Virus record (IMG/VR): IMGVR_UViG_3300034121_001930
Location: 1 to 64,000 of that record
Reading direction: 5' to 3' (one strand)
From: a virus
DNA: 64,000 bases
Below, in pieces: positions 1 to 64,000 of this stretch. The translations under genes and the position numbers were made by a program. Under the pieces are notes generated by a model. That model was given only the letters and a program-made list of their open reading frames with translations, ran no database searches and was not told where the DNA came from. Numbering within the stretch: position 1 is the stretch's first letter; the number at the start of each line of letters is the position of its first letter.

Positions 1-1233
1 ACCGTCTCCCAATGCTTCGCTTTGGACATCCACTAGAGCAGACGGAGCTACAGACGTATCTCCATTTTGTAGCGTTTCTTTTACTGTAGCTACTTGCTTT
101 TCATTAGTAGTGGACTTTTGCGTAAGAGTTTTTGGGAGCGTAGTTATGTTACGTTTTGTTTTACGTTTACGCTTTACGTGTACATTAACCTGCTGCTCCG
201 TCTCCTCAAATTCTCCGGCGCTAAGAACGGGCATCTCCGCTGTTCCAGCTTCGTTCTCTTCTGTACTTTCGGTCGGCACAAGTACGCGAAACTTTTCTGG
301 AACTGGATCTGGTCTTTGGGTTGAGAAGGATTTGGCCGTAAAGAGTTCAGGAGCCGTAATGACACGCTGCACACTTTGTCCGTTACCCAAAGATTCAACA
401 GATCCGTCAACAGTAAGGGCGGACGTAGTAATGGTTGTTCCGTCTGGAACAATGGATTCCACTACATTAGCGACTTGCAGGTCGTTAGTGACCTGCTTGC
501 CACTCAACGAGCTGGTGTTCTGCGCCGACGAGCGTGAAACGGTGCGCTTGCGTTTGAGATTTGTGTTGATCTGATCCTCAGTTGCCGCGAGCTGGTCGCC
601 AGTAAGTACTGGAGTTTCGACCGATCCTTCCGCCAGCTCATCTGTCGTAGTAGTTGGCGACAAAACACGGAACTTAGGCGGCAGCGGATCTTGCCTCTCA
701 GTAGAGAGCGTCAGCACTTCGTCGAGCACGGCCTCTTCCACATAGCTGTGGGCCTCAATAACGAACAGAGCGTTCAATTCTTCCTGCTGCGTGTTCTGCT
801 GTTCCTTGTCATAGAAAACGTAATTAACTCCTTCAAACTTATCTTCTGGCACGTTCGGCATGGCTGTGCCGAACTCAATATCTACTGGCTCGAAGTTCTC
901 GCGGAGCGTGACATAGGTACGAGTAACGGTGCGGAACTCCCTGTTTCCAATAACTCTGTTACCAAAAGCGAAGTTGTAGAGATCCTGATTCTCGCGTTCT
1001 GATGCGTAGAAGAACTCGAAGATCTCGTTGCGTTCGATGTCTACTGGCTTGATGTATACGAGCTTGTGATCCGGCCACTTGTTGGCGTTAGGGTACGGGG
1101 TTCCGTATTCAGGGAACGGGTTTCCACGATTGCAGTCACGAACCTCACTGAACAAGACATCTCCAATAATTGGAGTTGGGAAGATCTTGCGGTCTTGTCT
1201 ATACGGAGCTTGTGGTAATTGGGATATTGGCAT
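1..1233 (-). CDS. Structural/tail protein, 3' end beyond left edge
   Basis: An open frame of about 411 codons runs from an ATG at 1233 to the left edge with no stop, so the C-terminus is missing. The protein begins MPISQLPQAPYRQDRK. After about 180 residues it holds two diverged copies of a module of roughly 115 residues. Each copy starts with D-P-[LV]-P-x-K-F-R-V-L, continues with an acidic stretch ending near P-V-L, and then a basic K-R-K-R patch. I do not recognise a family. It is the last visible gene of the tail cluster, 11 nt downstream of the NHL/RCC1 protein gene, so a virion role is inferred from position. Confidence 0.75.
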   Translation of the reverse strand, partial: MPISQLPQAPYRQDRKIFPTPIIGDVLFSEVRDCNRGNPFPEYGTPYPNANKWPDHKLVYIKPVDIERNEIFEFFYASERENQDLYNFAFGNRVIGNREFRTVTRTYVTLRENFEPVDIEFGTAMPNVPEDKFEGVNYVFYDKEQQNTQQEELNALFVIEAHSYVEEAVLDEVLTLSTERQDPLPPKFRVLSPTTTTDELAEGSVETPVLTGDQLAATEDQINTNLKRKRTVSRSSAQNTSSLSGKQVTNDLQVANVVESIVPDGTTITTSALTVDGSVESLGNGQSVQRVITAPELFTAKSFSTQRPDPVPEKFRVLVPTESTEENEAGTAEMPVLSAGEFEETEQQVNVHVKRKRKTKRNITTLPKTLTQKSTTNEKQVATVKETLQNGDTSVAPSALVDVQSEALGDG

Positions 1234-1244
1234 GTGTTTAGATG

Positions 1245-4200
1245 TTAGCCTTGGAACGTAATTCCATTGTAATTAGAAATAATCGGGGCACTTGATCCAG
1301 CCGCATTAGTCGCACTCAACATAATATTTGTTCCGCTAAAACTACTAATGGATATGTTTTTAGAGATTGTTCTGGATTGCTGAACATCGCCACCGATAGA
1401 ATAACTGATTAGTGTTTCAAATTTAAACACTGAAGATGACGTTCTAGATATTTTTACGTTTAGTGAAACTGATGTACCGGAGTTTGCGTCAAACGTGAAC
1501 GGTGAGTTTAGAATATCCACACCACCAAATTTAAGTTTGTATGTTTGTGGGAACTGCGAACCAGCTTGTACGCGCGTTGTTGAGAACTGAACAGTAACTG
1601 ATTTCGTCGCAGATGTAAGTGACGATGTAGTTACTGGAACAGTGTGTAGTTCAACCTCGCCAGTGCTTGATCCGGTTGTCGCTTGAGAAATACTAGGGTT
1701 GGGGTTGGGATTGGGGTTAGGATTAGGGTTAGTGTCTGTATCCGGATTAGTTGATTCGTTAGGTGGCTCTACAACACTAATAGGAAGGGTTAAATATGTC
1801 GTACCCTTATACTTAAAATTATTTATATTGGGTAAAATAACCTCAAGATCAGCATAATCAATCTTGATTTTAGACTCATATGATCCTGTTGTAGTTGGGG
1901 CCCCAATTAAATTACCTGAAGCAAGCGGGTCTGGATCAATACTTAAACCTGACGGGAGCGATTTACTTGACAACACGAGTCTGTTATTAAATACGTCTTT
2001 TTTATCTTTCTGGATTAATTGTGGAGTGTCGAGTTGGTCTGGCGCGGCGGATTGGGCTGTAGCTCCAACGTCATAAATATTAAGCCCCCAACAATATAGA
2101 TTTCCATCGTTGGTTACGGCAAAAGCAGAATTCTCAGTTACAGCTATGTCCACTATATTTAAGTGAGAAGGTATCCCAGACTTACCCCTTTTAACTTTTT
2201 TCACGAACGGTGTGAAACCGTAAGAATTCCCGATTCCAAGCTGCCCATAATCGTTATTTCCGTAACTAAAAAGTGTCCCATCACCCGTTAAAACAAGATA
2301 AAAACCTTTACCTACTGCTATCTTTTTAATGCTTTTGTTCTTTTTAATTGTATTTAGTGAAGGGGATACCTCAGCACCTAAGTCCAACAATAATTCAGCA
2401 GACCCATCAGAATAATCGGCTACAATTGTTCCGCTCCACTCGCTTGTTCTGAGTTTTGTTATGTACTTATCCGAAAAATTTTGTAGCAACGTCCAGTTAA
2501 CTTTACAAAATAGTCTCGTTAATATGCCATTATTTGTACTGAATGGGTTTGTTTCTAATGATAGATTTACACTTGCTATTCTATTTGAAAAACTTACGCT
2601 CGCATTTTTTAAATTCGTTGGGGTTATTGTGTCGGACACATAACTAAAACTCGCACTATATTTTGGGCGTGAGTAATCAGAAGCAATGTTTAAGTTTTCG
2701 TCTGGTAGCTCGGCTCTCCAAGCATGTAATTCTTGACTAGATACAATTGAATATACAGTTCCTTGTGGGAATGTATCCTGAAAAACAGTACTCAAATAAG
2801 GAACCGTTGCGTTATATGGTATATCGACTGTTTTTTGTTTATAGCTTAAATCAAACTTAAACGCTCTAAACCTATTATCATTAACTGGAGCAAAGTATGG
2901 TAAAACCGCTTCGCTTTGATTGGGACGATCAACGTATAAAGATTTCATAGCTGACCCTATCCTTTTTTCACTAGTGTCTACGACAAAAACACGTAAAGCA
3001 TCGTCTTCATAAACAAGAAAGTCTTTACTATCATATGGTACATACCGTGAATAAAGGTCACCTACCCTAAAGTCCGCTGTATTGGCTACATAAGAAACAT
3101 TATTATCATCTAATAAGCTATAAAACTCAACTCTATAATTACTCTTATACACACTGCCGGAAATAATACTTTCGGTTAGGTATACTTCACCAGAATTATT
3201 TCTTATTATAAAACCAGAACAATATAAGTTTGTTGGTGTGTTTTGCCCTGTTAGAGATATTCTTTCAACTCGCCCTTGTGTTCTATACCGTGCTGCTACG
3301 TTCCCGTAAGAGGAGTCCGAACGCAGATAAAACGTAGAAGATTCAGGTGCTTTAACAGCTGTGTTAATCACTAAAATATTTCCATTCTGGTCAAACGAAA
3401 TTGATCGTGGTTCAAAAGGGTTATTTGTATCACCAACATAAAGTGTTGAGACCACTCCAGATGGAGTTATTTTGCGAACCGCATGTGAACCAGAAGTTAT
3501 TACAGCACTAGACCACAATGATTGTTGCTCCCCAAAAGGCCCCTCATTAAGATATATATTTCCGTTTGAATCAATTATTGCTTGTTTTATTACACCAAAT
3601 CGAGCATTGCCCCCAACCCCGTCTTGATGCCCAGATGTACTAGATCCCGCAAAAGTAGATACTACTCCCGCAGGAGTAACTTTCTCAATCCTTGATCCAT
3701 AACAGAAGAAAAAATTACCTGAAGAGTCTTTAAGCATTGAAGGTGGGTACACACCAGCGTCGCCAATACTGCCAAAATCCATTCTGAAAATACCACTACC
3801 AGTAGCGAGAGAGCGTACTCCGTAATTTTTATCGTATTTATAGACCCTAAAATCTTTTTGAGTACCCCCTTGCAAAGGAATATCGTTTTTATATAGGATA
3901 TAAATAAAATCATTATCCACAGTAAAATACATCGTAGGCGTAAAACTACCTATGCCATCAAGATGGGGGAGGGAAATTTCAAAAGTTTGTAAACCCAATT
4001 TAGAGGTGTTACTATTAGTATCTACTATAATTTCAGCATTAGGGGCACTAAGTTGTAGATTTTGCGAATGTAAACTCGTACGCCGTGCAGACAATTCAGC
4101 GACTCCCGTTAATGTACATGTATTTACTGTAGCACTTACTCTAGTAACACCACCTGTGGGGGGTGCAAACGTTTGGGCGTTTGTCGTAGTAGTTGGTAAA

Positions 4201-5192
4201 GTCTCAGTGTATGCATCTAATGATAAATAAGCTGCGGTCTTATCTGTAAATAAAACCCCTAGCCGTAGAGTATTGCCCAGATTCGAACGTCGCAAATTCA
4301 TAGGTAAAATTGACTGGATAATTTTATCCTGTACAATAAAACTATTATCCTGATTATCGAGTATTTGAAAGCCTGTGCCGTCGGTAATTGAGGTGTCGAT
4401 AATCCCCGATCTAAAGTTAGAAGAAATATTAAGTTTTCCGTTAGCTAGAACACTAACGGAAATGCTTCTACCACCAGAGAGCCAAGGGCCTCTATTTATA
4501 AATGAAGTAGGTATTCCATGTAAATCATAATAGGAGTATGCGCGTACAAATTTATCATCAAAGATGTAAGAATCACTATCTACCGAACCTAAATAATTTA
4601 TTTGTGGTGTAATGTAATTATAAGAGCTAATACTCCATAATTCAAATGTTTGTGATATAAAGTTTCGTGTGATATTGCATTCTAACTTCTGAGTATTCAC
4701 ATTATAACTAGTGACAACACCAATCATTGCTACATCCTCCACTTGTTGGGTGTTTGTAACTCTGCTAATTTTAATTGGATCACCAGCTCTCCACCCCCAA
4801 TCATAACCCACACTACCCGCTAGCGTAAAGGTCTTAGAGCCAATGCCAGCAAGAATCGAAGTCTGGGAAGCATTTGGACCTTTAACTGGCAATGCTGCAT
4901 TAATATAACTCGGCGTCATTAACGATGCAGCTCCTGTATCAGTAAGGACCTCAACGCATTCGACCACCGTACTATGATGCGGCGCAACTTTTATAATATT
5001 TTCTCCGCTTAATATATTTCCTTCTGTTGTACTATTTGGAGTTAATGGCGGGTTCTCATTAATGGTATTACCATCAATTCCTCGGACGTTGATTACATCC
5101 AATAGATTAATATTTACTGGTTGGTTCTTATAGAACCTAAGACGATCATTAATAGAATAATTCAGTGAGGCCGTAATAGTATCTTTTGACAT
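1245..5192 (-). CDS. Large tail protein with NHL, Ig-like and RCC1 repeats
   Basis: This is a 1315-residue protein. Residues about 470-650 contain NHL-type beta-propeller repeats, seen as I-E-K-V-T-P-A-G-V-V-S-T-F-A-G followed by I-D-S-N-G-N-I-Y. Residues about 955-1040 have two RCC1-type repeats with F-S-Y-G-N-N-D-Y-G-Q-L-G. A putative Ig-like segment (L-P-S-G-L-S-I-D) lies near 1080-1130, followed by an Asn-Pro linker near 1155 and a beta-rich C-terminus. Both repeat families form beta-propellers that bind proteins or glycans. Placed between two other tail genes, it is most likely a receptor-binding or peripheral tail protein. No Shine-Dalgarno sequence precedes the ATG. Confidence 0.8.
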   Translation of the reverse strand: MSKDTITASLNYSINDRLRFYKNQPVNINLLDVINVRGIDGNTINENPPLTPNSTTEGNILSGENIIKVAPHHSTVVECVEVLTDTGAASLMTPSYINAALPVKGPNASQTSILAGIGSKTFTLAGSVGYDWGWRAGDPIKISRVTNTQQVEDVAMIGVVTSYNVNTQKLECNITRNFISQTFELWSISSYNYITPQINYLGSVDSDSYIFDDKFVRAYSYYDLHGIPTSFINRGPWLSGGRSISVSVLANGKLNISSNFRSGIIDTSITDGTGFQILDNQDNSFIVQDKIIQSILPMNLRRSNLGNTLRLGVLFTDKTAAYLSLDAYTETLPTTTTNAQTFAPPTGGVTRVSATVNTCTLTGVAELSARRTSLHSQNLQLSAPNAEIIVDTNSNTSKLGLQTFEISLPHLDGIGSFTPTMYFTVDNDFIYILYKNDIPLQGGTQKDFRVYKYDKNYGVRSLATGSGIFRMDFGSIGDAGVYPPSMLKDSSGNFFFCYGSRIEKVTPAGVVSTFAGSSTSGHQDGVGGNARFGVIKQAIIDSNGNIYLNEGPFGEQQSLWSSAVITSGSHAVRKITPSGVVSTLYVGDTNNPFEPRSISFDQNGNILVINTAVKAPESSTFYLRSDSSYGNVAARYRTQGRVERISLTGQNTPTNLYCSGFIIRNNSGEVYLTESIISGSVYKSNYRVEFYSLLDDNNVSYVANTADFRVGDLYSRYVPYDSKDFLVYEDDALRVFVVDTSEKRIGSAMKSLYVDRPNQSEAVLPYFAPVNDNRFRAFKFDLSYKQKTVDIPYNATVPYLSTVFQDTFPQGTVYSIVSSQELHAWRAELPDENLNIASDYSRPKYSASFSYVSDTITPTNLKNASVSFSNRIASVNLSLETNPFSTNNGILTRLFCKVNWTLLQNFSDKYITKLRTSEWSGTIVADYSDGSAELLLDLGAEVSPSLNTIKKNKSIKKIAVGKGFYLVLTGDGTLFSYGNNDYGQLGIGNSYGFTPFVKKVKRGKSGIPSHLNIVDIAVTENSAFAVTNDGNLYCWGLNIYDVGATAQSAAPDQLDTPQLIQKDKKDVFNNRLVLSSKSLPSGLSIDPDPLASGNLIGAPTTTGSYESKIKIDYADLEVILPNINNFKYKGTTYLTLPISVVEPPNESTNPDTDTNPNPNPNPNPNPSISQATTGSSTGEVELHTVPVTTSSLTSATKSVTVQFSTTRVQAGSQFPQTYKLKFGGVDILNSPFTFDANSGTSVSLNVKISRTSSSVFKFETLISYSIGGDVQQSRTISKNISISSFSGTNIMLSATNAAGSSAPIISNYNGITFQG

Positions 5193-5219
5193 AAATTTTA
5201 GTCGCTATTGGCTTATGGG

Positions 5220-7556
5220 TTAGATTGTTACAGATTTAACGACAGCAAAAGCAATTACGATTGCTTCTGCTAATGACGAATTAGACGCATTACGGACATC
5301 GATTGTCGCAGAACCAGCAGCTGATCTAGCGTTCAGGACGTATGATGCGAAGTTAGTGCCGCCGGAAATATGATTCAGGATGAGAACATCACCAGCTTCT
5401 ATTTTGGAGTTTGTAAGAGTAAACGAAACAGCTGTGTTCGCAGAAAGAGCGGCTGCGTTCATTGTGATCTGGCCGTTTGTTGTATTAAGGGTAACGCCAG
5501 TTGTCTTGCTTGTATTTTGCGTAACAAGCCCGCCAGAACCGTTAATGTAACCAATCTTGCCAGTGCCATTTACTAGACCGTTCTCAAAATATTTTGGGGT
5601 TACGTAAATAGAACCTGTAGAGCCGTCTACGTGAGAAACGTATCCAACACGTACTTTGTGTGCAGGATACGTTGGCTCAGTTGCCGTGATCCCGCCGCTA
5701 GTTGATAGCCATACTTCTTGTCCAATAGTGTAGCCAGTCAAATTTAAACCTCTAACTAATCCAGTTAAAGTAACATAACCAGACTCACCAATATTTATAT
5801 TTTCTGTAGCGAGTCCGACAACCGACTTAGCCGACAACGAATTATTGGAAGCCAAACCAACTTCGGGCATCCCATCAAAAGAACTGTCGATATAGACTAC
5901 TTGTCCGTTTAGAATATTCTGAGAGGCCGTTGCCCGCATTAGCACCTCTTGACCAACTTGTTGCGTGACCGAAGTGCCAGACATTTTAAGGTCCAGTGTC
6001 TTGTCGACCCCGTTCCAACGGAGCTGGCCTTCCGAAAGAGCGCCAGTTGATTGACTAGATGTTTTGAATTTAAGGGTATCGAATGTAAGTGCTGTTACGG
6101 CAGTGCCGTCATTCGCTGTGCCGCCATTGGCGATTGGCAGTATTCCTGTTACGCCAGCAGTAAGAGGCAAACCAGTACAGCTTGTAAGAGTACCAGAAGT
6201 CGGTGTGCCTAATTGTGGGTTAACAAGCACTGGCGAAGTCGCAAGTACGTTTGCGCCAGAACCAGTCGAAGTAGTTACGCCAGTACCGCCGTTTGCGACT
6301 GGTAGAGTTCCAGTAAGATCAGCAACCGGAACTGTAGCAGCAGCAGTCATTGCTGTAGTGCCTGTTCCTTTTACATAACCAGTAAGGGTAGCTGCGCCAG
6401 TACCGCCGGAAGCAACTGCGATAGGGGATGACAGCGAAGAAATTGTGCCACCAGAAATTGTCGGAGAAGTAAGAGTCTTATTCGTTAAGATTTGGGTATC
6501 AGTTGTCCCAACAATAGCTCCATCTGGAGCAGTCACAGTTGTGAATGAACTTGTTCCATTCGCCTTTAAGATACCAGCAGTGAAGGTAGCCGCACCAGTG
6601 CCGCCGGAAGCGACAGGAATAGCTGTGCTAAAAGTAACACCACTACCAAACGTTTTATTGGTAAGCGTCTGCGAATCAGATGTTCCAACAAGATCTCCAG
6701 CTGGAGCAGTCACAGTTGTGAATGAACTCGTTCCGTTCGCCTTCAAGACACCAGCAGTGAAGGTAGCCGCACCAGTGCCGCCGGAAGCGACAGGAAGACT
6801 GCCAGAGATTCCAGCAGAAAGATCGACAGGAGCCCATGAAGGAGCGGCAGATCCGTTCGACTTCAGAACATATCCAGCTGTTCCGGCTGCGAGCATCGCT
6901 GTTGCTCCAGAACCAGTTTGATATGGAACTTGACCAACACCGCCGCCAGCAAGATTGGTAGCGGTTGTAGCGGTTGTAGCAGTATTAGCGTTTCCTGTTG
7001 TATTTTGATTAAGGGTTGGGATAACATCAGTAACCGAAACCCATGACGGCGCGGAAGACCCATTTGATTTGAGTACGAAACCGGATGTTCCGGCGCTCAA
7101 CAAAGCAGTTGTGCCGGAGGCACTCTGATAGGGGACTGCGCCAGCAGCGCCACCAGCGATGTTAGTAGCCGTCGTAGCGAGCGTAGCGGTAGCCGCGTTG
7201 CCAATTGTAGACTGGTTTAGCGTTGGGTAGTCGTTAGCGGTAGCAGCAGCGATAACACCACCAGTTGTAGTTTTTAAAACTGTGTTGTTTGGGAAAGAGG
7301 ATAGATCTACACCGTTAATCTTATTAACAGTCAGGACACCAGCTGTGTCTGTGACATCGCCAGTATGGGTGGCATTCGAGACCTTAGCGGTATTGATTCC
7401 GTGTTGAGTAAAAATAGCCGCACTCATCAAGCCGCTGGCGCTTGACGTTGCGGTTGGGATCGCGTCGCTTCCGCCGCTGATGTGGGTGCTGGCGTGGCTG
7501 GACGGAACCGAAACTCCGGCTTCCGAAATGGTCAAGATGTAGGTATCTGATGGCAT
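5220..7556 (-). CDS. Tail fibre protein with S-G-G-T-G repeats
   Basis: A 778-residue protein with the low-complexity Gly/Thr/Ala/Asn composition of phage tail fibres. From about residue 120 to 480 it repeats segments ending V-A-S-G-G-T-G-A-A-T-F and containing T-L-T-N-K-T, a pattern typical of trimeric fibre shafts. The last 250 residues form a distinct globular part (K-F-K-T-S-S-Q-S-T-G-A-L-S-E-G-Q-L) likely used for receptor contact. The gene starts 4 nt after the stop of the small adaptor-like gene 7561-7938, an arrangement repeated at 9489-12064. The fibre assignment is firm; the receptor is unknown. Confidence 0.88.
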   Translation of the reverse strand: MPSDTYILTISEAGVSVPSSHASTHISGGSDAIPTATSSASGLMSAAIFTQHGINTAKVSNATHTGDVTDTAGVLTVNKINGVDLSSFPNNTVLKTTTGGVIAAATANDYPTLNQSTIGNAATATLATTATNIAGGAAGAVPYQSASGTTALLSAGTSGFVLKSNGSSAPSWVSVTDVIPTLNQNTTGNANTATTATTATNLAGGGVGQVPYQTGSGATAMLAAGTAGYVLKSNGSAAPSWAPVDLSAGISGSLPVASGGTGAATFTAGVLKANGTSSFTTVTAPAGDLVGTSDSQTLTNKTFGSGVTFSTAIPVASGGTGAATFTAGILKANGTSSFTTVTAPDGAIVGTTDTQILTNKTLTSPTISGGTISSLSSPIAVASGGTGAATLTGYVKGTGTTAMTAAATVPVADLTGTLPVANGGTGVTTSTGSGANVLATSPVLVNPQLGTPTSGTLTSCTGLPLTAGVTGILPIANGGTANDGTAVTALTFDTLKFKTSSQSTGALSEGQLRWNGVDKTLDLKMSGTSVTQQVGQEVLMRATASQNILNGQVVYIDSSFDGMPEVGLASNNSLSAKSVVGLATENINIGESGYVTLTGLVRGLNLTGYTIGQEVWLSTSGGITATEPTYPAHKVRVGYVSHVDGSTGSIYVTPKYFENGLVNGTGKIGYINGSGGLVTQNTSKTTGVTLNTTNGQITMNAAALSANTAVSFTLTNSKIEAGDVLILNHISGGTNFASYVLNARSAAGSATIDVRNASNSSLAEAIVIAFAVVKSVTI

Positions 7557-7560
7557 GGTC

Positions 7561-7938
7561 TTAACTGATTGGGTCTACTGGTACTCCTTTGGTAATGTTG
7601 GCCCGCACCGTAACGGAGCCGTAAAGCAAGCGTTCCATAGTGGCGGCGCGTTGCATGAAGATGTCGTATTCGTAACTGCCAGAAGGCTTTAGCAAAAGCG
7701 TGTTAGCCTCCGAAAGATTGAACGCCACTTGACCGTTGTTGCCGTCGTCAAGGATTGTTGCTGTAAACGAGACCACTTCTTTCTTCGTAACGGCATCGCG
7801 GATGTCGGCAAAGAAACCGTAAGCTGCCGCCGCTGGCGGGTCCAGATCAATCGGCTGCTCCAACTGATTCTGGATCGTCAGAACGAAGCTGTATTCAGCT
7901 GCACGGTCAATCGTGATATCGTAGTTGGCGGCGAGCAT
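7561..7938 (-). CDS. Small tail adaptor-like protein, paralogue 1
   Basis: A 125-residue, beta-rich protein beginning M-L-A-A-N-Y-D-I-T-I-D. It is clearly related to the product of 11732-12064: both share A-A-N-Y-D, a central A-[DE]-I-R-[DE] block, an F-T-[AI]-T block and L-L-Y-G-S-V near the end. Each lies directly upstream of a tail fibre gene. The length and pattern resemble the N-terminal beta-sandwich of siphophage baseplate adaptors such as BppU, but that is only a resemblance. I infer a protein that docks or assembles its neighbouring fibre. Confidence 0.7.
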   Translation of the reverse strand: MLAANYDITIDRAAEYSFVLTIQNQLEQPIDLDPPAAAAYGFFADIRDAVTKKEVVSFTATILDDGNNGQVAFNLSEANTLLLKPSGSYEYDIFMQRAATMERLLYGSVTVRANITKGVPVDPIS

Positions 7939-7950
7939 TTCAGTTTGAGC

Positions 7951-8205
7951 TTAAATAGCTTTGTAGAAGATAGCTGTTCCGGTGATTACACCAGTGCCGC
8001 CAGTAATAGGAGTATCAATGCGGAGTAGTGCTGGATAGGTGATCGACGTTTGGGTTCCGGTAAGGAGCGGTGCGTTTAGGGCCGTCGTAATTGTGCCGGA
8101 AGTAACCCACTGCATAGCGCAGTAATCACCAGCAGGAACGGTTGTAGCGGTCACGATTACAGCACCACCGCGTCCGGCATTTTGTTTGAGAATTGTGTCA
8201 GTCAT
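7951..8205 (-). CDS. Small beta-rich virion protein, unknown
   Basis: An 84-residue protein rich in Thr, Ala, Gly and Ile, with alternating hydrophobic residues throughout. It has no signal peptide or membrane segment and no cysteine pair. The composition resembles capsid decoration or fibre-associated proteins. It sits in the tail cluster between the adaptor-like gene and an alpha-helical gene, 12 nt before the former. The start ATG follows T-rich sequence with no Shine-Dalgarno. Function unknown. Confidence 0.7.
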   Translation of the reverse strand: MTDTILKQNAGRGGAVIVTATTVPAGDYCAMQWVTSGTITTALNAPLLTGTQTSITYPALLRIDTPITGGTGVITGTAIFYKAI

Positions 8206-8254
8206 AATAGGAGTCTATAGGATTAAGGGTGGTTGGTCAAGGGTAGTCGTGGGT

Positions 8255-8614
8255 TTATTCCAGCGTTACAGTCCCATTCTCTGAGATGCTGTGTGCGGGG
8301 ATGGCTTCGTGCAGGGCAGTGATATCAGCGAGCGCATCGGCATCCTGTTGAGCGAGCACTTGAGTCAGAAACGCAAACAACGCTCCCTCGATAGTGAGCA
8401 ACTCTGCGGCTGCGGCTGTCTCGTTGAGCTTTGCGATGCGTTGTGCTGGAGTCACCTCGCCTTGGTTCCCCCACATCAGGCTGTGTGCCTGTTTGTAGGC
8501 AGCGATGAGCTGACCTTTGACTTGATTAGGTGTTTCGATCAGGCGGGAAACCTGACGGGCAATTTTGTTCTCCTGCGTAGGCTGGGGGTTTACGGTTGGT
8601 GCTAGTAGTGGCAT
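8255..8614 (-). CDS. Helical tail-cluster protein, unknown
   Basis: A 119-residue protein of mostly helical composition (Q-V-S-R-L-I-E-T-P-N-Q-V-K-G-Q-L, then Q-R-I-A-K-L-N-E-T-A-A-A-A-E-L-L), with a short beta-like tail ending S-E-N-G-T-V-T-L-E. It has no cysteine, signal peptide or membrane helix. Its position between the sulfotransferase and the tail adaptor region suggests a tail assembly or chaperone role, but nothing in the sequence proves it. Start ATG at 8614 has no Shine-Dalgarno. Confidence 0.7.
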   Translation of the reverse strand: MPLLAPTVNPQPTQENKIARQVSRLIETPNQVKGQLIAAYKQAHSLMWGNQGEVTPAQRIAKLNETAAAAELLTIEGALFAFLTQVLAQQDADALADITALHEAIPAHSISENGTVTLE

Positions 8615-8646
8615 AGTGTTGTATTCTGTTGGTCGTTGTTGGAGAA

Positions 8647-9477
8647 TTAGTATCCAAGAGCAGTGAAGTACCAGTCGAAGTCTTTGCGGATGACATCGGA
8701 TAGCTTATCGGGAAGCACGTCGTTCCAGCCCTTCATGGGGGCGAGCTTGTTGCCAACGTTGTGATCCCCGAACACGCCGAACATCTTGGTATCTTCCTCG
8801 ACCTGCTTTTGGATGTTGTCAAAGTCATGGGCAAACTCTGGGAGTTTGAGGTAGGAATAAATCCGGCTCATCGTAATCGCAGGAGCGGTCGTCAAATCTT
8901 CGCATTTCACGAAGAGCACCTTGTCCGCAGTCCCGTCCATGAACAGGCCGCGCAAGCGGTTTAGAGCCAGCCCTACGGGTGGCGACCCTACGTTCGGGTT
9001 GTTGCCGATTGGCTGGACATTCAGGTTAAGCCAGTTGAACACCCGCGCATCCAGTTGCAGCGGTAAGCTGGCGCACTCGACGGTATCAGTATTCTTGCGG
9101 TAGATGCGCTCCATGCTGGCGACGATCCCGCGCAGGTCGCGCACCATGACAACCATTTTAGGTTGATCTGCCCATGAACTTGTCCAGTTATAGTTGGCCG
9201 ACCATCCACGGTTCTTGTCGCAGACAATGGGGCGGTCAGTGATCGCAGAGTAATAGCCATCGGCAGCGGCCTTGCAGGTGCGCGCAAACGCATTTCGCAT
9301 CAGTTCACGCGGCTGCGCTTGAACTTCCGTGAGTCCGGTGTTGCCCCGCATCCCATACAAAAACTCCAATAAGGGAGATGTGGGTGAGCCGTAGATATCG
9401 GGGTTCTGGTGCAGTAGCACTTGAAGCAGTTCGGAACCGCTGCGAGGCATGGAGGAATTGAAGATTATTTTTTTCAT
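8647..9477 (-). CDS. Sulfotransferase-like protein (PAPS-dependent)
   Basis: A 276-residue protein taken from the ATG at 9477, because the longer frame to 9525 would overlap the preceding fibre gene. Residues about 6-18 (N-S-S-M-P-R-S-G-S-E-L-L) match the 5'-phosphosulfate binding loop of sulfotransferases. Residues near 108-120 (V-M-V-R-D-L-R-G-I-V-A-S-M) match the 3'-phosphate binding motif. These enzymes move a sulfo group from PAPS to a hydroxyl or amine. The gene lies 11 nt after a fibre gene and inside the tail cluster, so a tail protein or host surface glycan is a plausible acceptor. Family assignment is firm; the substrate is inferred from context. Confidence 0.85.
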   Translation of the reverse strand: MKKIIFNSSMPRSGSELLQVLLHQNPDIYGSPTSPLLEFLYGMRGNTGLTEVQAQPRELMRNAFARTCKAAADGYYSAITDRPIVCDKNRGWSANYNWTSSWADQPKMVVMVRDLRGIVASMERIYRKNTDTVECASLPLQLDARVFNWLNLNVQPIGNNPNVGSPPVGLALNRLRGLFMDGTADKVLFVKCEDLTTAPAITMSRIYSYLKLPEFAHDFDNIQKQVEEDTKMFGVFGDHNVGNKLAPMKGWNDVLPDKLSDVIRKDFDWYFTALGY

Positions 9478-9488
9478 GTGTGATTTAT

Positions 9489-11732
9489 TTAGCCGACCTG
9501 TGTGATGTTGACTTGCGCTGTCCACTTAATGTTTTTCGATGCTACCCCCGTGCCAACGATTTTGAGCGCGTCGTTGGGATCATCCGCTGTGATGGCGACG
9601 GTTGCTGCCAGCGTTCCCAACACATGATCCGTCCCAATGGTGTCGAGAGACGAAATCGTAACCGCTCCTGCGTTGTTGCCGATCAAGCCGCGTCTAGTGA
9701 ATGTCTTAGCGTTAGCCGTTGCTGTTTCTCGCGCAACGACTGTGGCCGTGAACGACCATGTAGAGTTGGCAGGAATGTAGATGCGGTTGAGCACACCCTC
9801 TGCAGCTCCGCCCAATGTAAGTGTGGTTGGTGTGGCGTCGGTTGTCGCCGCTTTGGCTACTATGTCGATGATGCGGGAGAACAGCGAGCCGCCGTGGACT
9901 CTGGCGTAGCTGAGGGCATTGAAATCCGCATAGTAGCCGCTTATCTGGCAGTAAGCGCCGGAGTTGGAGCCGTTATTTCTACCGCTGATCGAGCAGTAGT
10001 TGCCAGTGTTGGAGTGGTTGTTGTAGCCGCTGATCGAGCAGTTGTTGCCGGAGTTGGAGTAGTTGCCATAGCCGCTGATCGAGCAGTAAGCGCCGGAGTT
10101 GGTGCGGTTGCTATAACCGCTAATTGAGCAGCCGTAGCCAGAATTGGTGTGGTTGCTGGAGCCGCTGATCGAGCAGTTGTTGCCGAAGTTGGAGTAGTTG
10201 TTTCCGCCGCTGATCTGGCAACGCGAGCCGGAGTTGGAGGTGTTGGATTCGCCGCTGATCTGGCAGTAGTCGCCGGAGTTGGAGTCGTTGGCGGAGCCGC
10301 TGATCTGGCAGTAGCTGCCGGAGTTGGAGCCGTTGAAGGAACCGCTGATTTGGCAGAGGTTGCCGGAGTTAGAAGAGTTGTTAAAGCCGCTGATCTGGCA
10401 GTAGTTGCCGGAGTTGGAGCCGTTGGAGGAGCCGCTGATCTGGCAGCAGTTGCCGAAGTTGAAGTTGTTGTTGAGGCCACTGATCTGGCAATGTGAGCCG
10501 GAGTTGGAGTAGTTGTCGCGACCGCTGATTAAACCGTAGTTGCCGGAGTTGGTGTGGTTGAAACGACCGCTAATTGAGCAGTTGGAGCCGGAGTTGGAGT
10601 AGTTAGCGCGCCCGCTAATCGAGCAGTTGGAGCCGGAGTTGGAATTGTTGTTGAAACCGCTGATTGAGCAGTAGCTACCAGTGTTGGAGAAGCTGCTGAA
10701 ACCGCTGATAAGGCTGTCAACGCCAGTGTTCGCACCACTAGCTGTCGGGTTAGACGTGCCTATGACTACAATTCCTCCGCCTTCGGCCTTAATCGTATCT
10801 ATGGCGTGAACGTGGTCAGCGCGCGCATATTTTAGGGACGTGCCGACAGCGGCAGTTCCGATGGCGGCTGGTGTCGTAGTGGATACCTGCCCGATAACGT
10901 AGGCCGTGGTAGCAATCTGTGTCGTGTTCGTATCGACAGCCGCCGTAGTCGAAAGTGGTACACCTGTAAATGTCGGGCTGGATAGGTTAGACTTTAGATC
11001 GAGTGCCGCTGCTGTGACATAGTCGGTTCCCGCGACCGCCTGAGACACGACTGAGCCGTTGCCCTTGATGATGCCAGTAATGTTTGTTGTCGTCGATGTC
11101 GTGACAGAGTTCGGGCCAGTAGCTCCTTGGATTCCTTGAATTCCTTGAACTCCTTGAGTCCCTTGAGGTCCTTGAATTCCTTGTGGGCCTACTGCACCGA
11201 CTGCACCAGAAAGATTTACGGACCATGAAGAATAAGTACCGCTGCCATCAGTATCTGTAACTACAGCGACCATTACACCCGTAGTTGGATTATAGGAATC
11301 AATCTCAGCGTGGATATGGTTGCCAATATCGTGAGAGATAAGAACGTTCTGGTTTGTGCTGTATGATAAACCAGTTCCGACAGTAATAGTAATCGTAGAA
11401 CCAATTGCTGGTATAAGAAGATTTGTTGACGAAGTAGTCTGATACTTATCACCAGCTAACCCTTGAGGGCCTTGAATACCTTGAATGCCTTGAACTCCTT
11501 GCGAGCCAGTTGCGCCAGTATTTCCTTTTGGCAGAGTTAGACTCAGTACTTGCGAAGGGCTAGAGCCAGTAATGTTAGCCGCTGCTGGTACATTACTTTC
11601 GACAGTTGTTACTGTACCAATCGATAGAACATTAGATGGTCCAGCTGGACCAGCTGATCCGCTCAATGACAATTGAAGCTCAGTGCCTTCAACTACGGAT
11701 AGCTTATACTTTGATGTTTCGTTAGAGGCCAT
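9489..11732 (-). CDS. Collagen-like tail fibre with 15-residue beta-roll repeats
   Basis: A 747-residue fibre. Gly-x-y collagen-like stretches occur near residues 65-95 and 177-205 (G-P-Q-G-I-Q-G). A linker follows with T-A-A-V-D-T-N-T-T-Q-I-A-T-T-A-Y-V, a fibre motif. Residues about 345-599 are 17 tandem 15-residue repeats with consensus N-x-x-x-N-x-G-x-x-C-x-I-S-G. Such short repeats form left-handed beta-rolls in trimeric adhesins. The last 130 residues (I-P-A-N-S-T-W-S-F-T-A) look like a tip domain found at the end of many fibres. Its start overlaps the stop of the adaptor gene as TAATG. Confidence 0.9.
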   Translation of the reverse strand: MASNETSKYKLSVVEGTELQLSLSGSAGPAGPSNVLSIGTVTTVESNVPAAANITGSSPSQVLSLTLPKGNTGATGSQGVQGIQGIQGPQGLAGDKYQTTSSTNLLIPAIGSTITITVGTGLSYSTNQNVLISHDIGNHIHAEIDSYNPTTGVMVAVVTDTDGSGTYSSWSVNLSGAVGAVGPQGIQGPQGTQGVQGIQGIQGATGPNSVTTSTTTNITGIIKGNGSVVSQAVAGTDYVTAAALDLKSNLSSPTFTGVPLSTTAAVDTNTTQIATTAYVIGQVSTTTPAAIGTAAVGTSLKYARADHVHAIDTIKAEGGGIVVIGTSNPTASGANTGVDSLISGFSSFSNTGSYCSISGFNNNSNSGSNCSISGRANYSNSGSNCSISGRFNHTNSGNYGLISGRDNYSNSGSHCQISGLNNNFNFGNCCQISGSSNGSNSGNYCQISGFNNSSNSGNLCQISGSFNGSNSGSYCQISGSANDSNSGDYCQISGESNTSNSGSRCQISGGNNYSNFGNNCSISGSSNHTNSGYGCSISGYSNRTNSGAYCSISGYGNYSNSGNNCSISGYNNHSNTGNYCSISGRNNGSNSGAYCQISGYYADFNALSYARVHGGSLFSRIIDIVAKAATTDATPTTLTLGGAAEGVLNRIYIPANSTWSFTATVVARETATANAKTFTRRGLIGNNAGAVTISSLDTIGTDHVLGTLAATVAITADDPNDALKIVGTGVASKNIKWTAQVNITQVG
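9936..10700 (-). repeat. 17 tandem 45-bp coding repeats
   Basis: Seventeen in-frame 45-bp units encode the 15-residue repeats of the fibre above. On the + strand each shows a core close to CCGCTGATCTGGCAG or CCGCTGATCGAGCAG. Units are diverged at the protein level mainly in the first four residues, while C-x-I-S-G is held in all but one unit (Y-G-L-I-S-G). Copy number could change by recombination and would alter fibre length. Confidence 0.92.
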
Positions 11733-12064
11733 TACAAGTTACTGATGTTGGATATGGCAGATACACTACCATAGAGAAGTTTAGTTGTGGTGCCAGATTG
11801 GGTCCAAAAGAAGTCCCACTTGTACTTTCGAGTAGGGCTAATGAGCTTTGTTTGGGTATCCGTTAAGGCAAACTTGAGTGTGCCATCGCCCAAAGAAGTA
11901 ATAGTAAAGGCGGCAATTAGCGGCCTCTTGTGTTCCTCGCGGATCTCCGCGACGAAGTTAGAACCGACGAAATTAACTGGATCGTCGAAAGCATCAAGGA
12001 CTCGCAACGTGAAGTTGAAGTCCTCGCCGCAAGAGATGGAGAGATCGTAGTTTGCTGCGCTCAC
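11732..12064 (-). CDS. Small tail adaptor-like protein, paralogue 2
   Basis: A 110-residue protein read from a GTG at 12064, giving (M)-S-A-A-N-Y-D, which lines up exactly with M-L-A-A-N-Y-D of paralogue 7561-7938. A TTG at 12100 would add 12 residues but that TTG is part of a promoter -35 box. The protein shares V-A-E-I-R-E, an F-T-I-T block and L-L-Y-G-S-V with its paralogue. It is coupled to the downstream fibre by a TAATG overlap. Role as fibre adaptor is inferred from pairing and resemblance. Confidence 0.75.
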   Translation of the reverse strand: MSAANYDLSISCGEDFNFTLRVLDAFDDPVNFVGSNFVAEIREEHKRPLIAAFTITSLGDGTLKFALTDTQTKLISPTRKYKWDFFWTQSGTTTKLLYGSVSAISNISNL

Positions 12065-12100
12065 GTGACGTACTTTATTTTTTAATAAAGCTTTTGTCAA
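12064..12100 (-). promoter_or_regulatory. Sigma70-like promoter giving a leaderless transcript
   Basis: On the - strand TTGACA (12100-12095) is followed after 17 nt by TAAAGT (12077-12072) and after 7 more nt by the GTG start at 12064, so the expected transcription start is the start codon itself. The spacer and -10 contain an inverted repeat CTTTATT/AATAAAG (12073-12090), a possible operator. Confidence 0.65.
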
Positions 12101-12122
12101 TCAATTATTGCTATTTGCCGAG

Positions 12123-12692
12123 CTAAATGGTAGGCGAAACAGACAAATAATCAAGCAATGCGTTAGCGTAACACTCGGCTAGCTTGGTTTGGTTGACTGT
12201 ATAAAAGTCCGTTTCGGATGTATTGGAACCGAAGAAAGGCTCAAGAATAACCGCTGGACAACGGGTAATACGCAGGAACAAGCTGCCTCTGTCCTCCTTG
12301 TCGGCGGACTTGACGCCGCGTACACGAGCTTCTGGAAAGGATTCCTTAAAAGCGTGATTGAAACAGGACGCAAGACGCTGCCCCTTTGTGCTACGGAACC
12401 AGTGCAGCCACTCATGGCCCTGAGCAAACGGTCCGGCCGAGTTAAAGTGCAGCTCAACGGCCACGTTTACGCCAAGCCTTGCAAGGTGGTCCGACAACCA
12501 GCAGATGGCACTGGAGTAAGAACCACCCTCATATTTGTCAACAACATGTACTGTGTGTCCTTTTTTACGCAGTAGATCGGCGGTAAGGTGCCCAATTTTG
12601 CTATTGAAGGCGTGTTCGCTTACACCTTTTGTGTTAACAGCACCCTTGTCGCCGGAACGACTGTGTCCAATACAGATTCCGATGGTGCTCAT
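12123..12692 (-). CDS. N-acetylmuramoyl-L-alanine amidase endolysin
   Basis: A 189-residue Amidase_3-type enzyme that would cut the bond between N-acetylmuramic acid and L-alanine in peptidoglycan. Predicted zinc ligands and catalytic acid are H10 (I-G-H-S), E26 (S-E-H-A-F), H82 (E-L-H-F-N-S) and E151 (I-L-E-P-F-F). No signal peptide or cell-wall binding domain is present, so release would need a holin. Two tiny membrane protein genes lie just upstream (12734-13062), forming a lysis cassette. Family assignment is firm. Confidence 0.92.
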   Translation of the reverse strand: MSTIGICIGHSRSGDKGAVNTKGVSEHAFNSKIGHLTADLLRKKGHTVHVVDKYEGGSYSSAICWLSDHLARLGVNVAVELHFNSAGPFAQGHEWLHWFRSTKGQRLASCFNHAFKESFPEARVRGVKSADKEDRGSLFLRITRCPAVILEPFFGSNTSETDFYTVNQTKLAECYANALLDYLSVSPTI

Positions 12693-12733
12693 GTTTAGGA
12701 TCTACGTTGTAGGTCGTGTTACACTTGACCTAT

Positions 12734-12910
12734 TTAGAATTTCTTAAGCAGTCGGAACAAGGAAAGCAATCCCACGACAATACCAATCGTCAGTGAGGTC
12801 ATGCGCAAACCCCATTCCAGCTGCTCTTGAAACGAAGTAACGACCCCAAGAGCAGGGGCTACTGTACCAGCTACGCCGTGTAGAATATCCCTGCCTTGGT
12901 CTGTGGTCAT
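12734..12910 (-). CDS. Holin-like small membrane protein
   Basis: A 58-residue protein. The N-terminal half is soluble or amphipathic and a single hydrophobic helix near residues 36-54 (M-T-S-L-T-I-G-I-V-V-G-L-L-S-L-F) precedes a basic end L-L-K-K-F. Its ATG shares one base with the stop of the upstream gene (TAATG), so the two are translationally coupled. With the amidase gene 41 nt downstream, a holin or holin-partner role is likely but not proven. Confidence 0.7.
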   Translation of the reverse strand: MTTDQGRDILHGVAGTVAPALGVVTSFQEQLEWGLRMTSLTIGIVVGLLSLFRLLKKF

Positions 12911-13062
12911 TACTTGTTGTCGCGAGCTTTAATGAGGCCGACTCCGGCGGTTACAGCGGCAAACGCAGCCATGAAATCAGGTGCGCCGCCCTTAAGGACT
13001 TGCACGCCGACATTAGCAAGCGTGGCAACAATAGTCAGGATACCCAATGCTGTGGTCTTCAT
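12910..13062 (-). CDS. Holin-like two-helix membrane protein
   Basis: A 50-residue protein beginning M-K-T-T-A-L-G-I-L-T-I-V. Two hydrophobic segments (residues about 4-22 and 29-44) are joined by V-L-K-G-G-A-P-D and end in a charged K-A-R-D-N-K tail. This is the plan of small class II holins. It directly precedes a second membrane gene and the amidase, so it is a candidate pore-former of the lysis cassette. Confidence 0.72.
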   Translation of the reverse strand: MKTTALGILTIVATLANVGVQVLKGGAPDFMAAFAAVTAGVGLIKARDNK

Positions 13063-13066
13063 AGTG

Positions 13067-13330
13067 TTATTTAGGTTGTTGTTTTTTGTTCATGGCGTTT
13101 TCAATAGCGGCCATGAAAGAGTCTGGTGCCTGAGCGCCTTCAACTTCGGCTGTTGTTTCGACCTCGGCTTCGGGTTCGGCTTCGGGTTCGGCTTCGGTTT
13201 CAGGGAACGGAATTCCGTCAACGGCAATAGGATAAAGTTGGCCTTCGCGGTTCTCGAACGTGGTTACAAGATCAAAGGTTCCAGTTTCTGGAATCTCAAG
13301 ACCCTCTGGGATTGGCAGGTACATAGGCAT
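13067..13330 (-). CDS. Acidic small protein with scaffold-like C-terminal motif
   Basis: An 87-residue protein read from ATG 13330, because the leader TAATACC before it matches that of the neighbouring gene 13387-13818. The first 45 residues are beta-like and proline-rich. The middle is a run of Glu/Pro/Ala repeats. It ends D-S-F-M-A-A-I-E-N-A-M-N-K-K, closely similar to F-F-S-A-I-E-Q-A-F at the start and N-F-L-D-A-I-N-A-A-L at the end of the scaffold protein. A capsid assembly link is inferred; no family is recognised. Confidence 0.68.
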   Translation of the reverse strand: MPMYLPIPEGLEIPETGTFDLVTTFENREGQLYPIAVDGIPFPETEAEPEAEPEAEVETTAEVEGAQAPDSFMAAIENAMNKKQQPK

Positions 13331-13347
13331 GGTATTAGGAAAGGGTA

Positions 13348-13377
13348 GCATCCTGCAGGGTTAAGGCTGCAGGATGC
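13348..13377 (-). repeat. 11-bp inverted repeat hairpin
   Basis: GCATCCTGCAG and CTGCAGGATGC are perfect inverted copies separated by 8 nt, between the stop of 13387-13818 and the start of 13067-13330. On the - strand no T-run follows directly, so this is more likely an RNA processing or stability hairpin, or a weak terminator. Confidence 0.7.
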
Positions 13378-13386
13378 AGGTTGGGT

Positions 13387-13818
13387 TTAGTGGGTGCGAT
13401 ACCAGTTAGTTCCGTCGCTAAGGTAGCGAGCGGTAGTGGCAACAGCAATAACACTCGTGGCGGATGCGGAAGCAGACGCAGATGTGTAGATGTTCGTGGA
13501 CGGGCTAGTGACGGTCACAGCACCAGCCGACGTGTTAGCGTTTTGGATAATGATGTCACGAAGAACGCCAGAAGCAGCAGGAATGGTTGCAGCAGTTGCA
13601 GCAGTCCGACCTGAGAAGATAGTAAGTCGGGTAGCAACTACGGCAGCATCGCCAGCAGCAAGAACAACATCCGAAGCACTAAGACCATTGATTTGGTTCA
13701 GAGAAAGCTTACGGACTTTAGACGAGCCAGTGGCGCTAGGGTCAAATACTGGAAACAAGTCGTCGCCTGTTACGGTAGTAACTGGAGCAAGAGTTGGGAG
13801 ATCGTCAAGAGTAGGCAT
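13387..13818 (-). CDS. Capsid-proximal structural protein, possible decoration
   Basis: A 143-residue protein. The N-terminus (P-T-L-D-D-L-P-T-L) leads to D-D-L-F-P-V-F-D-P-S-A-T-G-S-S-K-V-R-K-L, a pattern also seen at the base of phage fibre proteins. The rest is Thr/Ala/Ser-rich beta structure ending D-G-T-N-W-Y-R-T-H. It lies just downstream of the major capsid gene, so a head decoration protein or head fibre is plausible. The start follows TTAATACC with no Shine-Dalgarno. Confidence 0.72.
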   Translation of the reverse strand: MPTLDDLPTLAPVTTVTGDDLFPVFDPSATGSSKVRKLSLNQINGLSASDVVLAAGDAAVVATRLTIFSGRTAATAATIPAASGVLRDIIIQNANTSAGAVTVTSPSTNIYTSASASASATSVIAVATTARYLSDGTNWYRTH

Positions 13819-13835
13819 GGTATTAAAGAGGAAGT

Positions 13836-13866
13836 GCTAGGGGTTCCCGTTGTGGGAACCCCTAGC
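13836..13866 (-). repeat. 13-bp perfect hairpin after capsid gene
   Basis: GCTAGGGGTTCCC and its exact inverse flank a 5-nt loop, starting 7 nt beyond the capsid gene stop. On the - strand it is followed by ACTTCCTCTTT, not a clean T-run. It may act as a partial terminator or a 3' stabiliser that raises capsid mRNA relative to downstream genes. Confidence 0.75.
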
Positions 13867-13873
13867 GGGTTAA

Positions 13874-15163
13874 TTAGGCAGCAGGAGTCGTGCTGTCGCG
13901 TTTGAAGATGACCACGTGACCGAAGTTGGTCTTGATCGGCTTCGAGGCAGCAGCAAGGATACCGCGGAAGAAACCAATTGTACCGTCTGGGTTTGTGGTT
14001 TCGTTCGGGATATTGGTCCAGCGGAAGTCGCCCTTGTAGTTAACGGGGTTGAACTGGAGACCAGCAACACCGCTAATTGGTTCGGGGATCAACGCTTCCA
14101 TAACCTCTTCGTGCAGCACGTACGCGGCCTCGAAAGAAGCGGAGTCGTAGGAGCTGTTGGGTTCAATAACACCGGTTGTGGTGTTGAGGGTGTACGGATT
14201 AACGCGGGTGTACGCGCCGCCACCAAATGTGTAGCGCGGAGCAAGGTCGTCAACCAAGTGGTAGAAGCCGCGGAAGGCTTTCTCGACACCAAGCGGAGCA
14301 ATGAGATCCGAAACCTTGGCGCTGTTGTAGCGCACGTCGTCACGGAAACCAGCTTCGGTTTGGAGCGCGTAGGAGGCTTCCGAGCTGAGCACGAGGCCGA
14401 ACACGGGGCGACCGTTTTCGCGGCCGTAGGCTTTGACGCCAGCGCCAGCGCGAACGAGCTTGAAGTACACGCCGTCGAGGACCTTGTTACTGATGTTAGC
14501 AGCGGAAGCTGTCAGACCGGTAAGCGCGGTCGTGGCAACAGCCTTAGCCACACCAGTACCGGTGCCGGAGGCAGCGCAGTTGATGTAGAAGCCGCAGAGG
14601 CGGTCGTACTCGTCGCGGTAACGCTCTTCCCAGCTAAAGCGGGTCGATTGCTTCAGGAGATCCATGATCGCACGAAGTTGCTCTTGGCGGTGAGCCGCGA
14701 AGCGAAGATCTTCGATATTGATGCGAGGAGACTCGATGATAGCGCGCTGAAGCGAGTAGCTCTTGAGCTGACGAGTGAAGTCAACGAAGCCCTTACCGGT
14801 TTGAGGACCGAGGACGTCTTTGACCGCAGGCGAGCCAAGGAAACCAGTGCGGGGACCAGACTCAGCGGTACCGAGAGCGGTCCACGAACCGAGACCAACT
14901 GCGGTAGCAGCTTCGTCGCCGGTCGAACCGTCGGAGTCAACGTCGCGGACGGGGAGGGCACGATCATAGATGATTGTGTTCAGCTGATAACCCATGTCGC
15001 TAGGGAACGCCGACTTCTTAATGAGGTCGATCCACGGGCTCGTGTGCAGTGTTTCGGAATGGATATCGGAACCAATGCGGTTTGCTTCCTCGGTGAGGAT
15101 GGTGTTGATGACTGCGGTACCGGAACCACCTTGGGTCAGGGTACCAACGTTTGTAAATGCCAT
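13874..15163 (-). CDS. Major capsid protein
   Basis: A 429-residue protein with no cysteine-rich or membrane segments. The N-terminal part (A-N-R-I-G-S-D-I-H-S-E-T-L-H-T-S-P-W) and mixed alpha/beta composition resemble HK97-fold capsid proteins of podovirus-like phages. Its assignment rests mainly on order: portal, small gene, scaffold, this gene, decoration-like gene. It has its own promoter and a terminator upstream, and a strong hairpin downstream, fitting a protein needed in high amount. The leader is about 130 nt and lacks a Shine-Dalgarno sequence. Confidence 0.85.
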   Translation of the reverse strand: MAFTNVGTLTQGGSGTAVINTILTEEANRIGSDIHSETLHTSPWIDLIKKSAFPSDMGYQLNTIIYDRALPVRDVDSDGSTGDEAATAVGLGSWTALGTAESGPRTGFLGSPAVKDVLGPQTGKGFVDFTRQLKSYSLQRAIIESPRINIEDLRFAAHRQEQLRAIMDLLKQSTRFSWEERYRDEYDRLCGFYINCAASGTGTGVAKAVATTALTGLTASAANISNKVLDGVYFKLVRAGAGVKAYGRENGRPVFGLVLSSEASYALQTEAGFRDDVRYNSAKVSDLIAPLGVEKAFRGFYHLVDDLAPRYTFGGGAYTRVNPYTLNTTTGVIEPNSSYDSASFEAAYVLHEEVMEALIPEPISGVAGLQFNPVNYKGDFRWTNIPNETTNPDGTIGFFRGILAAASKPIKTNFGHVVIFKRDSTTPAA

Positions 15164-15304
15164 AAAAGTAGTAGTTTAGAGGTTGAGTTTAGCCACATTT
15201 AAGAACGACTCTTTTCACCAAAAAACCCTGTATTAGCGCAGTATTTCAGACCTACTGGCAGGTCGATTAGGTTGCTTGGTTGAGCGGTACTCAATGTTCA
15301 CGAA

Positions 15305-15335
15305 TAATATATGCGCAAAACATACTCAGTGTCAA
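15305..15335 (-). promoter_or_regulatory. Promoter for the major capsid gene
   Basis: On the - strand TTGACA (15335-15330) is followed after 18 nt by TATATT (15311-15306). It lies just downstream of the terminator 15346-15376 and 140 nt before the capsid ATG, so the capsid transcript is separately started. Confidence 0.75.
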
Positions 15336-15345
15336 TACAAAAACT

Positions 15346-15376
15346 TAGGGCTGTAAAAATTAATTTACAGCCCTAG
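15346..15376 (-). terminator. Rho-independent terminator after scaffold gene
   Basis: TAGGGCTGTAAA and its inverse form a 12-bp stem with a 6-nt loop. On the - strand it is followed by AGTTTTTG. It lies 29 nt past the scaffold stop and directly before the capsid promoter. Confidence 0.8.
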
Positions 15377-15404
15377 TTTGCAATGAACACTACCAACAAA
15401 AATT

Positions 15405-16574
15405 TTAACCGCCAAGAGCCGCGTTAATGGCGTCAAGGAAATTGCCAGACGACTTGGTTGACGTGTTTGCGTTTGAAGAACCGCCACCAATCTTGGGTTC
15501 GGCCTTTTTCAACGCCTCGAGCTCGTCGAGCGCTTCTTCGAGCTCGTTACGGAGGCTCGCGAACTCAACAGCCAGTTTCGGGAAAATATCTCCGGCCATT
15601 TTGCTGTACACCTTGTTGTGCGTGTCGAGCACGTCAAAGTCTACTTCTCCGGCGCGCTTTGCAATATTGTCGAAGTCAAGACCCTCAATTGATTTCAGGA
15701 ACGGAACCTTACTGGCGAGCTTGCTTTGAACCTGCTCTGCGGCCTCTCTGCGAACCTGCAGTTGGGCCGCGAGTTGCTCTTGATGCTTTTGCTGGTCAAG
15801 ATGCTCGAGCTCGGCGAGCGCCGCGGCTGCGTTGTCGGACAACTCTTGCTTGCGCGCTACAATGAGCGGGACCTGTTCGGCGAGAGCGTAAATGGCGAGC
15901 TTGTCGCGCTCCTTGACCCCCTGTAGTAGGTTGTCCAAGGCCTCGTCTTGTTTATCCCTGTCAGAATACGAGAGCACGTCAATGAGCTCGTCGCTATCAA
16001 TTTCATAGCGCTTTGCGATCTGGTCTGCGGCCTCGACAAGCTGGACCATAGGAGCCTGAATTTGTTCTTGGTAAGCCGAGGTGGCCTCGAGCTTGGTGAT
16101 CGCAAGGGCCTGCTCGTACTCGGCCAAGCGCTGCTGGAACTGCTCGGTGCTCTCGTTGGAAGCGGACAACTCTTGCAGACGAGACTCGCGCTCCTGAAGA
16201 GTTTGCCTAAGAGTCTGCAGCTCGGTGTTGGCGTTCTTTAGCTCTGACTTGAGCTGCTTAAAGCGTCGCCCGGCCTTGCCGACCAGCCCGTCTTCGTTGT
16301 CCTCGAGTACCGGAGTATCCGCGTTCTCGTCAATAGGAAGTGTGGGGCTGTCCGCTTTGGTGCTATCCTCGACCGCTGGCACAGAGTCCGCGGTAACGGG
16401 TTCTGTGTTCTGGCTACTGGAAACAGGAGTCTCCGGTGCCGGTGCGGTTTCTTCAGGAGCCGGGCTCTCTGCGGTGGTTTCCGCGGCGCTAAACGCCTGC
16501 TCGATTGCGCTAAAGAAGTCCCCCGTAGGCGCTGCTGGAGACTCTGCTGCTGGTGTTGCTGTTTGTTCGCTCAT
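15405..16574 (-). CDS. Capsid scaffold protein
   Basis: A 389-residue protein read from ATG 16574, whose ATGA overlaps the stop of the upstream gene. The N-terminus holds G-D-F-F-S-A-I-E-Q-A-F, then a long Pro/Glu/Thr-rich disordered part to about residue 85. A coiled-coil region rich in Glu, Gln and Leu (about 95-350) follows, and the end is G-N-F-L-D-A-I-N-A-A-L-G-G. Acidic, coiled-coil proteins encoded between portal and capsid are typical internal scaffolds that leave before DNA packaging. No protease domain is seen. Confidence 0.85.
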   Translation of the reverse strand: MSEQTATPAAESPAAPTGDFFSAIEQAFSAAETTAESPAPEETAPAPETPVSSSQNTEPVTADSVPAVEDSTKADSPTLPIDENADTPVLEDNEDGLVGKAGRRFKQLKSELKNANTELQTLRQTLQERESRLQELSASNESTEQFQQRLAEYEQALAITKLEATSAYQEQIQAPMVQLVEAADQIAKRYEIDSDELIDVLSYSDRDKQDEALDNLLQGVKERDKLAIYALAEQVPLIVARKQELSDNAAAALAELEHLDQQKHQEQLAAQLQVRREAAEQVQSKLASKVPFLKSIEGLDFDNIAKRAGEVDFDVLDTHNKVYSKMAGDIFPKLAVEFASLRNELEEALDELEALKKAEPKIGGGSSNANTSTKSSGNFLDAINAALGG

Positions 16575-16906
16575 TGTGGTGTAACGTAGTCCCATTCGGG
16601 AATTTCAATTCGGTCCGCTGGCAAAACTGTTAGTTGTTGCAGGTGGTCCTCGAAATCATAAAAGCCTGAAATATACGCGTGACGAATAGCCAATGCGTTG
16701 TCCCCGGCCACAAGGTTTGATCCGGTGGGTTTGATCTGCTGGCGCAAGGTGGCGCAAGCAATACGGAACTGAGGATTGTCAAGCACTTGGCGCAGCTGCT
16801 CTACATTGGCGTGGTCAGCATACCATTTCTGGAGGCTGACCGGCAACGCTATGGACTTTGGCGCGCTCCGCTTTTTAGGAGCGGCGCTTACTTTCTTCGC
16901 TGGCAT
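16571..16906 (-). CDS. Small basic protein between portal and scaffold
   Basis: A 111-residue protein with a strongly basic N-terminus (P-A-K-K-V-S-A-A-P-K-K-R-S-A-P-K) followed by a helical domain with L-R-Q-V-L-D-N-P-Q-F-R-I-A-C. The tail ends I-P-E-W-D-Y-V-T-P-Q. A similar pattern of N-P-x-F followed by a helical stretch is common in short phage proteins near the portal. It overlaps the scaffold start by 4 nt. A role in head assembly is inferred from position only. Confidence 0.72.
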   Translation of the reverse strand: MPAKKVSAAPKKRSAPKSIALPVSLQKWYADHANVEQLRQVLDNPQFRIACATLRQQIKPTGSNLVAGDNALAIRHAYISGFYDFEDHLQQLTVLPADRIEIPEWDYVTPQ

Positions 16907-16917
16907 ACTTTATTATT

Positions 16918-19143
16918 TTACTTCTGGTTTGAAATCTGCGCTGCCATTTTGGCGTCAGCCAGAGCTTGCTCTTGGCTGGCCTTTGCGGCTCGCATTTGCA
17001 AATCCAATTCGCCTTTCTGGCGCAAAAAGTCAAGCTTCATTTGTTGTTCCATTACTTTTAGTTCGGCCGGGCTTGGGCCTTGCTCCGCTTGGGCCGGGGC
17101 TTGCTCGGCGTTGCGCTGCTCTTTTTGGGCTGCGCGGGTAGCGTTGAGGATTTTTTGTCCGGCCTGCTGAAGGACTTGCTGGGCTTGGCTGACGATGACC
17201 GCTGCCGAGGGGTTCTGGGCGAGCTGCTCAAGGTGGGCCGCGCAGTGCTCTGAGTAAGCTTGCAGAGCGGGTAGCGTTTGAACAAGGTCTGCTTGGCCCG
17301 CGTCAACAGCTCCAGTGAGCTCGACCAGCTTTTGCAAATGAATGTTAAGGTGCGTTTCATGAAGTTCTCCGGGCTGGACTGACACGGGACTGCCGCTCTG
17401 CAGCACGCTGTTTTCGAGCTCCGCGACTTTGGCGTCTTGGGGCGGGCGGGGTTCTTCGGGGTTCTGGGCATATCTTGCTGCGTTTTCATATCCTACTCGG
17501 GCTGCGATTCTGTCGTAAACAACGTTGCGCTTACCGACCTCGTCAAGTAAAGGCAAAAGTTGTTCAAGATCCATAAGGGCGGCGCTTCGGTTTGTGGCGT
17601 TGCCGCTTCCGACCGCGCGAGTGGCCACGGTCTTCTCAAAGTCAAGACTGCGAACGACCTCTGCGGGGACGCCCCGAGCTGCTGTTCGCCTGTAAAAATC
17701 GCGCACAGCAAGGTCGCTTTTGGGTCCGTTCACCAAGCGGCGAACGCACTCGCGCATGAGCCTGCGCCAGCTCGAGTAGAACTGATTAAGCTGGCTGCTA
17801 GTGAGCCGTGTTGCCTGCTCAAGCTCGGCTTGGATCTGGGTTTTGTTGCGGTAAGGGCCGCCGTTCAGAGCGCCGCGGTTACTGTAGAAGTCAAGGTTGT
17901 CGTTGAGCTGTTTGCTTAGGTTCTCCAAGGCCGGGCCGACCGTGGTTGCGGTGTTCGGGATTCCCTTCTCGATGACCTTAAAGTTCGGGGGCAAAACCGA
18001 GTACGGACCATAAAAGGTCAGGCTAAGATCGTTAAGGGCCCGTGGCGTTTCGGGGCTCAACATAATGCTCGAACTAAGCATGCTGCTGTCTACCAGCTGG
18101 CACTGAAGTCTGTTGCTGGTTTGGATGTGATTATAGATTCGGTGTCCAAGCCCGCGAATGCTGTGGTACGTACCGTTAGTGCCTACGCCATAAGTGAACA
18201 AAAGAAACGCCTGCTCCGGGTTCTGGAACCGGCTCGTGCGCTGCATAAGAAACGCCTTGGGGCTGTTCTCAGCAAACATAAAGTGGCTAACGGTTCCGTC
18301 GAACTCGCGGACCCACATGTTAACGACGTTGACCACGTTGGCGCGGATTCCGGTGTAGAGGTCGTTGTTCTTGAGCTCGCGTTGGATGTCTTCCCAGTCC
18401 GTGAACTGGCGCGGCATGTTCTGGGTGCTCGCGGTGGTAATGACGCGCTGGACCTCAGCGACGTCCCAGCCGCGGCTCGCGGCGACCTCTTGGTCTTGGA
18501 TAAACTGGTAGAGCTCGTGGACCAAGTAAGAGCGGCGCGCAGCGGACACCTCAATGCTGTGCTCGCTCGCCTGAGTCTGGCGGGGCATAAGGAAGTCAGC
18601 AAGACCGCACGTGCGGAAGCGGAAGTCGCGCTCGTCCTCGAAATAAGTTACGCCGACCCCGTGCATAAGGAACTGGTTCGCAAGGCGCAGGTAGGCGCTA
18701 TAAAAGTCCGGCCAGCTTCGCAGCACGCGCGTGACCTCTTCAGCGATTACGGTGTCGTTTCGCATGCGAGCGCCGGGCTCGCCAACAGTCGTCTCGACCT
18801 GAACGAGGTTTTCAACGCTGTCAATAAGGTCAACGTAGCCGCTGCTTGCCAAGTCCAAGAACCGACCAGCCTCGCCGAAATTAAGGTTGCACCGGCTCGC
18901 CTGATTAGTGCTTTTCAAGATAGCCGGGTCATATGGCGGCGCGCCGTCGAACATAGCCTGAATGCGGCTGCGGTTAATATTGGACTTTTCGTCCGCGCGG
19001 AGCAGCGCAGCAAAGATCCCCTGAGCAGCGTTTACGTCGGTAAGCCTGCTGCCTACCGGCGGCTTTCCTTGCTCGTCAAGGTTGAGCAGCTCGAGCTCGG
19101 TTAGACCGGTCTGGAACTGCGTGTTGCTTTTTTGAAATGGCAC
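16918..19143 (-). CDS. Portal protein
   Basis: A 741-residue protein, the size of podovirus portal proteins. It has a mixed alpha/beta body with segments such as R-C-N-L-N-F-G-E-A-G-R-F-L-D-L-A and R-L-A-N-Q-F-L-M-H-G-V-G-V-T-Y-F, then helix-rich sequence. The last 140 residues are Gln/Ala/Glu-rich coiled coil, as expected for a portal barrel. It would form the ring for DNA entry and tail attachment. Gene order before scaffold and capsid supports the call. Confidence 0.85.
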   Translation of the reverse strand: MPFQKSNTQFQTGLTELELLNLDEQGKPPVGSRLTDVNAAQGIFAALLRADEKSNINRSRIQAMFDGAPPYDPAILKSTNQASRCNLNFGEAGRFLDLASSGYVDLIDSVENLVQVETTVGEPGARMRNDTVIAEEVTRVLRSWPDFYSAYLRLANQFLMHGVGVTYFEDERDFRFRTCGLADFLMPRQTQASEHSIEVSAARRSYLVHELYQFIQDQEVAASRGWDVAEVQRVITTASTQNMPRQFTDWEDIQRELKNNDLYTGIRANVVNVVNMWVREFDGTVSHFMFAENSPKAFLMQRTSRFQNPEQAFLLFTYGVGTNGTYHSIRGLGHRIYNHIQTSNRLQCQLVDSSMLSSSIMLSPETPRALNDLSLTFYGPYSVLPPNFKVIEKGIPNTATTVGPALENLSKQLNDNLDFYSNRGALNGGPYRNKTQIQAELEQATRLTSSQLNQFYSSWRRLMRECVRRLVNGPKSDLAVRDFYRRTAARGVPAEVVRSLDFEKTVATRAVGSGNATNRSAALMDLEQLLPLLDEVGKRNVVYDRIAARVGYENAARYAQNPEEPRPPQDAKVAELENSVLQSGSPVSVQPGELHETHLNIHLQKLVELTGAVDAGQADLVQTLPALQAYSEHCAAHLEQLAQNPSAAVIVSQAQQVLQQAGQKILNATRAAQKEQRNAEQAPAQAEQGPSPAELKVMEQQMKLDFLRQKGELDLQMRAAKASQEQALADAKMAAQISNQK

Positions 19144-19181
19144 GGGACAAAAAATAAACTTTTTTACTAGGGAATGTCAAG

Positions 19182-19640
19182 CTAAAAGTTGTCTTGTTTC
19201 TTGAACCCAGAATCAAGGTTCACCAAGCGGAGCATGGCGTAGCGGCTAAGACCACGGCGTCGGCCCCAGCTGTCGTACAGAACGAACCGCTCGCGTCGCG
19301 CACCAATGTCAGGGTTCAGCTGGCGAACAATACCGCACGAAGAAACACGGTACGGTGTGCCGCTGGCGTCAACCGAGTAGCTGCGGAAACCGGGCAACGG
19401 GAACAGAAACTCGCCCAACGGTTGCGAGCGAACGGCCTCGGCCAACGCGTGTCTGTACGCTGTACTCCAGATTCCAGATGCAGTTTTCAGTTTGTAGTGA
19501 ACACGGCCTTTCTTGTCAGTGTACTCGGGGCACGTGCAAGATCCGGGTGACCGACCGCGATTGGGTGGGTTTCTCCAAGTCGGGGTTCCGTCTTGTGCGA
19601 ACCAGTACAGCGGGTACTTGGATAGCTCATTTTTTTCCAT
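19182..19640 (-). CDS. NUMOD-like DNA-binding small protein
   Basis: A 152-residue protein. The C-terminal part has Y-R-V-S-S-C-G-I-V-R-Q-L followed about 22 residues later by W-G-R-R-R-G-L-S-R-Y-A-M-L-R-L-V, the pattern of NUMOD4-type modules found with homing endonucleases. A C-T-C-P pair lies near residue 37. No HNH catalytic motif is present, so it may be a DNA-binding remnant or a regulator. It is the first gene after the operator repeats at 19684-19849 and could be controlled by them. Confidence in the fold is moderate. Confidence 0.65.
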   Translation of the reverse strand: MEKNELSKYPLYWFAQDGTPTWRNPPNRGRSPGSCTCPEYTDKKGRVHYKLKTASGIWSTAYRHALAEAVRSQPLGEFLFPLPGFRSYSVDASGTPYRVSSCGIVRQLNPDIGARRERFVLYDSWGRRRGLSRYAMLRLVNLDSGFKKQDNF

Positions 19641-19649
19641 ACGCGGAAT

Positions 19650-19678
19650 GGCTTACGCGGGGGCTGAACCGGTGTCAA
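19650..19678 (-). promoter_or_regulatory. Promoter for the portal-side operon
   Basis: On the - strand TTGACA (19678-19673) is followed after 17 nt by TAAGCC (19655-19650), then 9 nt to the ATG at 19640. The -35 lies 5 bp from the first operator-like repeat. The -10 is weak, but the TAAG form recurs at other promoters in this window. Confidence 0.5.
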
Positions 19679-19683
19679 GTGGA

Positions 19684-19849
19684 ATTTATCCTACACATAC
19701 CCCTATATATATTCTTTTACTAAAACACCTCTGGGGGTAATGTGTAGGATAAATAAAGTACTCAAAATGACCATTTTATTTATCCTACACATACCCCCCT
19801 TGGCGTTTTGAAATACTTTTCAACCTTGCAGGGAACGTGTAGGATAAAT
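19684..19849. repeat. Four operator-like 15-bp repeats in two inverted pairs
   Basis: ATTTATCCTACACAT occurs directly at 19684-19698 and 19778-19792, inverted at 19740-19754, and inverted with one change at 19835-19849. Direct copies are extended by ACCCC and the first inverted copy by a matching GGGGGTA. Pair members are 56-57 bp apart and equivalent copies 94-95 bp apart. An AT-rich stretch with TATATATA lies between the first two. The layout suits binding of a dimeric regulator with looping, or iterons of a replication origin. Confidence 0.85.
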
Positions 19850-19888
19850 TAATTCAAAGATCAAACGTTGGGTCAAGCGACCCGCTTT

Positions 19889-20215
19889 TCAGGTCGCGAA
19901 ATGCTTTTCCATGTTCGCCCAAGCTGGCCAGAAGATATTATCCAAGGCCCTGACGACCTGTTCTTGGTCGTACAGTTCGCCCCAGCCCACGCCCGCCAAA
20001 AGAAGCGCGGCTTCAACCATTTCGTGTCTTATTGTCTCTTTTAACTCTTTGGGGTCCTCCAGTAACGTGGAATTAATTTCGATTGCTCTCTTGTCGTACA
20101 AGAACTGACCGTGCAAATCCTCGAGCTCTTTAACCTGAATCTTAATCTTGCAGCCCCCAATCGTAATTGTTTTTGGTAACTTTATGTTGGTTGTAATTGT
20201 TTTTGGTGGTTTCAT
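19889..20215 (-). CDS. Metallopeptidase-like small protein with HExxE motif
   Basis: A 108-residue protein. Residues 40-80 read Y-D-K-R-A-I-E-I-N-S-T-L, then T-I-R-H-E-M-V-E-A-A-L-L-L-A-G. Small phage proteins with I-x-I-D-x-x-L followed by L-L-H-E-x-x-H are known peptidase-like members of the zincin group. Here the second histidine is Glu (H64-E65-M-V-E68), so zinc binding may be altered or lost. A 15-bp direct repeat in the first codons duplicates P-K-T-I-T. It sits just upstream of the operator repeats, as the gene before the portal operon. Confidence 0.65.
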   Translation of the reverse strand: MKPPKTITTNIKLPKTITIGGCKIKIQVKELEDLHGQFLYDKRAIEINSTLLEDPKELKETIRHEMVEAALLLAGVGWGELYDQEQVVRALDNIFWPAWANMEKHFAT

Positions 20216-20235
20216 GTGCTAATGTACTATATTTT

Positions 20236-20841
20236 TTACAAAAATGGCACTGTGTGTCCGATATTTTTTACAATCTTGGTCACGTGCTCGACAAAATATT
20301 CAAAGCTATTAGTGCCTTTGGATATATTGCAGACTCTGCAGCACGGCACGCAGTTGTCATAATGGTACCCAATATTGTTGTGCAGGCGGTCAATGCCCCA
20401 ACTTTTGTCTGTTTCTGGGCTCTGGCCGCAGAAAAAACACGGGGCCCCGTACATATCCTTGAGCTCGTCTGGTGTTAGCGTGTTTAAAATGCCGCGGCTC
20501 TTTGCGCCCGAAGTGTTCCGGCTCACCCATTTCCTGAATCGCGCCTCGAAGCTAGTTCTTGCTGCGCGTGTGAATATACGCATTGCGGGCGTCGTCGCTT
20601 TCCTCCGCCTATTGTACTCGTGCAGCTGTTCTTTTTTAGCCCAGAACATACCGCCTTTGCTCTTAATATTGTACTGGAAGAACGCCTTTCCGTTGTAAAC
20701 TTCGTGCCTCGTTAACCGCGTTTGTGGGTTGTCTGTAAGCCACTGCTTAAGTCTATCCCATTCTTGGATCGTTAACGCCCGCCCCAGTTCTGGTGCAAAG
20801 CCTGCACGCCTGTGCGCTTTAATTTTCGCCTCGGTGTCCAA
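20236..20841 (-). CDS. HNH endonuclease
   Basis: A 201-residue protein with the C-terminal HNH/zinc layout C-F-F-C-G (about 142), W-G-I-D-R-L-H-N-N-I-G-Y-H-Y-D-N-C, then C-C-R-V-C-N-I-S-K-G. The D-R-L-H/N pair forms the metal-binding core and the cysteines a structural zinc site. The start appears to be a TTG at 20841, as a stop lies four codons upstream and no ATG occurs before residue 64. It may be a homing endonuclease or packaging nuclease; it is far from the terminase, which favours the former. Confidence 0.82.
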   Translation of the reverse strand: MDTEAKIKAHRRAGFAPELGRALTIQEWDRLKQWLTDNPQTRLTRHEVYNGKAFFQYNIKSKGGMFWAKKEQLHEYNRRRKATTPAMRIFTRAARTSFEARFRKWVSRNTSGAKSRGILNTLTPDELKDMYGAPCFFCGQSPETDKSWGIDRLHNNIGYHYDNCVPCCRVCNISKGTNSFEYFVEHVTKIVKNIGHTVPFL

Positions 20842-21263
20842 ATCTCGAGTACTCTATCATTTTTCGTGGCCTCATAAAGGAAAAAATTTTTTTCTCAAGG
20901 GGGGATATATACATACACGACTCTTGAAAAAAAGTGTGACCCCCACCAGTAGCCTCGCGCCCGCGCGCACGCCCGCCGCGCCCGCCTCAATTCGCGCGCG
21001 TGCCCGCCCGTATTGTATGTACATTGTCGGTACATTGTACCCACATTCTGGCCGTGGAACATTCCCGATCAGCTCGCGCCGTGGAACATGACGCTGGAAC
21101 CTGCATAAACACTAGGACTCCGCATTATGTTTTATTGTTACAAGTACTGGTGATTCTGGTCTCTGGCCTCTGGAATCAGGAAGCAAGGGGCACGCAGACC
21201 GCTTGGGGTCCTGCGCGTCTCGAGCCCCGGGGCTTGTGTCGGTCGCACCTCCCCCGTTGCAAG

Positions 21264-21326
21264 GCGTCCTGCATCCTGCATCCTGCATCCTGCTTCCGGT
21301 TGCAAAGCATCCTGCATCCTGCATCC
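21264..21326. repeat. 7-bp GCATCCT tandem repeats
   Basis: Two clusters of the heptamer GCATCCT, four in a row (first with one change) at 21264-21291 and nearly three at 21307-21326, separated by CTTCCGGTTGCAAA-like sequence. Confidence 0.85.
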
Positions 21327-21420
21327 GGTTGGCTGGTGGTTGGCTGGTGGTTGGCTGGTGGTTGGCTGGTGGTTGGCTGGTGGTTGGCTGGTGGTTGGCT
21401 GGTGGTTGGCTGGTGGTTGG
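21327..21420. repeat. 11-bp GGTTGGCTGGT repeats, 8.5 copies
   Basis: Eight perfect copies of GGTTGGCTGGT plus six bases of a ninth. The + strand has dense GG pairs able to form two-layer G-quadruplexes. No codon bias or start supports coding. Confidence 0.95.
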
Positions 21421-21473
21421 TACACGCCGCCGGAACGCTACACTAGGCGAGTGTAGTTTTGGCGCTGGGTATT

Positions 21474-21536
21474 GGTTGCTGGTTGCTGGTTGCTGGTTGC
21501 TGGTTGCTGGTTGCTGGTTGCTGGTTGCTGGTTGCT
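21474..21536. repeat. 7-bp GGTTGCT repeats, nine copies
   Basis: Nine perfect tandem copies of GGTTGCT, 53 bp after the 11-bp array and sharing its GGTTG core. A 7-bp hairpin CTACACT/AGTGTAG lies between the arrays. Confidence 0.95.
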
Positions 21537-21549
21537 GGGCGCAGGAAAG

Positions 21550-21579
21550 TTGCACGAAATGCAACCATCCTGCTATGCT
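21550..21579 (+). promoter_or_regulatory. Possible promoter of the accessory operon
   Basis: TTGCAC (21550-21555) is followed after 18 nt by TATGCT (21574-21579). The -35 overlaps a small inverted repeat TTGCA/TGCAA. It points toward the operon that starts at 22008, leaving a leader of over 400 nt. Confidence 0.4.
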
Positions 21580-21610
21580 CTGGCAGTGTATACAAAACGA
21601 CATTTCAGCC

Positions 21611-21632
21611 AACTACTAGGCTCCTAGTAGTT
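21611..21632. repeat. 22-bp palindrome
   Basis: AACTACTAGG and CCTAGTAGTT are perfect inverted arms with a 2-bp centre, too close for a stable hairpin but fit for a dimeric DNA-binding protein. GTATAC occurs on either side (near 21588 and 21644). Confidence 0.7.
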
Positions 21633-21963
21633 CGCAGAAAAGCGTATACATTTCATCTTTTCGACACTTTCTTGAAAAATATTTTCGGGGTCAATACGCT
21701 ATAAAACAAGGGGTTTCGCGCTACTCTGCAAACTTTCCCGAAAAAAAGTTGGTGACAAGTTCGGGGCCCAATGTATGGTCGTTCTCGTTGGCCGCAAGGT
21801 CACCCACAAAAGCGGATCGGCCGCCGCCCCAGCACGGGGTCCGGCGGCGAGCTCCAAGCGGTGGTCCAGCTCTTTCCCAGTCCCCGATCTCCGGCCCGCA
21901 GTGTAACGGGCCATGGTGCAATGCCACCACCGCGAACAAGCCTGCAATGGTTGCAAGCCGCGC

Positions 21964-22001
21964 GGTGCCAGTCCCAAGTCTGGCCCAAGGCAGAGGGCAC
22001 C
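21964..22001 (+). promoter_or_regulatory. Folded leader next to first operon start codon
   Basis: GGTGCC (21964-21969) and GGCACC (21996-22001) can pair around an inner GCCAG/CTGGC alternative. Only an A-run separates this from the ATG at 22008. It may shape translation of the first gene. It does not match the hammerhead core seen further downstream. Confidence 0.4.
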
Positions 22002-22007
22002 AAAAAA

Positions 22008-22688
22008 ATGAGAACGGAATACGAATTGAATATCGGTTTGCTGGTCGAAAAGACTGGCAAAAGAATCATCCGCCAAGACGCCGCCGCCGCGCTCGCCGCG
22101 ACTGGTTTTGAAGCACACGCTTCAATCCTGCATGAAGGCGAGTGGGAAGGCCAGCCGCAACCCACGCTGGTGGTCGTTGGCTTTGCTCCCGCCAATTGGA
22201 GCGCGGACGCCTTGGCCGACGAGCTCCAGCAGGACAGCATCGCTGTCCTCGAGGTGGACGCCAACCACGGCCGCTTGGATGGCCCAAACCCGCAAAACTA
22301 CGGGTTTGACCACAGCCTGTTCACCACCTTCGAGCAGGCCGTGGACGCCGAATGCGAACGCCGCAAACGCATCGCCTTGGTAGACCTCGAGCACGCCCGC
22401 TTGTTCGAGGCCGCCAAGGCCAAGGACGCCAGTGACAAGGCGTTCCTTGCCGCGGTGACGCCCCCCAAAGAAAAGACCAAGCAGGTGCACACTTTCAAGG
22501 GATTCACCCTCGAGCTCGAGTACGACGGCGACACATTGTATGCCGACATTTCGCACGGCGACTTCGCGGGCTCGCTAGCGTTCGCGGAGCACAACGGCTA
22601 CATTGACGATGGCGAGGATGGCAAGCGCAAGCGCGTGCCACAGGAGGTCATCGAAAAGTTCTGGGAGCTCGAAGCAAACTTCGCCTGA
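22008..22688 (+). CDS. Accessory operon protein, two-part, unknown
   Basis: A 226-residue protein from ATG 22008; a longer frame to 21771 has unlikely composition. Residues 5-115 match the product of 24409-24780 (L-N-I-G-L-L-V-[DE]-K-T-G, then K/Q-P-Q-P-T-L-V-V and N-W-[ST]-A-D-A-L-A-D). The C-terminal half has an acidic helical stretch and G-F-T-L-E-L-E-Y-D-G-D-T-L-Y-A-D-I. No known family is recognised. Its TGA stop (22686-22688) lies inside the catalytic core of hammerhead 1. It is the first gene of the ribozyme-punctuated operon. Confidence 0.8.
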   Translation: MRTEYELNIGLLVEKTGKRIIRQDAAAALAATGFEAHASILHEGEWEGQPQPTLVVVGFAPANWSADALADELQQDSIAVLEVDANHGRLDGPNPQNYGFDHSLFTTFEQAVDAECERRKRIALVDLEHARLFEAAKAKDASDKAFLAAVTPPKEKTKQVHTFKGFTLELEYDGDTLYADISHGDFAGSLAFAEHNGYIDDGEDGKRKRVPQEVIEKFWELEANFA

Positions 22689-22735
22689 TGAGGCCCTTGG
22701 CAAGGGCCGAAACCCTGCCCCCGCAGGGTCGCGGA
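22680..22735 (+). ncRNA. Hammerhead ribozyme 1 (type I)
   Basis: Core CTGATGA at 22685-22691, stem II GGCCC/GGGCC with a 7-nt loop, GAAA at 22709-22712, stem III CCCTGC/GCAGGG with loop CCCC, then TC. Stem I is formed by TTCGC (22680-22684) and GCGGA. The predicted cut is between C22730 and G22731. The new 5' end can pair GCGGA (22731-22735) with TCCGC (22746-22750), 9 nt before the next ATG. The upstream stop codon is in the core. Confidence 0.92.
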
Positions 22736-22759
22736 AGCCAACCAATCCGCCCAACAAAA

Positions 22760-22924
22760 ATGAACAACATTGACACAACCATTGCCGTGGCCACCAATTG
22801 CGTGGCCGAATTGCTAGCCCTCGCGAGCGGACTCATTGACGACCTTGAATCCTTCGGGTCCGAATGTGGCGACGACTACAGGGCCGAACTTCAGAACATT
22901 GTGGACAGATTCAACGCCGCCTGA
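22760..22924 (+). CDS. Small acidic helical protein, unknown
   Basis: A 54-residue protein, M-N-N-I-D-T-T-I-A-V-A, helical and acidic, ending F-N-A-A. The ATG at 22760 is chosen over the in-frame ATG at 22688, since the latter lies in the ribozyme core and would encode the ribozyme. No Shine-Dalgarno; the start follows CCAACAAAA, 9 nt past the leader hairpin. Its TGA (22922-22924) is in the core of hammerhead 2. Function unknown. Confidence 0.75.
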   Translation: MNNIDTTIAVATNCVAELLALASGLIDDLESFGSECGDDYRAELQNIVDRFNAA

Positions 22925-22983
22925 CGAGGCCCCGTCGCAAGGGCCGAAACGGCCAGCCCCTTCGGGGCGCTGGTCGTCGCGGA
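22917..22983 (+). ncRNA. Hammerhead ribozyme 2 (type I)
   Basis: Stem I CCGC/GCGG, core CTGACGA (22921-22927), stem II GGCCC/GGGCC with loop CGTCGCAA, GAAA (22946-22949), a long stem III of about ten pairs capped by a TTCG tetraloop, then TC. Predicted cut after C22978. The leader hairpin GCGGA/TCCGC spans 22979-22998. Differs from ribozyme 7 only at the variable core position 7 (C instead of T) within 71 nt. Confidence 0.94.
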
Positions 22984-23009
22984 AGCCAACCAATCCGCTC
23001 CAACCAACA

Positions 23010-23429
23010 ATGAGCCAAACGCAATTCCAAAATCGTAGACAAGCAACCAATCACCCGTACCGCCCCTGCTCCGCGCTTAAGAGCCGCGGTGGCCTAGTCA
23101 TCCACTCCGCCGCCCAGCGGTCCACTTGGTTCCTGCACCCCAGAATTAACGCTGACGCTTACCAAAGCGGCCTGCGCTGGGCCTGTAGCAGAAGCCAACG
23201 AGCCGCCGACGCGTGGATCGAGCAGGTGGCCGTTGGCCACGCGCTCGAGTGGGCAGAGCACGCGGCGCTGTCCGCGCTGTTCCCTAGCTGGCGGTTCCGG
23301 TTCACCGGAGCGACTGGGCAGGGCTCCGGTGTTCATTGGACCGCCAGCCGCAAGAGCGGTGGGCTGGTCGAAAGTATAGCAGGCACAAGCGCCGCGCACA
23401 TAGCGCGCCGCCTGCGCCAAGCCGCCTGA
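23010..23429 (+). CDS. Accessory protein, basic, unknown
   Basis: A 139-residue protein from ATG 23010, M-S-Q-T-Q-F-Q-N-R-R-Q-A. It is Arg/Ser/Ala/Trp-rich, with helical A-D-A-W-I-E-Q-V-A-V-G-H-A-L-E-W-A-E and a C-terminal R-R-L-R-Q-A-A. The basic nature might suit nucleic acid binding but no motif is clear. The start follows a ribozyme-made leader with CAACCAACA and no Shine-Dalgarno. The TGA stop lies in the core of hammerhead 3. Confidence 0.75.
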   Translation: MSQTQFQNRRQATNHPYRPCSALKSRGGLVIHSAAQRSTWFLHPRINADAYQSGLRWACSRSQRAADAWIEQVAVGHALEWAEHAALSALFPSWRFRFTGATGQGSGVHWTASRKSGGLVESIAGTSAAHIARRLRQAA

Positions 23430-23474
23430 TGATGGCCGTGTGGCAACGGCCGAAACCCCGCAAGGGGTCGCGGA
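23422..23474 (+). ncRNA. Hammerhead ribozyme 3 (type I)
   Basis: Stem I CCGC/GCGG, core CTGATGA (23426-23432) followed by one extra T, stem II GGCCG/CGGCC with loop TGTGGCAA, GAAA (23452-23455), compact stem III CCCC/GGGG capped by a GCAA (GNRA) tetraloop, then TC. Predicted cut after C23469. Leader hairpin GCGGA 23470-23474 with TCCGC 23486-23490. The extra base before stem II departs from the usual core and may affect rate. Confidence 0.85.
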
Positions 23475-23500
23475 AGCCAAACCAATCCGCTCCAACAACA

Positions 23501-23833
23501 ATGAAAAAATACGACTGGTCAATCCCCGTGCGCGACTTTCTCCGCACGGCCAAAAAACACGGGCTCGAGCCTGTTGCTGTAGACAACGGCGACGGCTGGG
23601 TCAGCACCTCCGCCATCGCGATTGCGGTGGACGAAATAGCCGCCACCGACGAAAGCCATGTGCGGTTCACCCACACCGACGGCTCGCGCGTCACTGCGTA
23701 CATCGTCCTTGGGAACGAACCCGCAGAGCTGGTGGCGGACTACACGATCCACCCCGCGCTTGACGCGGCCACCGATGAGCACTACAACAACTGGGAAGGC
23801 AAGCCCTGCCCGACAACCACCACCGAACAATGA
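23501..23833 (+). CDS. Accessory protein, unknown
   Basis: A 110-residue acidic protein, M-K-K-Y-D-W-S-I-P-V-R-D-F. It has alternating beta and helix segments including S-H-V-R-F-T-H-T-D-G-S-R-V-T-A-Y-I-V-L, and a flexible T-T-T-T-E-Q tail. No family is recognised. It is the first of four genes read from the mRNA expected after hammerhead 3 cleavage, and overlaps the next start by ATGA. Confidence 0.75.
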   Translation: MKKYDWSIPVRDFLRTAKKHGLEPVAVDNGDGWVSTSAIAIAVDEIAATDESHVRFTHTDGSRVTAYIVLGNEPAELVADYTIHPALDAATDEHYNNWEGKPCPTTTTEQ

Positions 23834-23937
23834 AACTACCACCAGAGCCCCCGCTGTGGCTAGGCGCATGCCTTGCCGCCCTCTTCGGGGCCGCCTTCGT
23901 AGCGGCCGCAATCCTATTCCACTACCTAGTATCGTGA
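23830..23937 (+). CDS. Single-pass membrane microprotein
   Basis: A 35-residue peptide with a proline-rich start (M-K-L-P-P-E-P-P) and one membrane helix of about 24 residues (L-W-L-G-A-C-L-A-A-L-F-G-A-A-F). ATGA and GTGA overlaps join it to the genes on either side, which argues that it is translated. Function unknown. Confidence 0.65.
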   Translation: MKLPPEPPLWLGACLAALFGAAFVAAAILFHYLVS

Positions 23938-24089
23938 AGCCTGCACCCTTCGCCTGTAGCGAGTGTGGTAGCCGCTGGTGGCCTGACCCAGACAGCAGTT
24001 GTCCGGCCTGCCAGCCAAGCCACACGCACGATCCAGACTACGACGAGCTACCGCCCGACCCGTACGATGAAATCGAACCCGAACCCTGA
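23934..24089 (+). CDS. Zinc-ribbon small protein
   Basis: A 51-residue protein starting at GTG 23934, overlapping the previous stop as GTGA. C-S-E-C near residue 8 and C-P-A-C near residue 24 form a rubredoxin-like zinc ribbon. The tail is acidic and rich in Asp, Pro and Glu. Probably a nucleic acid or protein-binding adaptor; target unknown. Confidence 0.7.
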   Translation: MKPAPFACSECGSRWWPDPDSSCPACQPSHTHDPDYDELPPDPYDEIEPEP

Positions 24090-24100
24090 ATCCTGAAAAT

Positions 24101-24319
24101 ATGAAAGCATACCTGCTAAAAGACTACTGCGGGCAAGGCCCGCGAATCGTTGTTCACCCGCGCGGCTTGCCGCCCAGCTGGACAGAATCCGGTCTCACGG
24201 CCGAGCAAGAAGAGCAAGCGCAACACAGCGCGTGCAAGCTGGGCCCAGAGTTCCGCAACTATGTGTTGCACTTCGACCCAGAGACACTGGAGCACCTTGA
24301 CAGCTTCAAGGTGCGCTGA
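24101..24319 (+). CDS. Accessory protein, unknown
   Basis: A 72-residue protein, M-K-A-Y-L-L-K-D-Y-C-G-Q-G-P-R-I, ending L-E-H-L-D-S-F-K-V-R. Its stop (24317-24319) lies 7 nt before the core of hammerhead 4, so this is the only gene directly upstream of a ribozyme here whose stop is not inside the core. No known domain. Confidence 0.72.
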   Translation: MKAYLLKDYCGQGPRIVVHPRGLPPSWTESGLTAEQEEQAQHSACKLGPEFRNYVLHFDPETLEHLDSFKVR

Positions 24320-24322
24320 ACC

Positions 24323-24385
24323 CCGCCTGATGATGGCCGTGTGGCAACGGCCGAAACCAATCCGCTCCGGCGGTGCGGTCGCGGA
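24323..24385 (+). ncRNA. Hammerhead ribozyme 4 (type I)
   Basis: Stem I CCGC/GCGG, core CTGATGA (24327-24333) plus one T, stem II GGCCG/CGGCC with loop TGTGGCAA, GAAA (24353-24356). Stem III has ACC/GGT, a 3x3 internal loop, and CCGC/GCGG capped by TCCG, then TC. Predicted cut after C24380. Leader hairpin 24381-24400. Identical to ribozyme 5 across 75 nt. Confidence 0.85.
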
Positions 24386-24408
24386 AGCCAACCAATCCGC
24401 CCAGAAAT

Positions 24409-24780
24409 ATGAATACATTAGTCACACTAAATATTGGCCTGCTTGTCGATAAGACTGGCAGGGAAATCAGCCGCACCGAAGCCGCACAGGCGCTAATCGA
24501 GCACGGCGTCGAGCCCATCATCAGCCTCCTTCACGAGACGCAGTGGGGTGATAAACCCCAGCCGACCCTCGTGGTCTTCGCGGAGGTCCCCCGCAACTGG
24601 ACGGCCGACGCGCTGGCCGACACGCTCGAGCAGGACGCCATAGCGGTCCTCGAGCATGGTCCCAATGGCCAAGTTAGGGGTCACTTTGATGGCCGCAACC
24701 CCAAAGGATGGGGCTTCGACTTAAACGAGTTCGTAAGCTTGGACCAAGCACGCGCCGCGTGCAAAGCATCAGCCGCCTGA
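24409..24780 (+). CDS. Accessory protein, paralogue of first operon gene
   Basis: A 123-residue protein from ATG 24409. It aligns over nearly its full length with residues 5-115 of the 22008-22688 product, sharing L-N-I-G-L-L-V, T-L-V-V, N-W-T-A-D-A-L-A-D and a G-F-D block, but lacks that protein's C-terminal half. Function unknown. Its TGA (24778-24780) is in the core of hammerhead 5. Confidence 0.78.
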   Translation: MNTLVTLNIGLLVDKTGREISRTEAAQALIEHGVEPIISLLHETQWGDKPQPTLVVFAEVPRNWTADALADTLEQDAIAVLEHGPNGQVRGHFDGRNPKGWGFDLNEFVSLDQARAACKASAA

Positions 24781-24835
24781 TGATGGCCGTGTGGCAACGG
24801 CCGAAACCAATCCGCTCCGGCGGTGCGGTCGCGGA
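24773..24835 (+). ncRNA. Hammerhead ribozyme 5 (type I)
   Basis: Same elements as ribozyme 4: core CTGATGA (24777-24783) plus T, stem II GGCCG/CGGCC, GAAA, stem III capped by TCCG, TC. Predicted cut after C24830. Leader hairpin GCGGA 24831-24835 with TCCGC 24846-24850, 11 nt before the next ATG. The upstream stop codon is in the core. Confidence 0.85.
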
Positions 24836-24861
24836 AGCCAACCAATCCGCACCAACCAACA

Positions 24862-25155
24862 ATGAAAGCAGAAACCTATTATGTCCTGTCAATATCCACT
24901 CGCGCGAACACCTTTGGCTACTTTGGGGTCATCCTATTGTCGGCCAGCGGTCACGGCGTTGAGGCCCTGTACAGCCCCTACGCTGGCGGGCTTCCGAAAG
25001 ACCAGCTCGAGAACGGACTCCCCAAGCGCGGCACCCGCGTGCAGGACCTGTTCCAGCACGGCTTCGTAAGCGCACGGGACCAAGGCCACACGACTCCGGC
25101 CAAGGCCGCGCGCGTTATACAGGCCACCCTGCAACGCGAAAAACAAACCGCCTGA
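24862..25155 (+). CDS. Accessory protein, unknown
   Basis: A 97-residue protein from ATG 24862, M-K-A-E-T-Y-Y-V-L-S-I-S-T-R-A-N. The N-terminus (K-x-E-T-x-x-V-L-S) resembles that of 25434-25733 (M-K-T-E-T-S-H-V-L-S). The C-terminal half is basic and helical, ending Q-R-E-K-Q-T-A. Its TGA (25153-25155) is in the core of hammerhead 6. Confidence 0.75.
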   Translation: MKAETYYVLSISTRANTFGYFGVILLSASGHGVEALYSPYAGGLPKDQLENGLPKRGTRVQDLFQHGFVSARDQGHTTPAKAARVIQATLQREKQTA

Positions 25156-25201
25156 TGATGGTCCCTTGGCTGGGACCGAAACGCCGCCTAGGCGTCGCGG
25201 A
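25148..25201 (+). ncRNA. Hammerhead ribozyme 6 (type I)
   Basis: Stem I CCGC/GCGG, core CTGATGA (25152-25158) plus one T, stem II GGTCCC/GGGACC with loop TTGGCT, GAAA (25178-25181), stem III CGCC/GGCG with a 5-nt loop, TC. Predicted cut after C25196. Leader hairpin GCGGA 25197-25201 with TCCGC 25212-25216. Stem II and III sequences differ from the other copies while pairing is kept. Confidence 0.86.
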
Positions 25202-25226
25202 AGCCAACCAATCCGCACCAACAACA

Positions 25227-25430
25227 ATGACAAACATCCCGATAAAACTATGCGTTGGAGAATCCTATAGGATTCTACCGCCGCCGCCCAAAGAACGCGT
25301 TGAGGGGGTCTTCTATCCGGTCCGCTTCGGGCGACTGGTCGAGATCTACAGCAACGGCGAGTGCACCCTGCAATGGTACAACCAAGGCGGTTTCTACAAG
25401 AGCCACATCACCCGCTTAACCCACTACTAA
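25227..25430 (+). CDS. Small beta-rich protein, unknown
   Basis: A 67-residue protein from ATG 25227, M-T-N-I-P-I-K-L-C-V-G-E-S-Y-R-I. G-R-L-V-E-I-Y-S-N-G-E-C-T-L-Q-W gives it the look of a small beta-barrel. It ends H-I-T-R-L-T-H-Y. Only 3 nt separate it from the next gene and no ribozyme lies between. Confidence 0.72.
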   Translation: MTNIPIKLCVGESYRILPPPPKERVEGVFYPVRFGRLVEIYSNGECTLQWYNQGGFYKSHITRLTHY

Positions 25431-25433
25431 ACA

Positions 25434-25733
25434 ATGAAAACAGAAACATCACATGTGCTGTCCCTCGAGGACGCTTTCACGCCAACCTATGACCTGTTCC
25501 TGCAGGCCCCGTACAGCGGCAACCACAGGGACTTCGCGCACCAGCGCATACGCAATGGTGACGAGGTCGTCGAGCGCACCTTCTGGGGCCGCGATACCGC
25601 CGAGCACTGGGTCAATGTTCGCGAAACACGCACCAGCATCCGCGGCCTTGTCCAGACGCTCGAGCAGGCCACCGGAGTCCGCATCATACTTGTGGACGAC
25701 TTGCCCGAGGGCATAAGCTACCCAACCGCCTGA
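25434..25733 (+). CDS. Accessory protein, unknown
   Basis: A 99-residue protein, M-K-T-E-T-S-H-V-L-S-L-E-D-A-F. It has a mixed alpha/beta composition with G-L-V-Q-T-L-E-Q-A-T-G-V-R-I-I-L-V-D-D. The first ten residues resemble the 24862 product. Its TGA (25731-25733) is in the core of hammerhead 7. Confidence 0.75.
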   Translation: MKTETSHVLSLEDAFTPTYDLFLQAPYSGNHRDFAHQRIRNGDEVVERTFWGRDTAEHWVNVRETRTSIRGLVQTLEQATGVRIILVDDLPEGISYPTA

Positions 25734-25792
25734 TGAGGCCCCGTCGCAAGGGCCGAAACGGCCAGCCCCTTCGGGGCGCTGGTCGTCGCGGA
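25726..25792 (+). ncRNA. Hammerhead ribozyme 7 (type I)
   Basis: Stem I CCGC/GCGG, core CTGATGA (25730-25736), stem II GGCCC/GGGCC with loop CGTCGCAA, GAAA (25755-25758), long stem III capped by TTCG, TC. Predicted cut after C25787. Leader hairpin GCGGA 25788-25792 with TCCGC 25803-25807, 10 nt before the ATG at 25818. The upstream stop codon is in the core. Confidence 0.94.
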
Positions 25793-25817
25793 AGCCAACC
25801 AATCCGCACCAACAACA

Positions 25818-26063
25818 ATGACAACAACAAAAAGCACTGAAAGAATCATAAGCGAGCTCGTGGGCCGCACTATCCGGTACATCGCGCTCGACTCACAGCA
25901 AACCAATAACGGCGTACGCGTATTTAAAATCGACCAAGTCAACCGAGTTGCGGTTAGCAAAAAAGGCGTGCGCTACGCGGTGGTACGCGCGTGGGATATT
26001 GATGACCGCGGCGAGCAAAAGTTCCGCTCGCTACACTTGGCCGGAATCGACCTCGTAGTCTAA
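25818..26063 (+). CDS. Small basic protein, unknown
   Basis: An 81-residue protein, M-T-T-T-K-S-T-E-R-I-I-S-E-L-V-G-R. V-R-V-F-K-I-D-Q-V-N-R-V-A-V-S-K-K-G-V-R-Y-A-V suggests a beta-barrel. It is the last gene preceded by a hammerhead leader. No family recognised. Confidence 0.73.
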   Translation: MTTTKSTERIISELVGRTIRYIALDSQQTNNGVRVFKIDQVNRVAVSKKGVRYAVVRAWDIDDRGEQKFRSLHLAGIDLVV

Positions 26064-26084
26064 TCACAAACCAATAGAAAAACA

Positions 26085-26732
26085 ATGAACACAGAAACAG
26101 AAACAGAAACACCAGTGGCCTATTCACGAGGCCGATTCTACAAGGTCAAGGGCCTTCTTGTGAACGCCCCAATCACGGCGGTCTTGCACCGCTCGGTAAC
26201 GGGTAAAGGCTGGGCAGTTACGAGCCCCTATTGCGGGCAGGTAATCGCCAAGGGCCCGACCAAGGCCGCGGCCGAGCAAGCCCTGCTCGAGGTGCTCCAG
26301 CAGTTCGGAATCGAACGGGTCCAAGCGGGCATCCAAAGCGCGCCAGCGGCTCCCGATCCGGCAACGCTGGAATCCCCGCCAGCCCCGCAACGACCCGCTC
26401 GCGTAGACCGCGACCAGATCGGTCAAATAGTCAAAGCCATTGCCGAACGCGCACAGCTTACCGACTCCGAGATCGAGGCCGTGTGGCGCTCGCTGGCCTC
26501 TAACGGGAAGCACGCGGGCCGCCTGCTATCCAAGCCGCCAGTCTTCAGCGTGGACCCGCTGGCCAACGCCGCGTGGAACGGACTACAGCCCAACCCGTGG
26601 AAGGTTCAACCCACCGCAATCCTGTTCGCCAACGGCAACGCTAAAGATTTGCTGAATAAACTTGCCAAGCATGCTTGGCCAGCCTTTCTTGATCGCGACG
26701 CCGCGGCGCTCAAAGCACTAAATGTTTGGTAA
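26085..26732 (+). CDS. Accessory protein, unknown
   Basis: A 215-residue protein. Residues 10-75 form a small alpha/beta domain (F-Y-K-V-K-G-L-L-V-N-A-P-I-T-A-V). A Pro/Ala linker spans about 82-105, followed by a helical C-terminal domain with R-D-Q-I-G-Q-I-V-K-A-I-A-E-R and A-A-A-L-K-A-L-N-V-W. The start lacks a Shine-Dalgarno. No ribozyme precedes it. Function unknown. Confidence 0.75.
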   Translation: MNTETETETPVAYSRGRFYKVKGLLVNAPITAVLHRSVTGKGWAVTSPYCGQVIAKGPTKAAAEQALLEVLQQFGIERVQAGIQSAPAAPDPATLESPPAPQRPARVDRDQIGQIVKAIAERAQLTDSEIEAVWRSLASNGKHAGRLLSKPPVFSVDPLANAAWNGLQPNPWKVQPTAILFANGNAKDLLNKLAKHAWPAFLDRDAAALKALNVW

Positions 26733-26734
26733 TT

Positions 26735-27307
26735 ATGAAAGCAAAAATACAAGCAACCACAGCAATCCTTGTCGGCAAATCTAATGTGAATGGCTGGTGC
26801 CCCGTTACTGGGGAGCCAGCCAACTCAATCTACCAGTGCTTCCCCACTGGTAGATTGGTGCGCGCGTCCAGCGATGCAAACGCGCTCGAGGCGCACAACA
26901 ACGAACTGCCGAACGACACACGAATCCTGTCTCCAGAATCCAGAGTCTCGAAACCAGTCGAGCCCGCGGTCTGGGACAACAAACAAAAAATAGAAACAAA
27001 AAAAGTGAATAACAACATAACACACCTAGTCGCGGTTTCGTGCCGCACGCTACCCGCAACAGACAACTACCCTGCCCGAGTCAAGGTCACCTTACCGCGG
27101 TTCCAGAAAAGTATAACGCTTCCTTGGAACTACGGCGCGTCGCCGGAAGTCTCGGACCAAGTGGCGTTCTGGTTGCAACAGAATAACCTTAAGCACTGCG
27201 CGTTCCTTGACCTGCACGATTTTCATGTGTTGGCCGTGGAATGGGAGCTGGTCCCGCAGCTGCTTGAGTTGTTCAAAAACAAAACACCTAACCGCTACAA
27301 AAAATGA
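26735..27307 (+). CDS. Accessory protein, unknown
   Basis: A 190-residue protein from ATG 26735 (AATTATG), preferred over 26726, which overlaps the previous gene. The N-terminus has W-C-P-V-T-G-E-P-A. A lysine/asparagine-rich linker near residue 90 leads to V-S-C-R-T-L-P-A-T-D-N-Y-P-A-R-V-K-V-T and a helical end rich in Leu and Lys. No family recognised. It overlaps the next gene by ATGA. Confidence 0.72.
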   Translation: MKAKIQATTAILVGKSNVNGWCPVTGEPANSIYQCFPTGRLVRASSDANALEAHNNELPNDTRILSPESRVSKPVEPAVWDNKQKIETKKVNNNITHLVAVSCRTLPATDNYPARVKVTLPRFQKSITLPWNYGASPEVSDQVAFWLQQNNLKHCAFLDLHDFHVLAVEWELVPQLLELFKNKTPNRYKK

Positions 27308-27438
27308 CGCACACAGAACGCAGACTACAGGCGCAGGAAGCCGCTTTTATTTACCTAATAAAAAAGGGGCGCAAGACCTTAAGCAGACCCACTCCTGCGG
27401 TGGTTGGAAGAGACCTATTAATATTCAAAAAGCCATGA
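27304..27438 (+). CDS. Basic microprotein, unknown
   Basis: A 44-residue basic peptide, M-T-H-T-E-R-R-L-Q-A-Q-E-A-A-F-I-Y-L-I-K-K. Both its start and its stop overlap neighbours as ATGA, supporting translation in a coupled chain. Function unknown. Confidence 0.6.
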   Translation: MTHTERRLQAQEAAFIYLIKKGRKTLSRPTPAVVGRDLLIFKKP

Positions 27439-27527
27439 TTTTAAGCCTAACCATTGTGCTAGTAGTTTTACTAGTGGTTTTGTTTTGCAACGGCCCAAAC
27501 GACCCCAACCCCCCAGCATCATTGTGA
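27435..27527 (+). CDS. Membrane microprotein
   Basis: A 30-residue peptide with a single hydrophobic helix (residues 2-17, L-S-L-T-I-V-L-V-V-L-L-V-V) ending in F-C-N-G and a Pro/Asn tail. The cysteine after the helix recalls a lipoprotein signal, but the lipobox is not canonical. It overlaps the next gene by GTGA. Confidence 0.58.
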   Translation: MILSLTIVLVVLLVVLFCNGPNDPNPPASL

Positions 27528-27760
27528 AAACTATTTACGCGTCTACGTTCAACCCTACCGCTCGAATCGTACATAGCCCCGACGGGGCCGCCGAGATTAG
27601 GACCACCCGCAACTGGTTGTCGTACACCGAAACATTGAGCATGCCAATGTGTGAAAAGTACGGAATAGATTACCACACAATTAGCGAAACCGATGCGCTA
27701 AATTTAGCGCTGGAACTTGCGTATTTGAGCGGTAAAATTAACACCAGCGAAACCCCATGA
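27524..27760 (+). CDS. Accessory protein, unknown
   Basis: A 78-residue protein from GTG 27524, chosen because it makes a GTGA overlap with the previous stop. It reads V-K-T-I-Y-A-S-T-F-N-P-T-A-R-I and contains S-E-T-D-A-L-N-L-A-L-E-L-A-Y. Overlaps the next start by ATGA. No family recognised. Confidence 0.65.
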   Translation: MKTIYASTFNPTARIVHSPDGAAEIRTTRNWLSYTETLSMPMCEKYGIDYHTISETDALNLALELAYLSGKINTSETP

Positions 27761-27954
27761 TAGGCAACACACTAACCACCACCATAACTGGGGACCTCCA
27801 GCAGGTCCCCAGCATTGACCACCTCGTAGATCTTCTGCACATTCAAGACCCCGAATTTATTTTTGTGGACAACCTTGTCGAGGAAGACTACTCTGTACCA
27901 ACTCCCCCCACTAACCCCAAAAACGACTACAACTACTATTATGCAAAATATTAA
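27757..27954 (+). CDS. Acidic small protein, unknown
   Basis: A 65-residue protein, acidic, with a predicted helical middle (S-I-D-H-L-V-D-L-L-H-I-Q-D) and a tyrosine/asparagine-rich tail D-Y-N-Y-Y-Y-A-K-Y. The next gene starts inside its last codons. Confidence 0.65.
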   Translation: MIGNTLTTTITGDLQQVPSIDHLVDLLHIQDPEFIFVDNLVEEDYSVPTPPTNPKNDYNYYYAKY

Positions 27955-28186
27955 TACCATCGCAAGACTGAACGCGCAAGAGCGTGCCGACCACGAGAAT
28001 AGCCGCAACGGAACCTACTGTGTTCTCCGTCATGGGGGAATCCTCCTCCGCAGCGGAGTCCGCAGTAAGACCTTGGACAACCCCGAAGAAGCCGCTGGTT
28101 TCCTCGAACAAGTCCGCGGCAAGAATAGCGGTATTATCCGCCAAGTGGTGCAGAGTTTCTTTGCGCCAAATCTCCAGCTAGCCTAA
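27941..28186 (+). CDS. Accessory protein, unknown
   Basis: An 81-residue protein from ATG 27941 (CTATTATG), M-Q-N-I-N-T-I-A-R-L-N-A-Q-E-R. It contains G-T-Y-C-V-L-R-H-G-G-I-L-L-R-S-G-V and a helical C-terminus. Basic overall; no family recognised. Confidence 0.68.
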   Translation: MQNINTIARLNAQERADHENSRNGTYCVLRHGGILLRSGVRSKTLDNPEEAAGFLEQVRGKNSGIIRQVVQSFFAPNLQLA

Positions 28187-28193
28187 ACAAATT

Positions 28194-28277
28194 ATGCCCT
28201 TGTTGTACCTAACAGTAGCGGCTTCCCTTTTCGGGGTGGCCGCTACAGTTTACGACATTATTATGTCACTGCCATGA
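28194..28277 (+). CDS. Membrane microprotein
   Basis: A 27-residue peptide that is almost entirely one membrane helix (P-L-L-Y-L-T-V-A-A-S-L-F-G-V-A-A). Its TGA overlaps the next ATG. Small and therefore uncertain, but the overlap is the same as for its neighbours. Confidence 0.52.
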   Translation: MPLLYLTVAASLFGVAATVYDIIMSLP

Positions 28278-28537
28278 TTCGTGATACCTGTATCGTTAGT
28301 CATTTATTCTTTGATCGAACCAACCACGACCGCGTTTGCGTAGAGTTGCACAAGGACTCAGGATTCCTTTATGTGTTCTACAAAACAAAGTTTGGAACAA
28401 TGCGTAGCGCAAGCGCCGCGGTTGACCCAGAGGTTTCATCAAAGATCCACCAGCTGTTCGGGTCACTGTATCCTGAGATGCCCGAGCTAGCTACAGAAAT
28501 GAACGAATGGCTACAAGCAACGCTTGAAAGCCGTTAA
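28274..28537 (+). CDS. Accessory protein, unknown, last of operon
   Basis: An 87-residue protein, M-I-R-D-T-C-I-V-S-H-L-F-F-D, with V-C-V-E-L-H-K-D-S-G-F-L-Y-V-F-Y then a helical C-terminus E-M-N-E-W-L-Q-A-T-L. The F-L-Y-V-F-Y strand recalls KTSC-type small domains but the K-T-S-C motif is missing. The operon ends at a strong terminator 4 nt downstream. Confidence 0.7.
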   Translation: MIRDTCIVSHLFFDRTNHDRVCVELHKDSGFLYVFYKTKFGTMRSASAAVDPEVSSKIHQLFGSLYPEMPELATEMNEWLQATLESR

Positions 28538-28540
28538 ACC

Positions 28541-28576
28541 AAAAGCCCCGAGCATTATGTTGCTCGGGGCTTTTTT
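28541..28576. terminator. Bidirectional Rho-independent terminator
   Basis: AAAAGCCCCGAGCA and its inverse form a 14-bp stem with a 6-nt loop. A T-run follows on both strands (TTTTTT on +, the A4 arm on -). It separates the rightward operon from the converging giant gene. Confidence 0.93.
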
Positions 28577-28579
28577 GTT

Positions 28580-31500
28580 TTATTTTGTGTTTAATTTCAA
28601 GTACTGCGGCCTAGCATACACGGCCTCGTTAAGGTACTTCACACGCGCGGCACCGTTCTCTTCTCCGCCAATGCGCAAGTAGTCCTTGTACGCGTCTTCG
28701 CTAGGTTTAAACCTTTCGACCCGACCATAACGCACGGCGTCCTTAAAGCGGCGCTTGCTAATGCCCACATCGTAGGCTTGGCTTTCCATTTCAGCGTAGC
28801 TCATTCCGAGCTTCTCGAATCCGGCCGCGTACTTGTTGAGCCTTTCGTTAATCGCAATCAATGATGTTTCATAGCGATCATAAACTCCGTCCACGCGTTC
28901 CTTGTCTAGCTGCTCGTAGCTCTTAAGCTCGCCAAGAGTTTCTCTGGCCGCGTCCATTTGTTGTTTAAGGTCACCGAACGCGCGTCTTGCCAGCTGTTCT
29001 GTTTTATTGGTGTGAACGCGGAACGGTTTGAACTCGTTGACCACAAGGTCAGCGGCCTTCTCGAAGCGTGCGTCCTTGTCGTAAACCCCGCCGTTGGTAT
29101 AAGCCTCGTAAGCTTTCCAAAACTGGAACGGGGTGCGAAGCTTGTACGCGTTAGTGGCCACATGCTTCAGGGTCTTGCCGACTTTGGTTCCCCATGAATC
29201 GTCCTCCAACCACAGCGCACCGCCGCGGTCGTCTCTATTCATACCGGCCTGCGCGAAAGCCTCCACTGCAATCTGCGGGCTCAGGAAACTCTTTGCCAAG
29301 GACGAAGCCATGACCCCCGGTATTTTCTCCCAGCGGCCATTGACTGCATGATGAATGCTGCGGCCGACGGCGTCTGTGATTGGACTAAATCCGTTAATGT
29401 AGGTGAGATCCCATGTTGTTACTGATTTGTCCGCTGGGTCTGATGTAATGAACAAGTTGGAATCGCGTGCCCAAGGCGGCTGAGCAGCCCGAACACCTTC
29501 TTCTTCCTCGTCTTCGACCTCAAACATTTCTTTCAGCAGGGCCGGAGCACCATACCCAAGGACAGAAAGGGTAGTGCCGAGTCCAATTAGTCTGTTACGG
29601 CCCCTCGCCACGAGCACTGGGTTTCCGCTCTTCACTTCGTCTACTCCGAGCTGGATCGTCGCGATTGGAAGGCGGAACATTTCTGCGGTGAAGCGGAAGA
29701 AGCTGTTGAACAGCATGCCAAGCCCGCTGCGTTGGAACTCTTTAGCAATCGGAGCCACACGCTCGCGGCCCTGTGTGGTAAGCCTGACAACACGCGCCGC
29801 CTCCTGCTTAATTTGCTGTGGTGTTAGCGGAACGCTCCTGTACTTGTTAGCTTTGGTCTGCACATCAATTTCGTGCGCCCAGTAAGCGGCCTTGTAGAGC
29901 ATATCAATTTGATCGTTAAGGGTTGCAAGACCATCGACTGTAACCTTCGCGCCCTTCCACGCCTTGGCAAGGAAGTTGCCCGGGGTACCGACCTCTTTGA
30001 GCATAGACTCAATCTGATTTGTAATCAGTTCAGGGTCGTCAATTGTTCCGCGGATAAAGTCGCGCATAGTTTGTGTAACCATGCTGCCTTCGGAGATTCC
30101 CAGCATAACCATATCGGCTCCGAGTCCGTCCATGTCGCGGCCGTACACTTGTTTAATACCTTTAAGCGCTGTAACAATGTTGCTAGGCGTAGGAACAAAC
30201 CCGTTAGACGATGCAAAGATTGGAATACTCACAAGGTTGCGGACAAAGAAGCCAGCGCTTCCCAATGTAAGAAACGCCATACTGGCACCAATTGTTCTGC
30301 TAGCACCAAGCTGTACAAAGTCCCAAACCTTTTTAGCATCGCTACCTTCTGGGGCAGGTGCCGGAGCGAACATAGTTTGGAACGCAGAAACAACTTCGGG
30401 CTGCGCGTAGTACTGGGACAGTGGATCGCCGCCGTTGGTGTCTGTGGTGTTTACTAGCGGAGCGTACCCGCGGTACTTAACTGGATCGTTCTCCACATCT
30501 TCGGCGGTTACAAGCCAGTTGTTGTCGAGACCAAGCTTGGTGTACTGCGTGAGCAGTCTCTGGGTACCAAGAAACTGAGCGAGGTTTCCGTAAGTGCGCA
30601 GCGCATTTTCAATTGGGTTCTGTACCTCGCCAAGCAGCACTCGAAGTTCCGGCGGCACTTCACCTTTCTGCATGAATCTTGTAAGATCAGTGCGGCTGGT
30701 TGCTCTTCCAAATACTTTTGGCGTCGCGCTGTGCTTGTCAATAAACTTGTAGAGCTCGCGCGTTCCAACATCTTTGGAGGCCGCTTCAGCTCGCACAAGC
30801 GACATGACTTCTGAGTCTGTGTACGGCTCGTACGCAACGTCCTTGCGCCACTGCTCGTATGTGTTATCAATCCACTTTTTCTCAAGGAAGTTACGGGCAA
30901 GCGCACGCTGGTGCGCGAACTCGCTGTCCTCCAGTACGCGTTGCGCGTAGCCTTCGTCCTGATGGATGCGGTAGGTGCGGGTAAGGTAGACTCCAAGATT
31001 TTGGTCAATAATTGCACGAAGCGGATTACCGGAGCCCAGCTCGTCTGAAAGTTCAGAGCTAAGTTTGTCCACGGCCACGCGGAAATTGGCAATGGCAATT
31101 GCAGTTTTCGGGGAGTTCAACTCCAGCCTAAGCTGCGCTTGCTGCTGCGCCTTGCGCACCGGTGCGAGGTTTTGTGCACGCGCGTCTTGGATATCCTTAC
31201 TGTACTGGGCCTCGGCCGCGGCAATTGCTGCGTCCCTTTGCTGAATTTCTGGGCTATTTTTTCTATCAGCGCGGGCCTGCTCAACTTCTGCAGTATACTT
31301 TTGTTTGCTGCGATGAGTCCTATAGTTCACACGCGCCGTATTAACGGCGTCCATGTAAGCTTTGTTTGCCGGGGCCCTGTCAAATACATCGTTAGCCTTG
31401 TCAATGCGTGCGCGCTTGGCCGTTTCTGCAGCGTCGCGTTGCGCCGCGCCTACGGTTGGCTCTGTGCTACCGAGCGCCAAGTTAACGTCGTCCAAGTCTG

Positions 31501-34500
31501 CGTTTGGTTCCGACTTAAGTGCGGCTTGGAACGCTTGCGTAAGATCCTTAAGCCGCGCCTTGGCAAGACGCAGCCCACGCTCTTGGTACTTGGCGGCCTC
31601 GAACAAGCGAGGGTCCATGTTTCCACTGGCGCGGAACAAGCGGCTAACTGGTCCACCCGCGTCCCATTCACCGGTGGCGTTGTTAATAAACAGGTCGTCC
31701 AAGCTAACCGCGTACGCGCTTTCAACGTCCGGGCTCGTAATAGCATACAGGGCCTTGCTGTAGCGCGGGCTCTTGTCTGTCATATAACCAGTGGCGCGCT
31801 CAGCAAACTCAGCGTTGCGTACGAATACTCGCGGGCCCACCATAATAGCTTCGGACCCACCGACCACGGCGAGCTTACTGCGCACGTCAACGAAGTCGCT
31901 GCTGCGCACGGGGTTAAAGCCGACCTCGGTCCAGACTTCTGGATCGTTAATGTCTGCGGGCATCTCGGTAATTGTGGAGATGTTACCCTTTACAGTCGCA
32001 AGAGGGAACTTGCCGGTACCTGCTGCAATATCACGTGCCTCACCTTTTCCGCTAATAGCACGAACCACCATAGTTGGGTTCGTAATCCGAGCAACACTAG
32101 TGTACGACAACGGCGCTGCTACACGCGTCGCAGTTTCTGCGGCGGGTTGATGAAGTGTAATCGCATATACCGATTCACCAGCAGCTGTAGATCTGTTGTA
32201 TGTGGGTATATCAATACGGGCTTCAACAACAGTTCTATCGGCTACAGCCACGCCAACTTTATCAACTTTGCTAGCGTCTATGTACTGTTTAATTTTATCA
32301 ATTGCTGGAGCGTCCGCAGCCCCTTTGACTTCCCACGGATCAAAGAAGCCAACAAGATCGGCGTATTCATCCACGGTAATTTTACCTTCGATCATTCGCA
32401 CAGCAGCTACAGCAAGCTCGGGTGCGTTACGCCGAGCCGTCGCCTTGCCCGCGGCTTTCTCTTCTGCTGGCGTTACCGGTGTAAGGTTTGCTAAGCTCTT
32501 GGCTATGCTGGCTGGTGCGGCCAGCGGCAAGCTAGTGTCACCATCCTTTACCTTGGTTACCTTTTGCTTATTGAACAATACACCAGCTTGGTAAGACGTG
32601 CTAACATAACCCTTGAATCCTGCATCCTTAACCGCTTTCTCGAGCAGTGTAAGTGCAGCGCGGTTGTCGAACCTAGCGTAGCCAGCCTTCTGCAGGGCGT
32701 CTGCGTCCGGGTACAGGTCTAGTGGATCACGGTCCAAGTCGTACAAGGCATCGCCGTTGACCAGCATGCTGTAGCGGTTGACCCCGACCTGAGTCTCGCG
32801 GCGGTACTTGCCGTATCCGAAATAGGTTCGCGGCATGTAGATGTCTCCGTACTCGCGGCGGCGCTCGAGTTCTTTACCAGCGCCACCATTACCGTGTTCG
32901 CTTGGGTCTGTCTCCTTAAGCTCGGTGGCCTTGGACCAATGGGTTAGCTGGACCATGCGTCCACGGAAAGCCTTGGGCGCGGTGTCGAGCCCGGCCTTGC
33001 TAAGCGCAATGTTCGCGTTAGTGAAGCCATCCTTAAGCGATGTCGGGCTCCACGCGACCAGCTCGAGCACGTCTCCATTGTTGTCCACAATAATGATTCC
33101 GTCGTAGCCGAGCTTCTGACCCATGGTCTGGAACTGCTTACCTATGTAGCCTTTCTCTTCTAGGATCTTCTCGGTCTTTGCTTCGGCCTTGTCTGGGTCC
33201 ATGCCAAGAGCTTGGAATATATTGGCTGGATACGCTTGGCTATACTCAAACACCAATGGATTCTGTAGGCTAACATCGAATACCGAAACGCTACCACCGG
33301 TAATGCCTGCTCCGAGGCTACCCTCGCGCGCATACTTCTTCGCTGAGTCAACGCTTGGCGTGACGTAGTAACCAGATCCCAGAGCGCCTTCCTTGCTCGG
33401 ACGCAGCGCACCCACACCCTGCTTGTATGTGCCGCCGTGGAATGCTGTTGTGGAGTACGGCTGGCCAGTTGCGACTATGGCTTTGCTGCGCGCAATACTA
33501 AGATTAACACCCAAGCGGGTCGCAATTCTTGTATCTTCAATTTCAATATCAGTTACCGTAGGCAAGTTCATTGCGTACGTAATGATTTCCGAATCTGTAT
33601 ACAAGCCCTTGGTTTGTTTCTTAATGCGGTCAAGAGCTTGAGTACGCAGATCAAACTCAGTTCTAAGCTTGTTTCTGAAGGCCGCGTCAAGATCGTACCA
33701 AGCCGCATCGGTTTCAACCGGTGAGGTAACAATATCCAAGATGTCATTACCGGCCATATCAGTTTCTCTTTGAAGTTTCTTAGAAACTTCTGCGACTGTA
33801 GCAAGATCTTGCAAAGCTTTCGGCATATCCGAAATTCGCATATATCTTCCTTGAATCACTGGGATCTCTGACGGATGAACTCGCGCGCCCAAGAACTCTT
33901 TGGCTGCTTTGGACCATGTGTTGCGTCGTTCGCTGTTCGCGAACATAGCCTCGTCATCTTGGGTAATTGCACGGCTGCGGGCAATGCCGACCCCGGCCGG
34001 GGCCGGACCTTCGGTAACGTCGGCCCAGCTTGGGAAACCAAGACCAAGCTCTTCATTGTTGCTATTGGCCACGGCGGTTGCCAAGTCCTTGCCGTTGGTC
34101 GCCATTGCAAACACTGCGGTCTGCGCTTGCTCCAACGTAATCTCGTTGTTCTGGTACCGGGCCCATACGGCGCGCACACCGTTAACGTTTTCAGACTTAC
34201 TCTTCCATCTGGCCGTGAACAACATACGCACGGCTTCCCAAGTAATGCTTTGCACTTGGCGCGGGAGCATTCCGTACTCAGCGGCGACCGCTCTGTACGC
34301 TTCTGCGAATGCTGGGTAAAGACCACCAACGCCGGTAAGGCTGTCGGTGGCGGTGTTTGCGGTTCCAAAGTTCTGGCCGACCTCGCGGCTGTTGCCGCTG
34401 AACGCTTGCCAGAACAGCGCCGCAATGGCGTGGGTGTCCATGGTCACGTGGCCGTCTGCGTTCTGCGGGTCCACAATGTTATTGTAAAAGCTACGAACCT

Positions 34501-37500
34501 TGTGCTGGTCGCCAAGCTCGTCGCTAATAACTTTCATTTGGGTTTCGGACGGCGCGGTAAGAATACTAATAGCCTTGCCAATGCTGCCGTAGGTTCCCCA
34601 CGCTAGTTTGATTTCTTTGGTGACGCCCTTGTTATTGGTGCTTGAGCTAGGCGTACCAAAGCGTCCGTCCGGGCTAACGATTGGGAAGCTAGTGGCGTAC
34701 TTGGTTTCAGCACGCATGCGTACAAACCAAGCCTGTTGCTCCGGGCTAAGATCCTTGAGCTTTTTACCTTTTAAGGACTGAAGCCGTTCAAACGCTTGCT
34801 GCCTTTTTGCTTTTACTTTTTCGCTGCCCCAGCCGTGGAACAACAGCATGCCGTTCTCGTCTGTGCGGTGCTCGCCGTTTTCGTCAAGGTCCGGTTTGAT
34901 CCCCTTGGCATAACCAATGGTCCCGTCCTTGTTCTCCTTAAGCTCTGGCTCACCGCCGCGCATAAGCCAGCGCGCGCTCATTGCGTCGTCCCATTCGTAC
35001 TCTTGGTCCGCGGTCCAGATTTCCATTGTCCGCTTGGCCAGCTCGACGTTCATGAACCAGTCCTTTTGTGGACTGAACACGGCAAGCACACCTGCGCTCT
35101 GCTCAAGGGAGTAGTTGTCCCCGGCGAACTGCTGCGCAATAATGTTTGCGCCGTCGTACCAAAGGTTGGCGATGTCGCGGATATCGCTTGGGAAAACATC
35201 CATTAGCGTGCGCAGGTTGCTCTTGGTAACCTCATTTAGTGTGTTGTAAATCTCGTCTGCTTGCTTGGCGATTGGGTGTTTCGGGTCCTTGGCAATCTTG
35301 TCAAGCGTATCGGTGTACGTCTTGAGCGCCTTGCTGCTGTCTGTTCCAAGAACAGCGCCTTCCGCCTCGTACTTTTTAATCTGGTCTAGGTTCTTGTTGA
35401 ACTCGGCCAAGGCCTTATTGCGCGCCCTTGCTTCTTTGTTCCCAGCAATAGTACCGGGCTGCTCCTTGGTAACAAATGCGGACTCAGGATTTTCAATTGC
35501 GTCCTCCAGCATTTTGCCGGACACCTTAGCTTTAGGAACACCAAGATAATTAGCGAATGTTTTCTTAGCTGTATCTTTTGCACCCTTAATCTTAATGCCG
35601 TTTGCTTTTGCTTTGTCCTGCGCTTTAAGAACAGCACCACGGATTTTTGCGTATTCTTTGGCGAGCTTCGGGAACTCGCGAGCAACGATTGGGTACTCGA
35701 GCAGAAGCAGCGCGTTCTTGCGGTACGCTTGCGGGTTGCGCTTCAGTGATGCCAGATCCACCAAGTTGCTCGGGTCGGCACCGTCCTCGGTGGCCTTAGC
35801 AGATGTTGGGTTGCGCGTGCCCACAGCCTTGCCAGCCTTGGTTTGCGCGCGAACCTGTACTGGGTCAATATTAACAGCGGCCCGGCTATAACGCACAATT
35901 GGTGCTGGGCTAGCGGCGCGGCTTGCGAGCTGCATGGTTACCGGACTGATATCCAGCGCGTTGAATTTTTCTGGGGCGTCTGGAAGTCCTGCGCCGTCGC
36001 GCAGAAGGTAACGGTAAAGATCCGCCACTCGGTTTTGCGCGGTGGCCAGCCTTTCGTTATCGCCGTTATTTCGCAGCGCAATGTGGTAGTACGCGGACGC
36101 GACGAACTGTTTGGCCTGCTCTTTAACCTTAAGCAAGTCCTGCAGATCGGAGTTGGTCAGAGTATTGTAGGCGGCCTGCTCAATAACTGAGTCCGGGCTA
36201 AGTCCAACCTCTTCAAAACTAAGCTGAATGTCTGGACCGTTTGATCCGTTCGCCAAACCAATAGCAACAGCAAGTCTGGTGTCGAGTTCTTGCAGGTCGC
36301 CAGCGTCTTCAACGTCGTAGGCTTCGTAACGGGCTTCGGCCAGAGCTGGGTTAACAGCAAGGCGTCCGTCAACGAACTGCATGGGCTTGTTAATTTCTCG
36401 GTCCTCGACAACTTGGAACTCGTCCTGAGCTGCTAGACTTCTTGCGATCTTTGTAACAGGAGCGGCTTGCTGGTCGCCCTTGCTGTACTTGATTCCAGAA
36501 TCCAGACTCGTGTCTAGGTCATATTCAACGCGGATTGTTGTTACGTTGCCGTTGGTGTCCAGCAGCGTACTAAAAAAGTTGTCGTCGGCCCCTATTGGTT
36601 GGTTAAGAGACTCGCCAACGCGCGGGCTATACATGCCATCCTTAAAGTACATTCCTGTGTTGGTTACAACGGAGTCCTGTACAAGCTCATTGGCTGCGTC
36701 AACCGCGTCTTGGTCCGTGAGTCCGGGGACAAGGAAGCTATTCTCGCCGCGGTTATACTTGCCAACAATTGGAATTACTTGGTACCCACGGTCCTTCAGC
36801 CACTGGGTAGCCTTCTTGTTGAACTCCTTGTTTTCTCTTTCGGAGAACTGGGTATCATTGGGGTTCTCCCCGGTAAACATACCGAACCTCTGGTTAACAA
36901 TAATATCGTTAATCTCTTCGTTGCTAAGGTCCGAGTAACGCAGCGTTTGCACTTGGTGCAGAATCCACTCAAGGTCGTCACGCGAGTGCGGGTTTGGCAC
37001 GCCAAACAGCGGGCCAACTCTGTTCTCGTGGTTAACACCCGCACGGCTGGCGGCCACTTGCGCAACGGTTCTACCGTACGGGTTTTGTCCAAGCGTTTGG
37101 TTTGCGTTTGACAGATCAGTAATAACTTCGGCCAGCTCTTTGTACTGCTTGCTGGCTACTGGTTGCCCGCTAAACAGGCTTGCAATAAGATCAATAAATT
37201 TCTGAACAAAGTTTCGTTCGCCCTTGGGGCTAAGCTCGACTAGTTGTTTGCGGAACTTGCTGGACCCATAGAAGTGCGCCACCAATTCACGGGCTCCGTC
37301 AACATCACTAAACGGTTCAGACAAACTAGCGCGACCTTCCAGAGCGTACCGCAAGTCCGGCGGCATGTTGTCGCCGTACTTTGCGTTAGCACGTTCCGCG
37401 TACTCAGCGCGCAGGGACATAAGCCTGTCGCGCACTTGTTGTTCAAACTCGTTTGCCGGGGCTGTTACAACACGATCTGTAACAGCGTGGCCCAGCTCGT

Positions 37501-40500
37501 GAAGCAAAGCGTCCAGCGCACCGCCACCGTTGTCGCTGGCCAAGTTAACAACAACCGCGTTGCTTTGCGGCAGGTACGCCCCGGCCATGCCCATGTTATT
37601 CGGAAGATACGAGAACGAAACAGGCACACTGTCCGCGCCAAGCCTAAGAAGTTCTTTGGCCGTTTGTCTGTGAACCTTGCTGGTAGCGGAACGGGCCGTG
37701 CTTTCAAGAACAGTTTTAATGTCTGCTCCGGGTTTAATGCCGTGCTTTCTAATTTGATTACTGTTGCGCGCACGAAGCGCTGCAATATTGCTGTCTCGTT
37801 TTACGCGTTCTTGCGGCGGCAATAGTTCATCGCTTATAAGATACTCCAAAAGTGTTTCAGGATTATTGCCGTTACGCGCAAGATTTTGGACGGCCTGACT
37901 TTTCTGTTGCGGAGTAAACGCCTGAAGGTCAAGACCGGCCGCCAGTTCTGGTGCAACCAAGGCGAACAATTCCGCGTCGTCCGTGTATACTTCTGGGTCG
38001 ATTCCAAGCTGGGTGGCCACCGCGCGGATCTCCTCCACAAGTTGTTGTGGGGCTCCGGGTTGGTTAATGCGGGTGGCCCTGTAATCTGGGGCCGCCTCCG
38101 CCGCGCGTTGTCCGCGGTCTGTTACCAGCGGTGCGTTATTCTTGGCTCTTTTATCTTGGCGGCGTTGCTTGCTTTGCTTGGCCTTAAAGGTTTGCGCCGC
38201 AATATTACGACGTGTATTTTCTCGCCCCGCGGTTTCTACTGCGCTTGCGAGATTGGTAACAGCTTCTGGACCGCGCGTACGGTAGGCTGTTTCCACTTTT
38301 GGTACGTTATCACCAGCAACATAAACCCATGTGGCTAAACCTTTGCTGTTAAACACACGCATGTGCATTGATTCAACAGCGCCGGTATCGTCTTTTTTAA
38401 CGTTCGCAATTAGCGGTTGCTCAGGCAGGTCGTAAGTTGTATCGCCATAAACAATTTGACCACCATCAGTAACCTCAGACACTTCACGAGCTTGGCGGCG
38501 CGGGCTAACCGCGGCCCCTTCTTGAAGCAAAGTATTAAAGCCTTCAAAGTCCTTGACTGGAAGATCCTTGTTAGGCGTTACCTCAAAAGGTGTCGAGCCG
38601 TCTTCGGGGTCAAGAATAACTCCTTCGTCTTCAATGCGCAGCCTTCCGCGCAGTCCGTCGATTACTACAACTCTATTGCTAAGGTCATTGAACGTACGGT
38701 TTTCTGGGTTGTCCGCTTGTTCGTCTCCGACAAGTTGGAAGCCGCCCTCGGGGGCAGTAACGTCCGGGCCCGGCAAGAAGCTATTAAGGTCCAGACCCAT
38801 TTGTTCGGTGCGCCGATTAACAAAAGCACGCACATCGTTCGGTGTAATTTGTGGGGCACCTTGTTTATCGGTACCGCTTGGCTGAACCGAACTAAGTTCT
38901 TCCTCGTTAACGGCCAGCTCTTTGGCCAATTGTTTGGCCAAGCTTGTTACAGACGCTGGAGCTTTAGTAGCAAGGGGTTCAGCAGGGGCTGTAGGAATTT
39001 CAAATGGCTCCTCGCTAGTCGCGTCAAGCCTGTCGATAATTTCTTGCTTGGCCGCGCGCACCGGAATGTTTTGGCTTATCGCTTGTCCGCGCCGTTGTGC
39101 CACGCGCATGCGGTCCTGAAGCGCCGCGATTGTTTGCGGGTTGCCGCCGGACTCCTGCAGCTTGGCTACAGTGCGGTCCATTAGGTCCCGCTCAATTGAC
39201 TGCGCGGTGCCTGCAAATGTGTCACGCGCAATATCGGCTTGTCTCAGACCAATCTTATTGGTTGTACCAAGCGCACCACCATATACACCACCAACAACAG
39301 CAGCCTGCAATCCTTGCGTGAACGCCTGCTTAAAATTAATCTGCTCGTCGCTCAAAAGGTTTTGAACAACGTTCTGGGTAAACTCATCAGTAAATTCTTC
39401 CAATGCTTCCGCTGGGATTTGTTTTACCGCGTCGCCCCAACCCTCGTTAACTACTTCGCGACTAACTTGTTTAAGTGTGTCGAAAAGTTCTGGGCCTCCA
39501 AAACCTCCTCGTTCCAACGCGTTGGTTAGGCGATTGCTATAGCTTTTAATTTGACGAAGGTTTGCAGTTCCAATTGCTGTGACGTCAGCACCCTCACCAA
39601 ATACCTTACCAAATCCGCGCTCTACCAAAGCGGTAATAGCTCCGCTGTACAGTGCGTTTGTAGTGGCCGCGTCATTAATTTCTTCTTCGGTATACTTGGG
39701 CGTTCCGTCTGGATTTTTAGCCTGCCGCATCTCCATGGTAGTATTAGTCCATGATTGCTGCGCGCTGCGCGTAAAGCTTGTACCAATTTGTGTAGCTGTT
39801 GCAGTTCCCACCACAAACTTTTCTTCCAAGTCTCGGCGCACCGCGCGCAATACTTGAGCTGGACTTTTCTCAGCCCCGGCCACGGTAAACTTTTTAAGAT
39901 AATTGCCGACTACGCTTTTAGTTTCTGGTTTAAGCGCGTTACCAATAAATGTTTTTGCGGTCTGGCCCATTAGACCTTCCGTGGTACGAATGGCTGTGCC
40001 AACTACAGGCTTAGCCACAGACTTAGCTAGTGTTCCTGCGCCTTTACTAATAGCGATATCCGCCAGCAATGGGGCCGCTTGGCTGACTATGGTGTAGCCG
40101 AGCCCCAGTTCTCCGCCATAAAGATTGACATAAGTTCCGCGGCGTTGTTCTTGCATGGCATCGGCTTCTGCCCAGTCAGCGAAAGCTTTTTGACCACCTT
40201 CCCAGTTAATCGCATTAGACGCACCACCACCCACTGCTTGGACAATGGCTGAAAGTGAATTAGGAATAGACCTAAGAACTCCCTGTGTTTTCGCACCAAA
40301 TGTCTTTCGTGCGCTGGGCTCCATTTGATCCAAATAGGCTTCTGTTAGTTCAACAGTACCGCTATATTTATCTACATTCTTTTGTGTAAATTCTAGAAAT
40401 TTATCTCCCTCGAAATCAAACAGCGCGTCTCTAATGGGTGTAAGATTTGCAGATATCCAACCGGTGCGAATGCTTGAAGCTGCTGCTTTTTCTTTTTCGT

Positions 40501-41695
40501 CAAGACCAAGAGTATCCATGGCCTGCGCAAATTTCTCTTTCGGCAGCAAAGCAGCGCTAGCCAATGGCGCGCGAGTCCCGTCCGTAAGGGTGACAAAGTT
40601 TTTTGTCGGGTCGTCTTGGTTGGTCGGAGTATTAATCCTTTGCAAAACATAATCTTGCGCAGCATTAGTAAATTGATCTTCGCTAAATTCTGTTACAAGA
40701 GAGTTATTTGGGTCTGTTTGTTTAAGGTTGCGGTACGCAGAACGAATAGCCGCGTCAGCTACTCGATTGCTCGCTACTCTTTTCGCTGTGCCTTCTGCGT
40801 AAACCGGACCCGCAGGAGTCGCTATAACTTGTTTAGTCCCCGCGACCTCATCGGTCGAAGCCTTTGTAATTGCGCCAACGCTAGTACCAAATTCTTCTGT
40901 GCTCTGGGTTGCGTATTCAATAGCGCTTGCCATGTTTTGCTGAAACGCAGAGTCTGGATCAGACTGACTTAAACGCTCTTGCAGAAGGCTCTGGATTTCC
41001 GAATTAATACGCTGCTCGGCTCGGTTTACCTTTCGGCCCGGATCTGTTTTAATCCATTCCTCGGCCAGCGCTGCAGAACGTGGGTCAACAATATCCTGTG
41101 CCAGATCCAAAGTATCATACACGGCCTTGCGGTCTGGGTTCGCTTGGGTGTTAATCCAAACATCCCGTTTGCCGGGCTCGCTTGTTGGGTAGTCAATAAA
41201 GCCTAGCCCGCGCTCTTTGGCATAACCAATACGGGCTTGTTGGATTACGTCTGGTGTAGCGATATTTTTCCTGACGTCTTCCAAGTCTAGCTCCAAATTA
41301 GGATCTGGTTGGCCGGACTTAATTCGTTGGTAAACATCAGCAGCGCGCGCCGCTTTTTCTGGTTCTGTGTTCAATAGACTCTTGCTAACCAAGTCAAGGT
41401 CAGACGCGTCGTCAACAAAAGACTTATTGGCGAAGCTTTCAAACAATTGAGTTTTTTGCTGCTCGTCTTGCGGCTGAAAAACACCGACCTGAACGCCCTT
41501 GTTAAAGAGTCCGCTATACAGACTATCTTGAAACTCGTCTGGCTTCTGGCCGCTCCGAAGTAGTTGGCCCGTAGCGTATCCAGCGTACTGGTTAAGCGTG
41601 TCTTCACTGAGTTCCTTTTGATTTTTATCCGACCACTCGGTCAGACTAAGAACTTCAACATCGTTTCCCAGAGGGTCTTTAGTAATCTGCGGCAT
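28580..41695 (-). CDS. Giant polyvalent virion protein, 4371 residues
   Basis: A single 13.1-kb frame. Visible parts in order: helical N-terminal region; hydrophobic helices near 535-575 and 800; a zinc peptidase motif H-E-L-G-H at 1399-1403 within L-D-A-L-L-H-E-L-G-H-A-V; a region near 2165-2560 with G-V-L-A-V-F-S-P-Q-K-D-W typical of large polyvalent proteins; two ADP-ribosyltransferase-like domains near 2745-2900 (F-H-G-G-T-Y, G-S-G-Y-Y-V-T) and 2915-3060 (L-T-H-W-S, Y-F-G-Y-G-K-Y); coiled coils near 3350-3500; hydrophobic helices near 3800-3835 and 4030. Such proteins are thought to be packaged and injected with DNA to modify the host and shield the genome. Domain identities are by motif only. 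Confidence 0.85.
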   Translation of the reverse strand: MPQITKDPLGNDVEVLSLTEWSDKNQKELSEDTLNQYAGYATGQLLRSGQKPDEFQDSLYSGLFNKGVQVGVFQPQDEQQKTQLFESFANKSFVDDASDLDLVSKSLLNTEPEKAARAADVYQRIKSGQPDPNLELDLEDVRKNIATPDVIQQARIGYAKERGLGFIDYPTSEPGKRDVWINTQANPDRKAVYDTLDLAQDIVDPRSAALAEEWIKTDPGRKVNRAEQRINSEIQSLLQERLSQSDPDSAFQQNMASAIEYATQSTEEFGTSVGAITKASTDEVAGTKQVIATPAGPVYAEGTAKRVASNRVADAAIRSAYRNLKQTDPNNSLVTEFSEDQFTNAAQDYVLQRINTPTNQDDPTKNFVTLTDGTRAPLASAALLPKEKFAQAMDTLGLDEKEKAAASSIRTGWISANLTPIRDALFDFEGDKFLEFTQKNVDKYSGTVELTEAYLDQMEPSARKTFGAKTQGVLRSIPNSLSAIVQAVGGGASNAINWEGGQKAFADWAEADAMQEQRRGTYVNLYGGELGLGYTIVSQAAPLLADIAISKGAGTLAKSVAKPVVGTAIRTTEGLMGQTAKTFIGNALKPETKSVVGNYLKKFTVAGAEKSPAQVLRAVRRDLEEKFVVGTATATQIGTSFTRSAQQSWTNTTMEMRQAKNPDGTPKYTEEEINDAATTNALYSGAITALVERGFGKVFGEGADVTAIGTANLRQIKSYSNRLTNALERGGFGGPELFDTLKQVSREVVNEGWGDAVKQIPAEALEEFTDEFTQNVVQNLLSDEQINFKQAFTQGLQAAVVGGVYGGALGTTNKIGLRQADIARDTFAGTAQSIERDLMDRTVAKLQESGGNPQTIAALQDRMRVAQRRGQAISQNIPVRAAKQEIIDRLDATSEEPFEIPTAPAEPLATKAPASVTSLAKQLAKELAVNEEELSSVQPSGTDKQGAPQITPNDVRAFVNRRTEQMGLDLNSFLPGPDVTAPEGGFQLVGDEQADNPENRTFNDLSNRVVVIDGLRGRLRIEDEGVILDPEDGSTPFEVTPNKDLPVKDFEGFNTLLQEGAAVSPRRQAREVSEVTDGGQIVYGDTTYDLPEQPLIANVKKDDTGAVESMHMRVFNSKGLATWVYVAGDNVPKVETAYRTRGPEAVTNLASAVETAGRENTRRNIAAQTFKAKQSKQRRQDKRAKNNAPLVTDRGQRAAEAAPDYRATRINQPGAPQQLVEEIRAVATQLGIDPEVYTDDAELFALVAPELAAGLDLQAFTPQQKSQAVQNLARNGNNPETLLEYLISDELLPPQERVKRDSNIAALRARNSNQIRKHGIKPGADIKTVLESTARSATSKVHRQTAKELLRLGADSVPVSFSYLPNNMGMAGAYLPQSNAVVVNLASDNGGGALDALLHELGHAVTDRVVTAPANEFEQQVRDRLMSLRAEYAERANAKYGDNMPPDLRYALEGRASLSEPFSDVDGARELVAHFYGSSKFRKQLVELSPKGERNFVQKFIDLIASLFSGQPVASKQYKELAEVITDLSNANQTLGQNPYGRTVAQVAASRAGVNHENRVGPLFGVPNPHSRDDLEWILHQVQTLRYSDLSNEEINDIIVNQRFGMFTGENPNDTQFSERENKEFNKKATQWLKDRGYQVIPIVGKYNRGENSFLVPGLTDQDAVDAANELVQDSVVTNTGMYFKDGMYSPRVGESLNQPIGADDNFFSTLLDTNGNVTTIRVEYDLDTSLDSGIKYSKGDQQAAPVTKIARSLAAQDEFQVVEDREINKPMQFVDGRLAVNPALAEARYEAYDVEDAGDLQELDTRLAVAIGLANGSNGPDIQLSFEEVGLSPDSVIEQAAYNTLTNSDLQDLLKVKEQAKQFVASAYYHIALRNNGDNERLATAQNRVADLYRYLLRDGAGLPDAPEKFNALDISPVTMQLASRAASPAPIVRYSRAAVNIDPVQVRAQTKAGKAVGTRNPTSAKATEDGADPSNLVDLASLKRNPQAYRKNALLLLEYPIVAREFPKLAKEYAKIRGAVLKAQDKAKANGIKIKGAKDTAKKTFANYLGVPKAKVSGKMLEDAIENPESAFVTKEQPGTIAGNKEARARNKALAEFNKNLDQIKKYEAEGAVLGTDSSKALKTYTDTLDKIAKDPKHPIAKQADEIYNTLNEVTKSNLRTLMDVFPSDIRDIANLWYDGANIIAQQFAGDNYSLEQSAGVLAVFSPQKDWFMNVELAKRTMEIWTADQEYEWDDAMSARWLMRGGEPELKENKDGTIGYAKGIKPDLDENGEHRTDENGMLLFHGWGSEKVKAKRQQAFERLQSLKGKKLKDLSPEQQAWFVRMRAETKYATSFPIVSPDGRFGTPSSSTNNKGVTKEIKLAWGTYGSIGKAISILTAPSETQMKVISDELGDQHKVRSFYNNIVDPQNADGHVTMDTHAIAALFWQAFSGNSREVGQNFGTANTATDSLTGVGGLYPAFAEAYRAVAAEYGMLPRQVQSITWEAVRMLFTARWKSKSENVNGVRAVWARYQNNEITLEQAQTAVFAMATNGKDLATAVANSNNEELGLGFPSWADVTEGPAPAGVGIARSRAITQDDEAMFANSERRNTWSKAAKEFLGARVHPSEIPVIQGRYMRISDMPKALQDLATVAEVSKKLQRETDMAGNDILDIVTSPVETDAAWYDLDAAFRNKLRTEFDLRTQALDRIKKQTKGLYTDSEIITYAMNLPTVTDIEIEDTRIATRLGVNLSIARSKAIVATGQPYSTTAFHGGTYKQGVGALRPSKEGALGSGYYVTPSVDSAKKYAREGSLGAGITGGSVSVFDVSLQNPLVFEYSQAYPANIFQALGMDPDKAEAKTEKILEEKGYIGKQFQTMGQKLGYDGIIIVDNNGDVLELVAWSPTSLKDGFTNANIALSKAGLDTAPKAFRGRMVQLTHWSKATELKETDPSEHGNGGAGKELERRREYGDIYMPRTYFGYGKYRRETQVGVNRYSMLVNGDALYDLDRDPLDLYPDADALQKAGYARFDNRAALTLLEKAVKDAGFKGYVSTSYQAGVLFNKQKVTKVKDGDTSLPLAAPASIAKSLANLTPVTPAEEKAAGKATARRNAPELAVAAVRMIEGKITVDEYADLVGFFDPWEVKGAADAPAIDKIKQYIDASKVDKVGVAVADRTVVEARIDIPTYNRSTAAGESVYAITLHQPAAETATRVAAPLSYTSVARITNPTMVVRAISGKGEARDIAAGTGKFPLATVKGNISTITEMPADINDPEVWTEVGFNPVRSSDFVDVRSKLAVVGGSEAIMVGPRVFVRNAEFAERATGYMTDKSPRYSKALYAITSPDVESAYAVSLDDLFINNATGEWDAGGPVSRLFRASGNMDPRLFEAAKYQERGLRLAKARLKDLTQAFQAALKSEPNADLDDVNLALGSTEPTVGAAQRDAAETAKRARIDKANDVFDRAPANKAYMDAVNTARVNYRTHRSKQKYTAEVEQARADRKNSPEIQQRDAAIAAAEAQYSKDIQDARAQNLAPVRKAQQQAQLRLELNSPKTAIAIANFRVAVDKLSSELSDELGSGNPLRAIIDQNLGVYLTRTYRIHQDEGYAQRVLEDSEFAHQRALARNFLEKKWIDNTYEQWRKDVAYEPYTDSEVMSLVRAEAASKDVGTRELYKFIDKHSATPKVFGRATSRTDLTRFMQKGEVPPELRVLLGEVQNPIENALRTYGNLAQFLGTQRLLTQYTKLGLDNNWLVTAEDVENDPVKYRGYAPLVNTTDTNGGDPLSQYYAQPEVVSAFQTMFAPAPAPEGSDAKKVWDFVQLGASRTIGASMAFLTLGSAGFFVRNLVSIPIFASSNGFVPTPSNIVTALKGIKQVYGRDMDGLGADMVMLGISEGSMVTQTMRDFIRGTIDDPELITNQIESMLKEVGTPGNFLAKAWKGAKVTVDGLATLNDQIDMLYKAAYWAHEIDVQTKANKYRSVPLTPQQIKQEAARVVRLTTQGRERVAPIAKEFQRSGLGMLFNSFFRFTAEMFRLPIATIQLGVDEVKSGNPVLVARGRNRLIGLGTTLSVLGYGAPALLKEMFEVEDEEEEGVRAAQPPWARDSNLFITSDPADKSVTTWDLTYINGFSPITDAVGRSIHHAVNGRWEKIPGVMASSLAKSFLSPQIAVEAFAQAGMNRDDRGGALWLEDDSWGTKVGKTLKHVATNAYKLRTPFQFWKAYEAYTNGGVYDKDARFEKAADLVVNEFKPFRVHTNKTEQLARRAFGDLKQQMDAARETLGELKSYEQLDKERVDGVYDRYETSLIAINERLNKYAAGFEKLGMSYAEMESQAYDVGISKRRFKDAVRYGRVERFKPSEDAYKDYLRIGGEENGAARVKYLNEAVYARPQYLKLNTK

Positions 41696-41707
41696 AGCGT
41701 AGAGTCA

Positions 41708-41737
41708 CACACTACTACGCAAAGGTCTAGCTAGTCA
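41708..41737 (-). promoter_or_regulatory. Promoter for the giant gene
   Basis: On the - strand TTGACT (41737-41732) is followed after 18 nt by TAGTGT (41713-41708), 13 nt before the ATG at 41695. It would allow separate expression of the giant protein. Confidence 0.5.
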
Positions 41738-41748
41738 AGACCAAAGTT

Positions 41749-42735
41749 TTACTGGGTCAATGAATTTAGATTAATCCCGGGGCTCGTCTGGGCTGGTGCT
41801 GCGCCCCCTACGCGCGCTTTATTAATTGTAGAATTAATAATGCGAAAAGCTTTTTTCCTTAGCTTAACAAATTCGTCAGCATTATATTTAGGTAGTTCGG
41901 CTTCTGGGTTGAAGGTTCGGATACCAACTTCTTCCAGATCTTTTTTGGTCTTGGGGTCAACCAAGCCCAGATCATCCAAGGCGCGCAAACCTTCGTCAAT
42001 ATCGCCCCAATTGATGTCGCTAGCTGTAGTAGCATCAGCGGTATTAAGAGACTTAATAGCGTCCTCGTAAGGCTTAATGGTTTCTTTTGCGAGCTTGGCT
42101 GTTTGATCCGCTTGCATCTTTTTGGCCATATCTTGAATGGCAGGATTAGTTACATCATAGCCCATAGCAGCAAGAGACGCTATGCTTGTCCCAGACTCCA
42201 TAAGTCTCTGGGCCGACGAAGCTTCGTTTGCGGGGGTCCTTGCGGTAGGCGCTTTGCCTTTACCTAGGCCAGCCGCACCCAACGTAAAGTTAAGTCTGTT
42301 TGTTGCGGCCGGATTGTCTGTAAAGAAATCAGGATTTTGTGCCGCAACACCGTAAATCCCCTTAGCCTTCTCGTCTGGTGTAAGGTTGGGATCTTTTGCA
42401 AAACGATCAAGTTCAGCATAAACATTAGCCCCAGTTGCCGCCGACTCTTGTTGTCTCCTGAACTTTTCGCGGGCCAAACCAAGCTCGAGTTTACCTTGCT
42501 CAAGCTGGGCGCGGCGCACGTCCATGTTCAGCGCGCGGTCTTCTTCTTCCTGCTGTCGGGCCCGCTGTATATCGCGCGCCTGTTGGATGCCCCCAAACGT
42601 TTGTTTAATAAGCCCGTACGCTTGGGTGCGCAAACGAGGATCAGAAATGCGGCTCTGCACGTTCTGAAAGTAACGGCCCTGCAACGGAGTAATATCCGCG
42701 TCCACCGCAAAAGAAGGCATATCTTTTTCAGCCAT
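41749..42735 (-). CDS. Internal virion-type protein
   Basis: A 328-residue, mostly helical protein. Residues about 55-105 form a Gln/Arg/Glu-rich coiled coil (R-A-R-Q-Q-E-E-E-D-R-A). Further helical repeats and an acidic C-terminal region follow. It lacks cysteine clusters, membrane segments and known enzymatic motifs. Its start overlaps the previous stop as TAATG. Between the terminase and the giant protein, it probably belongs to the ejected internal core, as in other podovirus-like phages. Confidence 0.75.
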   Translation of the reverse strand: MAEKDMPSFAVDADITPLQGRYFQNVQSRISDPRLRTQAYGLIKQTFGGIQQARDIQRARQQEEEDRALNMDVRRAQLEQGKLELGLAREKFRRQQESAATGANVYAELDRFAKDPNLTPDEKAKGIYGVAAQNPDFFTDNPAATNRLNFTLGAAGLGKGKAPTARTPANEASSAQRLMESGTSIASLAAMGYDVTNPAIQDMAKKMQADQTAKLAKETIKPYEDAIKSLNTADATTASDINWGDIDEGLRALDDLGLVDPKTKKDLEEVGIRTFNPEAELPKYNADEFVKLRKKAFRIINSTINKARVGGAAPAQTSPGINLNSLTQ

Positions 42736-43547
42736 TAGTATTTCCTGATGCTTCTATCTCTAAGACGCTTAAGATAATCTGGAGTAACGTTTACGCTTTC
42801 GCCTTTGTCCCCGACCCCGAACAACAGCCGCTTGGTTCTTTCTGGTCCGAACCCCGCCGCACGAACTTGTTCGGCCGAAGCCACAGTTGGCTGCGCCGCT
42901 GCGCTTCTAAGCGCGGACGCCGCGGCGTTGCTTGTTGCGGTGGTGCTGGTAGCGAGATCTTGGCGCGGCGCGCCAATACGGTCAATGGCCCGCTGGTTTG
43001 CGGCTGCCTGCGCGGTTTTAAATTGTTGTGCGTATTCTTTGCTGAAGAAACCCCCACGGTTAACTGGTTCGTATGGGTTTGTTCGCGGGGCTTGTTGCGC
43101 GCGGGTAGCCGTAGCTGTTTGGCTAGTCTGGTACGTGTCCCGCATTTGTTGTACGCTCGGGCTCGGCGCGGCTGCAGCCGTTGATGTCGCGGCCGCCGGA
43201 GCAGTCGTTGATTGCTGCGTTGGCGTTTGTTGTGTGCGTGTGGCCGTTGGGGCCGTGGCCGCCGGAGCAGTCGCGGGTTGCGGTGTTGGACTAGCTGGAG
43301 CGGCGTTGCCGTAAACATCATTAGCGTCAGCATAAATGGGAACTCCCGAACGCATCCCAATTAGCTCTTTACCTGCAGGAGCGGTTTGCTGGTCCAGACG
43401 GACACCGCCGGGGCCCCTAGTCTGCTGGCCAACCGTCATGTTCGGCACCTTGCTTTGCACTTGCTCGGATGTTGGCGCAGGCAGCACTTGTTTCCTAGCC
43501 GCCTCGTCGGCTTCGCGCTGCTTTTTTTGCTCTGGTGTATCTGCCAT
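42735..43547 (-). CDS. Disordered Pro/Thr/Ala-rich virion-type protein
   Basis: A 270-residue protein with long low-complexity stretches of Thr, Ala, Pro and Gln (about 70-150), and an ordered C-terminus with F-G-P-E-R-T-K-R-L-L-F-G-V-G-D-K-G-E and V-T-P-D-Y-L-K-R-L-R-D-R. It starts 3 nt after the upstream gene and is coupled to the next one. Role inferred from operon: internal or ejected virion protein, or a linker in it. Confidence 0.72.
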   Translation of the reverse strand: MADTPEQKKQREADEAARKQVLPAPTSEQVQSKVPNMTVGQQTRGPGGVRLDQQTAPAGKELIGMRSGVPIYADANDVYGNAAPASPTPQPATAPAATAPTATRTQQTPTQQSTTAPAAATSTAAAAPSPSVQQMRDTYQTSQTATATRAQQAPRTNPYEPVNRGGFFSKEYAQQFKTAQAAANQRAIDRIGAPRQDLATSTTATSNAAASALRSAAAQPTVASAEQVRAAGFGPERTKRLLFGVGDKGESVNVTPDYLKRLRDRSIRKY

Positions 43548-43550
43548 GAC

Positions 43551-44051
43551 TTAAGATTGTTTTTTGATTTCTGTCCGTGCGCCCGGCAAATCAATAGCCT
43601 TCACAAGCCCTTGCGCCGCCAACACTTCAGGTCTAACAGCTTTTGAGGGGTTATACGCCATTTTATTGCGCTGGAAGAAACTAGCCAGAGCGCTTGGTGT
43701 AACTCCATATTTAGAGCTCTCCTGTTTTGCGTAGTCCCAAGTATCTTGGTCGCCTTGGGCGGCTTTCTTTTTAAGCTCGTCAGCAAACATTATTCGGCCA
43801 GCAAGTTGCTGCTTATCGTTTTCTTGGGCCTTTTGAATTTCCGTATTTTCGAGCGATTGCTTAAGGTCCGCCATGGCTTGCCGTTGACCGCTTCGCCAAA
43901 TAGAAGGTTCCGTGCCTTTTTGCGCAAAGCCTTGCATGGCCAATTCTTCGGCAGCCCTATCAAACCCCATACGCTTTGCGCGCCTAGCTTCTCGAAACAG
44001 TCTTGCGCTTTCGGGAGCGATTAACTGGGCTGGTTTACGTAGTGAAGACAT
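43551..44051 (-). CDS. Small helical virion-type protein
   Basis: A 166-residue basic helical protein. R-L-F-R-E-A-R-R-A-K-R-M-G-F-D-R-A-A-E is followed by repeats of Gln/Lys/Glu and a C-terminal part with Y-G-V-T-P-S-A-L-A-S-F-F-Q-R-N-K. It lies between terminase and internal-type proteins. No known family; a head-tail or internal role is inferred. Confidence 0.72.
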   Translation of the reverse strand: MSSLRKPAQLIAPESARLFREARRAKRMGFDRAAEELAMQGFAQKGTEPSIWRSGQRQAMADLKQSLENTEIQKAQENDKQQLAGRIMFADELKKKAAQGDQDTWDYAKQESSKYGVTPSALASFFQRNKMAYNPSKAVRPEVLAAQGLVKAIDLPGARTEIKKQS

Positions 44052-44099
44052 AATGCGAAATGTACTAGACTATTTAAAAATAGGCAAGGAAAAAATAAA

Positions 44100-45878
44100 C
44101 TAGGTAAATTCTAGCAGCATACTGTGCGCGGTGCGCGCTTCAACCTGCAAGTCCTTAAAGTTTATCTGCCGCTGAACTGGCTGCCCGTCTTGCGGGTTTA
44201 AGGCTAACTCCAGCGCAATAAGGCCGTGCCTGTTGCGCGCCAGATCAACAAGCAAAAATGCGGCGTCCGCGTTGTCAGGAGAATATCCGGTCCGCTTACG
44301 GAAATCCGGTTTGCCCTCTATCCGCATTCTTAAACCTTCGCCGCCCTTAATTGTCTCGTACTGCCTCGCGGTCATTTCCTTGGCGAGCTCAGCGTCCACC
44401 CCCTTAAGCTGGCCACAACGAACTAGCTCCTTGCCCGCAAACCAGATCTCGGTAACGCGGTTTGCGTACAGGTCATAGCAGCTGGTGGCGTTGCTCATGC
44501 TGACCCGGCGGTCTGTGGCCTTGCCCGCAAACACCACCCTTAGAATCTCAGGACTCCACTCGCTGGCCACCACGTCGCAAAACGGAGCGCCCGCGCCGGT
44601 AGCATCAATAGCCACATTTTCTGGTAAAATGTTTCGCTGCTGGCAAACACTTTTGAGCTGCTTAACAATCTGGTGCGTCCGCGGAATTGATTTATTTGTT
44701 TCGTCCTCGAAGAGCAGCATGGAGTCCGTGAACTGGAGAACATACTGGCCTCGCTCATCGTAGCCCAGCTCACCGAACCGGAGCATGGTTCGGTCACCGC
44801 CGTTGGTAAACGCGGGGTCCAGCGCCGCAAGTTTAATAGAGTCACGCAAGGTGGTTCTCTGCAGGGCCCCTCCGCGCGTTAGCTCGCTCTCCCCGTAAAC
44901 GCCCTCGGCCTCATCGCTGTCGAAGAATATAGCGCGGTACATGCGCATGAAACCGCGGCTGTTCTCGCCCAAGTTTGCCTTGGCCTCGTCCATGCGCTGC
45001 TGGGTTGGTAGCCACGGATAGATGTCTTCACCAGCAAGAATGTTAGGGCTTTGCTCGGCGTCGAACCGTAGGTACAGCCCATTGTATTTTGTTCTCCAGC
45101 TGTACTCGATTTCGGAGACCACAGAGTCCCAGCCCTTGCTGGGCTCCGACCAATCTCCGAACGCATCGAAACGACTGCACGGGTTGCTCATAGCGACAAC
45201 CCTGAGATTGGGGTTGCTGCTAAGGTTACTTAAGCTGGTCTGGATAATACTATGGCTAAGCTCGCTAAGCTCGTCCGCTACCAACATAACACGCTCTTGT
45301 TTAATACCGATTAGTTTGCCGGTCGCTTCGCGTGTTCTGCTCTTTTCGGCGGCAATAAGGCTTAGCCCTGCGCGGTCATAAATAACACCGTTAGCGTCAA
45401 TATAGTTGGCGCTTCCAATTGAATCCCGAATCTTGATTGGCAGTCCCGGGACCGCGGTCAGCAAAGTAATAACCGCGCCCCAGATCCGCTTGCGCGCTTC
45501 TCGCAGAGTGGTACTGGTTACAAGAACCAAGGTTCTGTCTGGCGCGGCAAGCCAGTTAACAATGGCCCAGCCAGCCATTGTGTAAGACTTACCGCTAGAA
45601 GCGGCACCGCCAATAGCCAAATATTTTTCCCTGCTCGCTGCATGGATCATTTGCTCGGCCCACGGGTGCCGCGCGAACAACGGCTGCGGCCGCTCAGGGC
45701 CGTTCCAAAGTATGTCAGCAATACACCAAAAAATATGTTCTCTGGCCGCGGGTACTGTGTGCTCGGCAAAAGCAAACAATAACGCGCTGAGCTCGTTGCA
45801 CACAGGGGCCGCAATACCAGCAACGTCCCAACTTCCGTCAGGCAATAGCAGCGCGTCGTATTTGTGGGTCTTAGCCAT
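44100..45878 (-). CDS. terL: Terminase large subunit
   Basis: A 592-residue protein from ATG 45878 (an upstream in-frame ATG at 45896 adds six unlikely residues). The ATPase has a Walker A-type G-G-A-A-S-S-G-K-S-Y-T near 90 and Walker B M-L-V-A-D-E-L near 208. The nuclease domain shows L-D-P-A-F-T near 349, D-A-T-G-A-G near 426 and an Asp in D-N-A-D-A-A-F near 536. It drives DNA into the procapsid and cuts it. The small subunit gene is divergent, 276 bp away across a small gene. Confidence 0.93.
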   Translation of the reverse strand: MAKTHKYDALLLPDGSWDVAGIAAPVCNELSALLFAFAEHTVPAAREHIFWCIADILWNGPERPQPLFARHPWAEQMIHAASREKYLAIGGAASSGKSYTMAGWAIVNWLAAPDRTLVLVTSTTLREARKRIWGAVITLLTAVPGLPIKIRDSIGSANYIDANGVIYDRAGLSLIAAEKSRTREATGKLIGIKQERVMLVADELSELSHSIIQTSLSNLSSNPNLRVVAMSNPCSRFDAFGDWSEPSKGWDSVVSEIEYSWRTKYNGLYLRFDAEQSPNILAGEDIYPWLPTQQRMDEAKANLGENSRGFMRMYRAIFFDSDEAEGVYGESELTRGGALQRTTLRDSIKLAALDPAFTNGGDRTMLRFGELGYDERGQYVLQFTDSMLLFEDETNKSIPRTHQIVKQLKSVCQQRNILPENVAIDATGAGAPFCDVVASEWSPEILRVVFAGKATDRRVSMSNATSCYDLYANRVTEIWFAGKELVRCGQLKGVDAELAKEMTARQYETIKGGEGLRMRIEGKPDFRKRTGYSPDNADAAFLLVDLARNRHGLIALELALNPQDGQPVQRQINFKDLQVEARTAHSMLLEFT

Positions 45879-45909
45879 CGCCAAAGAACAAACCAAATAT
45901 TTCTTGCAA

Positions 45910-46134
45910 ATGCAAGTAATTTATGTTTGTAATAACAGCGTTGTGGAAACGCACTTCATAGAACATCTTGTAGCGAATCAAAGCGAATACGATGAGCTAC
46001 GCGAAATCGCAGCCGAATTTCCAGACAGAGCCGAGATTCTGTTTGACCGCTTGGTCGTGCGTATATCTATTCCAGACTGGCTTGAAAGCCACGCCTACGC
46101 GTATGTATTCGAGGGCTACGACCCGCTCGCGTAA
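45910..46134 (+). CDS. Small acidic protein, unknown
   Basis: A 74-residue protein from ATG 45910, M-Q-V-I-Y-V-C-N-N-S-V-V-E-T-H, with helical middle and a C-terminal V-F-E-G-Y-D-P-L-A. It is divergent from terL with only 31 bp between start codons, so their promoters must overlap the genes. No family recognised. Confidence 0.68.
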   Translation: MQVIYVCNNSVVETHFIEHLVANQSEYDELREIAAEFPDRAEILFDRLVVRISIPDWLESHAYAYVFEGYDPLA

Positions 46135-46154
46135 AGGCATTATGCATCAAATCC

Positions 46155-46742
46155 ATGAAAGCAAAAGAAGACCCAAAGCTTAGCAGCAATCCCAGCAAGG
46201 GCCGCGTTCAGCCACCAATTGTGCGTCAAAAGGCTTTGGACCTATACGCCAAGGGACACGCGGTCCCTGACATCGCAAGGAATATCGGCGTTGACGCGAC
46301 CACAATCCGCCGCTGGGTCAAACAGAACGGCGTTACGCACGGCGGTGCTTTGGGTCAGGTCGAGGAGCAGCCAGCCAACCCGGCCGTACTGCCGAGCGTC
46401 GAGGAAACGCTTACCCCGACCGAGAGGCTAATGAACGCCGAGCAGATTATGGGTGCTATTGAAGCGGCTCTGCAGAGGCCCGGTGATACCGCGGACCGGT
46501 ATCAGGCCATTATGGTGGCGCTGGGTCTTAACATTCTTAAGACCACAGCGGCAATGCCCCCGGCCGTTAAAAATATGCGAGACTTGGCCACGCTTAACGA
46601 GATCCTCCGCACCAATATGGGCCTTAACGCAAAGGGCGCTGGGTCGGGCGGCTTGGCAATTAACCTGAACGTTCTTACAAAAGGCGTTAAGGCAGAACAG
46701 GTTACGGTCGAGGCAGAGTTGGCAGATGAGGACCAAGACTAA
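46155..46742 (+). CDS. terS: Terminase small subunit, putative
   Basis: A 195-residue protein with an N-terminal helix-turn-helix near 25-58 (A-L-D-L-Y-A-K-G-H-A-V-P-D-I-A-R, then T-I-R-R-W-V-K-Q-N-G), the usual DNA-recognition end of small terminases. The remainder is helical, fitting an oligomerisation region. Position next to the large subunit gene supports the call, although the two are transcribed in opposite directions. It could instead be another HTH regulator. Confidence 0.72.
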   Translation: MKAKEDPKLSSNPSKGRVQPPIVRQKALDLYAKGHAVPDIARNIGVDATTIRRWVKQNGVTHGGALGQVEEQPANPAVLPSVEETLTPTERLMNAEQIMGAIEAALQRPGDTADRYQAIMVALGLNILKTTAAMPPAVKNMRDLATLNEILRTNMGLNAKGAGSGGLAINLNVLTKGVKAEQVTVEAELADEDQD

Positions 46743-46746
46743 TCTA

Positions 46747-46782
46747 TTGACCCTTGTAAATACAAAGTATATACTCAAGATT
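46747..46782 (+). promoter_or_regulatory. Strong sigma70-like promoter, leaderless transcript
   Basis: TTGACC (46747-46752), 17-nt spacer, TATACT (46770-46775), then 7 nt to the ATG at 46783. The expected start site is at or one base before the start codon. The spacer has an inverted repeat TTGTA/TACAA. Confidence 0.75.
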
Positions 46783-47079
46783 ATGGCCGTGCCAAAACAC
46801 TTTAAAAGACTGCCGTCTGGGAAGATCCAGTTCCGCGGCGAGTTGTTCGCTGGCTTTAATAAGCCAAAGCGCGCCCCAAAGGACTCCGAGAAAAAGTTTG
46901 TTGTGCTCGGAAAGCAAGGCGATAAGGTCAGAAAAGTCTCGTTCGGCGCGCGTGGATACGAGGATTTTACCCAGCACAAGGACCCCAAACGACGCTCAAA
47001 TTTCAGGGCGCGCCATAATTGCCAGACCGCCAAAGACAAGACAACAGCCAGATACTGGGCCTGTAAACATCTGTGGTAA
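46783..47079 (+). CDS. Small basic virus protein with H-K-D and R-Y-W-A-C-K motifs
   Basis: A 98-residue basic protein. It ends with F-G-A-R-G-Y-E-D-F-T-Q-H-K-D, R-A-R-H-N-C and D-K-T-T-A-R-Y-W-A-C-K-H-L-W, a conserved pattern I know from short proteins of phages and giant viruses (DUF5754/DUF5872-like). The role is unknown; the charge suggests nucleic acid contact, perhaps as a virion protein. It is read from its own strong promoter with no leader. Confidence 0.78.
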   Translation: MAVPKHFKRLPSGKIQFRGELFAGFNKPKRAPKDSEKKFVVLGKQGDKVRKVSFGARGYEDFTQHKDPKRRSNFRARHNCQTAKDKTTARYWACKHLW

Positions 47080-47100
47080 ATGAGTTTAAATTTTTTTTTC

Positions 47101-47129
47101 TTGCAAAGTTTTCGTTAATCGGCTAAGAC
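47101..47129 (+). promoter_or_regulatory. Possible promoter
   Basis: TTGCAA (47101-47106), 17-nt spacer, TAAGAC (47124-47129), 10 nt before the ATG at 47140. Weak boxes; listed because the spacing and TAAG form match other promoters here. Confidence 0.35.
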
Positions 47130-47139
47130 CATCCTCGTT

Positions 47140-47376
47140 ATGAGTTTTGGATCCGGAGCAGGAAAAGGAGATCTTCCCCGTCACGTAGACGGCGAAGCGT
47201 TCAGAAATAACTTCGACGATATCTTTCGTAAGCAAAGAGAATTCACTTACGGAGAACTTCTTAAGCTACACGACAACGCAGTTGAAGCTGGACAATTTGA
47301 CAAGGCAGCAGAATACAAACAAAAAATAGAACGACTAAAATATGAAGACCAAAACAATAAACAACTGTCAGACTAG
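47140..47376 (+). CDS. Small acidic helical protein, unknown
   Basis: A 78-residue protein, M-S-F-G-S-G-A-G-K-G-D-L-P-R, with a helical body rich in Glu and Lys (A-A-E-Y-K-Q-K-I-E-R-L). The next gene starts inside its end, overlapping by 35 nt. No family recognised. Confidence 0.7.
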   Translation: MSFGSGAGKGDLPRHVDGEAFRNNFDDIFRKQREFTYGELLKLHDNAVEAGQFDKAAEYKQKIERLKYEDQNNKQLSD

Positions 47377-47566
47377 GCTAGCCACCAACGAAGACTTCGT
47401 TAGTCTAATGGAATCCATTGGCGTGAAACCAACAGCACCAATTAAAAATAAACGCGTAACCCAAATGATAACACACCCAGATACAGGCGAGTTGGTTTTG
47501 CGGGGCACCCACGAAGGCGACAACTTGTGGTCCTTACAGTTTAACTCTTTAGTGTTCACTAACTAA
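47342..47566 (+). CDS. Small protein, unknown
   Basis: A 74-residue protein, M-K-T-K-T-I-N-N-C-Q-T-R-L-A-T-N. A beta-like C-terminus has T-G-E-L-V-L-R-G-T-H-E-G-D-N-L-W-S. Overlaps the upstream gene by 35 nt. No family recognised. Confidence 0.62.
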   Translation: MKTKTINNCQTRLATNEDFVSLMESIGVKPTAPIKNKRVTQMITHPDTGELVLRGTHEGDNLWSLQFNSLVFTN

Positions 47567-47572
47567 AATTCA

Positions 47573-48550
47573 ATGCAAACACAATACAACGACCCCAAAG
47601 GGCAAGCGGGCTCCCTTAAAGCTCCATTGGGATTAGTCCCGCCGTACGCAATGGAGCAGACCTCATGGGTCCACAAGTTGGGCGCAGACAAGTATGGTCC
47701 GTGGAACTGGCGCGAGACTGGCGTTTGTGCCAGCACTTATGTCAACGCGATCCTGCGCCACTTGAACGCATGGCGTGACGGTGAATCACTGGACCCTGAA
47801 TCCGGTATCACGCATCTGGCACACATTGCCTGTAGCGCGAACATCCTCATGGATGCAGAGGTATGTGGCAAGCTACAGGATGACAGGAACAAGCGACCCA
47901 CTAACGACGAAACTGAGGAAGGTTCTCCGAAAGTAGGTGGGTTTGAGCTTGATGAGGAGTTAATGAACGACATCCTTAAATGGATTCGTGGCGAAGACGA
48001 AGAGCCACCAACTAAACATGTCGGCGGCGGTGAGTCGTACGAAGACTTTTGGGGTCCGCTCGCCGAAGACACCGTACCAGAATACCGCGTCCTTAAAGAA
48101 GGAGAGTTCATTCAAGAAGGCGATGAGTTCTTCGATGAACAAGTTGGCGAATGGAAAGAGACGGGCATATTGAAGGATATGGGGATAGAAGTGGCATCCA
48201 TTGATCTGTACCGCCGTAAGGTCGCAGATTGCGACCTTAAAGAAGAGCCGTCGATAAAGTATCGCGTCGAGACTGCAGCGTATCGCAAACTAGAAGAAGG
48301 CGAAAAACTACAGGACGGTGATGAAGTGTATGTCGGTGAAGACCACTGGTTGCCTGTGTACGTTTCAGATTGGGTGACTCCTTCGATTGTCCGCAACGGA
48401 ACCTACCGCCGCAAGATCACAGATTGTGATCTTAAACCAGAATCCCCAATCGACGACGAGTGCAAATGCGGTCTCCGTAAAATTTATCATTGGCTTTACG
48501 GGTACATCTGCGAAGACTGCGAAATCAAATATCCAGACCCACAACCATGA
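47573..48550 (+). CDS. dATP/dGTP diphosphohydrolase-like protein with C-terminal repeats
   Basis: A 325-residue protein. The first 110 residues match the N-terminal dATP/dGTP diphosphohydrolase family (PF18909/DUF5664 type): L-G-L-V-P-P-Y-A, K-Y-G-P-W-N-W-R, Y-V-N-A-I-L-R-H-L-N-A-W and D-P-E-S-G-I-T-H-L-A-H-I-A. Such all-alpha enzymes hydrolyse deoxynucleotides. An acidic linker leads to two copies (about 168-217 and 229-284) of a beta module of about 55 residues, ending with C-K-C-G-L and C-E-D-C zinc-like pairs. The added modules are unusual; perhaps for nucleic acid or partner binding. Likely acts in shaping nucleotide pools. Confidence 0.8.
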   Translation: MQTQYNDPKGQAGSLKAPLGLVPPYAMEQTSWVHKLGADKYGPWNWRETGVCASTYVNAILRHLNAWRDGESLDPESGITHLAHIACSANILMDAEVCGKLQDDRNKRPTNDETEEGSPKVGGFELDEELMNDILKWIRGEDEEPPTKHVGGGESYEDFWGPLAEDTVPEYRVLKEGEFIQEGDEFFDEQVGEWKETGILKDMGIEVASIDLYRRKVADCDLKEEPSIKYRVETAAYRKLEEGEKLQDGDEVYVGEDHWLPVYVSDWVTPSIVRNGTYRRKITDCDLKPESPIDDECKCGLRKIYHWLYGYICEDCEIKYPDPQP

Positions 48551-48642
48551 ACGACCGGCAAGAACCAAACAATAGACCGCAGGATGGGCGCATTTGCGAT
48601 TGTGAAGATGCACCGTGTTGCGGGTGTTACGATCTACCATAA
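48547..48642 (+). CDS. Cysteine-rich microprotein
   Basis: A 31-residue peptide with C-D-C-E-D-A-P-C-C-G-C near its end, likely a metal-binding knot. Similar short proteins with C-D-C-E-D-x-P-C-C are common in phages. It overlaps the previous gene by ATGA. Confidence 0.65.
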   Translation: MNDRQEPNNRPQDGRICDCEDAPCCGCYDLP

Positions 48643-48647
48643 AAAAT

Positions 48648-48845
48648 ATGCACAACGACCGACGAATGAAGATTACTGTGGAGATCCCACATGAAGGAAG
48701 CAAGATGGAGTTCTCGTTTCCGCGAGACGCTCCGCTAGACGAACTCATTACAGTGTTTCGCACCGTAATGACTTACATGGCATGGCATCCTGATATCACG
48801 GAGTCCATGTTCAAGCGGGAGTTCCTTGAGGACAACTGCATCTAG
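48648..48845 (+). CDS. Small protein, unknown
   Basis: A 65-residue protein from ATG 48648, M-H-N-D-R-R-M-K-I-T-V-E-I-P, giving an alternative start at M7 (48666). It has two beta strands, then a helix with F-R-T-V-M-T-Y-M-A-W-H. The layout resembles small phage regulators but no family is recognised. Confidence 0.66.
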   Translation: MHNDRRMKITVEIPHEGSKMEFSFPRDAPLDELITVFRTVMTYMAWHPDITESMFKREFLEDNCI

Positions 48846-48847
48846 TT

Positions 48848-49003
48848 ATGCAACGAAAGCCTAAAGTCACCTACCAGTGTTCCTGCGCCAGCATTGGTGT
48901 CTTAAGGAGCGCCTGTAGGGGACCATTAGGCTGCAAAAACAAACTGGACTATGAAGCGTATTTGGAATCCAAAAAACCAAAGCGTTGGGTCTGGAAAAAA
49001 TAA
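48848..49003 (+). CDS. Small basic protein with cysteines, unknown
   Basis: A 51-residue basic protein, M-Q-R-K-P-K-V-T-Y-Q-C-S-C-A-S, with four cysteines (C-x-C, then C and G-C) and a K-P-K-R-W-V-W-K-K tail. The cysteines may bind metal. It ends 10 nt before the tRNA-Met gene. Confidence 0.62.
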   Translation: MQRKPKVTYQCSCASIGVLRSACRGPLGCKNKLDYEAYLESKKPKRWVWKK

Positions 49004-49013
49004 TTCTCCGAAT

Positions 49014-49090
49014 CGCAGGGCATGCAGTAGCGGTGCTGCGCCAGTCTCATAAGCTGGAAAGTGTGGGTTCGACTCCCACCCCTGCAACCA
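49014..49090 (+). tRNA. tRNA-Met (CAT), initiator-like
   Basis: A 77-nt gene with encoded CCA. Acceptor CGCAGGG pairs with CCCTGCA except C1 and A72, the mismatch that marks bacterial initiator tRNAs; A73 follows. The anticodon arm is CCAGT-CTCATAA-GCTGG with anticodon CAT. The T arm is GTGGG-TTCGACT-CCCAC and a D stem is GCAG/CTGC. It lacks the three G-C pairs next to the anticodon loop that initiators usually have, so it is a hybrid of initiator and elongator features. Confidence 0.9.
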
Positions 49091-49096
49091 ATCTCC

Positions 49097-49171
49097 GCCC
49101 CTTTAGTATAACGGTTATTACACGAAATTTGTAATTTTGATATGATGGTTCGACTCCGTCAAGGGGCTCCA
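49097..49171 (+). tRNA. tRNA-Thr (TGT)
   Basis: A 75-nt gene with encoded CCA. Acceptor GCCCCTT/AAGGGGC, anticodon arm CGAAA-TTTGTAA-TTTTG with anticodon TGT reading ACA, and T arm GATGG-TTCGACT-CCGTC. It lies 6 nt after the tRNA-Met gene, so both are likely processed from one transcript. Confidence 0.9.
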
Positions 49172-49306
49172 CAATTTCCCGTACCGGTTGGGAGAAACAC
49201 GACAGTTTTGGCAGTAGCGGTCAGTGGATCGAGCCGCGCACTCTGAGCAAAAAGGCTGCATTCCCTAACGGGAACTAAACAGGAAACAGACACAACTAAA
49301 CACTAA

Positions 49307-49555
49307 ATGACACCGATCAGGAACATGAACACAATAACATCAAGAATAACAGTGCTGCCGAAAGGCGAACCGATCTTCAGCTATAAGGCTACAGAGATCG
49401 GCATCATGGACGAAGCCGCTGGACCCTTTATCGAAATGCGGCAGATCGCAGAGAACGGCGAAGAAAAAATTCTCCAATTCGACATTGACGAGTGGCCGCA
49501 CATCGCGAAGGCTACGAGCAAGCTGATTCAGGAAATCGAGAAACTGAAGCCATGA
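49307..49555 (+). CDS. Small acidic protein, unknown
   Basis: An 82-residue protein; an alternative ATG at 49325 gives M-N-T-I-T-S-R-I-T-V-L-P. Beta strands precede an acidic helical end I-Q-E-I-E-K-L-K-P. The stop overlaps the next ATG as ATGA. The 135 nt before it, after the tRNAs, hold only a small TTCCC/GGGAA hairpin. Confidence 0.65.
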   Translation: MTPIRNMNTITSRITVLPKGEPIFSYKATEIGIMDEAAGPFIEMRQIAENGEEKILQFDIDEWPHIAKATSKLIQEIEKLKP

Positions 49556-49806
49556 GCGAAGAAGAAACCGACAAAAGATGCGCTCAAATGTTGGGCCGCA
49601 TTGGCCTGATGATTCCAGAGGAGTTCTTCGAGACGGACTATTCCACAGTAGAGGATGCTGTGGGCTTGCTGCTCGAACGGTATTACTCTGAGATGGCCAC
49701 GAAGTTCTATAACGAAAACCAGAAACAACTAAAACGAAACAGGAAAAATGAGCAGGACACCAAAAACGAATCACGTCTATTGCCCACACTGCGACAGCAA
49801 CAATGA
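49552..49806 (+). CDS. Small acidic protein, unknown
   Basis: An 84-residue protein, M-S-E-E-E-T-D-K-R-C-A-Q-M-L, with a helical region D-A-V-G-L-L-L-E-R-Y-Y and a basic polar tail. The tail overlaps the next gene by 59 nt. No family recognised. Confidence 0.65.
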   Translation: MSEEETDKRCAQMLGRIGLMIPEEFFETDYSTVEDAVGLLLERYYSEMATKFYNENQKQLKRNRKNEQDTKNESRLLPTLRQQQ

Positions 49807-49957
49807 GCCGTACTTCTCACGCTCTGTACCGATGGGTTTTTATTGTCGTGATTGCGGCAAAGACGTTGATGAAAAACAATCCGACCAAACAATGAGTGAC
49901 ACACCAAATACACGCGCTGTCATTCAGGCCGCCGTGAAAGGAGGGAGCGATGACTAA
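49748..49957 (+). CDS. Zinc-ribbon small protein
   Basis: A 69-residue protein with C-P-H-C near 12 and C-R-D-C near 33, a four-cysteine zinc ribbon, and a tail reading M-S-D-T-P-N-T-R-A-V like the start of other genes in this cluster. The C-terminus V-K-G-G-S-D-D is encoded by the ribosome binding site of the next gene. Confidence 0.68.
   Translation: MSRTPKTNHVYCPHCDSNNEPYFSRSVPMGFYCRDCGKDVDEKQSDQTMSDTPNTRAVIQAAVKGGSDD
49938..49947 (+). promoter_or_regulatory. Strong Shine-Dalgarno sequence
   Basis: AAGGAGGGAG lies just before the ATG at 49950. Strong sites like this are absent from most other genes in the window. Confidence 0.85.
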
Positions 49958-50297
49958 AGAACAAATCAACATCGCAATTGCAGAAGCGTGTGGGTGGACT
50001 GGATTTAATCCCGACAACATTCCAGACTGCCTCCAATATACAGCACGATCACCATCTGGTAAATGGGGTTTGATACCCGACTACCTCAACGACCTCAACG
50101 CGATGCATGAAGCGGAGAACCACCTCCCATCTGACAAAAAAGAAGATTACTGGTATCAGTTATACGAGAATTGTCGCCGATCAGTCTTCTCCCGTGTTGA
50201 AGACAACTATAAGATGCTACACGCAACAGCCGCCCAACGGGCTCGCGCTTTTCTCAGAACCATTAACAAGTGGGAAGGAGGGAGCCATGATAATTGA
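49950..50297 (+). CDS. Phage ABA-sandwich-like protein
   Basis: A 115-residue protein. I-A-E-A-C-G-W-T-G near the N-terminus and D-Y-L-N-D-L-N-A-M-H-E-A-E-N-H-L in the middle match the pattern of small phage proteins with an alpha-beta-alpha sandwich (PF18066 type). These have unknown roles. It ends W-E-G-G-S-H-D-N over the next ribosome binding site. Confidence 0.72.
   Translation: MTKEQINIAIAEACGWTGFNPDNIPDCLQYTARSPSGKWGLIPDYLNDLNAMHEAENHLPSDKKEDYWYQLYENCRRSVFSRVEDNYKMLHATAAQRARAFLRTINKWEGGSHDN
50275..50284 (+). promoter_or_regulatory. Strong Shine-Dalgarno sequence
   Basis: AAGGAGGGAG, identical to the other two sites of this cluster, lies before the ATG at 50287 and inside the upstream gene. 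Confidence 0.85.
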
Positions 50298-50499
50298 CCA
50301 AATGACAACGACCGACAAAATAGAGTACTATAAAAAACTACTCGAACTTGAACGGCTCACGCTTGCCGCCGTTACAGAGCAACGCGACAGGCTGGCGGAG
50401 GTGCTGAATGATCTTTGGCATCATTATTCACTAACAGGTGCGGCATACGAGTTAATCGAGAAAGCGCTCGCCGCCGTGAAAGGAGGGAGCGATGAGTGA
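50287..50499 (+). CDS. Small coiled-coil protein, unknown
   Basis: A 70-residue helical protein, M-I-I-D-Q-M-T-T-T-D-K, with L-E-L-E-R-L-T-L-A-A-V-T-E-Q-R-D-R-L coiled-coil sequence, ending V-K-G-G-S-D-E. Its start overlaps the end of the preceding gene by 11 nt. Function unknown. Confidence 0.7.
   Translation: MIIDQMTTTDKIEYYKKLLELERLTLAAVTEQRDRLAEVLNDLWHHYSLTGAAYELIEKALAAVKGGSDE
50480..50489 (+). promoter_or_regulatory. Strong Shine-Dalgarno sequence
   Basis: AAGGAGGGAG before the ATG at 50492, third copy of the same site, embedded in the upstream gene's last codons. Confidence 0.85.
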
Positions 50500-50830
50500 C
50501 ACACCAAGAACAGATAAAGAAACCGGAAAGTCAATGGGGAGCGACTCAATTGTTTATGCGTCGTTTGCCCGACAATTGGAGCGTGAGCTTACAGAAACCT
50601 GTAAGAGATACGAGATAGCCTGTGAGACAGCCGCAAAGATGCATGCTGCCGCCGTTGGTGAAATCAAAGGTCCGCATATTGATCCTGTCCAAGACGTAGC
50701 AAACGTACGCCGCGAGCGCGACGAATACAGAGGACTGCTTATTGAGCTTTACAACGACATCAACGTCATTCATTCCGGCAAAGCTGTCAGCAAACTCAAT
50801 AAACTTTTCAGGGATGAAAACTACAACTAA
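50492..50830 (+). CDS. MSDTPRT-type phage protein, unknown
   Basis: A 112-residue protein starting M-S-D-T-P-R-T-D, followed by A-S-F-A-R-Q-L-E-R-E-L-T-E-T-C. This start and the A-R-Q-L-E-R-E-L helix are a recurring pattern among phages of aquatic and gut bacteria. The rest is helical. Function unknown. Its TAA shares one base with the next ATG. Confidence 0.75.
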   Translation: MSDTPRTDKETGKSMGSDSIVYASFARQLERELTETCKRYEIACETAAKMHAAAVGEIKGPHIDPVQDVANVRRERDEYRGLLIELYNDINVIHSGKAVSKLNKLFRDENYN

Positions 50831-50982
50831 TGATTGACGAATCCCACATCATCGGCGTAGTTACCGTTCTGTACGCAGCAGTGGGTGTGTCCCACGCTGT
50901 AAGCGGCAACTATCCGTGGGCATTAGTCTGGTGCGCTTACGCACTAGCCAATGTCGGACTGATGTGGGCTTCCAACAAATAG
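50830..50982 (+). CDS. Two-helix membrane microprotein
   Basis: A 50-residue protein with two predicted membrane helices (I-I-G-V-V-T-V-L-Y-A-A-V-G-V and A-L-V-W-C-A-Y-A-L-A-N-V-G-L-M). Coupled to the preceding gene by TAATG. It is not near the lysis genes; function unknown. Confidence 0.68.
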   Translation: MIDESHIIGVVTVLYAAVGVSHAVSGNYPWALVWCAYALANVGLMWASNK

Positions 50983-50986
50983 ATCT

Positions 50987-51229
50987 ATGAAACCATACTA
51001 CTACGTATACCGATACAACAATAGCGCACCAAGAGTGCGCCACGCCACACTTGAAGCCGCGCAAGCAGAAGCAATGCGACTGGCAGATCAGCACCCTACA
51101 GGATACTTCGAGATCCTGAAATGTGTTGGGTTTGCCAGAACAACCAAAGCAGCAACGTTCTGGATGGATGGTGAAGAGCCACCTAAAAGTAGAAATCCTA
51201 TTTATGACAACATGCCAGCGTACCACTAA
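50987..51229 (+). CDS. Small protein, unknown
   Basis: An 80-residue protein, M-K-P-Y-Y-Y-V-Y-R-Y-N-N-S-A-P, with T-L-E-A-A-Q-A-E-A-M-R-L-A-D-Q-H-P, as in small alpha/beta phage proteins that turn a cell signal or substrate name into no known motif. The next gene overlaps its end by 26 nt. Confidence 0.68.
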   Translation: MKPYYYVYRYNNSAPRVRHATLEAAQAEAMRLADQHPTGYFEILKCVGFARTTKAATFWMDGEEPPKSRNPIYDNMPAYH

Positions 51230-51455
51230 AATTCCGTCGCGTCGCTACACCTGCAAGATGTGTGGGCGAAAGGGACGCCGTAACAACGCACCGGATGAAC
51301 GGCTGAGAGAACCCGTCTGTCCATCGTGCGAAAAAAGTCTTCGACATTTCGATTCAATTATCGCACACATGTCTCTCTTCGACATCATCAAACGCAAAAT
51401 TAGAAACAAGTACCATGACACTAAAAGAACTAGAAGACATAATTCATTATCGTAA
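51204..51455 (+). CDS. Zinc-ribbon basic protein
   Basis: An 83-residue basic protein from ATG 51204. C-K-M-C near 17 and C-P-S-C near 41 form a zinc ribbon. The tail is Lys/Arg-rich. A nucleic acid contact is plausible. It overlaps genes at both ends. Confidence 0.62.
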   Translation: MTTCQRTTKIPSRRYTCKMCGRKGRRNNAPDERLREPVCPSCEKSLRHFDSIIAHMSLFDIIKRKIRNKYHDTKRTRRHNSLS

Positions 51456-51708
51456 GAAACTTGATGGGGTGTTCCGTGACGCTGAGAGGGTCGGTGTTAT
51501 TGACCCCAATGGACCGCTCTTCGATACCGTGTGGCGTGCTGTCGAAGCCGTCACTTGCATCGTAGATCCCTATGACTGGATCGGATGGTTTATTCATGAC
51601 AACGAGTACGGCAAAAACGGACTCGAAGCCGACATCGATAACAAGACCATCAAAGTCAAATCCGTTAAAGATTTGTACACCGTAATTAAAAGGTCAGAGA
51701 AACTATGA
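51415..51708 (+). CDS. Small acidic protein, unknown
   Basis: A 97-residue protein, M-T-L-K-E-L-E-D-I-I-H-Y-R-K-K-L-D-G. It contains D-W-I-G-W-F-I-H-D-N-E-Y-G-K-N-G and a K-V-K-S-V-K-D-L-Y-T-V-I C-terminus. I have seen the W-F-x-x-D-N-E-F-G type pattern in uncharacterised phage proteins. It overlaps the next gene by ATGA. Confidence 0.7.
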   Translation: MTLKELEDIIHYRKKLDGVFRDAERVGVIDPNGPLFDTVWRAVEAVTCIVDPYDWIGWFIHDNEYGKNGLEADIDNKTIKVKSVKDLYTVIKRSEKL

Positions 51709-51884
51709 GTGCTGTAGACGACGCCATCTCAACGATTATTGCTGACAAAAATGCAGCCCTTAAAGAAGCAGCGTTGTGGAAAGCAGAGGCTGAGAGGTGG
51801 AGACAAATAGCTTTAGAACAATCACATGAAAACAGAACAGATAGAGAAACAAATAATACAGAAACTAATCCTGACTGCCCTTAA
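51705..51884 (+). CDS. Small coiled-coil protein, unknown
   Basis: A 59-residue protein, M-S-A-V-D-D-A-I-S-T-I-I, followed by a coiled-coil segment A-A-L-K-E-A-A-L-W-K-A-E-A-E-R-W and a polar Asn/Thr tail. The tail overlaps the next gene by 59 nt, so one of the two may be longer than the functional product. Confidence 0.6.
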   Translation: MSAVDDAISTIIADKNAALKEAALWKAEAERWRQIALEQSHENRTDRETNNTETNPDCP

Positions 51885-52008
51885 AGAGGCTTATTTCAGA
51901 AGAGCCAAAAAAGAAAAGTTAGGATCTACACAAATACTCACAGCAGAAATGGATTTGCTAGAAATCGCAATTAGAGAACTAGCTGACTCTATTAATAATG
52001 AAAAATAA
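51826..52008 (+). CDS. Small basic helical protein, unknown
   Basis: A 60-residue helical protein, M-K-T-E-Q-I-E-K-Q-I-I-Q-K-L. Charged residues alternate with Leu and Ile. Overlaps both neighbours. Function unknown. Confidence 0.62.
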   Translation: MKTEQIEKQIIQKLILTALKEAYFRRAKKEKLGSTQILTAEMDLLEIAIRELADSINNEK

Positions 52009-52210
52009 TTTAGATCCTATAAACAAAACAGGCAAACTCCATTGGCACGCCGTAGCGTTTACAGACCCTAATTTCAGAGATTACGCCATAATTGCACCGA
52101 CCCCCGAACACGCGCAAGCGTTAGCGGCTAGGCTAACCGGAGTAAAAATAAAGCGCAGTACGGTACAACCGGTTGTTGTGCGCCCGCGAAAACTTGTTAA
52201 CCAGACTTGA
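51998..52210 (+). CDS. Small basic protein, unknown
   Basis: A 70-residue protein, M-K-N-N-L-D-P-I-N-K-T-G-K-L-H-W. Has H-A-V-A-F-T-D-P-N-F-R-D-Y-A-I-I-A then A-Q-A-L-A-A-R-L-T-G, a small alpha/beta fold. The stop lies at the next gene's promoter. Confidence 0.65.
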   Translation: MKNNLDPINKTGKLHWHAVAFTDPNFRDYAIIAPTPEHAQALAARLTGVKIKRSTVQPVVVRPRKLVNQT

Positions 52211-52242
52211 CATTTGCAACTTATTTACAGTAAGTTGTATGG
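52207..52242 (+). promoter_or_regulatory. Promoter with operator, leaderless transcript
   Basis: TTGACA (52207-52212), 18-nt spacer, TAAGTT (52231-52236), 6 nt to the GTG at 52243. An inverted repeat CAACTTA/TAAGTTG (52217-52237) covers the spacer and -10, a likely repressor site. The expected start is at the start codon. Confidence 0.7.
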
Positions 52243-52779
52243 GTGTCCCATAAAAATATAATCGGCATAGATAACGGGCTAGACGGAGGCTGCTGCGCAA
52301 TGGACGCGGCGACCGGACGTATACTAGACGTACTACGCATGCCGAACACTAAGTTTGCAGGACTCCGAGAAATAGATCCTGAATCTCTTCTTAAATGGTT
52401 AAAGGTTTGGAAAGACCCACTGGTAGCCATAGAGGAACCACTTTACTACGCGGCAACTTTGCAGAGCATGAGGAGCATGTCTATAAGCTTTGGTAAACTA
52501 ATTGGAATGTGTAGCGCGGCGGACATACCTTATGTGCGCGTGCAGGTTCCAGAGTGGCACAAAAATATGTTAGGAAGTAAAGTGCCCAAAGGCTTGACAA
52601 AAGACTATGCATTGGCTAAAGCACGTCTGCTTTGGCCGACTCAAGATTGGTGTGTCGGTAAAAGCAAAGTACCGCACGACGGCATTATAGACGCAGCATT
52701 AATAGGCAAATACGCAAATGAAAATAGTATCCAAGAACCGCTACGGAAACGACGTAACACTCGTAAAGTTAAATCCTAA
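52243..52779 (+). CDS. RuvC-like Holliday junction resolvase
   Basis: A 178-residue protein from GTG 52243. RNase H-fold resolvase motifs are I-I-G-I-D-N-G near 6-12, A-I-E-E-P near 61-65, and P-H-D-G-I-I-D-A-A-L-I-G near 145-156, supplying the acidic metal ligands. It would resolve branched DNA before packaging or in replication. It opens the replication operon and is driven by its own promoter. A frame from the ATG at 52238 stops at once, so GTG is needed. Confidence 0.85.
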   Translation: MSHKNIIGIDNGLDGGCCAMDAATGRILDVLRMPNTKFAGLREIDPESLLKWLKVWKDPLVAIEEPLYYAATLQSMRSMSISFGKLIGMCSAADIPYVRVQVPEWHKNMLGSKVPKGLTKDYALAKARLLWPTQDWCVGKSKVPHDGIIDAALIGKYANENSIQEPLRKRRNTRKVKS

Positions 52780-52999
52780 TAAATGGATCTGGCGGGTAGA
52801 TAGTGACGGGCTGGCGTGGAGTTTCGCTGGGGGCCCAGACGGCTACACCATGGTGGACCCTCCGGGCGGTCCGTGTTTAATTGTTGGTAATTTTCTTCTA
52901 AACACTAACGAAAAAATTACTAAAATAAAATACGAACCGTACTTTGTAGACGGCAACGGTTTTGAATATTTTGATTATATTGTGTACACTGAATCATGA
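52718..52999 (+). CDS. Small protein, unknown
   Basis: A 93-residue beta-rich protein, M-K-I-V-S-K-N-R-Y-G-N-D-V-T-L-V-K, overlapping the resolvase by 62 nt and the helicase by ATGA. Aromatic residues are frequent (W-I-W-R, Y-F-D-Y-I-V-Y). No family recognised; coupling suggests a replication or recombination role. Confidence 0.68.
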   Translation: MKIVSKNRYGNDVTLVKLNPNKWIWRVDSDGLAWSFAGGPDGYTMVDPPGGPCLIVGNFLLNTNEKITKIKYEPYFVDGNGFEYFDYIVYTES

Positions 53000-54336
53000 A
53001 AACATTGTTTCCAGCGCAGCAAAAGGCCAGAGACTTTTTTGTGAGTGTTCACCGCAATAGAAGTTTAAATACTCTGGACACAAGCATGGTCGGGACTGGC
53101 AAAACTGTAGTTAGCGCCAGCCTAGCCATTGCTCTTGGTTTTCCGGTAGCGGTAGTGTGCCCAAAATCTGTTATAGTTAGCTGGAAGCGTGAACTTGCAG
53201 AGCATGGAATTGAACCTTTGTTTGTCCTAAATTATGAGTCGCTGCGCACAGGAAACACAGTTTACTTGAAAAAGGTAGGGAAAAAAATAATGCGCTGGGC
53301 GCTTCCGCCGGACACACTAATTATTTTTGACGAGGTCCACAAGTGCAAGGGGGCCTATTCCCAAAACGCCCAGCTGCTTATTAGCGCCGCCCAGCAAAAA
53401 TATAAACTGCACTTGCTCAGCGCAACCGCTTGCGAAGACCCAACAGAAATGCGCGCTTTGGGTTACGCAACTGGCCTGCACAACCTAAACACACCGCAGG
53501 CTCCTTTGCGCGGCTGGGTGGGTTGGATGTACTCTGTTGGGTGCGCCCAAGATACTTGGGGGAGCTGGTACCTGCGTGACAAAGAGAAACTAAAGGATCT
53601 TAAGGAGCAACTTTATGGGCCCAACGGAATAGCGTATCGCCTTTCTGTAAAGGATTTTCCCGATAGTTTTAAACAGAATCATGTGCACATGTTTCCTGTA
53701 TCTTGCACCAAGGATGTTTATTCAAGATACAAGATTAGTGAAGAAGCCCTAACAAGCTACATTATTGATTCGACAATTGACGAGGACCAAGAACAAGAAA
53801 GCGAGCCATTTATTGTGCGGCTGCTCCGGGCTCGACAGGAAGCAGAACTTAATAAGGTGACAAATTTAGTCCAGCTTACCCAAGACTACGTTGACCAAAA
53901 TATGGCGGTAATTCTATTCGTTAACTTTAGAGAGACCGCAGAAAAGTTAGCGCAAGAACTTAAATGTAATGTGGTGCAGGGCGGCCAGTTAAGCACCAAA
54001 CGCCAAGAGTTTATTGACAACTTCCAAAACGACACTGATCAAGTTCTGGTTATTAACATTGAGGCTGGTGGGACTGGACTGAGCCTCCATGACGTAAGCG
54101 GAAAAAGGCAGCGCGTGTCGTTAATAAGTCCTACCTTTAACGCTAAGAGTCACTTGCAGGTGCTCGGTCGCACACACCGCAACGGCGCTAAATCAGATTC
54201 GCTGCAGCTTGTTGTTGTGGCGGCCGGAACCGTCGAAGAAAACGTAGTCAACATTATTAACAAAAAGTGTGAGAACCTCCAAACATTGCACGGTATTGAA
54301 TACACGCGACTTGACGAAAATCTTGATTTAGGGTAA
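52996..54336 (+). CDS. SF2/SNF2-like DNA helicase
   Basis: A 446-residue helicase. Motif I is G-T-G-K-T near 33, the Walker B is D-E-V-H near 112, motif III is S-A-T near 142, and the second RecA-like domain has V-L-V-I-N-I-E-A-G-G-T-G-L-S-L near 351 and G-R-T-H-R-N-G near 389, like SNF2 family members. It would use ATP to move on or remodel DNA, likely in replication or recombination with the resolvase. No extra domains. Confidence 0.9.
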   Translation: MKTLFPAQQKARDFFVSVHRNRSLNTLDTSMVGTGKTVVSASLAIALGFPVAVVCPKSVIVSWKRELAEHGIEPLFVLNYESLRTGNTVYLKKVGKKIMRWALPPDTLIIFDEVHKCKGAYSQNAQLLISAAQQKYKLHLLSATACEDPTEMRALGYATGLHNLNTPQAPLRGWVGWMYSVGCAQDTWGSWYLRDKEKLKDLKEQLYGPNGIAYRLSVKDFPDSFKQNHVHMFPVSCTKDVYSRYKISEEALTSYIIDSTIDEDQEQESEPFIVRLLRARQEAELNKVTNLVQLTQDYVDQNMAVILFVNFRETAEKLAQELKCNVVQGGQLSTKRQEFIDNFQNDTDQVLVINIEAGGTGLSLHDVSGKRQRVSLISPTFNAKSHLQVLGRTHRNGAKSDSLQLVVVAAGTVEENVVNIINKKCENLQTLHGIEYTRLDENLDLG

Positions 54337-54351
54337 GAATTATCCCTTACC
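54311..54351 (+). promoter_or_regulatory. Promoter with inverted repeat
   Basis: TTGACG (54311-54316), 17-nt spacer, TAAGAA (54334-54339), then 12 nt to the ATG at 54352. An inverted repeat GGTAAG/CTTACC (54332-54351) covers the -10 and start site. Confidence 0.5.
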
Positions 54352-54570
54352 ATGGACCTAACGACGCACAAACAATTAGCAATTTTTCTAAGCACATCAA
54401 ACGCAGCACTAAGGCAAATGCATAAATTATGCGTTAAGTACAGCGGGCCAGACTCAAAACAAAGTGTTCAAATAAAAGGATTGCTAAAATCCTTAGGCTC
54501 AGTTAAAGAACACTTACTGGCCGACGCCGAACAGATTACTCAAACACACATTAATCCATATGGAAAATAA
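54352..54570 (+). CDS. Small helical protein, unknown
   Basis: A 72-residue helical protein, M-D-L-T-T-H-K-Q-L-A-I-F-L-S-T, with three amphipathic segments. It overlaps the nuclease gene by 11 nt. Could be a regulator or adaptor of that nuclease, inferred from coupling. Confidence 0.68.
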   Translation: MDLTTHKQLAIFLSTSNAALRQMHKLCVKYSGPDSKQSVQIKGLLKSLGSVKEHLLADAEQITQTHINPYGK

Positions 54571-55702
54571 AAACGTAGACCATAGCGCACGTCCTCACGC
54601 AGAGTTTGGACCGAGCAGCCTAAAGCACATTAACAACTGCCCCGGCTGGGAGAGTAGGGGCGGCACAAACTCGGCCGCAGAAATGGGCACACGTATCCAC
54701 GAAGCCGTTGAAATCCGAAACCCAAGCGCCCTGCATGACGAGAAAGAAGTTGAAATCTATGAGAAGCTTCTCGAGGACATGGACGGCGCAATTGAATTTC
54801 TGCGCACACGCACAAAAATCGAGCCAGTTATTCACCAAGAAATTCGTCTGGAAATGCAGCTTAACGGCTGCGAAACATTTGGTACCGCGGACATTGTCGC
54901 GGTGGCCGGTAACTGCGCGGTGCTCCATGACCACAAAACAGGCATTGGAAAAGTAGACGCCCCGCCCGAAAATTGGCAGAGCACTGCGTACGCCGTAGGC
55001 GTATTTCAAATGTTCCCAGAAGTGACCTCCATATTTGCAAGCTTTAGCATGCCGCAGCGAAACGAGCTTTTGGTTGGTGAGTACACCCGCGAGAAGCTTG
55101 CGGAGTATATTGAGAGACTGAGCATTCCTATCCAGCAGGCCACGCGTACCAGACCACAGTGGGCCTTCGGCGGAGTCCCGGACTGGGAACAACTTAGCAT
55201 TAGCAATAGCTGCCAGTACTGCCTACACAAGGACAGGTGCCCCGCCTTGGGTCACACCGCACAGGAGGTCGTTAAGCGTTATAGTCCCGAACAGCTTCCC
55301 AGCGGAAACATCTCAGGCAAGGATATTGAGGACCCAGAAGTACTGGCGCGCATGTACGTTGTTGCTACAATTGTAGAAAAGTGGGCAGAAGGGATTCGAT
55401 ACCGTGCCGTTGAAATGGCCAAGCAGGGCCACGAGTTGCCGGGCCTGCGCCTAAAAAGTTTAGGTTCCCGAAAGATTATTGTGGACAAAGCTGGATTCCT
55501 CAGTTATGCCTCTGAGCGCGGCCTGACCGCTTTCGACATTATTCAACTCAGCGATGTACCACTGGCCAAAATTAGAGACCATTACGCAAGTAAGGCTCCT
55601 AAAGGTAAAAAGACCGCGTGGGCTCGCGAATTTGAAGACGGCATGCAGGCCGAAAGAATTTTGGATAAGGGCGCCGAAAGGTTCACCCTGACCCAAGAAT
55701 AA
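54560..55702 (+). CDS. PD-(D/E)XK exonuclease, Cas4/RecB-like
   Basis: A 380-residue protein. G-T-R-I-H-E-A-V-E near 37, H-D-H-K-T-G near 123 (the D and K of the active site) and the Q-S-T-A-Y-A-V-G motif near 137 are RecB/DUF2800-type signatures. Cysteines near 216-227 (N-S-C-Q-Y-C and D-R-C-P) with one upstream could hold a Fe-S cluster as in Cas4. Together with the next gene it looks like an exonuclease and single-strand binding pair for recombination. Confidence 0.86.
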   Translation: MENKNVDHSARPHAEFGPSSLKHINNCPGWESRGGTNSAAEMGTRIHEAVEIRNPSALHDEKEVEIYEKLLEDMDGAIEFLRTRTKIEPVIHQEIRLEMQLNGCETFGTADIVAVAGNCAVLHDHKTGIGKVDAPPENWQSTAYAVGVFQMFPEVTSIFASFSMPQRNELLVGEYTREKLAEYIERLSIPIQQATRTRPQWAFGGVPDWEQLSISNSCQYCLHKDRCPALGHTAQEVVKRYSPEQLPSGNISGKDIEDPEVLARMYVVATIVEKWAEGIRYRAVEMAKQGHELPGLRLKSLGSRKIIVDKAGFLSYASERGLTAFDIIQLSDVPLAKIRDHYASKAPKGKKTAWAREFEDGMQAERILDKGAERFTLTQE

Positions 55703-55772
55703 AACTGAAGGCAAGTACCGCAGCAATTGTAGCCAGTAAAATAACAATAGCTGTAAAAAAGAAAACAGAGTT

Positions 55773-56456
55773 ATGAGTGTACCAAATACAGAAACAGTAG
55801 TGGCTGCTCCGGCAGCAAATGTGATTACAGCGCCTAGCTTTAATGCAGGCTTCAATGCCGAGGACTTCCATATTCCTCGTCTTAATTGTATCCATAAAAT
55901 GAGCGAAATCGAGGGTAACCCCGGCGATTTGGTTATGGACCGACGCGTTACAGTTGTTCCGGCGGGCAAAAAAATTCCCGTGAACGTTGTTTCAATTCAT
56001 AAAAGCTGGACCGAAAAGGTTCCTTATGATGGAGATATTCAACCACGTGTTGCATATTCTCTTGAGCAGCTGGAAGAACTTAGGCGCGAGACCGACCGTG
56101 AGATTGTGCCGCGCGCAGATATTACGGTGCTAATCCCGCACATTGAAGAGATTAACGGACTGGACGAGGAAGAAGCTTCCGAGTTGTTTCCGTTCCTTCT
56201 TAACGACACACCATACCAGCTCGCTCGCCTTACGGTGCAGAGTTTTGCGTACGACCACACGTTCAAAATTGTTAACAGCTTCCATGTTGGCAACCCCGAC
56301 GTGAAACTGCACGAGCAAGTTTGGAACCTTAGCGCTATGCTTCTTGAGCGCGGCAAGTACAGTTGGTACGTGCCGGTCCTTGGACGTAGCATTAACAAGT
56401 CCTCGGACGCTGTTGTGGCCTTTATTAACCGACTTGTAGCAGGAGGTAACGCCTAA
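55773..56456 (+). CDS. Putative single-stranded DNA-binding protein
   Basis: A 227-residue protein with an Ala/Val-rich disordered N-terminus, then a beta-rich body starting F-H-I-P-R-L-N-C-I-H-K and G-N-P-G-D-L-V. Helix segments are rich in acid. Proteins of this form are encoded next to RecB-like nucleases and polymerase in many phages. No classical OB signature can be proven by eye. Coupled to the next gene by TAATG. Confidence 0.62.
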   Translation: MSVPNTETVVAAPAANVITAPSFNAGFNAEDFHIPRLNCIHKMSEIEGNPGDLVMDRRVTVVPAGKKIPVNVVSIHKSWTEKVPYDGDIQPRVAYSLEQLEELRRETDREIVPRADITVLIPHIEEINGLDEEEASELFPFLLNDTPYQLARLTVQSFAYDHTFKIVNSFHVGNPDVKLHEQVWNLSAMLLERGKYSWYVPVLGRSINKSSDAVVAFINRLVAGGNA

Positions 56457-56677
56457 TGAACCCTAAACTAGCCGTACTGGAAAACCCGCTTACGCATCTT
56501 AGTCGCGAAAATAATAGCGTTAAGGCTGTTATTGAAGAGCTCGAGGGAAACCTCACTAAGCTAGCGGTTCAACTGGAAGGTCTTAAGACAGTCCGCCAAG
56601 CAATCGAAAATGAAATGGATCGCCTGCGTGCAAATCCAGCACCAATCGACCAACTCGAGTTCGAGCTTGAAGAATAA
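56456..56677 (+). CDS. Small coiled-coil protein, unknown
   Basis: A 73-residue acidic protein with a coiled coil (V-I-E-E-L-E-G-N-L-T-K-L-A-V-Q-L-E-G-L-K). It ends just before a terminator and is coupled to the binding-protein gene, suggesting a partner role. No family recognised. Confidence 0.7.
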   Translation: MNPKLAVLENPLTHLSRENNSVKAVIEELEGNLTKLAVQLEGLKTVRQAIENEMDRLRANPAPIDQLEFELEE

Positions 56678-56693
56678 ACCCTAAATAATTAAT

Positions 56694-56733
56694 GGCCGCG
56701 TGCGTATAGATTTACGCGCGCGGCCTAATTTTT
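56694..56733 (+). terminator. Rho-independent terminator
   Basis: GGCCGCGTGCGT pairs with ACGCGCGCGGCC across an 8-nt loop (12 pairs, one G-T), followed by TAATTTTT. It separates the binding-protein unit from the polymerase gene, whose start is 8 nt further on. Confidence 0.88.
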
Positions 56734-56741
56734 GATCTAAT

Positions 56742-58484
56742 ATGAAAACGTACGCAGTAGATTTTGAAACATACTATGACAAAGAGTGCTCTGTTAGGGT
56801 ATACGGGCCTCGTGGGTATTTCTCCCATCCTAAGTTTGACGCTTATATGGTATCGGTTGTAAGTGATACCGGTTACGAGTTCTGTGGCCACCCTAAAGAT
56901 TTTGATTGGACGCTGTTAGAAGATCAGCGTGTCCTAAGCCATAACGCCTTTTTCGATGAGTCTCTTTACATATACGGTGTCAACCAGAATTGGTGGCCGT
57001 TAGTGGCCTACAAGGAGTGGCACTGCACAGCGGACATGGCGGCTTATTGTGGCAGGCCCCGAAGCCTAAAAGAGGCCGTAAAAAATACTTTTGGCTACGA
57101 CATAAGTAAGGGCACCCGTGACAACATGAAGGGGCTAGACTGGAAATCAATGGACCCAGAGTTCAAAAAAGAAGTTACCGAGTACGCGCTAGAGGATAGT
57201 CGTTGGTGTCTTAAATTATGGGATGCTATGCAAGAAAGCTGGCCGGAGTTTGAGCGTGCGTATAGCCGACACACCCGTGTTATTTGCTGGCGCGGAATTC
57301 CAGTGAACGAAGCTAAAATATCAACGAACGCAGAAATACTAAACGTAGCTCTATGGGAAGCCGAGCAAAGTATTCCTTGGAAAGATACCGGCGCGCTGCT
57401 GAGCCGCAAAGAGGCCAACAAAGCTTGTCGTGATGCTGGGATTACACCCCCGCTGAGCTGGGCTATGGGAGACGAGGAATGCGAAAAATGGATGGACAAG
57501 CACGCAGATAAATTCCCTTGGGTCTACGCTGTGCGGAACTGGAGGCGAATTAACTCGCTGCTGAAAAAGGTCCAAAGCTTTGAGCGTGGGACCAGTCTAG
57601 GTCGTTACTACGGTGGCCTAATGTACTGCGGCGCGCACACAAAAAGATTTAGCGGAAGCGGTGGAAACTTAAATCTTCAGAACTTACCGCGAGGTGAGAT
57701 GTTTGGTGTGGACCTAAGAAGTCAAATCGAGGCGGCTCCGGGAACCACCTTGGTTGTCGTGGACCTTAGTCAGATTGAAGTTCGCACGCTTTGCTGGCTC
57801 GCCCAAGACCACGAGACGCTAGAAGAGATTCGTAAAAGCGACGATATTTACGAGGCGTTCGCAATTCGTTTCGGGTTGTGGGACGAATCAAAGGGTTCCC
57901 TGCGTGAGAATAATAAGGAGCTAAGACAGACCGTTAAAGGAATGGTGTTGGGTTGCGGATACGGAGCAAGCGCTAAAAAGTACGCAATGATTATGAAGTG
58001 CTCAGAAAAAGAGGCCAACAAAAGCGTAAACCTATACCAAACAAAAATGAAAAAAGTTGTAGAACTTTGGAGAACCTACAAACGACAACTCAAGTTAGCC
58101 GCGAACAGCAACGAGTATAAAATCGACTTGCCTAGCGGCAACTCAATTACATACCGCAACGTAACCCAAGGAACAGAGTCCGTAACGTGCACACTAGTCC
58201 GCAATGGTAAGCCAATGGCTGTGCGCCCGTGGCACGGCATGATTACAGAAAACTGCAGCCAGAGCTTGGCCAGAGATATTTTTTGCTACCAGCTCATGAA
58301 TATTGAGAACGCTGGCCACAAAATAATCTTGCACGTCCACGACGAAGTAATTATTGAGTGTGCAGACGCCGATGCTGAACGAACACTTCAGCATGTTACC
58401 GAGATTATGAGCACACCCCCACCATGGATTCCAGATATTCCTTTGAGCGCTGAGGGATCAATTACAAAAATTTACACAAAATAA
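56742..58484 (+). CDS. DNA polymerase, family A
   Basis: A 580-residue polymerase. The 3'-5' exonuclease has D7 and E9 (V-D-F-E-T), S-H-N-A-F-F-D near 67 and Y-A-L-E-D-S near 149. Polymerase motif A is V-D-L-S-Q-I-E-V near 340, motif B R-Q-T-V-K-G-M-V-L-G-C-G-Y-G near 393, and motif C H-V-H-D-E-V near 530. It is short for the family but has all catalytic acids. It would copy the phage genome with the next gene product. Confidence 0.95.
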   Translation: MKTYAVDFETYYDKECSVRVYGPRGYFSHPKFDAYMVSVVSDTGYEFCGHPKDFDWTLLEDQRVLSHNAFFDESLYIYGVNQNWWPLVAYKEWHCTADMAAYCGRPRSLKEAVKNTFGYDISKGTRDNMKGLDWKSMDPEFKKEVTEYALEDSRWCLKLWDAMQESWPEFERAYSRHTRVICWRGIPVNEAKISTNAEILNVALWEAEQSIPWKDTGALLSRKEANKACRDAGITPPLSWAMGDEECEKWMDKHADKFPWVYAVRNWRRINSLLKKVQSFERGTSLGRYYGGLMYCGAHTKRFSGSGGNLNLQNLPRGEMFGVDLRSQIEAAPGTTLVVVDLSQIEVRTLCWLAQDHETLEEIRKSDDIYEAFAIRFGLWDESKGSLRENNKELRQTVKGMVLGCGYGASAKKYAMIMKCSEKEANKSVNLYQTKMKKVVELWRTYKRQLKLAANSNEYKIDLPSGNSITYRNVTQGTESVTCTLVRNGKPMAVRPWHGMITENCSQSLARDIFCYQLMNIENAGHKIILHVHDEVIIECADADAERTLQHVTEIMSTPPPWIPDIPLSAEGSITKIYTK

Positions 58485-58486
58485 AT

Positions 58487-60625
58487 ATGTACTTCGCAAT
58501 TAGTAACCTACGGTCAACCACGGCCTTCCAAATTGACCCAAAAACTTACACGCCAAACTATCCGGCGTTCTCTAGCAAAAGCGCGTTCCGCATGTGGTGT
58601 GGTGACGCAAACACCAAGCACGCATTTATTAGCGGAGTTGAGGGCTTAAATCCTGCGGAACGCATTAACGCAGACAACCCAGCCTGTAAAATTCATGCCT
58701 TAGTTTTAGACTATGATGCTCCGGTAAGCTGGGGCACGCTTGAGGCGGATCTTGAGAAAAGGTGTAAGGGAACCCCCAAACCAACATGGGCTGTGGTTAC
58801 GTACAGCGGCTACTTGCGGCTGGTGTGGGAGCTCGCTACGCCAGCTATTGTTAACGAGTTTACAGCAGGAGGGGTGCTCGAACACTTGGCCAAGCTAGTG
58901 CAAGGCACCAAGCTACACGCTGGGTACGACAAGACCAGCGTTAATCCGTCCCAGTACTTCGATATTGGGACCAAGTGGACCCCGCTTGGTGGGGGAATTA
59001 GCGCCGACGATGTCCTTACCGCGGTATTCAAAACGGGCCTCGGCAAGACAACCGTAACCGATGTTAACGTGCCTCTTGAATCCGTAGCCTTGGAAATTGA
59101 AAAGAGATTCCCGAACCGCTGGAAGGGCGACTTTGTAGAAGGGGCTCGGGGTCCACTATTCTGGATTCAGGACGGAATTGACCGTGACGGTGCGGTGGTG
59201 AAACAGGAAGGAATGCTGTGCTACAGCGACCGTGCTGGCGCGCCGTTCATTAGCTGGAGAGAAATCCTTGGCAATGAGTTTATTCAGCAGTACGAAACCC
59301 GTCGTCTTGTGGACGGGGTAAGCGATATCTGGTACGACGGAAGAGACTTCTGGATCTTTGGTCCGCAGGGTCCGGTCCGCAATATTCGGGACAACGTTAT
59401 TTTGCACTTAAAAATGGCGGGGTTTAGTTACGACAAGAAAAAAGGGCAAAAAGTTTCCGACGTAGAAAGCGCGCTGCACTACATTATTACAAACAATCGT
59501 GTGGACGGCGCGGGGCCTTTTGTGTTCCGGTCCGACAAAATAGTTGTGGATAACGATGGTCGCCGTTATGTGAACACCAGCCGCTGCAAAGCCATTGCGC
59601 CTGCGGATTCTGGAGACCCAATCCATTGGCCGTGGCTGCATGACTTCTTTGGCCGACTATTTGATCCTGTTGCGGACGAGATTGGCGCAATGCCTTTGGA
59701 CTTCTGGTACGCATGGCTTAGCCGCGCGTACAAGGCCAGCCATTACAAGCAACAGCTAAGCGGACACGCCGTTATTGTTGTGGGCGTGGCGGGCCGCGGC
59801 AAGACTCTGCTTAGCCAGTTCATTATGGGCGAGCTTATGGGCGGCGCGGAAGACGCCAGTGAGTTCCTTAGCGCCAAGACCAATTTCAACAAGAGCCTAA
59901 GCGAGGCCCCTGTTTGGGCCGTGGATGATACCGTTAGCGCGACAAACTTTGCGGACCACCGTAAGTTTGTGGAAATGTTGAAAAGGCTCGTGGCGAACCC
60001 GCGCGTGGCGGTCGAGGCCAAGTACGCGGACCGCGTTAGCATTCCGTGGTTCGGCCGTATTATTATTACCCTAAACGAGGACCCGAACAGCCTAAGCATG
60101 ATTCCCAACTTGGAGAGCAGCAACAGGGACAAGCTAATGGCGTTTAGAATTAGCGACAACGCAAGGCACGAGTTCCTTGCAAACGACCAACAAGAGGCGT
60201 TAATTCGCAAAGAGCTACCGCATTTTGCCAAGTGGTTGCTAGACTACGAGCCGAGCTTAGGAGTTTTAGGCAACGCACGCTATGGAGTGCGTAGCTACTT
60301 CCACCCACTAATTGAGAACAGCGCAAGGGATAGCAGCACGCGTCAGGGCTCAACAGAATTGCTGGACATCTTCCTTAAGTACTTTAAGGAATCGAATCCA
60401 AAAGTTGAGCACTGGACCGGCACTACTACCGAGCTGCTTGTTGAAATGAACAAGGTCGAGGAGCTTAGGACGTTCCCGCTACTTAAGGACCCAATGCGTT
60501 TGCAGCGGGATCTAAGCAGCGCTGAAGAGTACTCAAAGGCCAACCCAACACTGCGCAGCATAACAAGCGTCAGCACAGGAAGCGGTAGAATTTGGACAAT
60601 TTCTACCCAGCACAAACACGATTAG
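58487..60625 (+). CDS. Primase-helicase, AEP-like plus SF3-like
   Basis: A 712-residue protein. The N-terminal part has V-L-D-Y-D-A-P near 73 and G-Y-L-R-L-V-W-E-L near 108, matching the acidic pair and basic motif of archaeo-eukaryotic primase-like domains. The C-terminal part has an ATPase with G-V-A-G-R-G-K-T near 434, W-A-V-D-D-T near 479 and I-I-I-T-L-N near 526, like SF3 or DUF5906 phage helicases. Likely primes and unwinds DNA for the polymerase. It starts 2 nt after the polymerase gene. Confidence 0.85.
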   Translation: MYFAISNLRSTTAFQIDPKTYTPNYPAFSSKSAFRMWCGDANTKHAFISGVEGLNPAERINADNPACKIHALVLDYDAPVSWGTLEADLEKRCKGTPKPTWAVVTYSGYLRLVWELATPAIVNEFTAGGVLEHLAKLVQGTKLHAGYDKTSVNPSQYFDIGTKWTPLGGGISADDVLTAVFKTGLGKTTVTDVNVPLESVALEIEKRFPNRWKGDFVEGARGPLFWIQDGIDRDGAVVKQEGMLCYSDRAGAPFISWREILGNEFIQQYETRRLVDGVSDIWYDGRDFWIFGPQGPVRNIRDNVILHLKMAGFSYDKKKGQKVSDVESALHYIITNNRVDGAGPFVFRSDKIVVDNDGRRYVNTSRCKAIAPADSGDPIHWPWLHDFFGRLFDPVADEIGAMPLDFWYAWLSRAYKASHYKQQLSGHAVIVVGVAGRGKTLLSQFIMGELMGGAEDASEFLSAKTNFNKSLSEAPVWAVDDTVSATNFADHRKFVEMLKRLVANPRVAVEAKYADRVSIPWFGRIIITLNEDPNSLSMIPNLESSNRDKLMAFRISDNARHEFLANDQQEALIRKELPHFAKWLLDYEPSLGVLGNARYGVRSYFHPLIENSARDSSTRQGSTELLDIFLKYFKESNPKVEHWTGTTTELLVEMNKVEELRTFPLLKDPMRLQRDLSSAEEYSKANPTLRSITSVSTGSGRIWTISTQHKHD

Positions 60626-60626
60626 T

Positions 60627-61550
60627 TTAGAAGAAGTTTCTAACACCAATTATCCCGTCCCCGGCTAGTTGAAGATCTAGACTGGGGCGGGCAGGTCCTC
60701 GGTACTGGTCGAGCTGCTCATCCAAGATTTGGCGGCACTTGCCCCAATGAATCTCTGCGCGTTCAAGGTCCGCGTTATCTTCAGCTAATACCCCGAGCAG
60801 CGCATGTTTTAGCGCCGGAATATTGTTAATGTATACTGAATCGGAATCATTTTGAACGGGAATAAATCTTCGCTTACAAAGTACATGCACGAAGCTCCCT
60901 GCCTTTGCTTGCGGGACCCGGTAGCGTCTAAAGCGAGCCACGCCGTCGCCGGGACCCACAGTTGCAACGGTGGTGCTAGGATTTCCAGCGCTTGTGCGAA
61001 TATCGTAGCGACGGGCCAGTCCACTATACTGTAGCTCGTGCACGCCAGTTACCGTTTCGGAAAACGTAAGCGTGGCGCCGCTTTGTGCGGACAGAATATA
61101 CTTAGACGCACCGTACCCAGTAACAAATACTTGCTCACCATTAGATGCGCTAATGGCCGTGGTATCGGTTGTATCCGCGGCTGGTGCTATGAAAAGTTGG
61201 GTAACGCCCGGCGTAGGAAGGTCCACCATTAGCGGCTGGAACCCGTCATCAATAAGGCCGTAACTTATAAGGGTATCTTGGGCGGCTCCAATAGTGCGGT
61301 AGTCCTGCCACAAGCTGCGCACGCGGGCTGGCTGGTCATCAACCACAGCGAAAAGGACATTCTCGGCTTGGTCTGGCAGGCTAAAGTATCCGTTGCCACA
61401 ACTAAAGGTACCCTGAATTGTAAGGTCCCGCCAAGCGCCCATGCCGTAAATGGTTTCCAACGCTTGATTAAGGCTCGGCGCGAAACTTTGGCCCGGGGCT
61501 ATATAGCTATTAAGCTGCTGGTTTAGATATCCTAGTGTGGTTGCGTGCAT
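60627..61550 (-). CDS. Neck or head-tail connector protein
   Basis: A 307-residue structural protein. The C-terminal helix pattern with N-I-P-A-L-K-H-A-L-L-G-V-L-A-E-D-N-A-D-L-E-R-A is found in podovirus tail-tube or connector proteins. Earlier parts are beta-rich. It ends 1 nt from the converging primase gene with no terminator between. Likely a ring between portal and tail. Confidence 0.75.
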   Translation of the reverse strand: MHATTLGYLNQQLNSYIAPGQSFAPSLNQALETIYGMGAWRDLTIQGTFSCGNGYFSLPDQAENVLFAVVDDQPARVRSLWQDYRTIGAAQDTLISYGLIDDGFQPLMVDLPTPGVTQLFIAPAADTTDTTAISASNGEQVFVTGYGASKYILSAQSGATLTFSETVTGVHELQYSGLARRYDIRTSAGNPSTTVATVGPGDGVARFRRYRVPQAKAGSFVHVLCKRRFIPVQNDSDSVYINNIPALKHALLGVLAEDNADLERAEIHWGKCRQILDEQLDQYRGPARPSLDLQLAGDGIIGVRNFF

Positions 61551-61678
61551 TACTTTTTAGGTTTAATTTTAACGTCGCCGGAATGAAGTTCTTTCTTAAG
61601 TTTGCCTTGTTCCTTGCCGCTAAGGGGGCTAACCTTGCTGAGCAGGTAGGCTACTTGTTTTTGAGTCTTGGTCTTCAT
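61550..61678 (-). CDS. Small basic protein, unknown
   Basis: A 42-residue Lys-rich protein, M-K-T-K-T-Q-K-Q-V-A-Y-L-L-S-K-V-S-P-L. It has the look of a short phage DNA-associated protein; S-G-K-E-Q-G-K-L-K-K-E-L-H is conserved-looking. TAATG overlap couples it to the connector gene. Confidence 0.65.
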   Translation of the reverse strand: MKTKTQKQVAYLLSKVSPLSGKEQGKLKKELHSGDVKIKPKK

Positions 61679-61723
61679 ACAGGTCAAATAATACAGGAAA
61701 AAGGGTTAGGGGTCAAGGATGGT

Positions 61724-61957
61724 TTACCACTTGCCAATAGGGCACTTTTCGGTGGCCATCCGTAATTTTGCCCATGTCGAGCAACCGCACTTGCGGCAGC
61801 GACCAGTCCCGCGCATTCCTTCTGCGTCCCAGAGGTCGCAGGATCGGCATTTTGATTCACGCTCGGCGAGAACATCAGGTGATGTCAAAGTAAATCCTGA
61901 TCTCGCAAAACGCTGCGCTGCATTTGCAGCCATATTTATTTGCTGTGCTGTTCTCAT
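61724..61957 (-). CDS. Zinc-ribbon small protein
   Basis: A 77-residue protein with C-R-S-C near 37 and C-R-K-C-G-C near 54, followed by K-L-R-M-A-T-E-K-C-P-I-G-K-W. The M-A-T-E-K-C-P-x-G-K-W end is common in small phage proteins from many hosts. It probably binds zinc; its role is unknown. The ATG overlaps the upstream stop. Confidence 0.75.
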   Translation of the reverse strand: MRTAQQINMAANAAQRFARSGFTLTSPDVLAERESKCRSCDLWDAEGMRGTGRCRKCGCSTWAKLRMATEKCPIGKW

Positions 61958-62502
61958 GTAGCAGGTTCTAAATAAAACGAGATATTTTCATAACCAGCAG
62001 ATTCCAACTCGGCAATGCCGTTAAAGCTAAAATCTAAAGCCAATGAATTGGTTGGCGTGAGTATTGCTTCTGCTGTCCCAGCTTGGATTTTTTTATTTGA
62101 CCCTCCGCAGTTTTCGGAATCCTCCAAACTGAATCTGATTGTTTTTCCATTATTAGAAATGCTCCAAGGGTTTCCTGTTGTTCCGCTATATGTGGTTTGC
62201 CAAACTAATTGAAAAGAAGATAATGAACTATAATTAGCCTGATAATATGAACCTAAATGGTAAAGATGATCCCCTGAATTAAAAATAATTGTTAATTTGT
62301 ATGAAATCCCAGCTTTTAATTTGTATGGTGGCGGTATGTAGTAAGTTTGCACAGCTTCACCCATCTGACATTCAAGATTTCCACCCGCCGATGTGGCACT
62401 TGCAAGAAGTCCAAAAAAAGTACAGCATTCACAGCTTACTTTGCCATCATTCGTGACAATGCGTTCTACTCCTTCGGTTTCGTTGTATTTTATAGTTGGC
62501 AT
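61954..62502 (-). CDS. Beta-rich structural protein, unknown
   Basis: A 182-residue protein. C-E-C-C near 25 and a later C-G-G pair suggest a metal or disulfide site; the rest is beta-rich with Y-K-L-T-I-I-F-N-S-G and N-G-I-A-E-L-E. Such proteins lie next to neck and tail genes in metagenomic phages. Structural role inferred from position. Confidence 0.68.
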   Translation of the reverse strand: MPTIKYNETEGVERIVTNDGKVSCECCTFFGLLASATSAGGNLECQMGEAVQTYYIPPPYKLKAGISYKLTIIFNSGDHLYHLGSYYQANYSSLSSFQLVWQTTYSGTTGNPWSISNNGKTIRFSLEDSENCGGSNKKIQAGTAEAILTPTNSLALDFSFNGIAELESAGYENISFYLEPAT

Positions 62503-62520
62503 GACTTATCCAGAGGTGTT

Positions 62521-63087
62521 TTAGTCTTCCTCACACGATTCAGTTTCGACCCATCTCAATTCACCATCAGAAACTCCAAGCACAAACAATTGGCTGCCAG
62601 ATGGTAGTGGTGGCAATATAGATTCTGCACCCCCTCCCCCCCTCCTTGGAGTACCACCCGCTGACGTTAATGGAGATGGTTTGTCTTCTGTGATTCTGCT
62701 AGTAGTCGTAGATGGTGTATTTGTCGGGGCGACTTCCCCGCCTTTTTTTGCTGTAAAGTTTCCGAGACTCTTCTCAATAAACTTCATCATGTCTTCCTCG
62801 ACCGCTTTGGCTTCGGACACCGCTCCTTTGATTTCTCTAGTAGACATCCCTTTTGTGTCGATGTCGTATGATTTAGCTTCCTCCCTAGCGGTCTTTCTTT
62901 CTGATGTTCCCTTTGGAGTTTTTCCCTGACTCCTTTCGCGTGATGCGCTTTCCTTCGCCTTCCTCTCCTCACGCGATGCGTTCTCTTTTGCACGGCGCTC
63001 TTCACGCGAAGCATTTTCTTTTGCACGCCTTTCTTCACGTGCGGCACTTTCTTTCGCACGGAAATCGTCCTTATCTTCTTCAGCCAT
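62521..63087 (-). CDS. Charged repeat protein with fibre-like C-terminus
   Basis: A 188-residue protein. Residues about 8-52 are four 11-residue repeats of the type R-E-E-R-R-A-K-E-N-A-S, a long charged helix. A Thr/Pro linker follows, then L-P-S-G-S-Q-L-F-V-L-G-V-S-D-G-E-L-R-W-V-E-T, a short beta module seen at the ends of some tail or head fibres. Perhaps a virion spike or assembly protein. Confidence 0.7.
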   Translation of the reverse strand: MAEEDKDDFRAKESAAREERRAKENASREERRAKENASREERKAKESASRERSQGKTPKGTSERKTAREEAKSYDIDTKGMSTREIKGAVSEAKAVEEDMMKFIEKSLGNFTAKKGGEVAPTNTPSTTTSRITEDKPSPLTSAGGTPRRGGGGAESILPPLPSGSQLFVLGVSDGELRWVETESCEED

Positions 63088-63099
63088 ATTTTTAGAGTA

Positions 63100-64000
63100 T
63101 TATGCTAATACTGATGCGTCAAGAACTACAGCAGAACAGCGGGCCCAGCCCCATTTGTAAGGCACAACTTCTGATTTAAGGATGTATTTTCCTGATGTTG
63201 GAATTACAGTAGGGGTTGTGGCCGCTAATGTTTTAGGATTTACATCCGCGTTTAAGGTGTGGCTTGCTGCTGCTGCCGTGTAAACGAAAGGAAAGTTGTT
63301 TACTGGACCTGTTCCCGAATTACAATAAGACGTAACTAATTTTGTTTTGGCTTCTGCGCCACTAATTGTAATCGCCCCATGAATTGTTGGGGAAATTGTT
63401 ACGGCGTTTAAAGATGTGCCAACGCCGTAGCTAGTTCCTTGTCCTGTAGTTTTTTCGCTTGTACTGGTTGAGCTAGATGCAGATCTAGCTGCGGTCCAGT
63501 TGACTTTAGCTTGAACTTGAGCAGAGCCACCAGTTAGTACAATAGTATGAGATACTGGTTTAAAGGTGGGCCAGCGTTGTGCTGCTCCAGCTATTTGGGA
63601 AACTTTACTTAAAAATGCTGATTCACTTATTACATTATTGTTTCCTTTTAGGAAGAAGTAATACGCTGTTGCGGACACATCTGCGCCCCATGGACGTTCA
63701 ATGTCGATTATAAGTTCTGGCTTAATGCTGGCTGAAGATTCAGAAGAGGCGCTCTCACTACCCGTTAAACCATACGACGTACCGCTACTAGAGCCCTCCC
63801 ACTGAGAGTCGTAATTGCCTTCAGCTAAGTCTTCTGCCCATACTACAGAAATTGATTTGAGAATATCTGGAAGTCGAACATCAACCTGAATTGGGAAACT
63901 CATTACATATGAAGAAAGAGCCGATGTAGGCTCAGTTTCTGTAATCTTCAAAGATCTATCTTTATTTACTGCGCGGTAAGAAGTATTTACTTCAGTAAAA
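63100..64000 (-). CDS. Beta-rich structural protein, 5' end beyond right edge
   Basis: The open frame continues past an internal TTG at 63951 to the right edge, so the N-terminus is missing. About 300 residues are visible, Ser/Thr-rich and beta-structured, with V-S-H-T-I-V-L-T-G-G-S-A-Q-V-Q-A-K-V-N-W. No family recognised. It precedes other structural genes and is 12 nt before the charged repeat gene. Confidence 0.72.
   Translation of the reverse strand, partial: FTEVNTSYRAVNKDRSLKITETEPTSALSSYVMSFPIQVDVRLPDILKSISVVWAEDLAEGNYDSQWEGSSSGTSYGLTGSESASSESSASIKPELIIDIERPWGADVSATAYYFFLKGNNNVISESAFLSKVSQIAGAAQRWPTFKPVSHTIVLTGGSAQVQAKVNWTAARSASSSTSTSEKTTGQGTSYGVGTSLNAVTISPTIHGAITISGAEAKTKLVTSYCNSGTGPVNNFPFVYTAAAASHTLNADVNPKTLAATTPTVIPTSGKYILKSEVVPYKWGWARCSAVVLDASVLA

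Follow-up and report, generated by a model that had tools for sequence, protein, structure and literature searches.

Seven type I hammerhead ribozyme structures at the gene boundaries of a putative phage operon and cassette-like exchange of the genes between them

INTRODUCTION

Clustered hammerhead ribozymes are already known from phages. In the passages of Perreault et al. 2011 (PMC3088659) drawn on here, such clusters flank single genes or short gene blocks in prophages and were proposed to divide long transcripts into mRNAs the length of one gene or one operon. Cleavage was shown for double and triple arrays, in vitro for the clusters and in E. coli for a triple set from A. tumefaciens, and the same passages report a search for spliced or circular products that found none. 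An earlier note on the DNA studied here, made from its letters alone, had supposed that no operon with hammerheads separating its genes had been described, which these clusters refute. Other self-cleaving RNAs, the Pistol and twister-sister ribozymes (Weinberg et al. 2015, as cited in PMC6154101), lie near phage genes and came to light in searches around genes that accompany known ribozymes (PMC6154101). RiboJ is an engineered insulator made of a hammerhead and a 23-nt hairpin, the latter added to stabilise ribozyme folding (PMC7536230).

The role of hammerheads in phages has been a question since the clusters of 2011, and the locus described here, together with its relatives, makes a specific answer testable. 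Processing of a phage operon gene by gene is classical in the early region of T7, where it is done by RNase III. T4-type phages reportedly carry mobile promoter/stem-loop cassettes, a description ascribed to Arbiol et al. in 2010. Beyond the known clusters, we report a predicted 5′-terminal hairpin that recurs after the cuts, the exchange of gene cassettes at ribozymes, and arrays that hold Pistol or twister-sister ribozymes.

RESULTS

The window is the whole stretch of DNA analysed, 64,000 nucleotides of the virus record IMGVR_UViG_3300034121_001930. A dedicated scanner gave 7 matches in it and none in 5.12 Mb of Markov-shuffled sequence, and the clade covariance model (R1) returned exactly these seven (E from 5e−19 to 2.5e−15; next match, E = 2.9), bearing out the hammerheads and cuts that the earlier note had predicted (Table 1). 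The clade model also matched distant phage hammerheads (E down to 3e−15). A reversed hammerhead pattern had no match in five kin records, which, with the absence of matches in 5.1 Mb of shuffled sequence, rules out a chance origin of the motifs. The Rfam search proposed in the earlier note would, alone, have come out negative: at gathering thresholds, no hammerhead was matched in the window (best, 17 bits to RF00008, E = 6, copy 1). Ten further array loci that carry the motif likewise gave no hammerhead in Rfam, so this negative is uninformative and reflects the sensitivity of the models. Since the whole group with a short stem I is missed, Rfam was set aside as a judge of the motifs.

TABLE 1 Ribozymes, cassettes and transcript signals in and around the array
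Feature	Position	Strand	Remarks
Weak promoter-like site, tentative	21752..21779	+	upstream of array; consensus match only
Hammerhead 1, type I	22679..22740	+	cut after 22730; R1 67.1 bits, E 2.5e-15
Hammerhead 2	22915..22988	+	cut after 22978; R1 71.4 bits, E 1.9e-16
Hammerhead 3	23420..23479	+	cut after 23469; R1 81.3 bits, E 5.4e-19
Hammerhead 4	24321..24390	+	cut after 24380; R1 72.2 bits, E 1.2e-16
Hammerhead 5	24771..24840	+	cut after 24830; R1 72.8 bits, E 8.4e-17
Hammerhead 6	25146..25206	+	cut after 25196; R1 78.0 bits, E 3.9e-18
Hammerhead 7	25724..25797	+	cut after 25787; R1 75.6 bits, E 1.6e-17
Predicted 5′-terminal product hairpin, GCGGA-agccaaccaa-TCCGC	22731..22750	+	re-uses 3′ strand of stem I
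Same predicted hairpin, other copies	22979-22998, 23470-23490, 24381-24400, 24831-24850, 25197-25216, 25788-25807	+	
Cassette B, 54-aa protein	22760..22924	+	TGA stop inside hammerhead 2 core
Cassette C, 139-aa protein	23010..23429	+	stop inside hammerhead 3 core
Cassette D, coupled genes	23501..24319	+	D1 23501-23833; short membrane-like ORF from 23831; D3, zinc-ribbon-like, 23934-24089; D4 24101-24319; no ribozyme between members
Cassette E, 123-aa protein	24409..24780	+	paralogue of gene upstream of hammerhead 1
Cassette F, 97-aa protein	24862..25155	+	other position in G001 and G004 (98% aa identity)
Cassette G	25227..25733	+	G1 25227-25430; G2 25434-25733
Cassette H (H1, H2, H3)	25818..27307	+	3′ of last hammerhead
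Strong intrinsic-terminator-like hairpin	28541..28574	+	14 pairs and T tail; may end transcript

All seven segments, on the + strand of the window, are type I hammerhead structures in a phage (virus of bacteria), the open stem I of 4 to 5 bp (only 4 bp in six copies) agreeing with the type first assigned. They occupy 3.1 kb, and neighbouring pairs flank one to four genes each. Every copy has the parts in the same order: CTGAYGA, stem II (5 to 7 bp), GAA, stem III (5 to 12 bp, first A, last T), C at the cut and GCGG. The core residues CUGANGA, GAA, the A15.1-U16.1 pair and H at position 17 are present in all, with T or C at N7 and C at H17. Four copies (3 to 6) have one additional T after A9, before stem II, a feature absent from the earlier note; it counts against the self-cutting reading that the sequence suggests.

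Copy 1 has GGCCCTT/AAGGGCC as stem II and ACCCTGC/GCAGGGT as stem III. Copy 7 is near-identical to copy 2, whose core reads CTGACGA. Copies 4 and 5 share stems II and III, the latter with 7 bp around an internal loop (3x3 in copy 4), and stem II is the same in copies 3, 4 and 5. The distinct sequences are thus five, not seven (2 with 7, 4 with 5), and the variation of paired stems noted earlier holds as regards pairing, but its instances are not independent. The stem III tips listed at first, GCAA (copy 3), TTCG (2 and 7) and TCCG (4 and 5), account for five copies; the others are CCCC (1) and GCCTA (6). The segments do sit at gene boundaries, but they are not strictly intergenic as had been thought, because the TGA stop of the upstream gene falls inside the catalytic core in six of the seven; in copy 4, the stop precedes the core.

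Pairing was evaluated in a non-circular way on 137 unique matches to a pattern demanding no pairing, with shuffled sequences and swapped halves as controls. Stem II reached at least 5 bp in 107 of these (4.7 in shuffled sequences, 19 with halves swapped) and stem III at least 4 bp in 106 (23 and 27, respectively). When 24 clade copies were aligned with MAFFT, 94.9% of cells were paired and 6 pairs had changed on both sides, against only 24 to 44% paired in slid registers. Stem I hardly varies within the clade and varies with compensation at other loci. The invariant positions are catalytic residues, not helix residues alone. These data bear on the notion that RNase III sites, terminators or other hairpins match the hammerhead order by accident. 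T7 is the textbook precedent for an operon processed in this manner, but catalytic residues are what is invariant here, the full order never arose in the shuffled sequence, and none of the ribozyme hairpins is followed by a T tail; we regard such a coincidence as hardly credible.

No cassette gene had a Pfam match at threshold, and PHROGs gave weak matches to function-unassigned families only. For the cassette B protein, Pfam gave no match and PHROGs none below E = 0.1, and the cassette E protein, present among kin in this phage only, weakly matched phrog_11722 (function not assigned; E = 2e−4). An ARAGORN tRNA-Pro at 26294-26371 (−) was dismissed, as it lies inside gene H2 and has no Rfam tRNA match. 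Weak promoter matches were not above chance (5 versus 2.9 expected), and since the scan covered sigma-70-like sites, the single transcription unit is putative. The leader lacks a Shine-Dalgarno (SD) sequence, which was found in only 2 of 34 checked genes of the phage, so an explanation by SD exposure is not applicable in this phage.

We consider it likely that the seven type I hammerheads cleave a single polycistronic transcript of the phage at its gene boundaries, as part of a scheme that includes the leader hairpin and the cassette mobility presented below. This is the best reading of their position, conservation, covariation and common constant 5′ leader and of the published experiments on prophage clusters, as given in the passages used of PMC3088659. 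The long message would then probably cut itself into single-gene messages. The earlier proposal of a polycistronic RNA cut into units with uniform 5′ ends is retained in this form; we infer cleavage in the cell from the sequence of this phage. Each cut would free an upstream mRNA ending in the stem II and stem III hairpins and a 2′,3′-cyclic phosphate, and a downstream mRNA starting with a 5′-OH and the constant leader. Hammerheads can also ligate, and type I elements elsewhere yield RNA circles (passages of PMC7761336), so the ribozymes might serve cleavage and ligation, giving circular or rearranged RNAs instead of processed mRNAs. This is very improbable: each unit between two cuts holds a gene whose start codon is close to the 5′ end, the hairpin formed on re-pairing would work against ligation, and the search in Perreault et al. 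points the same way.

The first nucleotides of the leader, which form the 3′ strand of stem I, are predicted to pair again with an arm about 18 to 20 nt further once it has been transcribed, giving a 5′-terminal hairpin. The hairpin is found after all seven ribozymes of the window (1.8 expected) and after 95 of 100 across 28 multi-ribozyme loci (about 35 expected), a sum to which many loci contribute two ribozymes only and are singly not significant. All 12 stem I variants other than GCGG have the complementary downstream arm; the arm thus covaries with stem I where the latter varies. When phage ribozymes were thinned very strictly, to 48, the excess was not significant (9 versus 5.2), so the claim rests on the per-locus test and the stem I variants. 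Each cut probably leaves, according to these predictions, a protective hairpin on the new message. Re-pairing would free the upstream piece, hinder religation, cap the new 5′ end and leave the start region unstructured, functions that we infer for the product mRNA.

A model limited to secondary structure, which leaves out the tertiary contacts of the hammerhead, favours the hairpin over stem I pairing by 1.3 to 2.8 kcal/mol in all seven copies. In six copies, predicted stem I pairing drops on synthesis of the arm (+20 to +22 nt); in four, the starting level is about 0.8 or above. A hairpin slightly more stable than a 4-bp stem I could inhibit cleavage rather than follow it, and the element might then be a timer or off-switch: an RNA still uncut when the TCCGC arm is made would lose the 3′ strand of stem I to the hairpin and stay uncut, with the share of single-gene versus polycistronic mRNA set by how fast the polymerase moves, by pausing or by ribosomes on the stop codon. 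The stability order and the drop within a few nucleotides of arm synthesis would fit, as would the upstream stop, which among phage hammerheads lies in the core in 45 of 177 and at most 20 nt upstream of it in 81 of 177, so that ribosomes terminating there would sit over stem I and the core. We nevertheless find this rather unlikely, because the energy model ignores tertiary contacts, the UGGC of loop II could pair with leader GCCA in five of the seven copies (read from the sequence), which would favour the ribozyme, and natural clusters cleave efficiently in the tests reported in the passages of PMC3088659.

Five kin records have 6, 7, 7, 6 and 3 hammerhead copies, four of these records at the homologous locus; no relative was found among isolated phages, either by DNA (array region) or by protein (primase-like replication protein). 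Cassette-like swapping of ribozyme-bounded genes is seen in the relatives. In four of them, such genes were gained, lost or moved, with breakpoints mostly at ribozymes: 28 of 46 ribozyme adjacencies were broken, against 7 of 77 others, counts with pseudo-replication, as they come from pairwise comparison of five related genomes. At cassette edges, DNA identity steps from about 50% to 95%. The order D1-D3-D4 is shared by the window, G001, G003 and G004, and G002 differs by one additional gene between D1 and D3. Copies are homogenised within genomes (2 with 7 and 4 with 5 here; runs of a single stem III type in G001, G003 and G004), and the types of stems II and III gave a four-gamete result, suggesting that ribozyme halves recombine.

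A cassette would consist of the leader, its gene or genes and half a ribozyme at either end. Carrying their own processing signals and homologous ends, cassettes could be gained, lost and moved by homologous recombination, which we take as the cause of the rearrangements, with expression undisturbed. More tentatively, and with somewhat less than even confidence, the ribozymes may be the joints of a natural phage gene-cassette system. The conserved core and leader would be the sites at which homologous recombination swaps cassettes, and the ribozyme-given 5′ hairpin and leader would let each be expressed independently; in such a three-strand switch, the 3′ strand of stem I would pair first upstream, for the cut, and later downstream, capping the new mRNA. 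The homogenised copies, the recombining stem types and the breakpoints at ribozymes would equally suit repeats kept mainly as homology blocks for recombination in the accessory region, RNA cleavage being secondary or lost in some copies. We judge this improbable, since stem pairing survives double substitutions, the core residues are invariant, and unrelated ribozyme classes without sequence homology occupy similar arrays, which homology alone cannot explain.

Further scans found hundreds more such hammerheads. Seven is not the maximum per operon, as one other IMG/VR record has 16. Pistol or twister-sister ribozymes occur in some other arrays, interspersed with or adjoining hammerheads, which suggests that selection probably acts on cleavage itself. 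An SD sequence is present in the leader of many other phage arrays.

DISCUSSION

If the proposed scheme of cutting and cassette exchange is true, ribozymes divide a phage operon into gene units that insulate themselves and can be interchanged, and a hairpin formed from a strand of the ribozyme caps the 5′ end of each new mRNA. Synthetic biology's ribozyme insulators would then have a natural counterpart in phages, and ribozyme arrays would flag fast-changing accessory genes worth mining.

As in RiboJ (PMC7536230), a hammerhead is followed by a hairpin that would standardise the 5′ UTR of the downstream gene. Here the hairpin is built from the strand of stem I itself and therefore excludes the ribozyme fold, unlike that of RiboJ. 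Pistol and twister-sister ribozymes are likewise self-cleaving RNAs between phage genes, with different folds. The Rfam families Hammerhead_1, Hammerhead_II and Hammerhead_3 (RF00163, RF02276 and RF00008) share with these RNAs the catalytic core, the three stems and the position of the cut, and stem I is open as in type I hammerheads; the present ones differ by a short stem I and, in many copies, an extra nucleotide after A9, and they stay below the gathering score everywhere. As in T7, a phage polycistronic RNA would be cut between genes to defined ends, but here by RNA alone, without a host nuclease. The T4-type cassettes resemble this locus in that small accessory phage genes are shuffled as modules between repeated regulatory elements; the boundary is a promoter with a terminator there and a putative post-transcriptional self-cleaving ribozyme here.

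The closest likeness is to the clusters of Perreault et al. (PMC3088659), where at least two same-strand hammerheads flank genes in a phage. The passages searched in that article mention neither a recurrent 5′ hairpin nor cassette exchange. Compared with the clusters as described there, this locus has seven consecutive hammerheads of a single type that share a constant leader; further additions are the predicted, recurrent 5′ hairpin, which draws on a strand of stem I, and the exchange of cassettes at ribozymes.

Detection and anatomy of the hammerheads

All seven hammerheads claimed in the earlier note were present on the + strand, and their proposed cut positions were exact. A scanner demanding the core and all three stems gave 7 matches in the window (64,000 of the 64,607 bases of the full IMG/VR record), 0 on the opposite strand, and 0 in 5.12 Mb generated by Markov shuffling of the window. 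A covariance model made from 24 copies of the clade (the window phage and its relatives), and thus partly from the window copies themselves, found exactly seven in the window (E values of 5e−19 to 2.5e−15; next match, E = 2.9). The check originally proposed, a search with the Rfam hammerhead models, returned 0 matches at the gathering score, with copy 1 reaching 17 bits to RF00008, so that Rfam alone would miss these hammerheads. Nor did Rfam return a hammerhead for ten further loci rich in this motif.

Coordinates of the features discussed (window positions unless a locus or record is named)
Feature	Location	Strand	Remark
Hammerhead copies 1 to 7	cuts after 22730, 22978, 23469, 24380, 24830, 25196, 25787	+	
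Tandem arrays	21267-21538		TCCTGCA x8.4, GGTTGGCTGGT x8.5, TGGTTGC x9.4
First gene of ribozyme array	ends at 22688		
Cassette E	24409-24780		
Terminator-like hairpin	28541-28574		strong
Single ORF	28580-41695	-	4371 aa
L155 hammerhead	G002:C1:49424-49480		GTTCCC opposite GGGACC in stem II
Non-type-I motifs in mixed arrays	L068:1279-1355; L070:799-874; L078:1682-1749; L209:3080-3161 and 4744-4828; L125 (three sites); L169:2909-2974; L176:4861-4913		
tRNA cluster with two hammerheads	L025:6483-6756		IMGVR_UViG_3300027834_000005, 347 kb phage; tRNA-Tyr at 6674, tRNA-like sequence from 6525
Array of 16 hammerheads (L222)	G006:C1:16717-24780	one	IMGVR_UViG_3300036780_000230

Pairing was assessed on 137 unique sequences, comprising all matches to a pattern that fixed the core letters only and demanded no pairing. 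Stem II reached at least 5 bp in 107 of them (4.7 expected by shuffling, 19 with halves swapped between sequences) and stem III at least 4 bp in 106 (23 and 27, respectively). With the clade aligned by plain MAFFT, 94.9% of the cells were paired, with double changes at six pairs, and slid registers lowered pairing to 24 to 44%.

The window copies have an open stem I of 4 to 5 bp, which makes them type I. Since copies 2 and 7 are near-identical, copies 4 and 5 have stems II and III in common, and stem II is common to copies 3 to 5, the seven copies represent five distinct sequences. In copies 3 to 6, A9 and stem II are separated by an additional T; such an insertion is common (91 of the 154 unique phage hammerheads collected). 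The TGA stop of the upstream gene lies within the core CTGATGA or CTGACGA in six of the seven copies. For the 177 phage hammerheads preceded by an ORF, its stop codon coincides with the core TGA in 45 and comes no more than 20 nt before the core in 81, most often 8 nt before it. Every window cut is followed by a constant leader, GCGGAAGCCAACCAATCCGC, after which come an unstructured segment resembling CCAACAACA and the ATG. A kin hammerhead in a related record (L155) has a weakened stem II and is possibly a decaying copy.

The window tandem arrays precede the ribozyme array and lie where the divergent gene blocks face away from each other. Downstream of the ribozyme array, in the opposite direction, the single long ORF apparently encodes a giant multidomain phage protein.

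A predicted hairpin formed by the cleaved strand

The 3′ strand of stem I constitutes the first bases downstream of the cut, and in the clade these can pair with TCCGC 15 to 20 nt downstream. Such a hairpin, with at least 4 pairs, was found in 95 of 100 hammerheads, against about 35 expected when the downstream sequence was shuffled (per-locus sums over the 28 loci with at least two hammerheads, excluding the overlapping L064). The window contributed 7 of 7 (1.8 expected), and a 16-ribozyme record had 12 of the 12 scanned (4.2 expected). Helices of at least 5 pairs occurred in 58 of 181 thinned sequences; shuffling gave 15.8 (maximum, 26), and exchanging the downstream parts between sequences gave 31.3 (maximum, 43). 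Very strict thinning to 48 sequences weakened the excess (9 versus 5.2). All 12 stem I variants other than GCGG had a matching downstream arm, as in one record with GTAGCG-tct-CGCTAC and GCAGCG-tct-CGCTGT. There is thus three-strand covariation, the upstream, cleaved, and downstream strands changing together.

In a model without tertiary contacts, the downstream hairpin is 1.3 to 2.8 kcal/mol more stable than stem I. As the TCCGC arm emerges at +20 to +22 nt, predicted stem I pairing drops sharply, from about 0.8 in four copies and from 0.25 to 0.4 in two; copy 1 started out low. We infer that the hairpin would drive the reaction forward only and shield the new 5′ end; alternatively, it could be a timer that halts late ribozymes.

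Transcription would probably begin upstream of 22 kb, where promoter evidence is weak, and may end at the terminator-like hairpin. Every ribozyme would cut shortly after its synthesis, leaving two hairpins at the 3′ end of the upstream mRNA and giving the downstream mRNA a 5′-OH hairpin followed by the unstructured leader. A Shine-Dalgarno-like sequence was found in 2 of 34 window genes checked, hinting at a host with Shine-Dalgarno-independent initiation. Because the phage genes mostly lack such sequences, a uniform leader free of structure may be important for translation.

Cassette exchange at the ribozymes

The cassettes between hammerheads hold small genes, mostly without known relatives. 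With each slash standing for a hammerhead, their order is A/B/C/D1 D3 D4/E/F/G1 G2/H1 H2 H3 in the window, A/C/K/F/D1 D3 D4/G1 G2/H1 H2 H3 in the related record G001, A/N/Y Z C/U/D1 T D3 D4/F V/M/H1 H2 H3 in G002, A/B/C/X/D1 D3 D4/G1 G2/M/H1 H2 H3 in G003, and A/C/K/F/D1 D3 D4/M/G1 H2 H3 in G004. Cassette F occupies differing places at 98% protein identity. Adjacencies were broken in 28 of 46 comparisons across a hammerhead and in 7 of 77 without one (Fisher test, P about 1e−9, on pseudo-replicated comparisons). Between the window and each relative, hammerhead adjacencies kept and broken numbered 1 and 2, 0 and 1, 2 and 2, and 0 and 2, while those without a hammerhead totaled 16 kept and 1 broken. 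At cassette edges, DNA identity climbs from about 50% to 95%. All four combinations of stem II and stem III occur for one pair of types, implying exchange within the ribozyme; stem III is often common to adjacent copies in a genome. Cassette E and the first gene of the array are paralogues, and the hammerheads bordering E on either side (copies 4 and 5) are the same in sequence, which fits the expectation for a cassette that was inserted or duplicated.

Distribution and known systems

Four other IMG/VR records match the leader pattern, and one more is related through its gene content; these five carry 6, 7, 7, 6, and 3 hammerheads, on one strand only within each. Neither the array DNA nor the replication protein that was searched had a match in an isolated phage. 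A broader pattern occurs in at least 119 stretches of viral contigs and in 63 stretches of bacterial genomes, mostly Clostridia and Paenibacillus. Another array (L222) has 16 type I hammerheads on one strand alternating with genes over 8 kb (the strict scanner found 12 of them and the covariance model all 16), most cuts being followed by a short hairpin and then a CTGCAATGGAG-like ribosome-binding block. Hammerhead arrays are therefore widespread, and seven is not the largest number.

Mixed arrays contain pistol, twister-sister, type II hammerhead, and RAGATH-5 motifs at loci of type I hammerheads. In unrelated arrays, pistol (L068, L070, and L078) and twister-sister ribozymes (L209 and L125) lie on the strand of the hammerheads. 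Among those placed against genes, the pistols of L068 and L070 sit at gene boundaries; one twister-sister ribozyme of L209 is overlapped by ORF calls. That different folds occupy the same setting suggests that self-cleavage itself is what selection keeps.

In the tRNA cluster of a 347 kb phage (L025), the predicted cuts fall exactly at tRNA 5′ ends. The acceptor strand doubles as the 3′ strand of stem I, and the ribozyme could thereby take the place of RNase P. Phage theta ribozymes have been proposed to serve at the 3′ trailer (PMC10879173), a role that this would complement.

Neither the re-use of stem I in a hairpin nor the exchange of cassettes at ribozymes was found described in the literature passages searched, which included parts of PMC3088659 and few subscription papers. 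The function proposed in the earlier note is probably right for the most part, and its view that such an operon lacked a described precedent was mistaken: hammerheads separating phage genes are of an already known kind. In the passages of Perreault et al. (2011; PMC3088659) that were covered, prophage genes are explicitly flanked by multiple hammerheads, cutting into single-gene mRNAs is suggested, and cleavage is shown for three arrays in vitro and for one of them inside E. coli cells.
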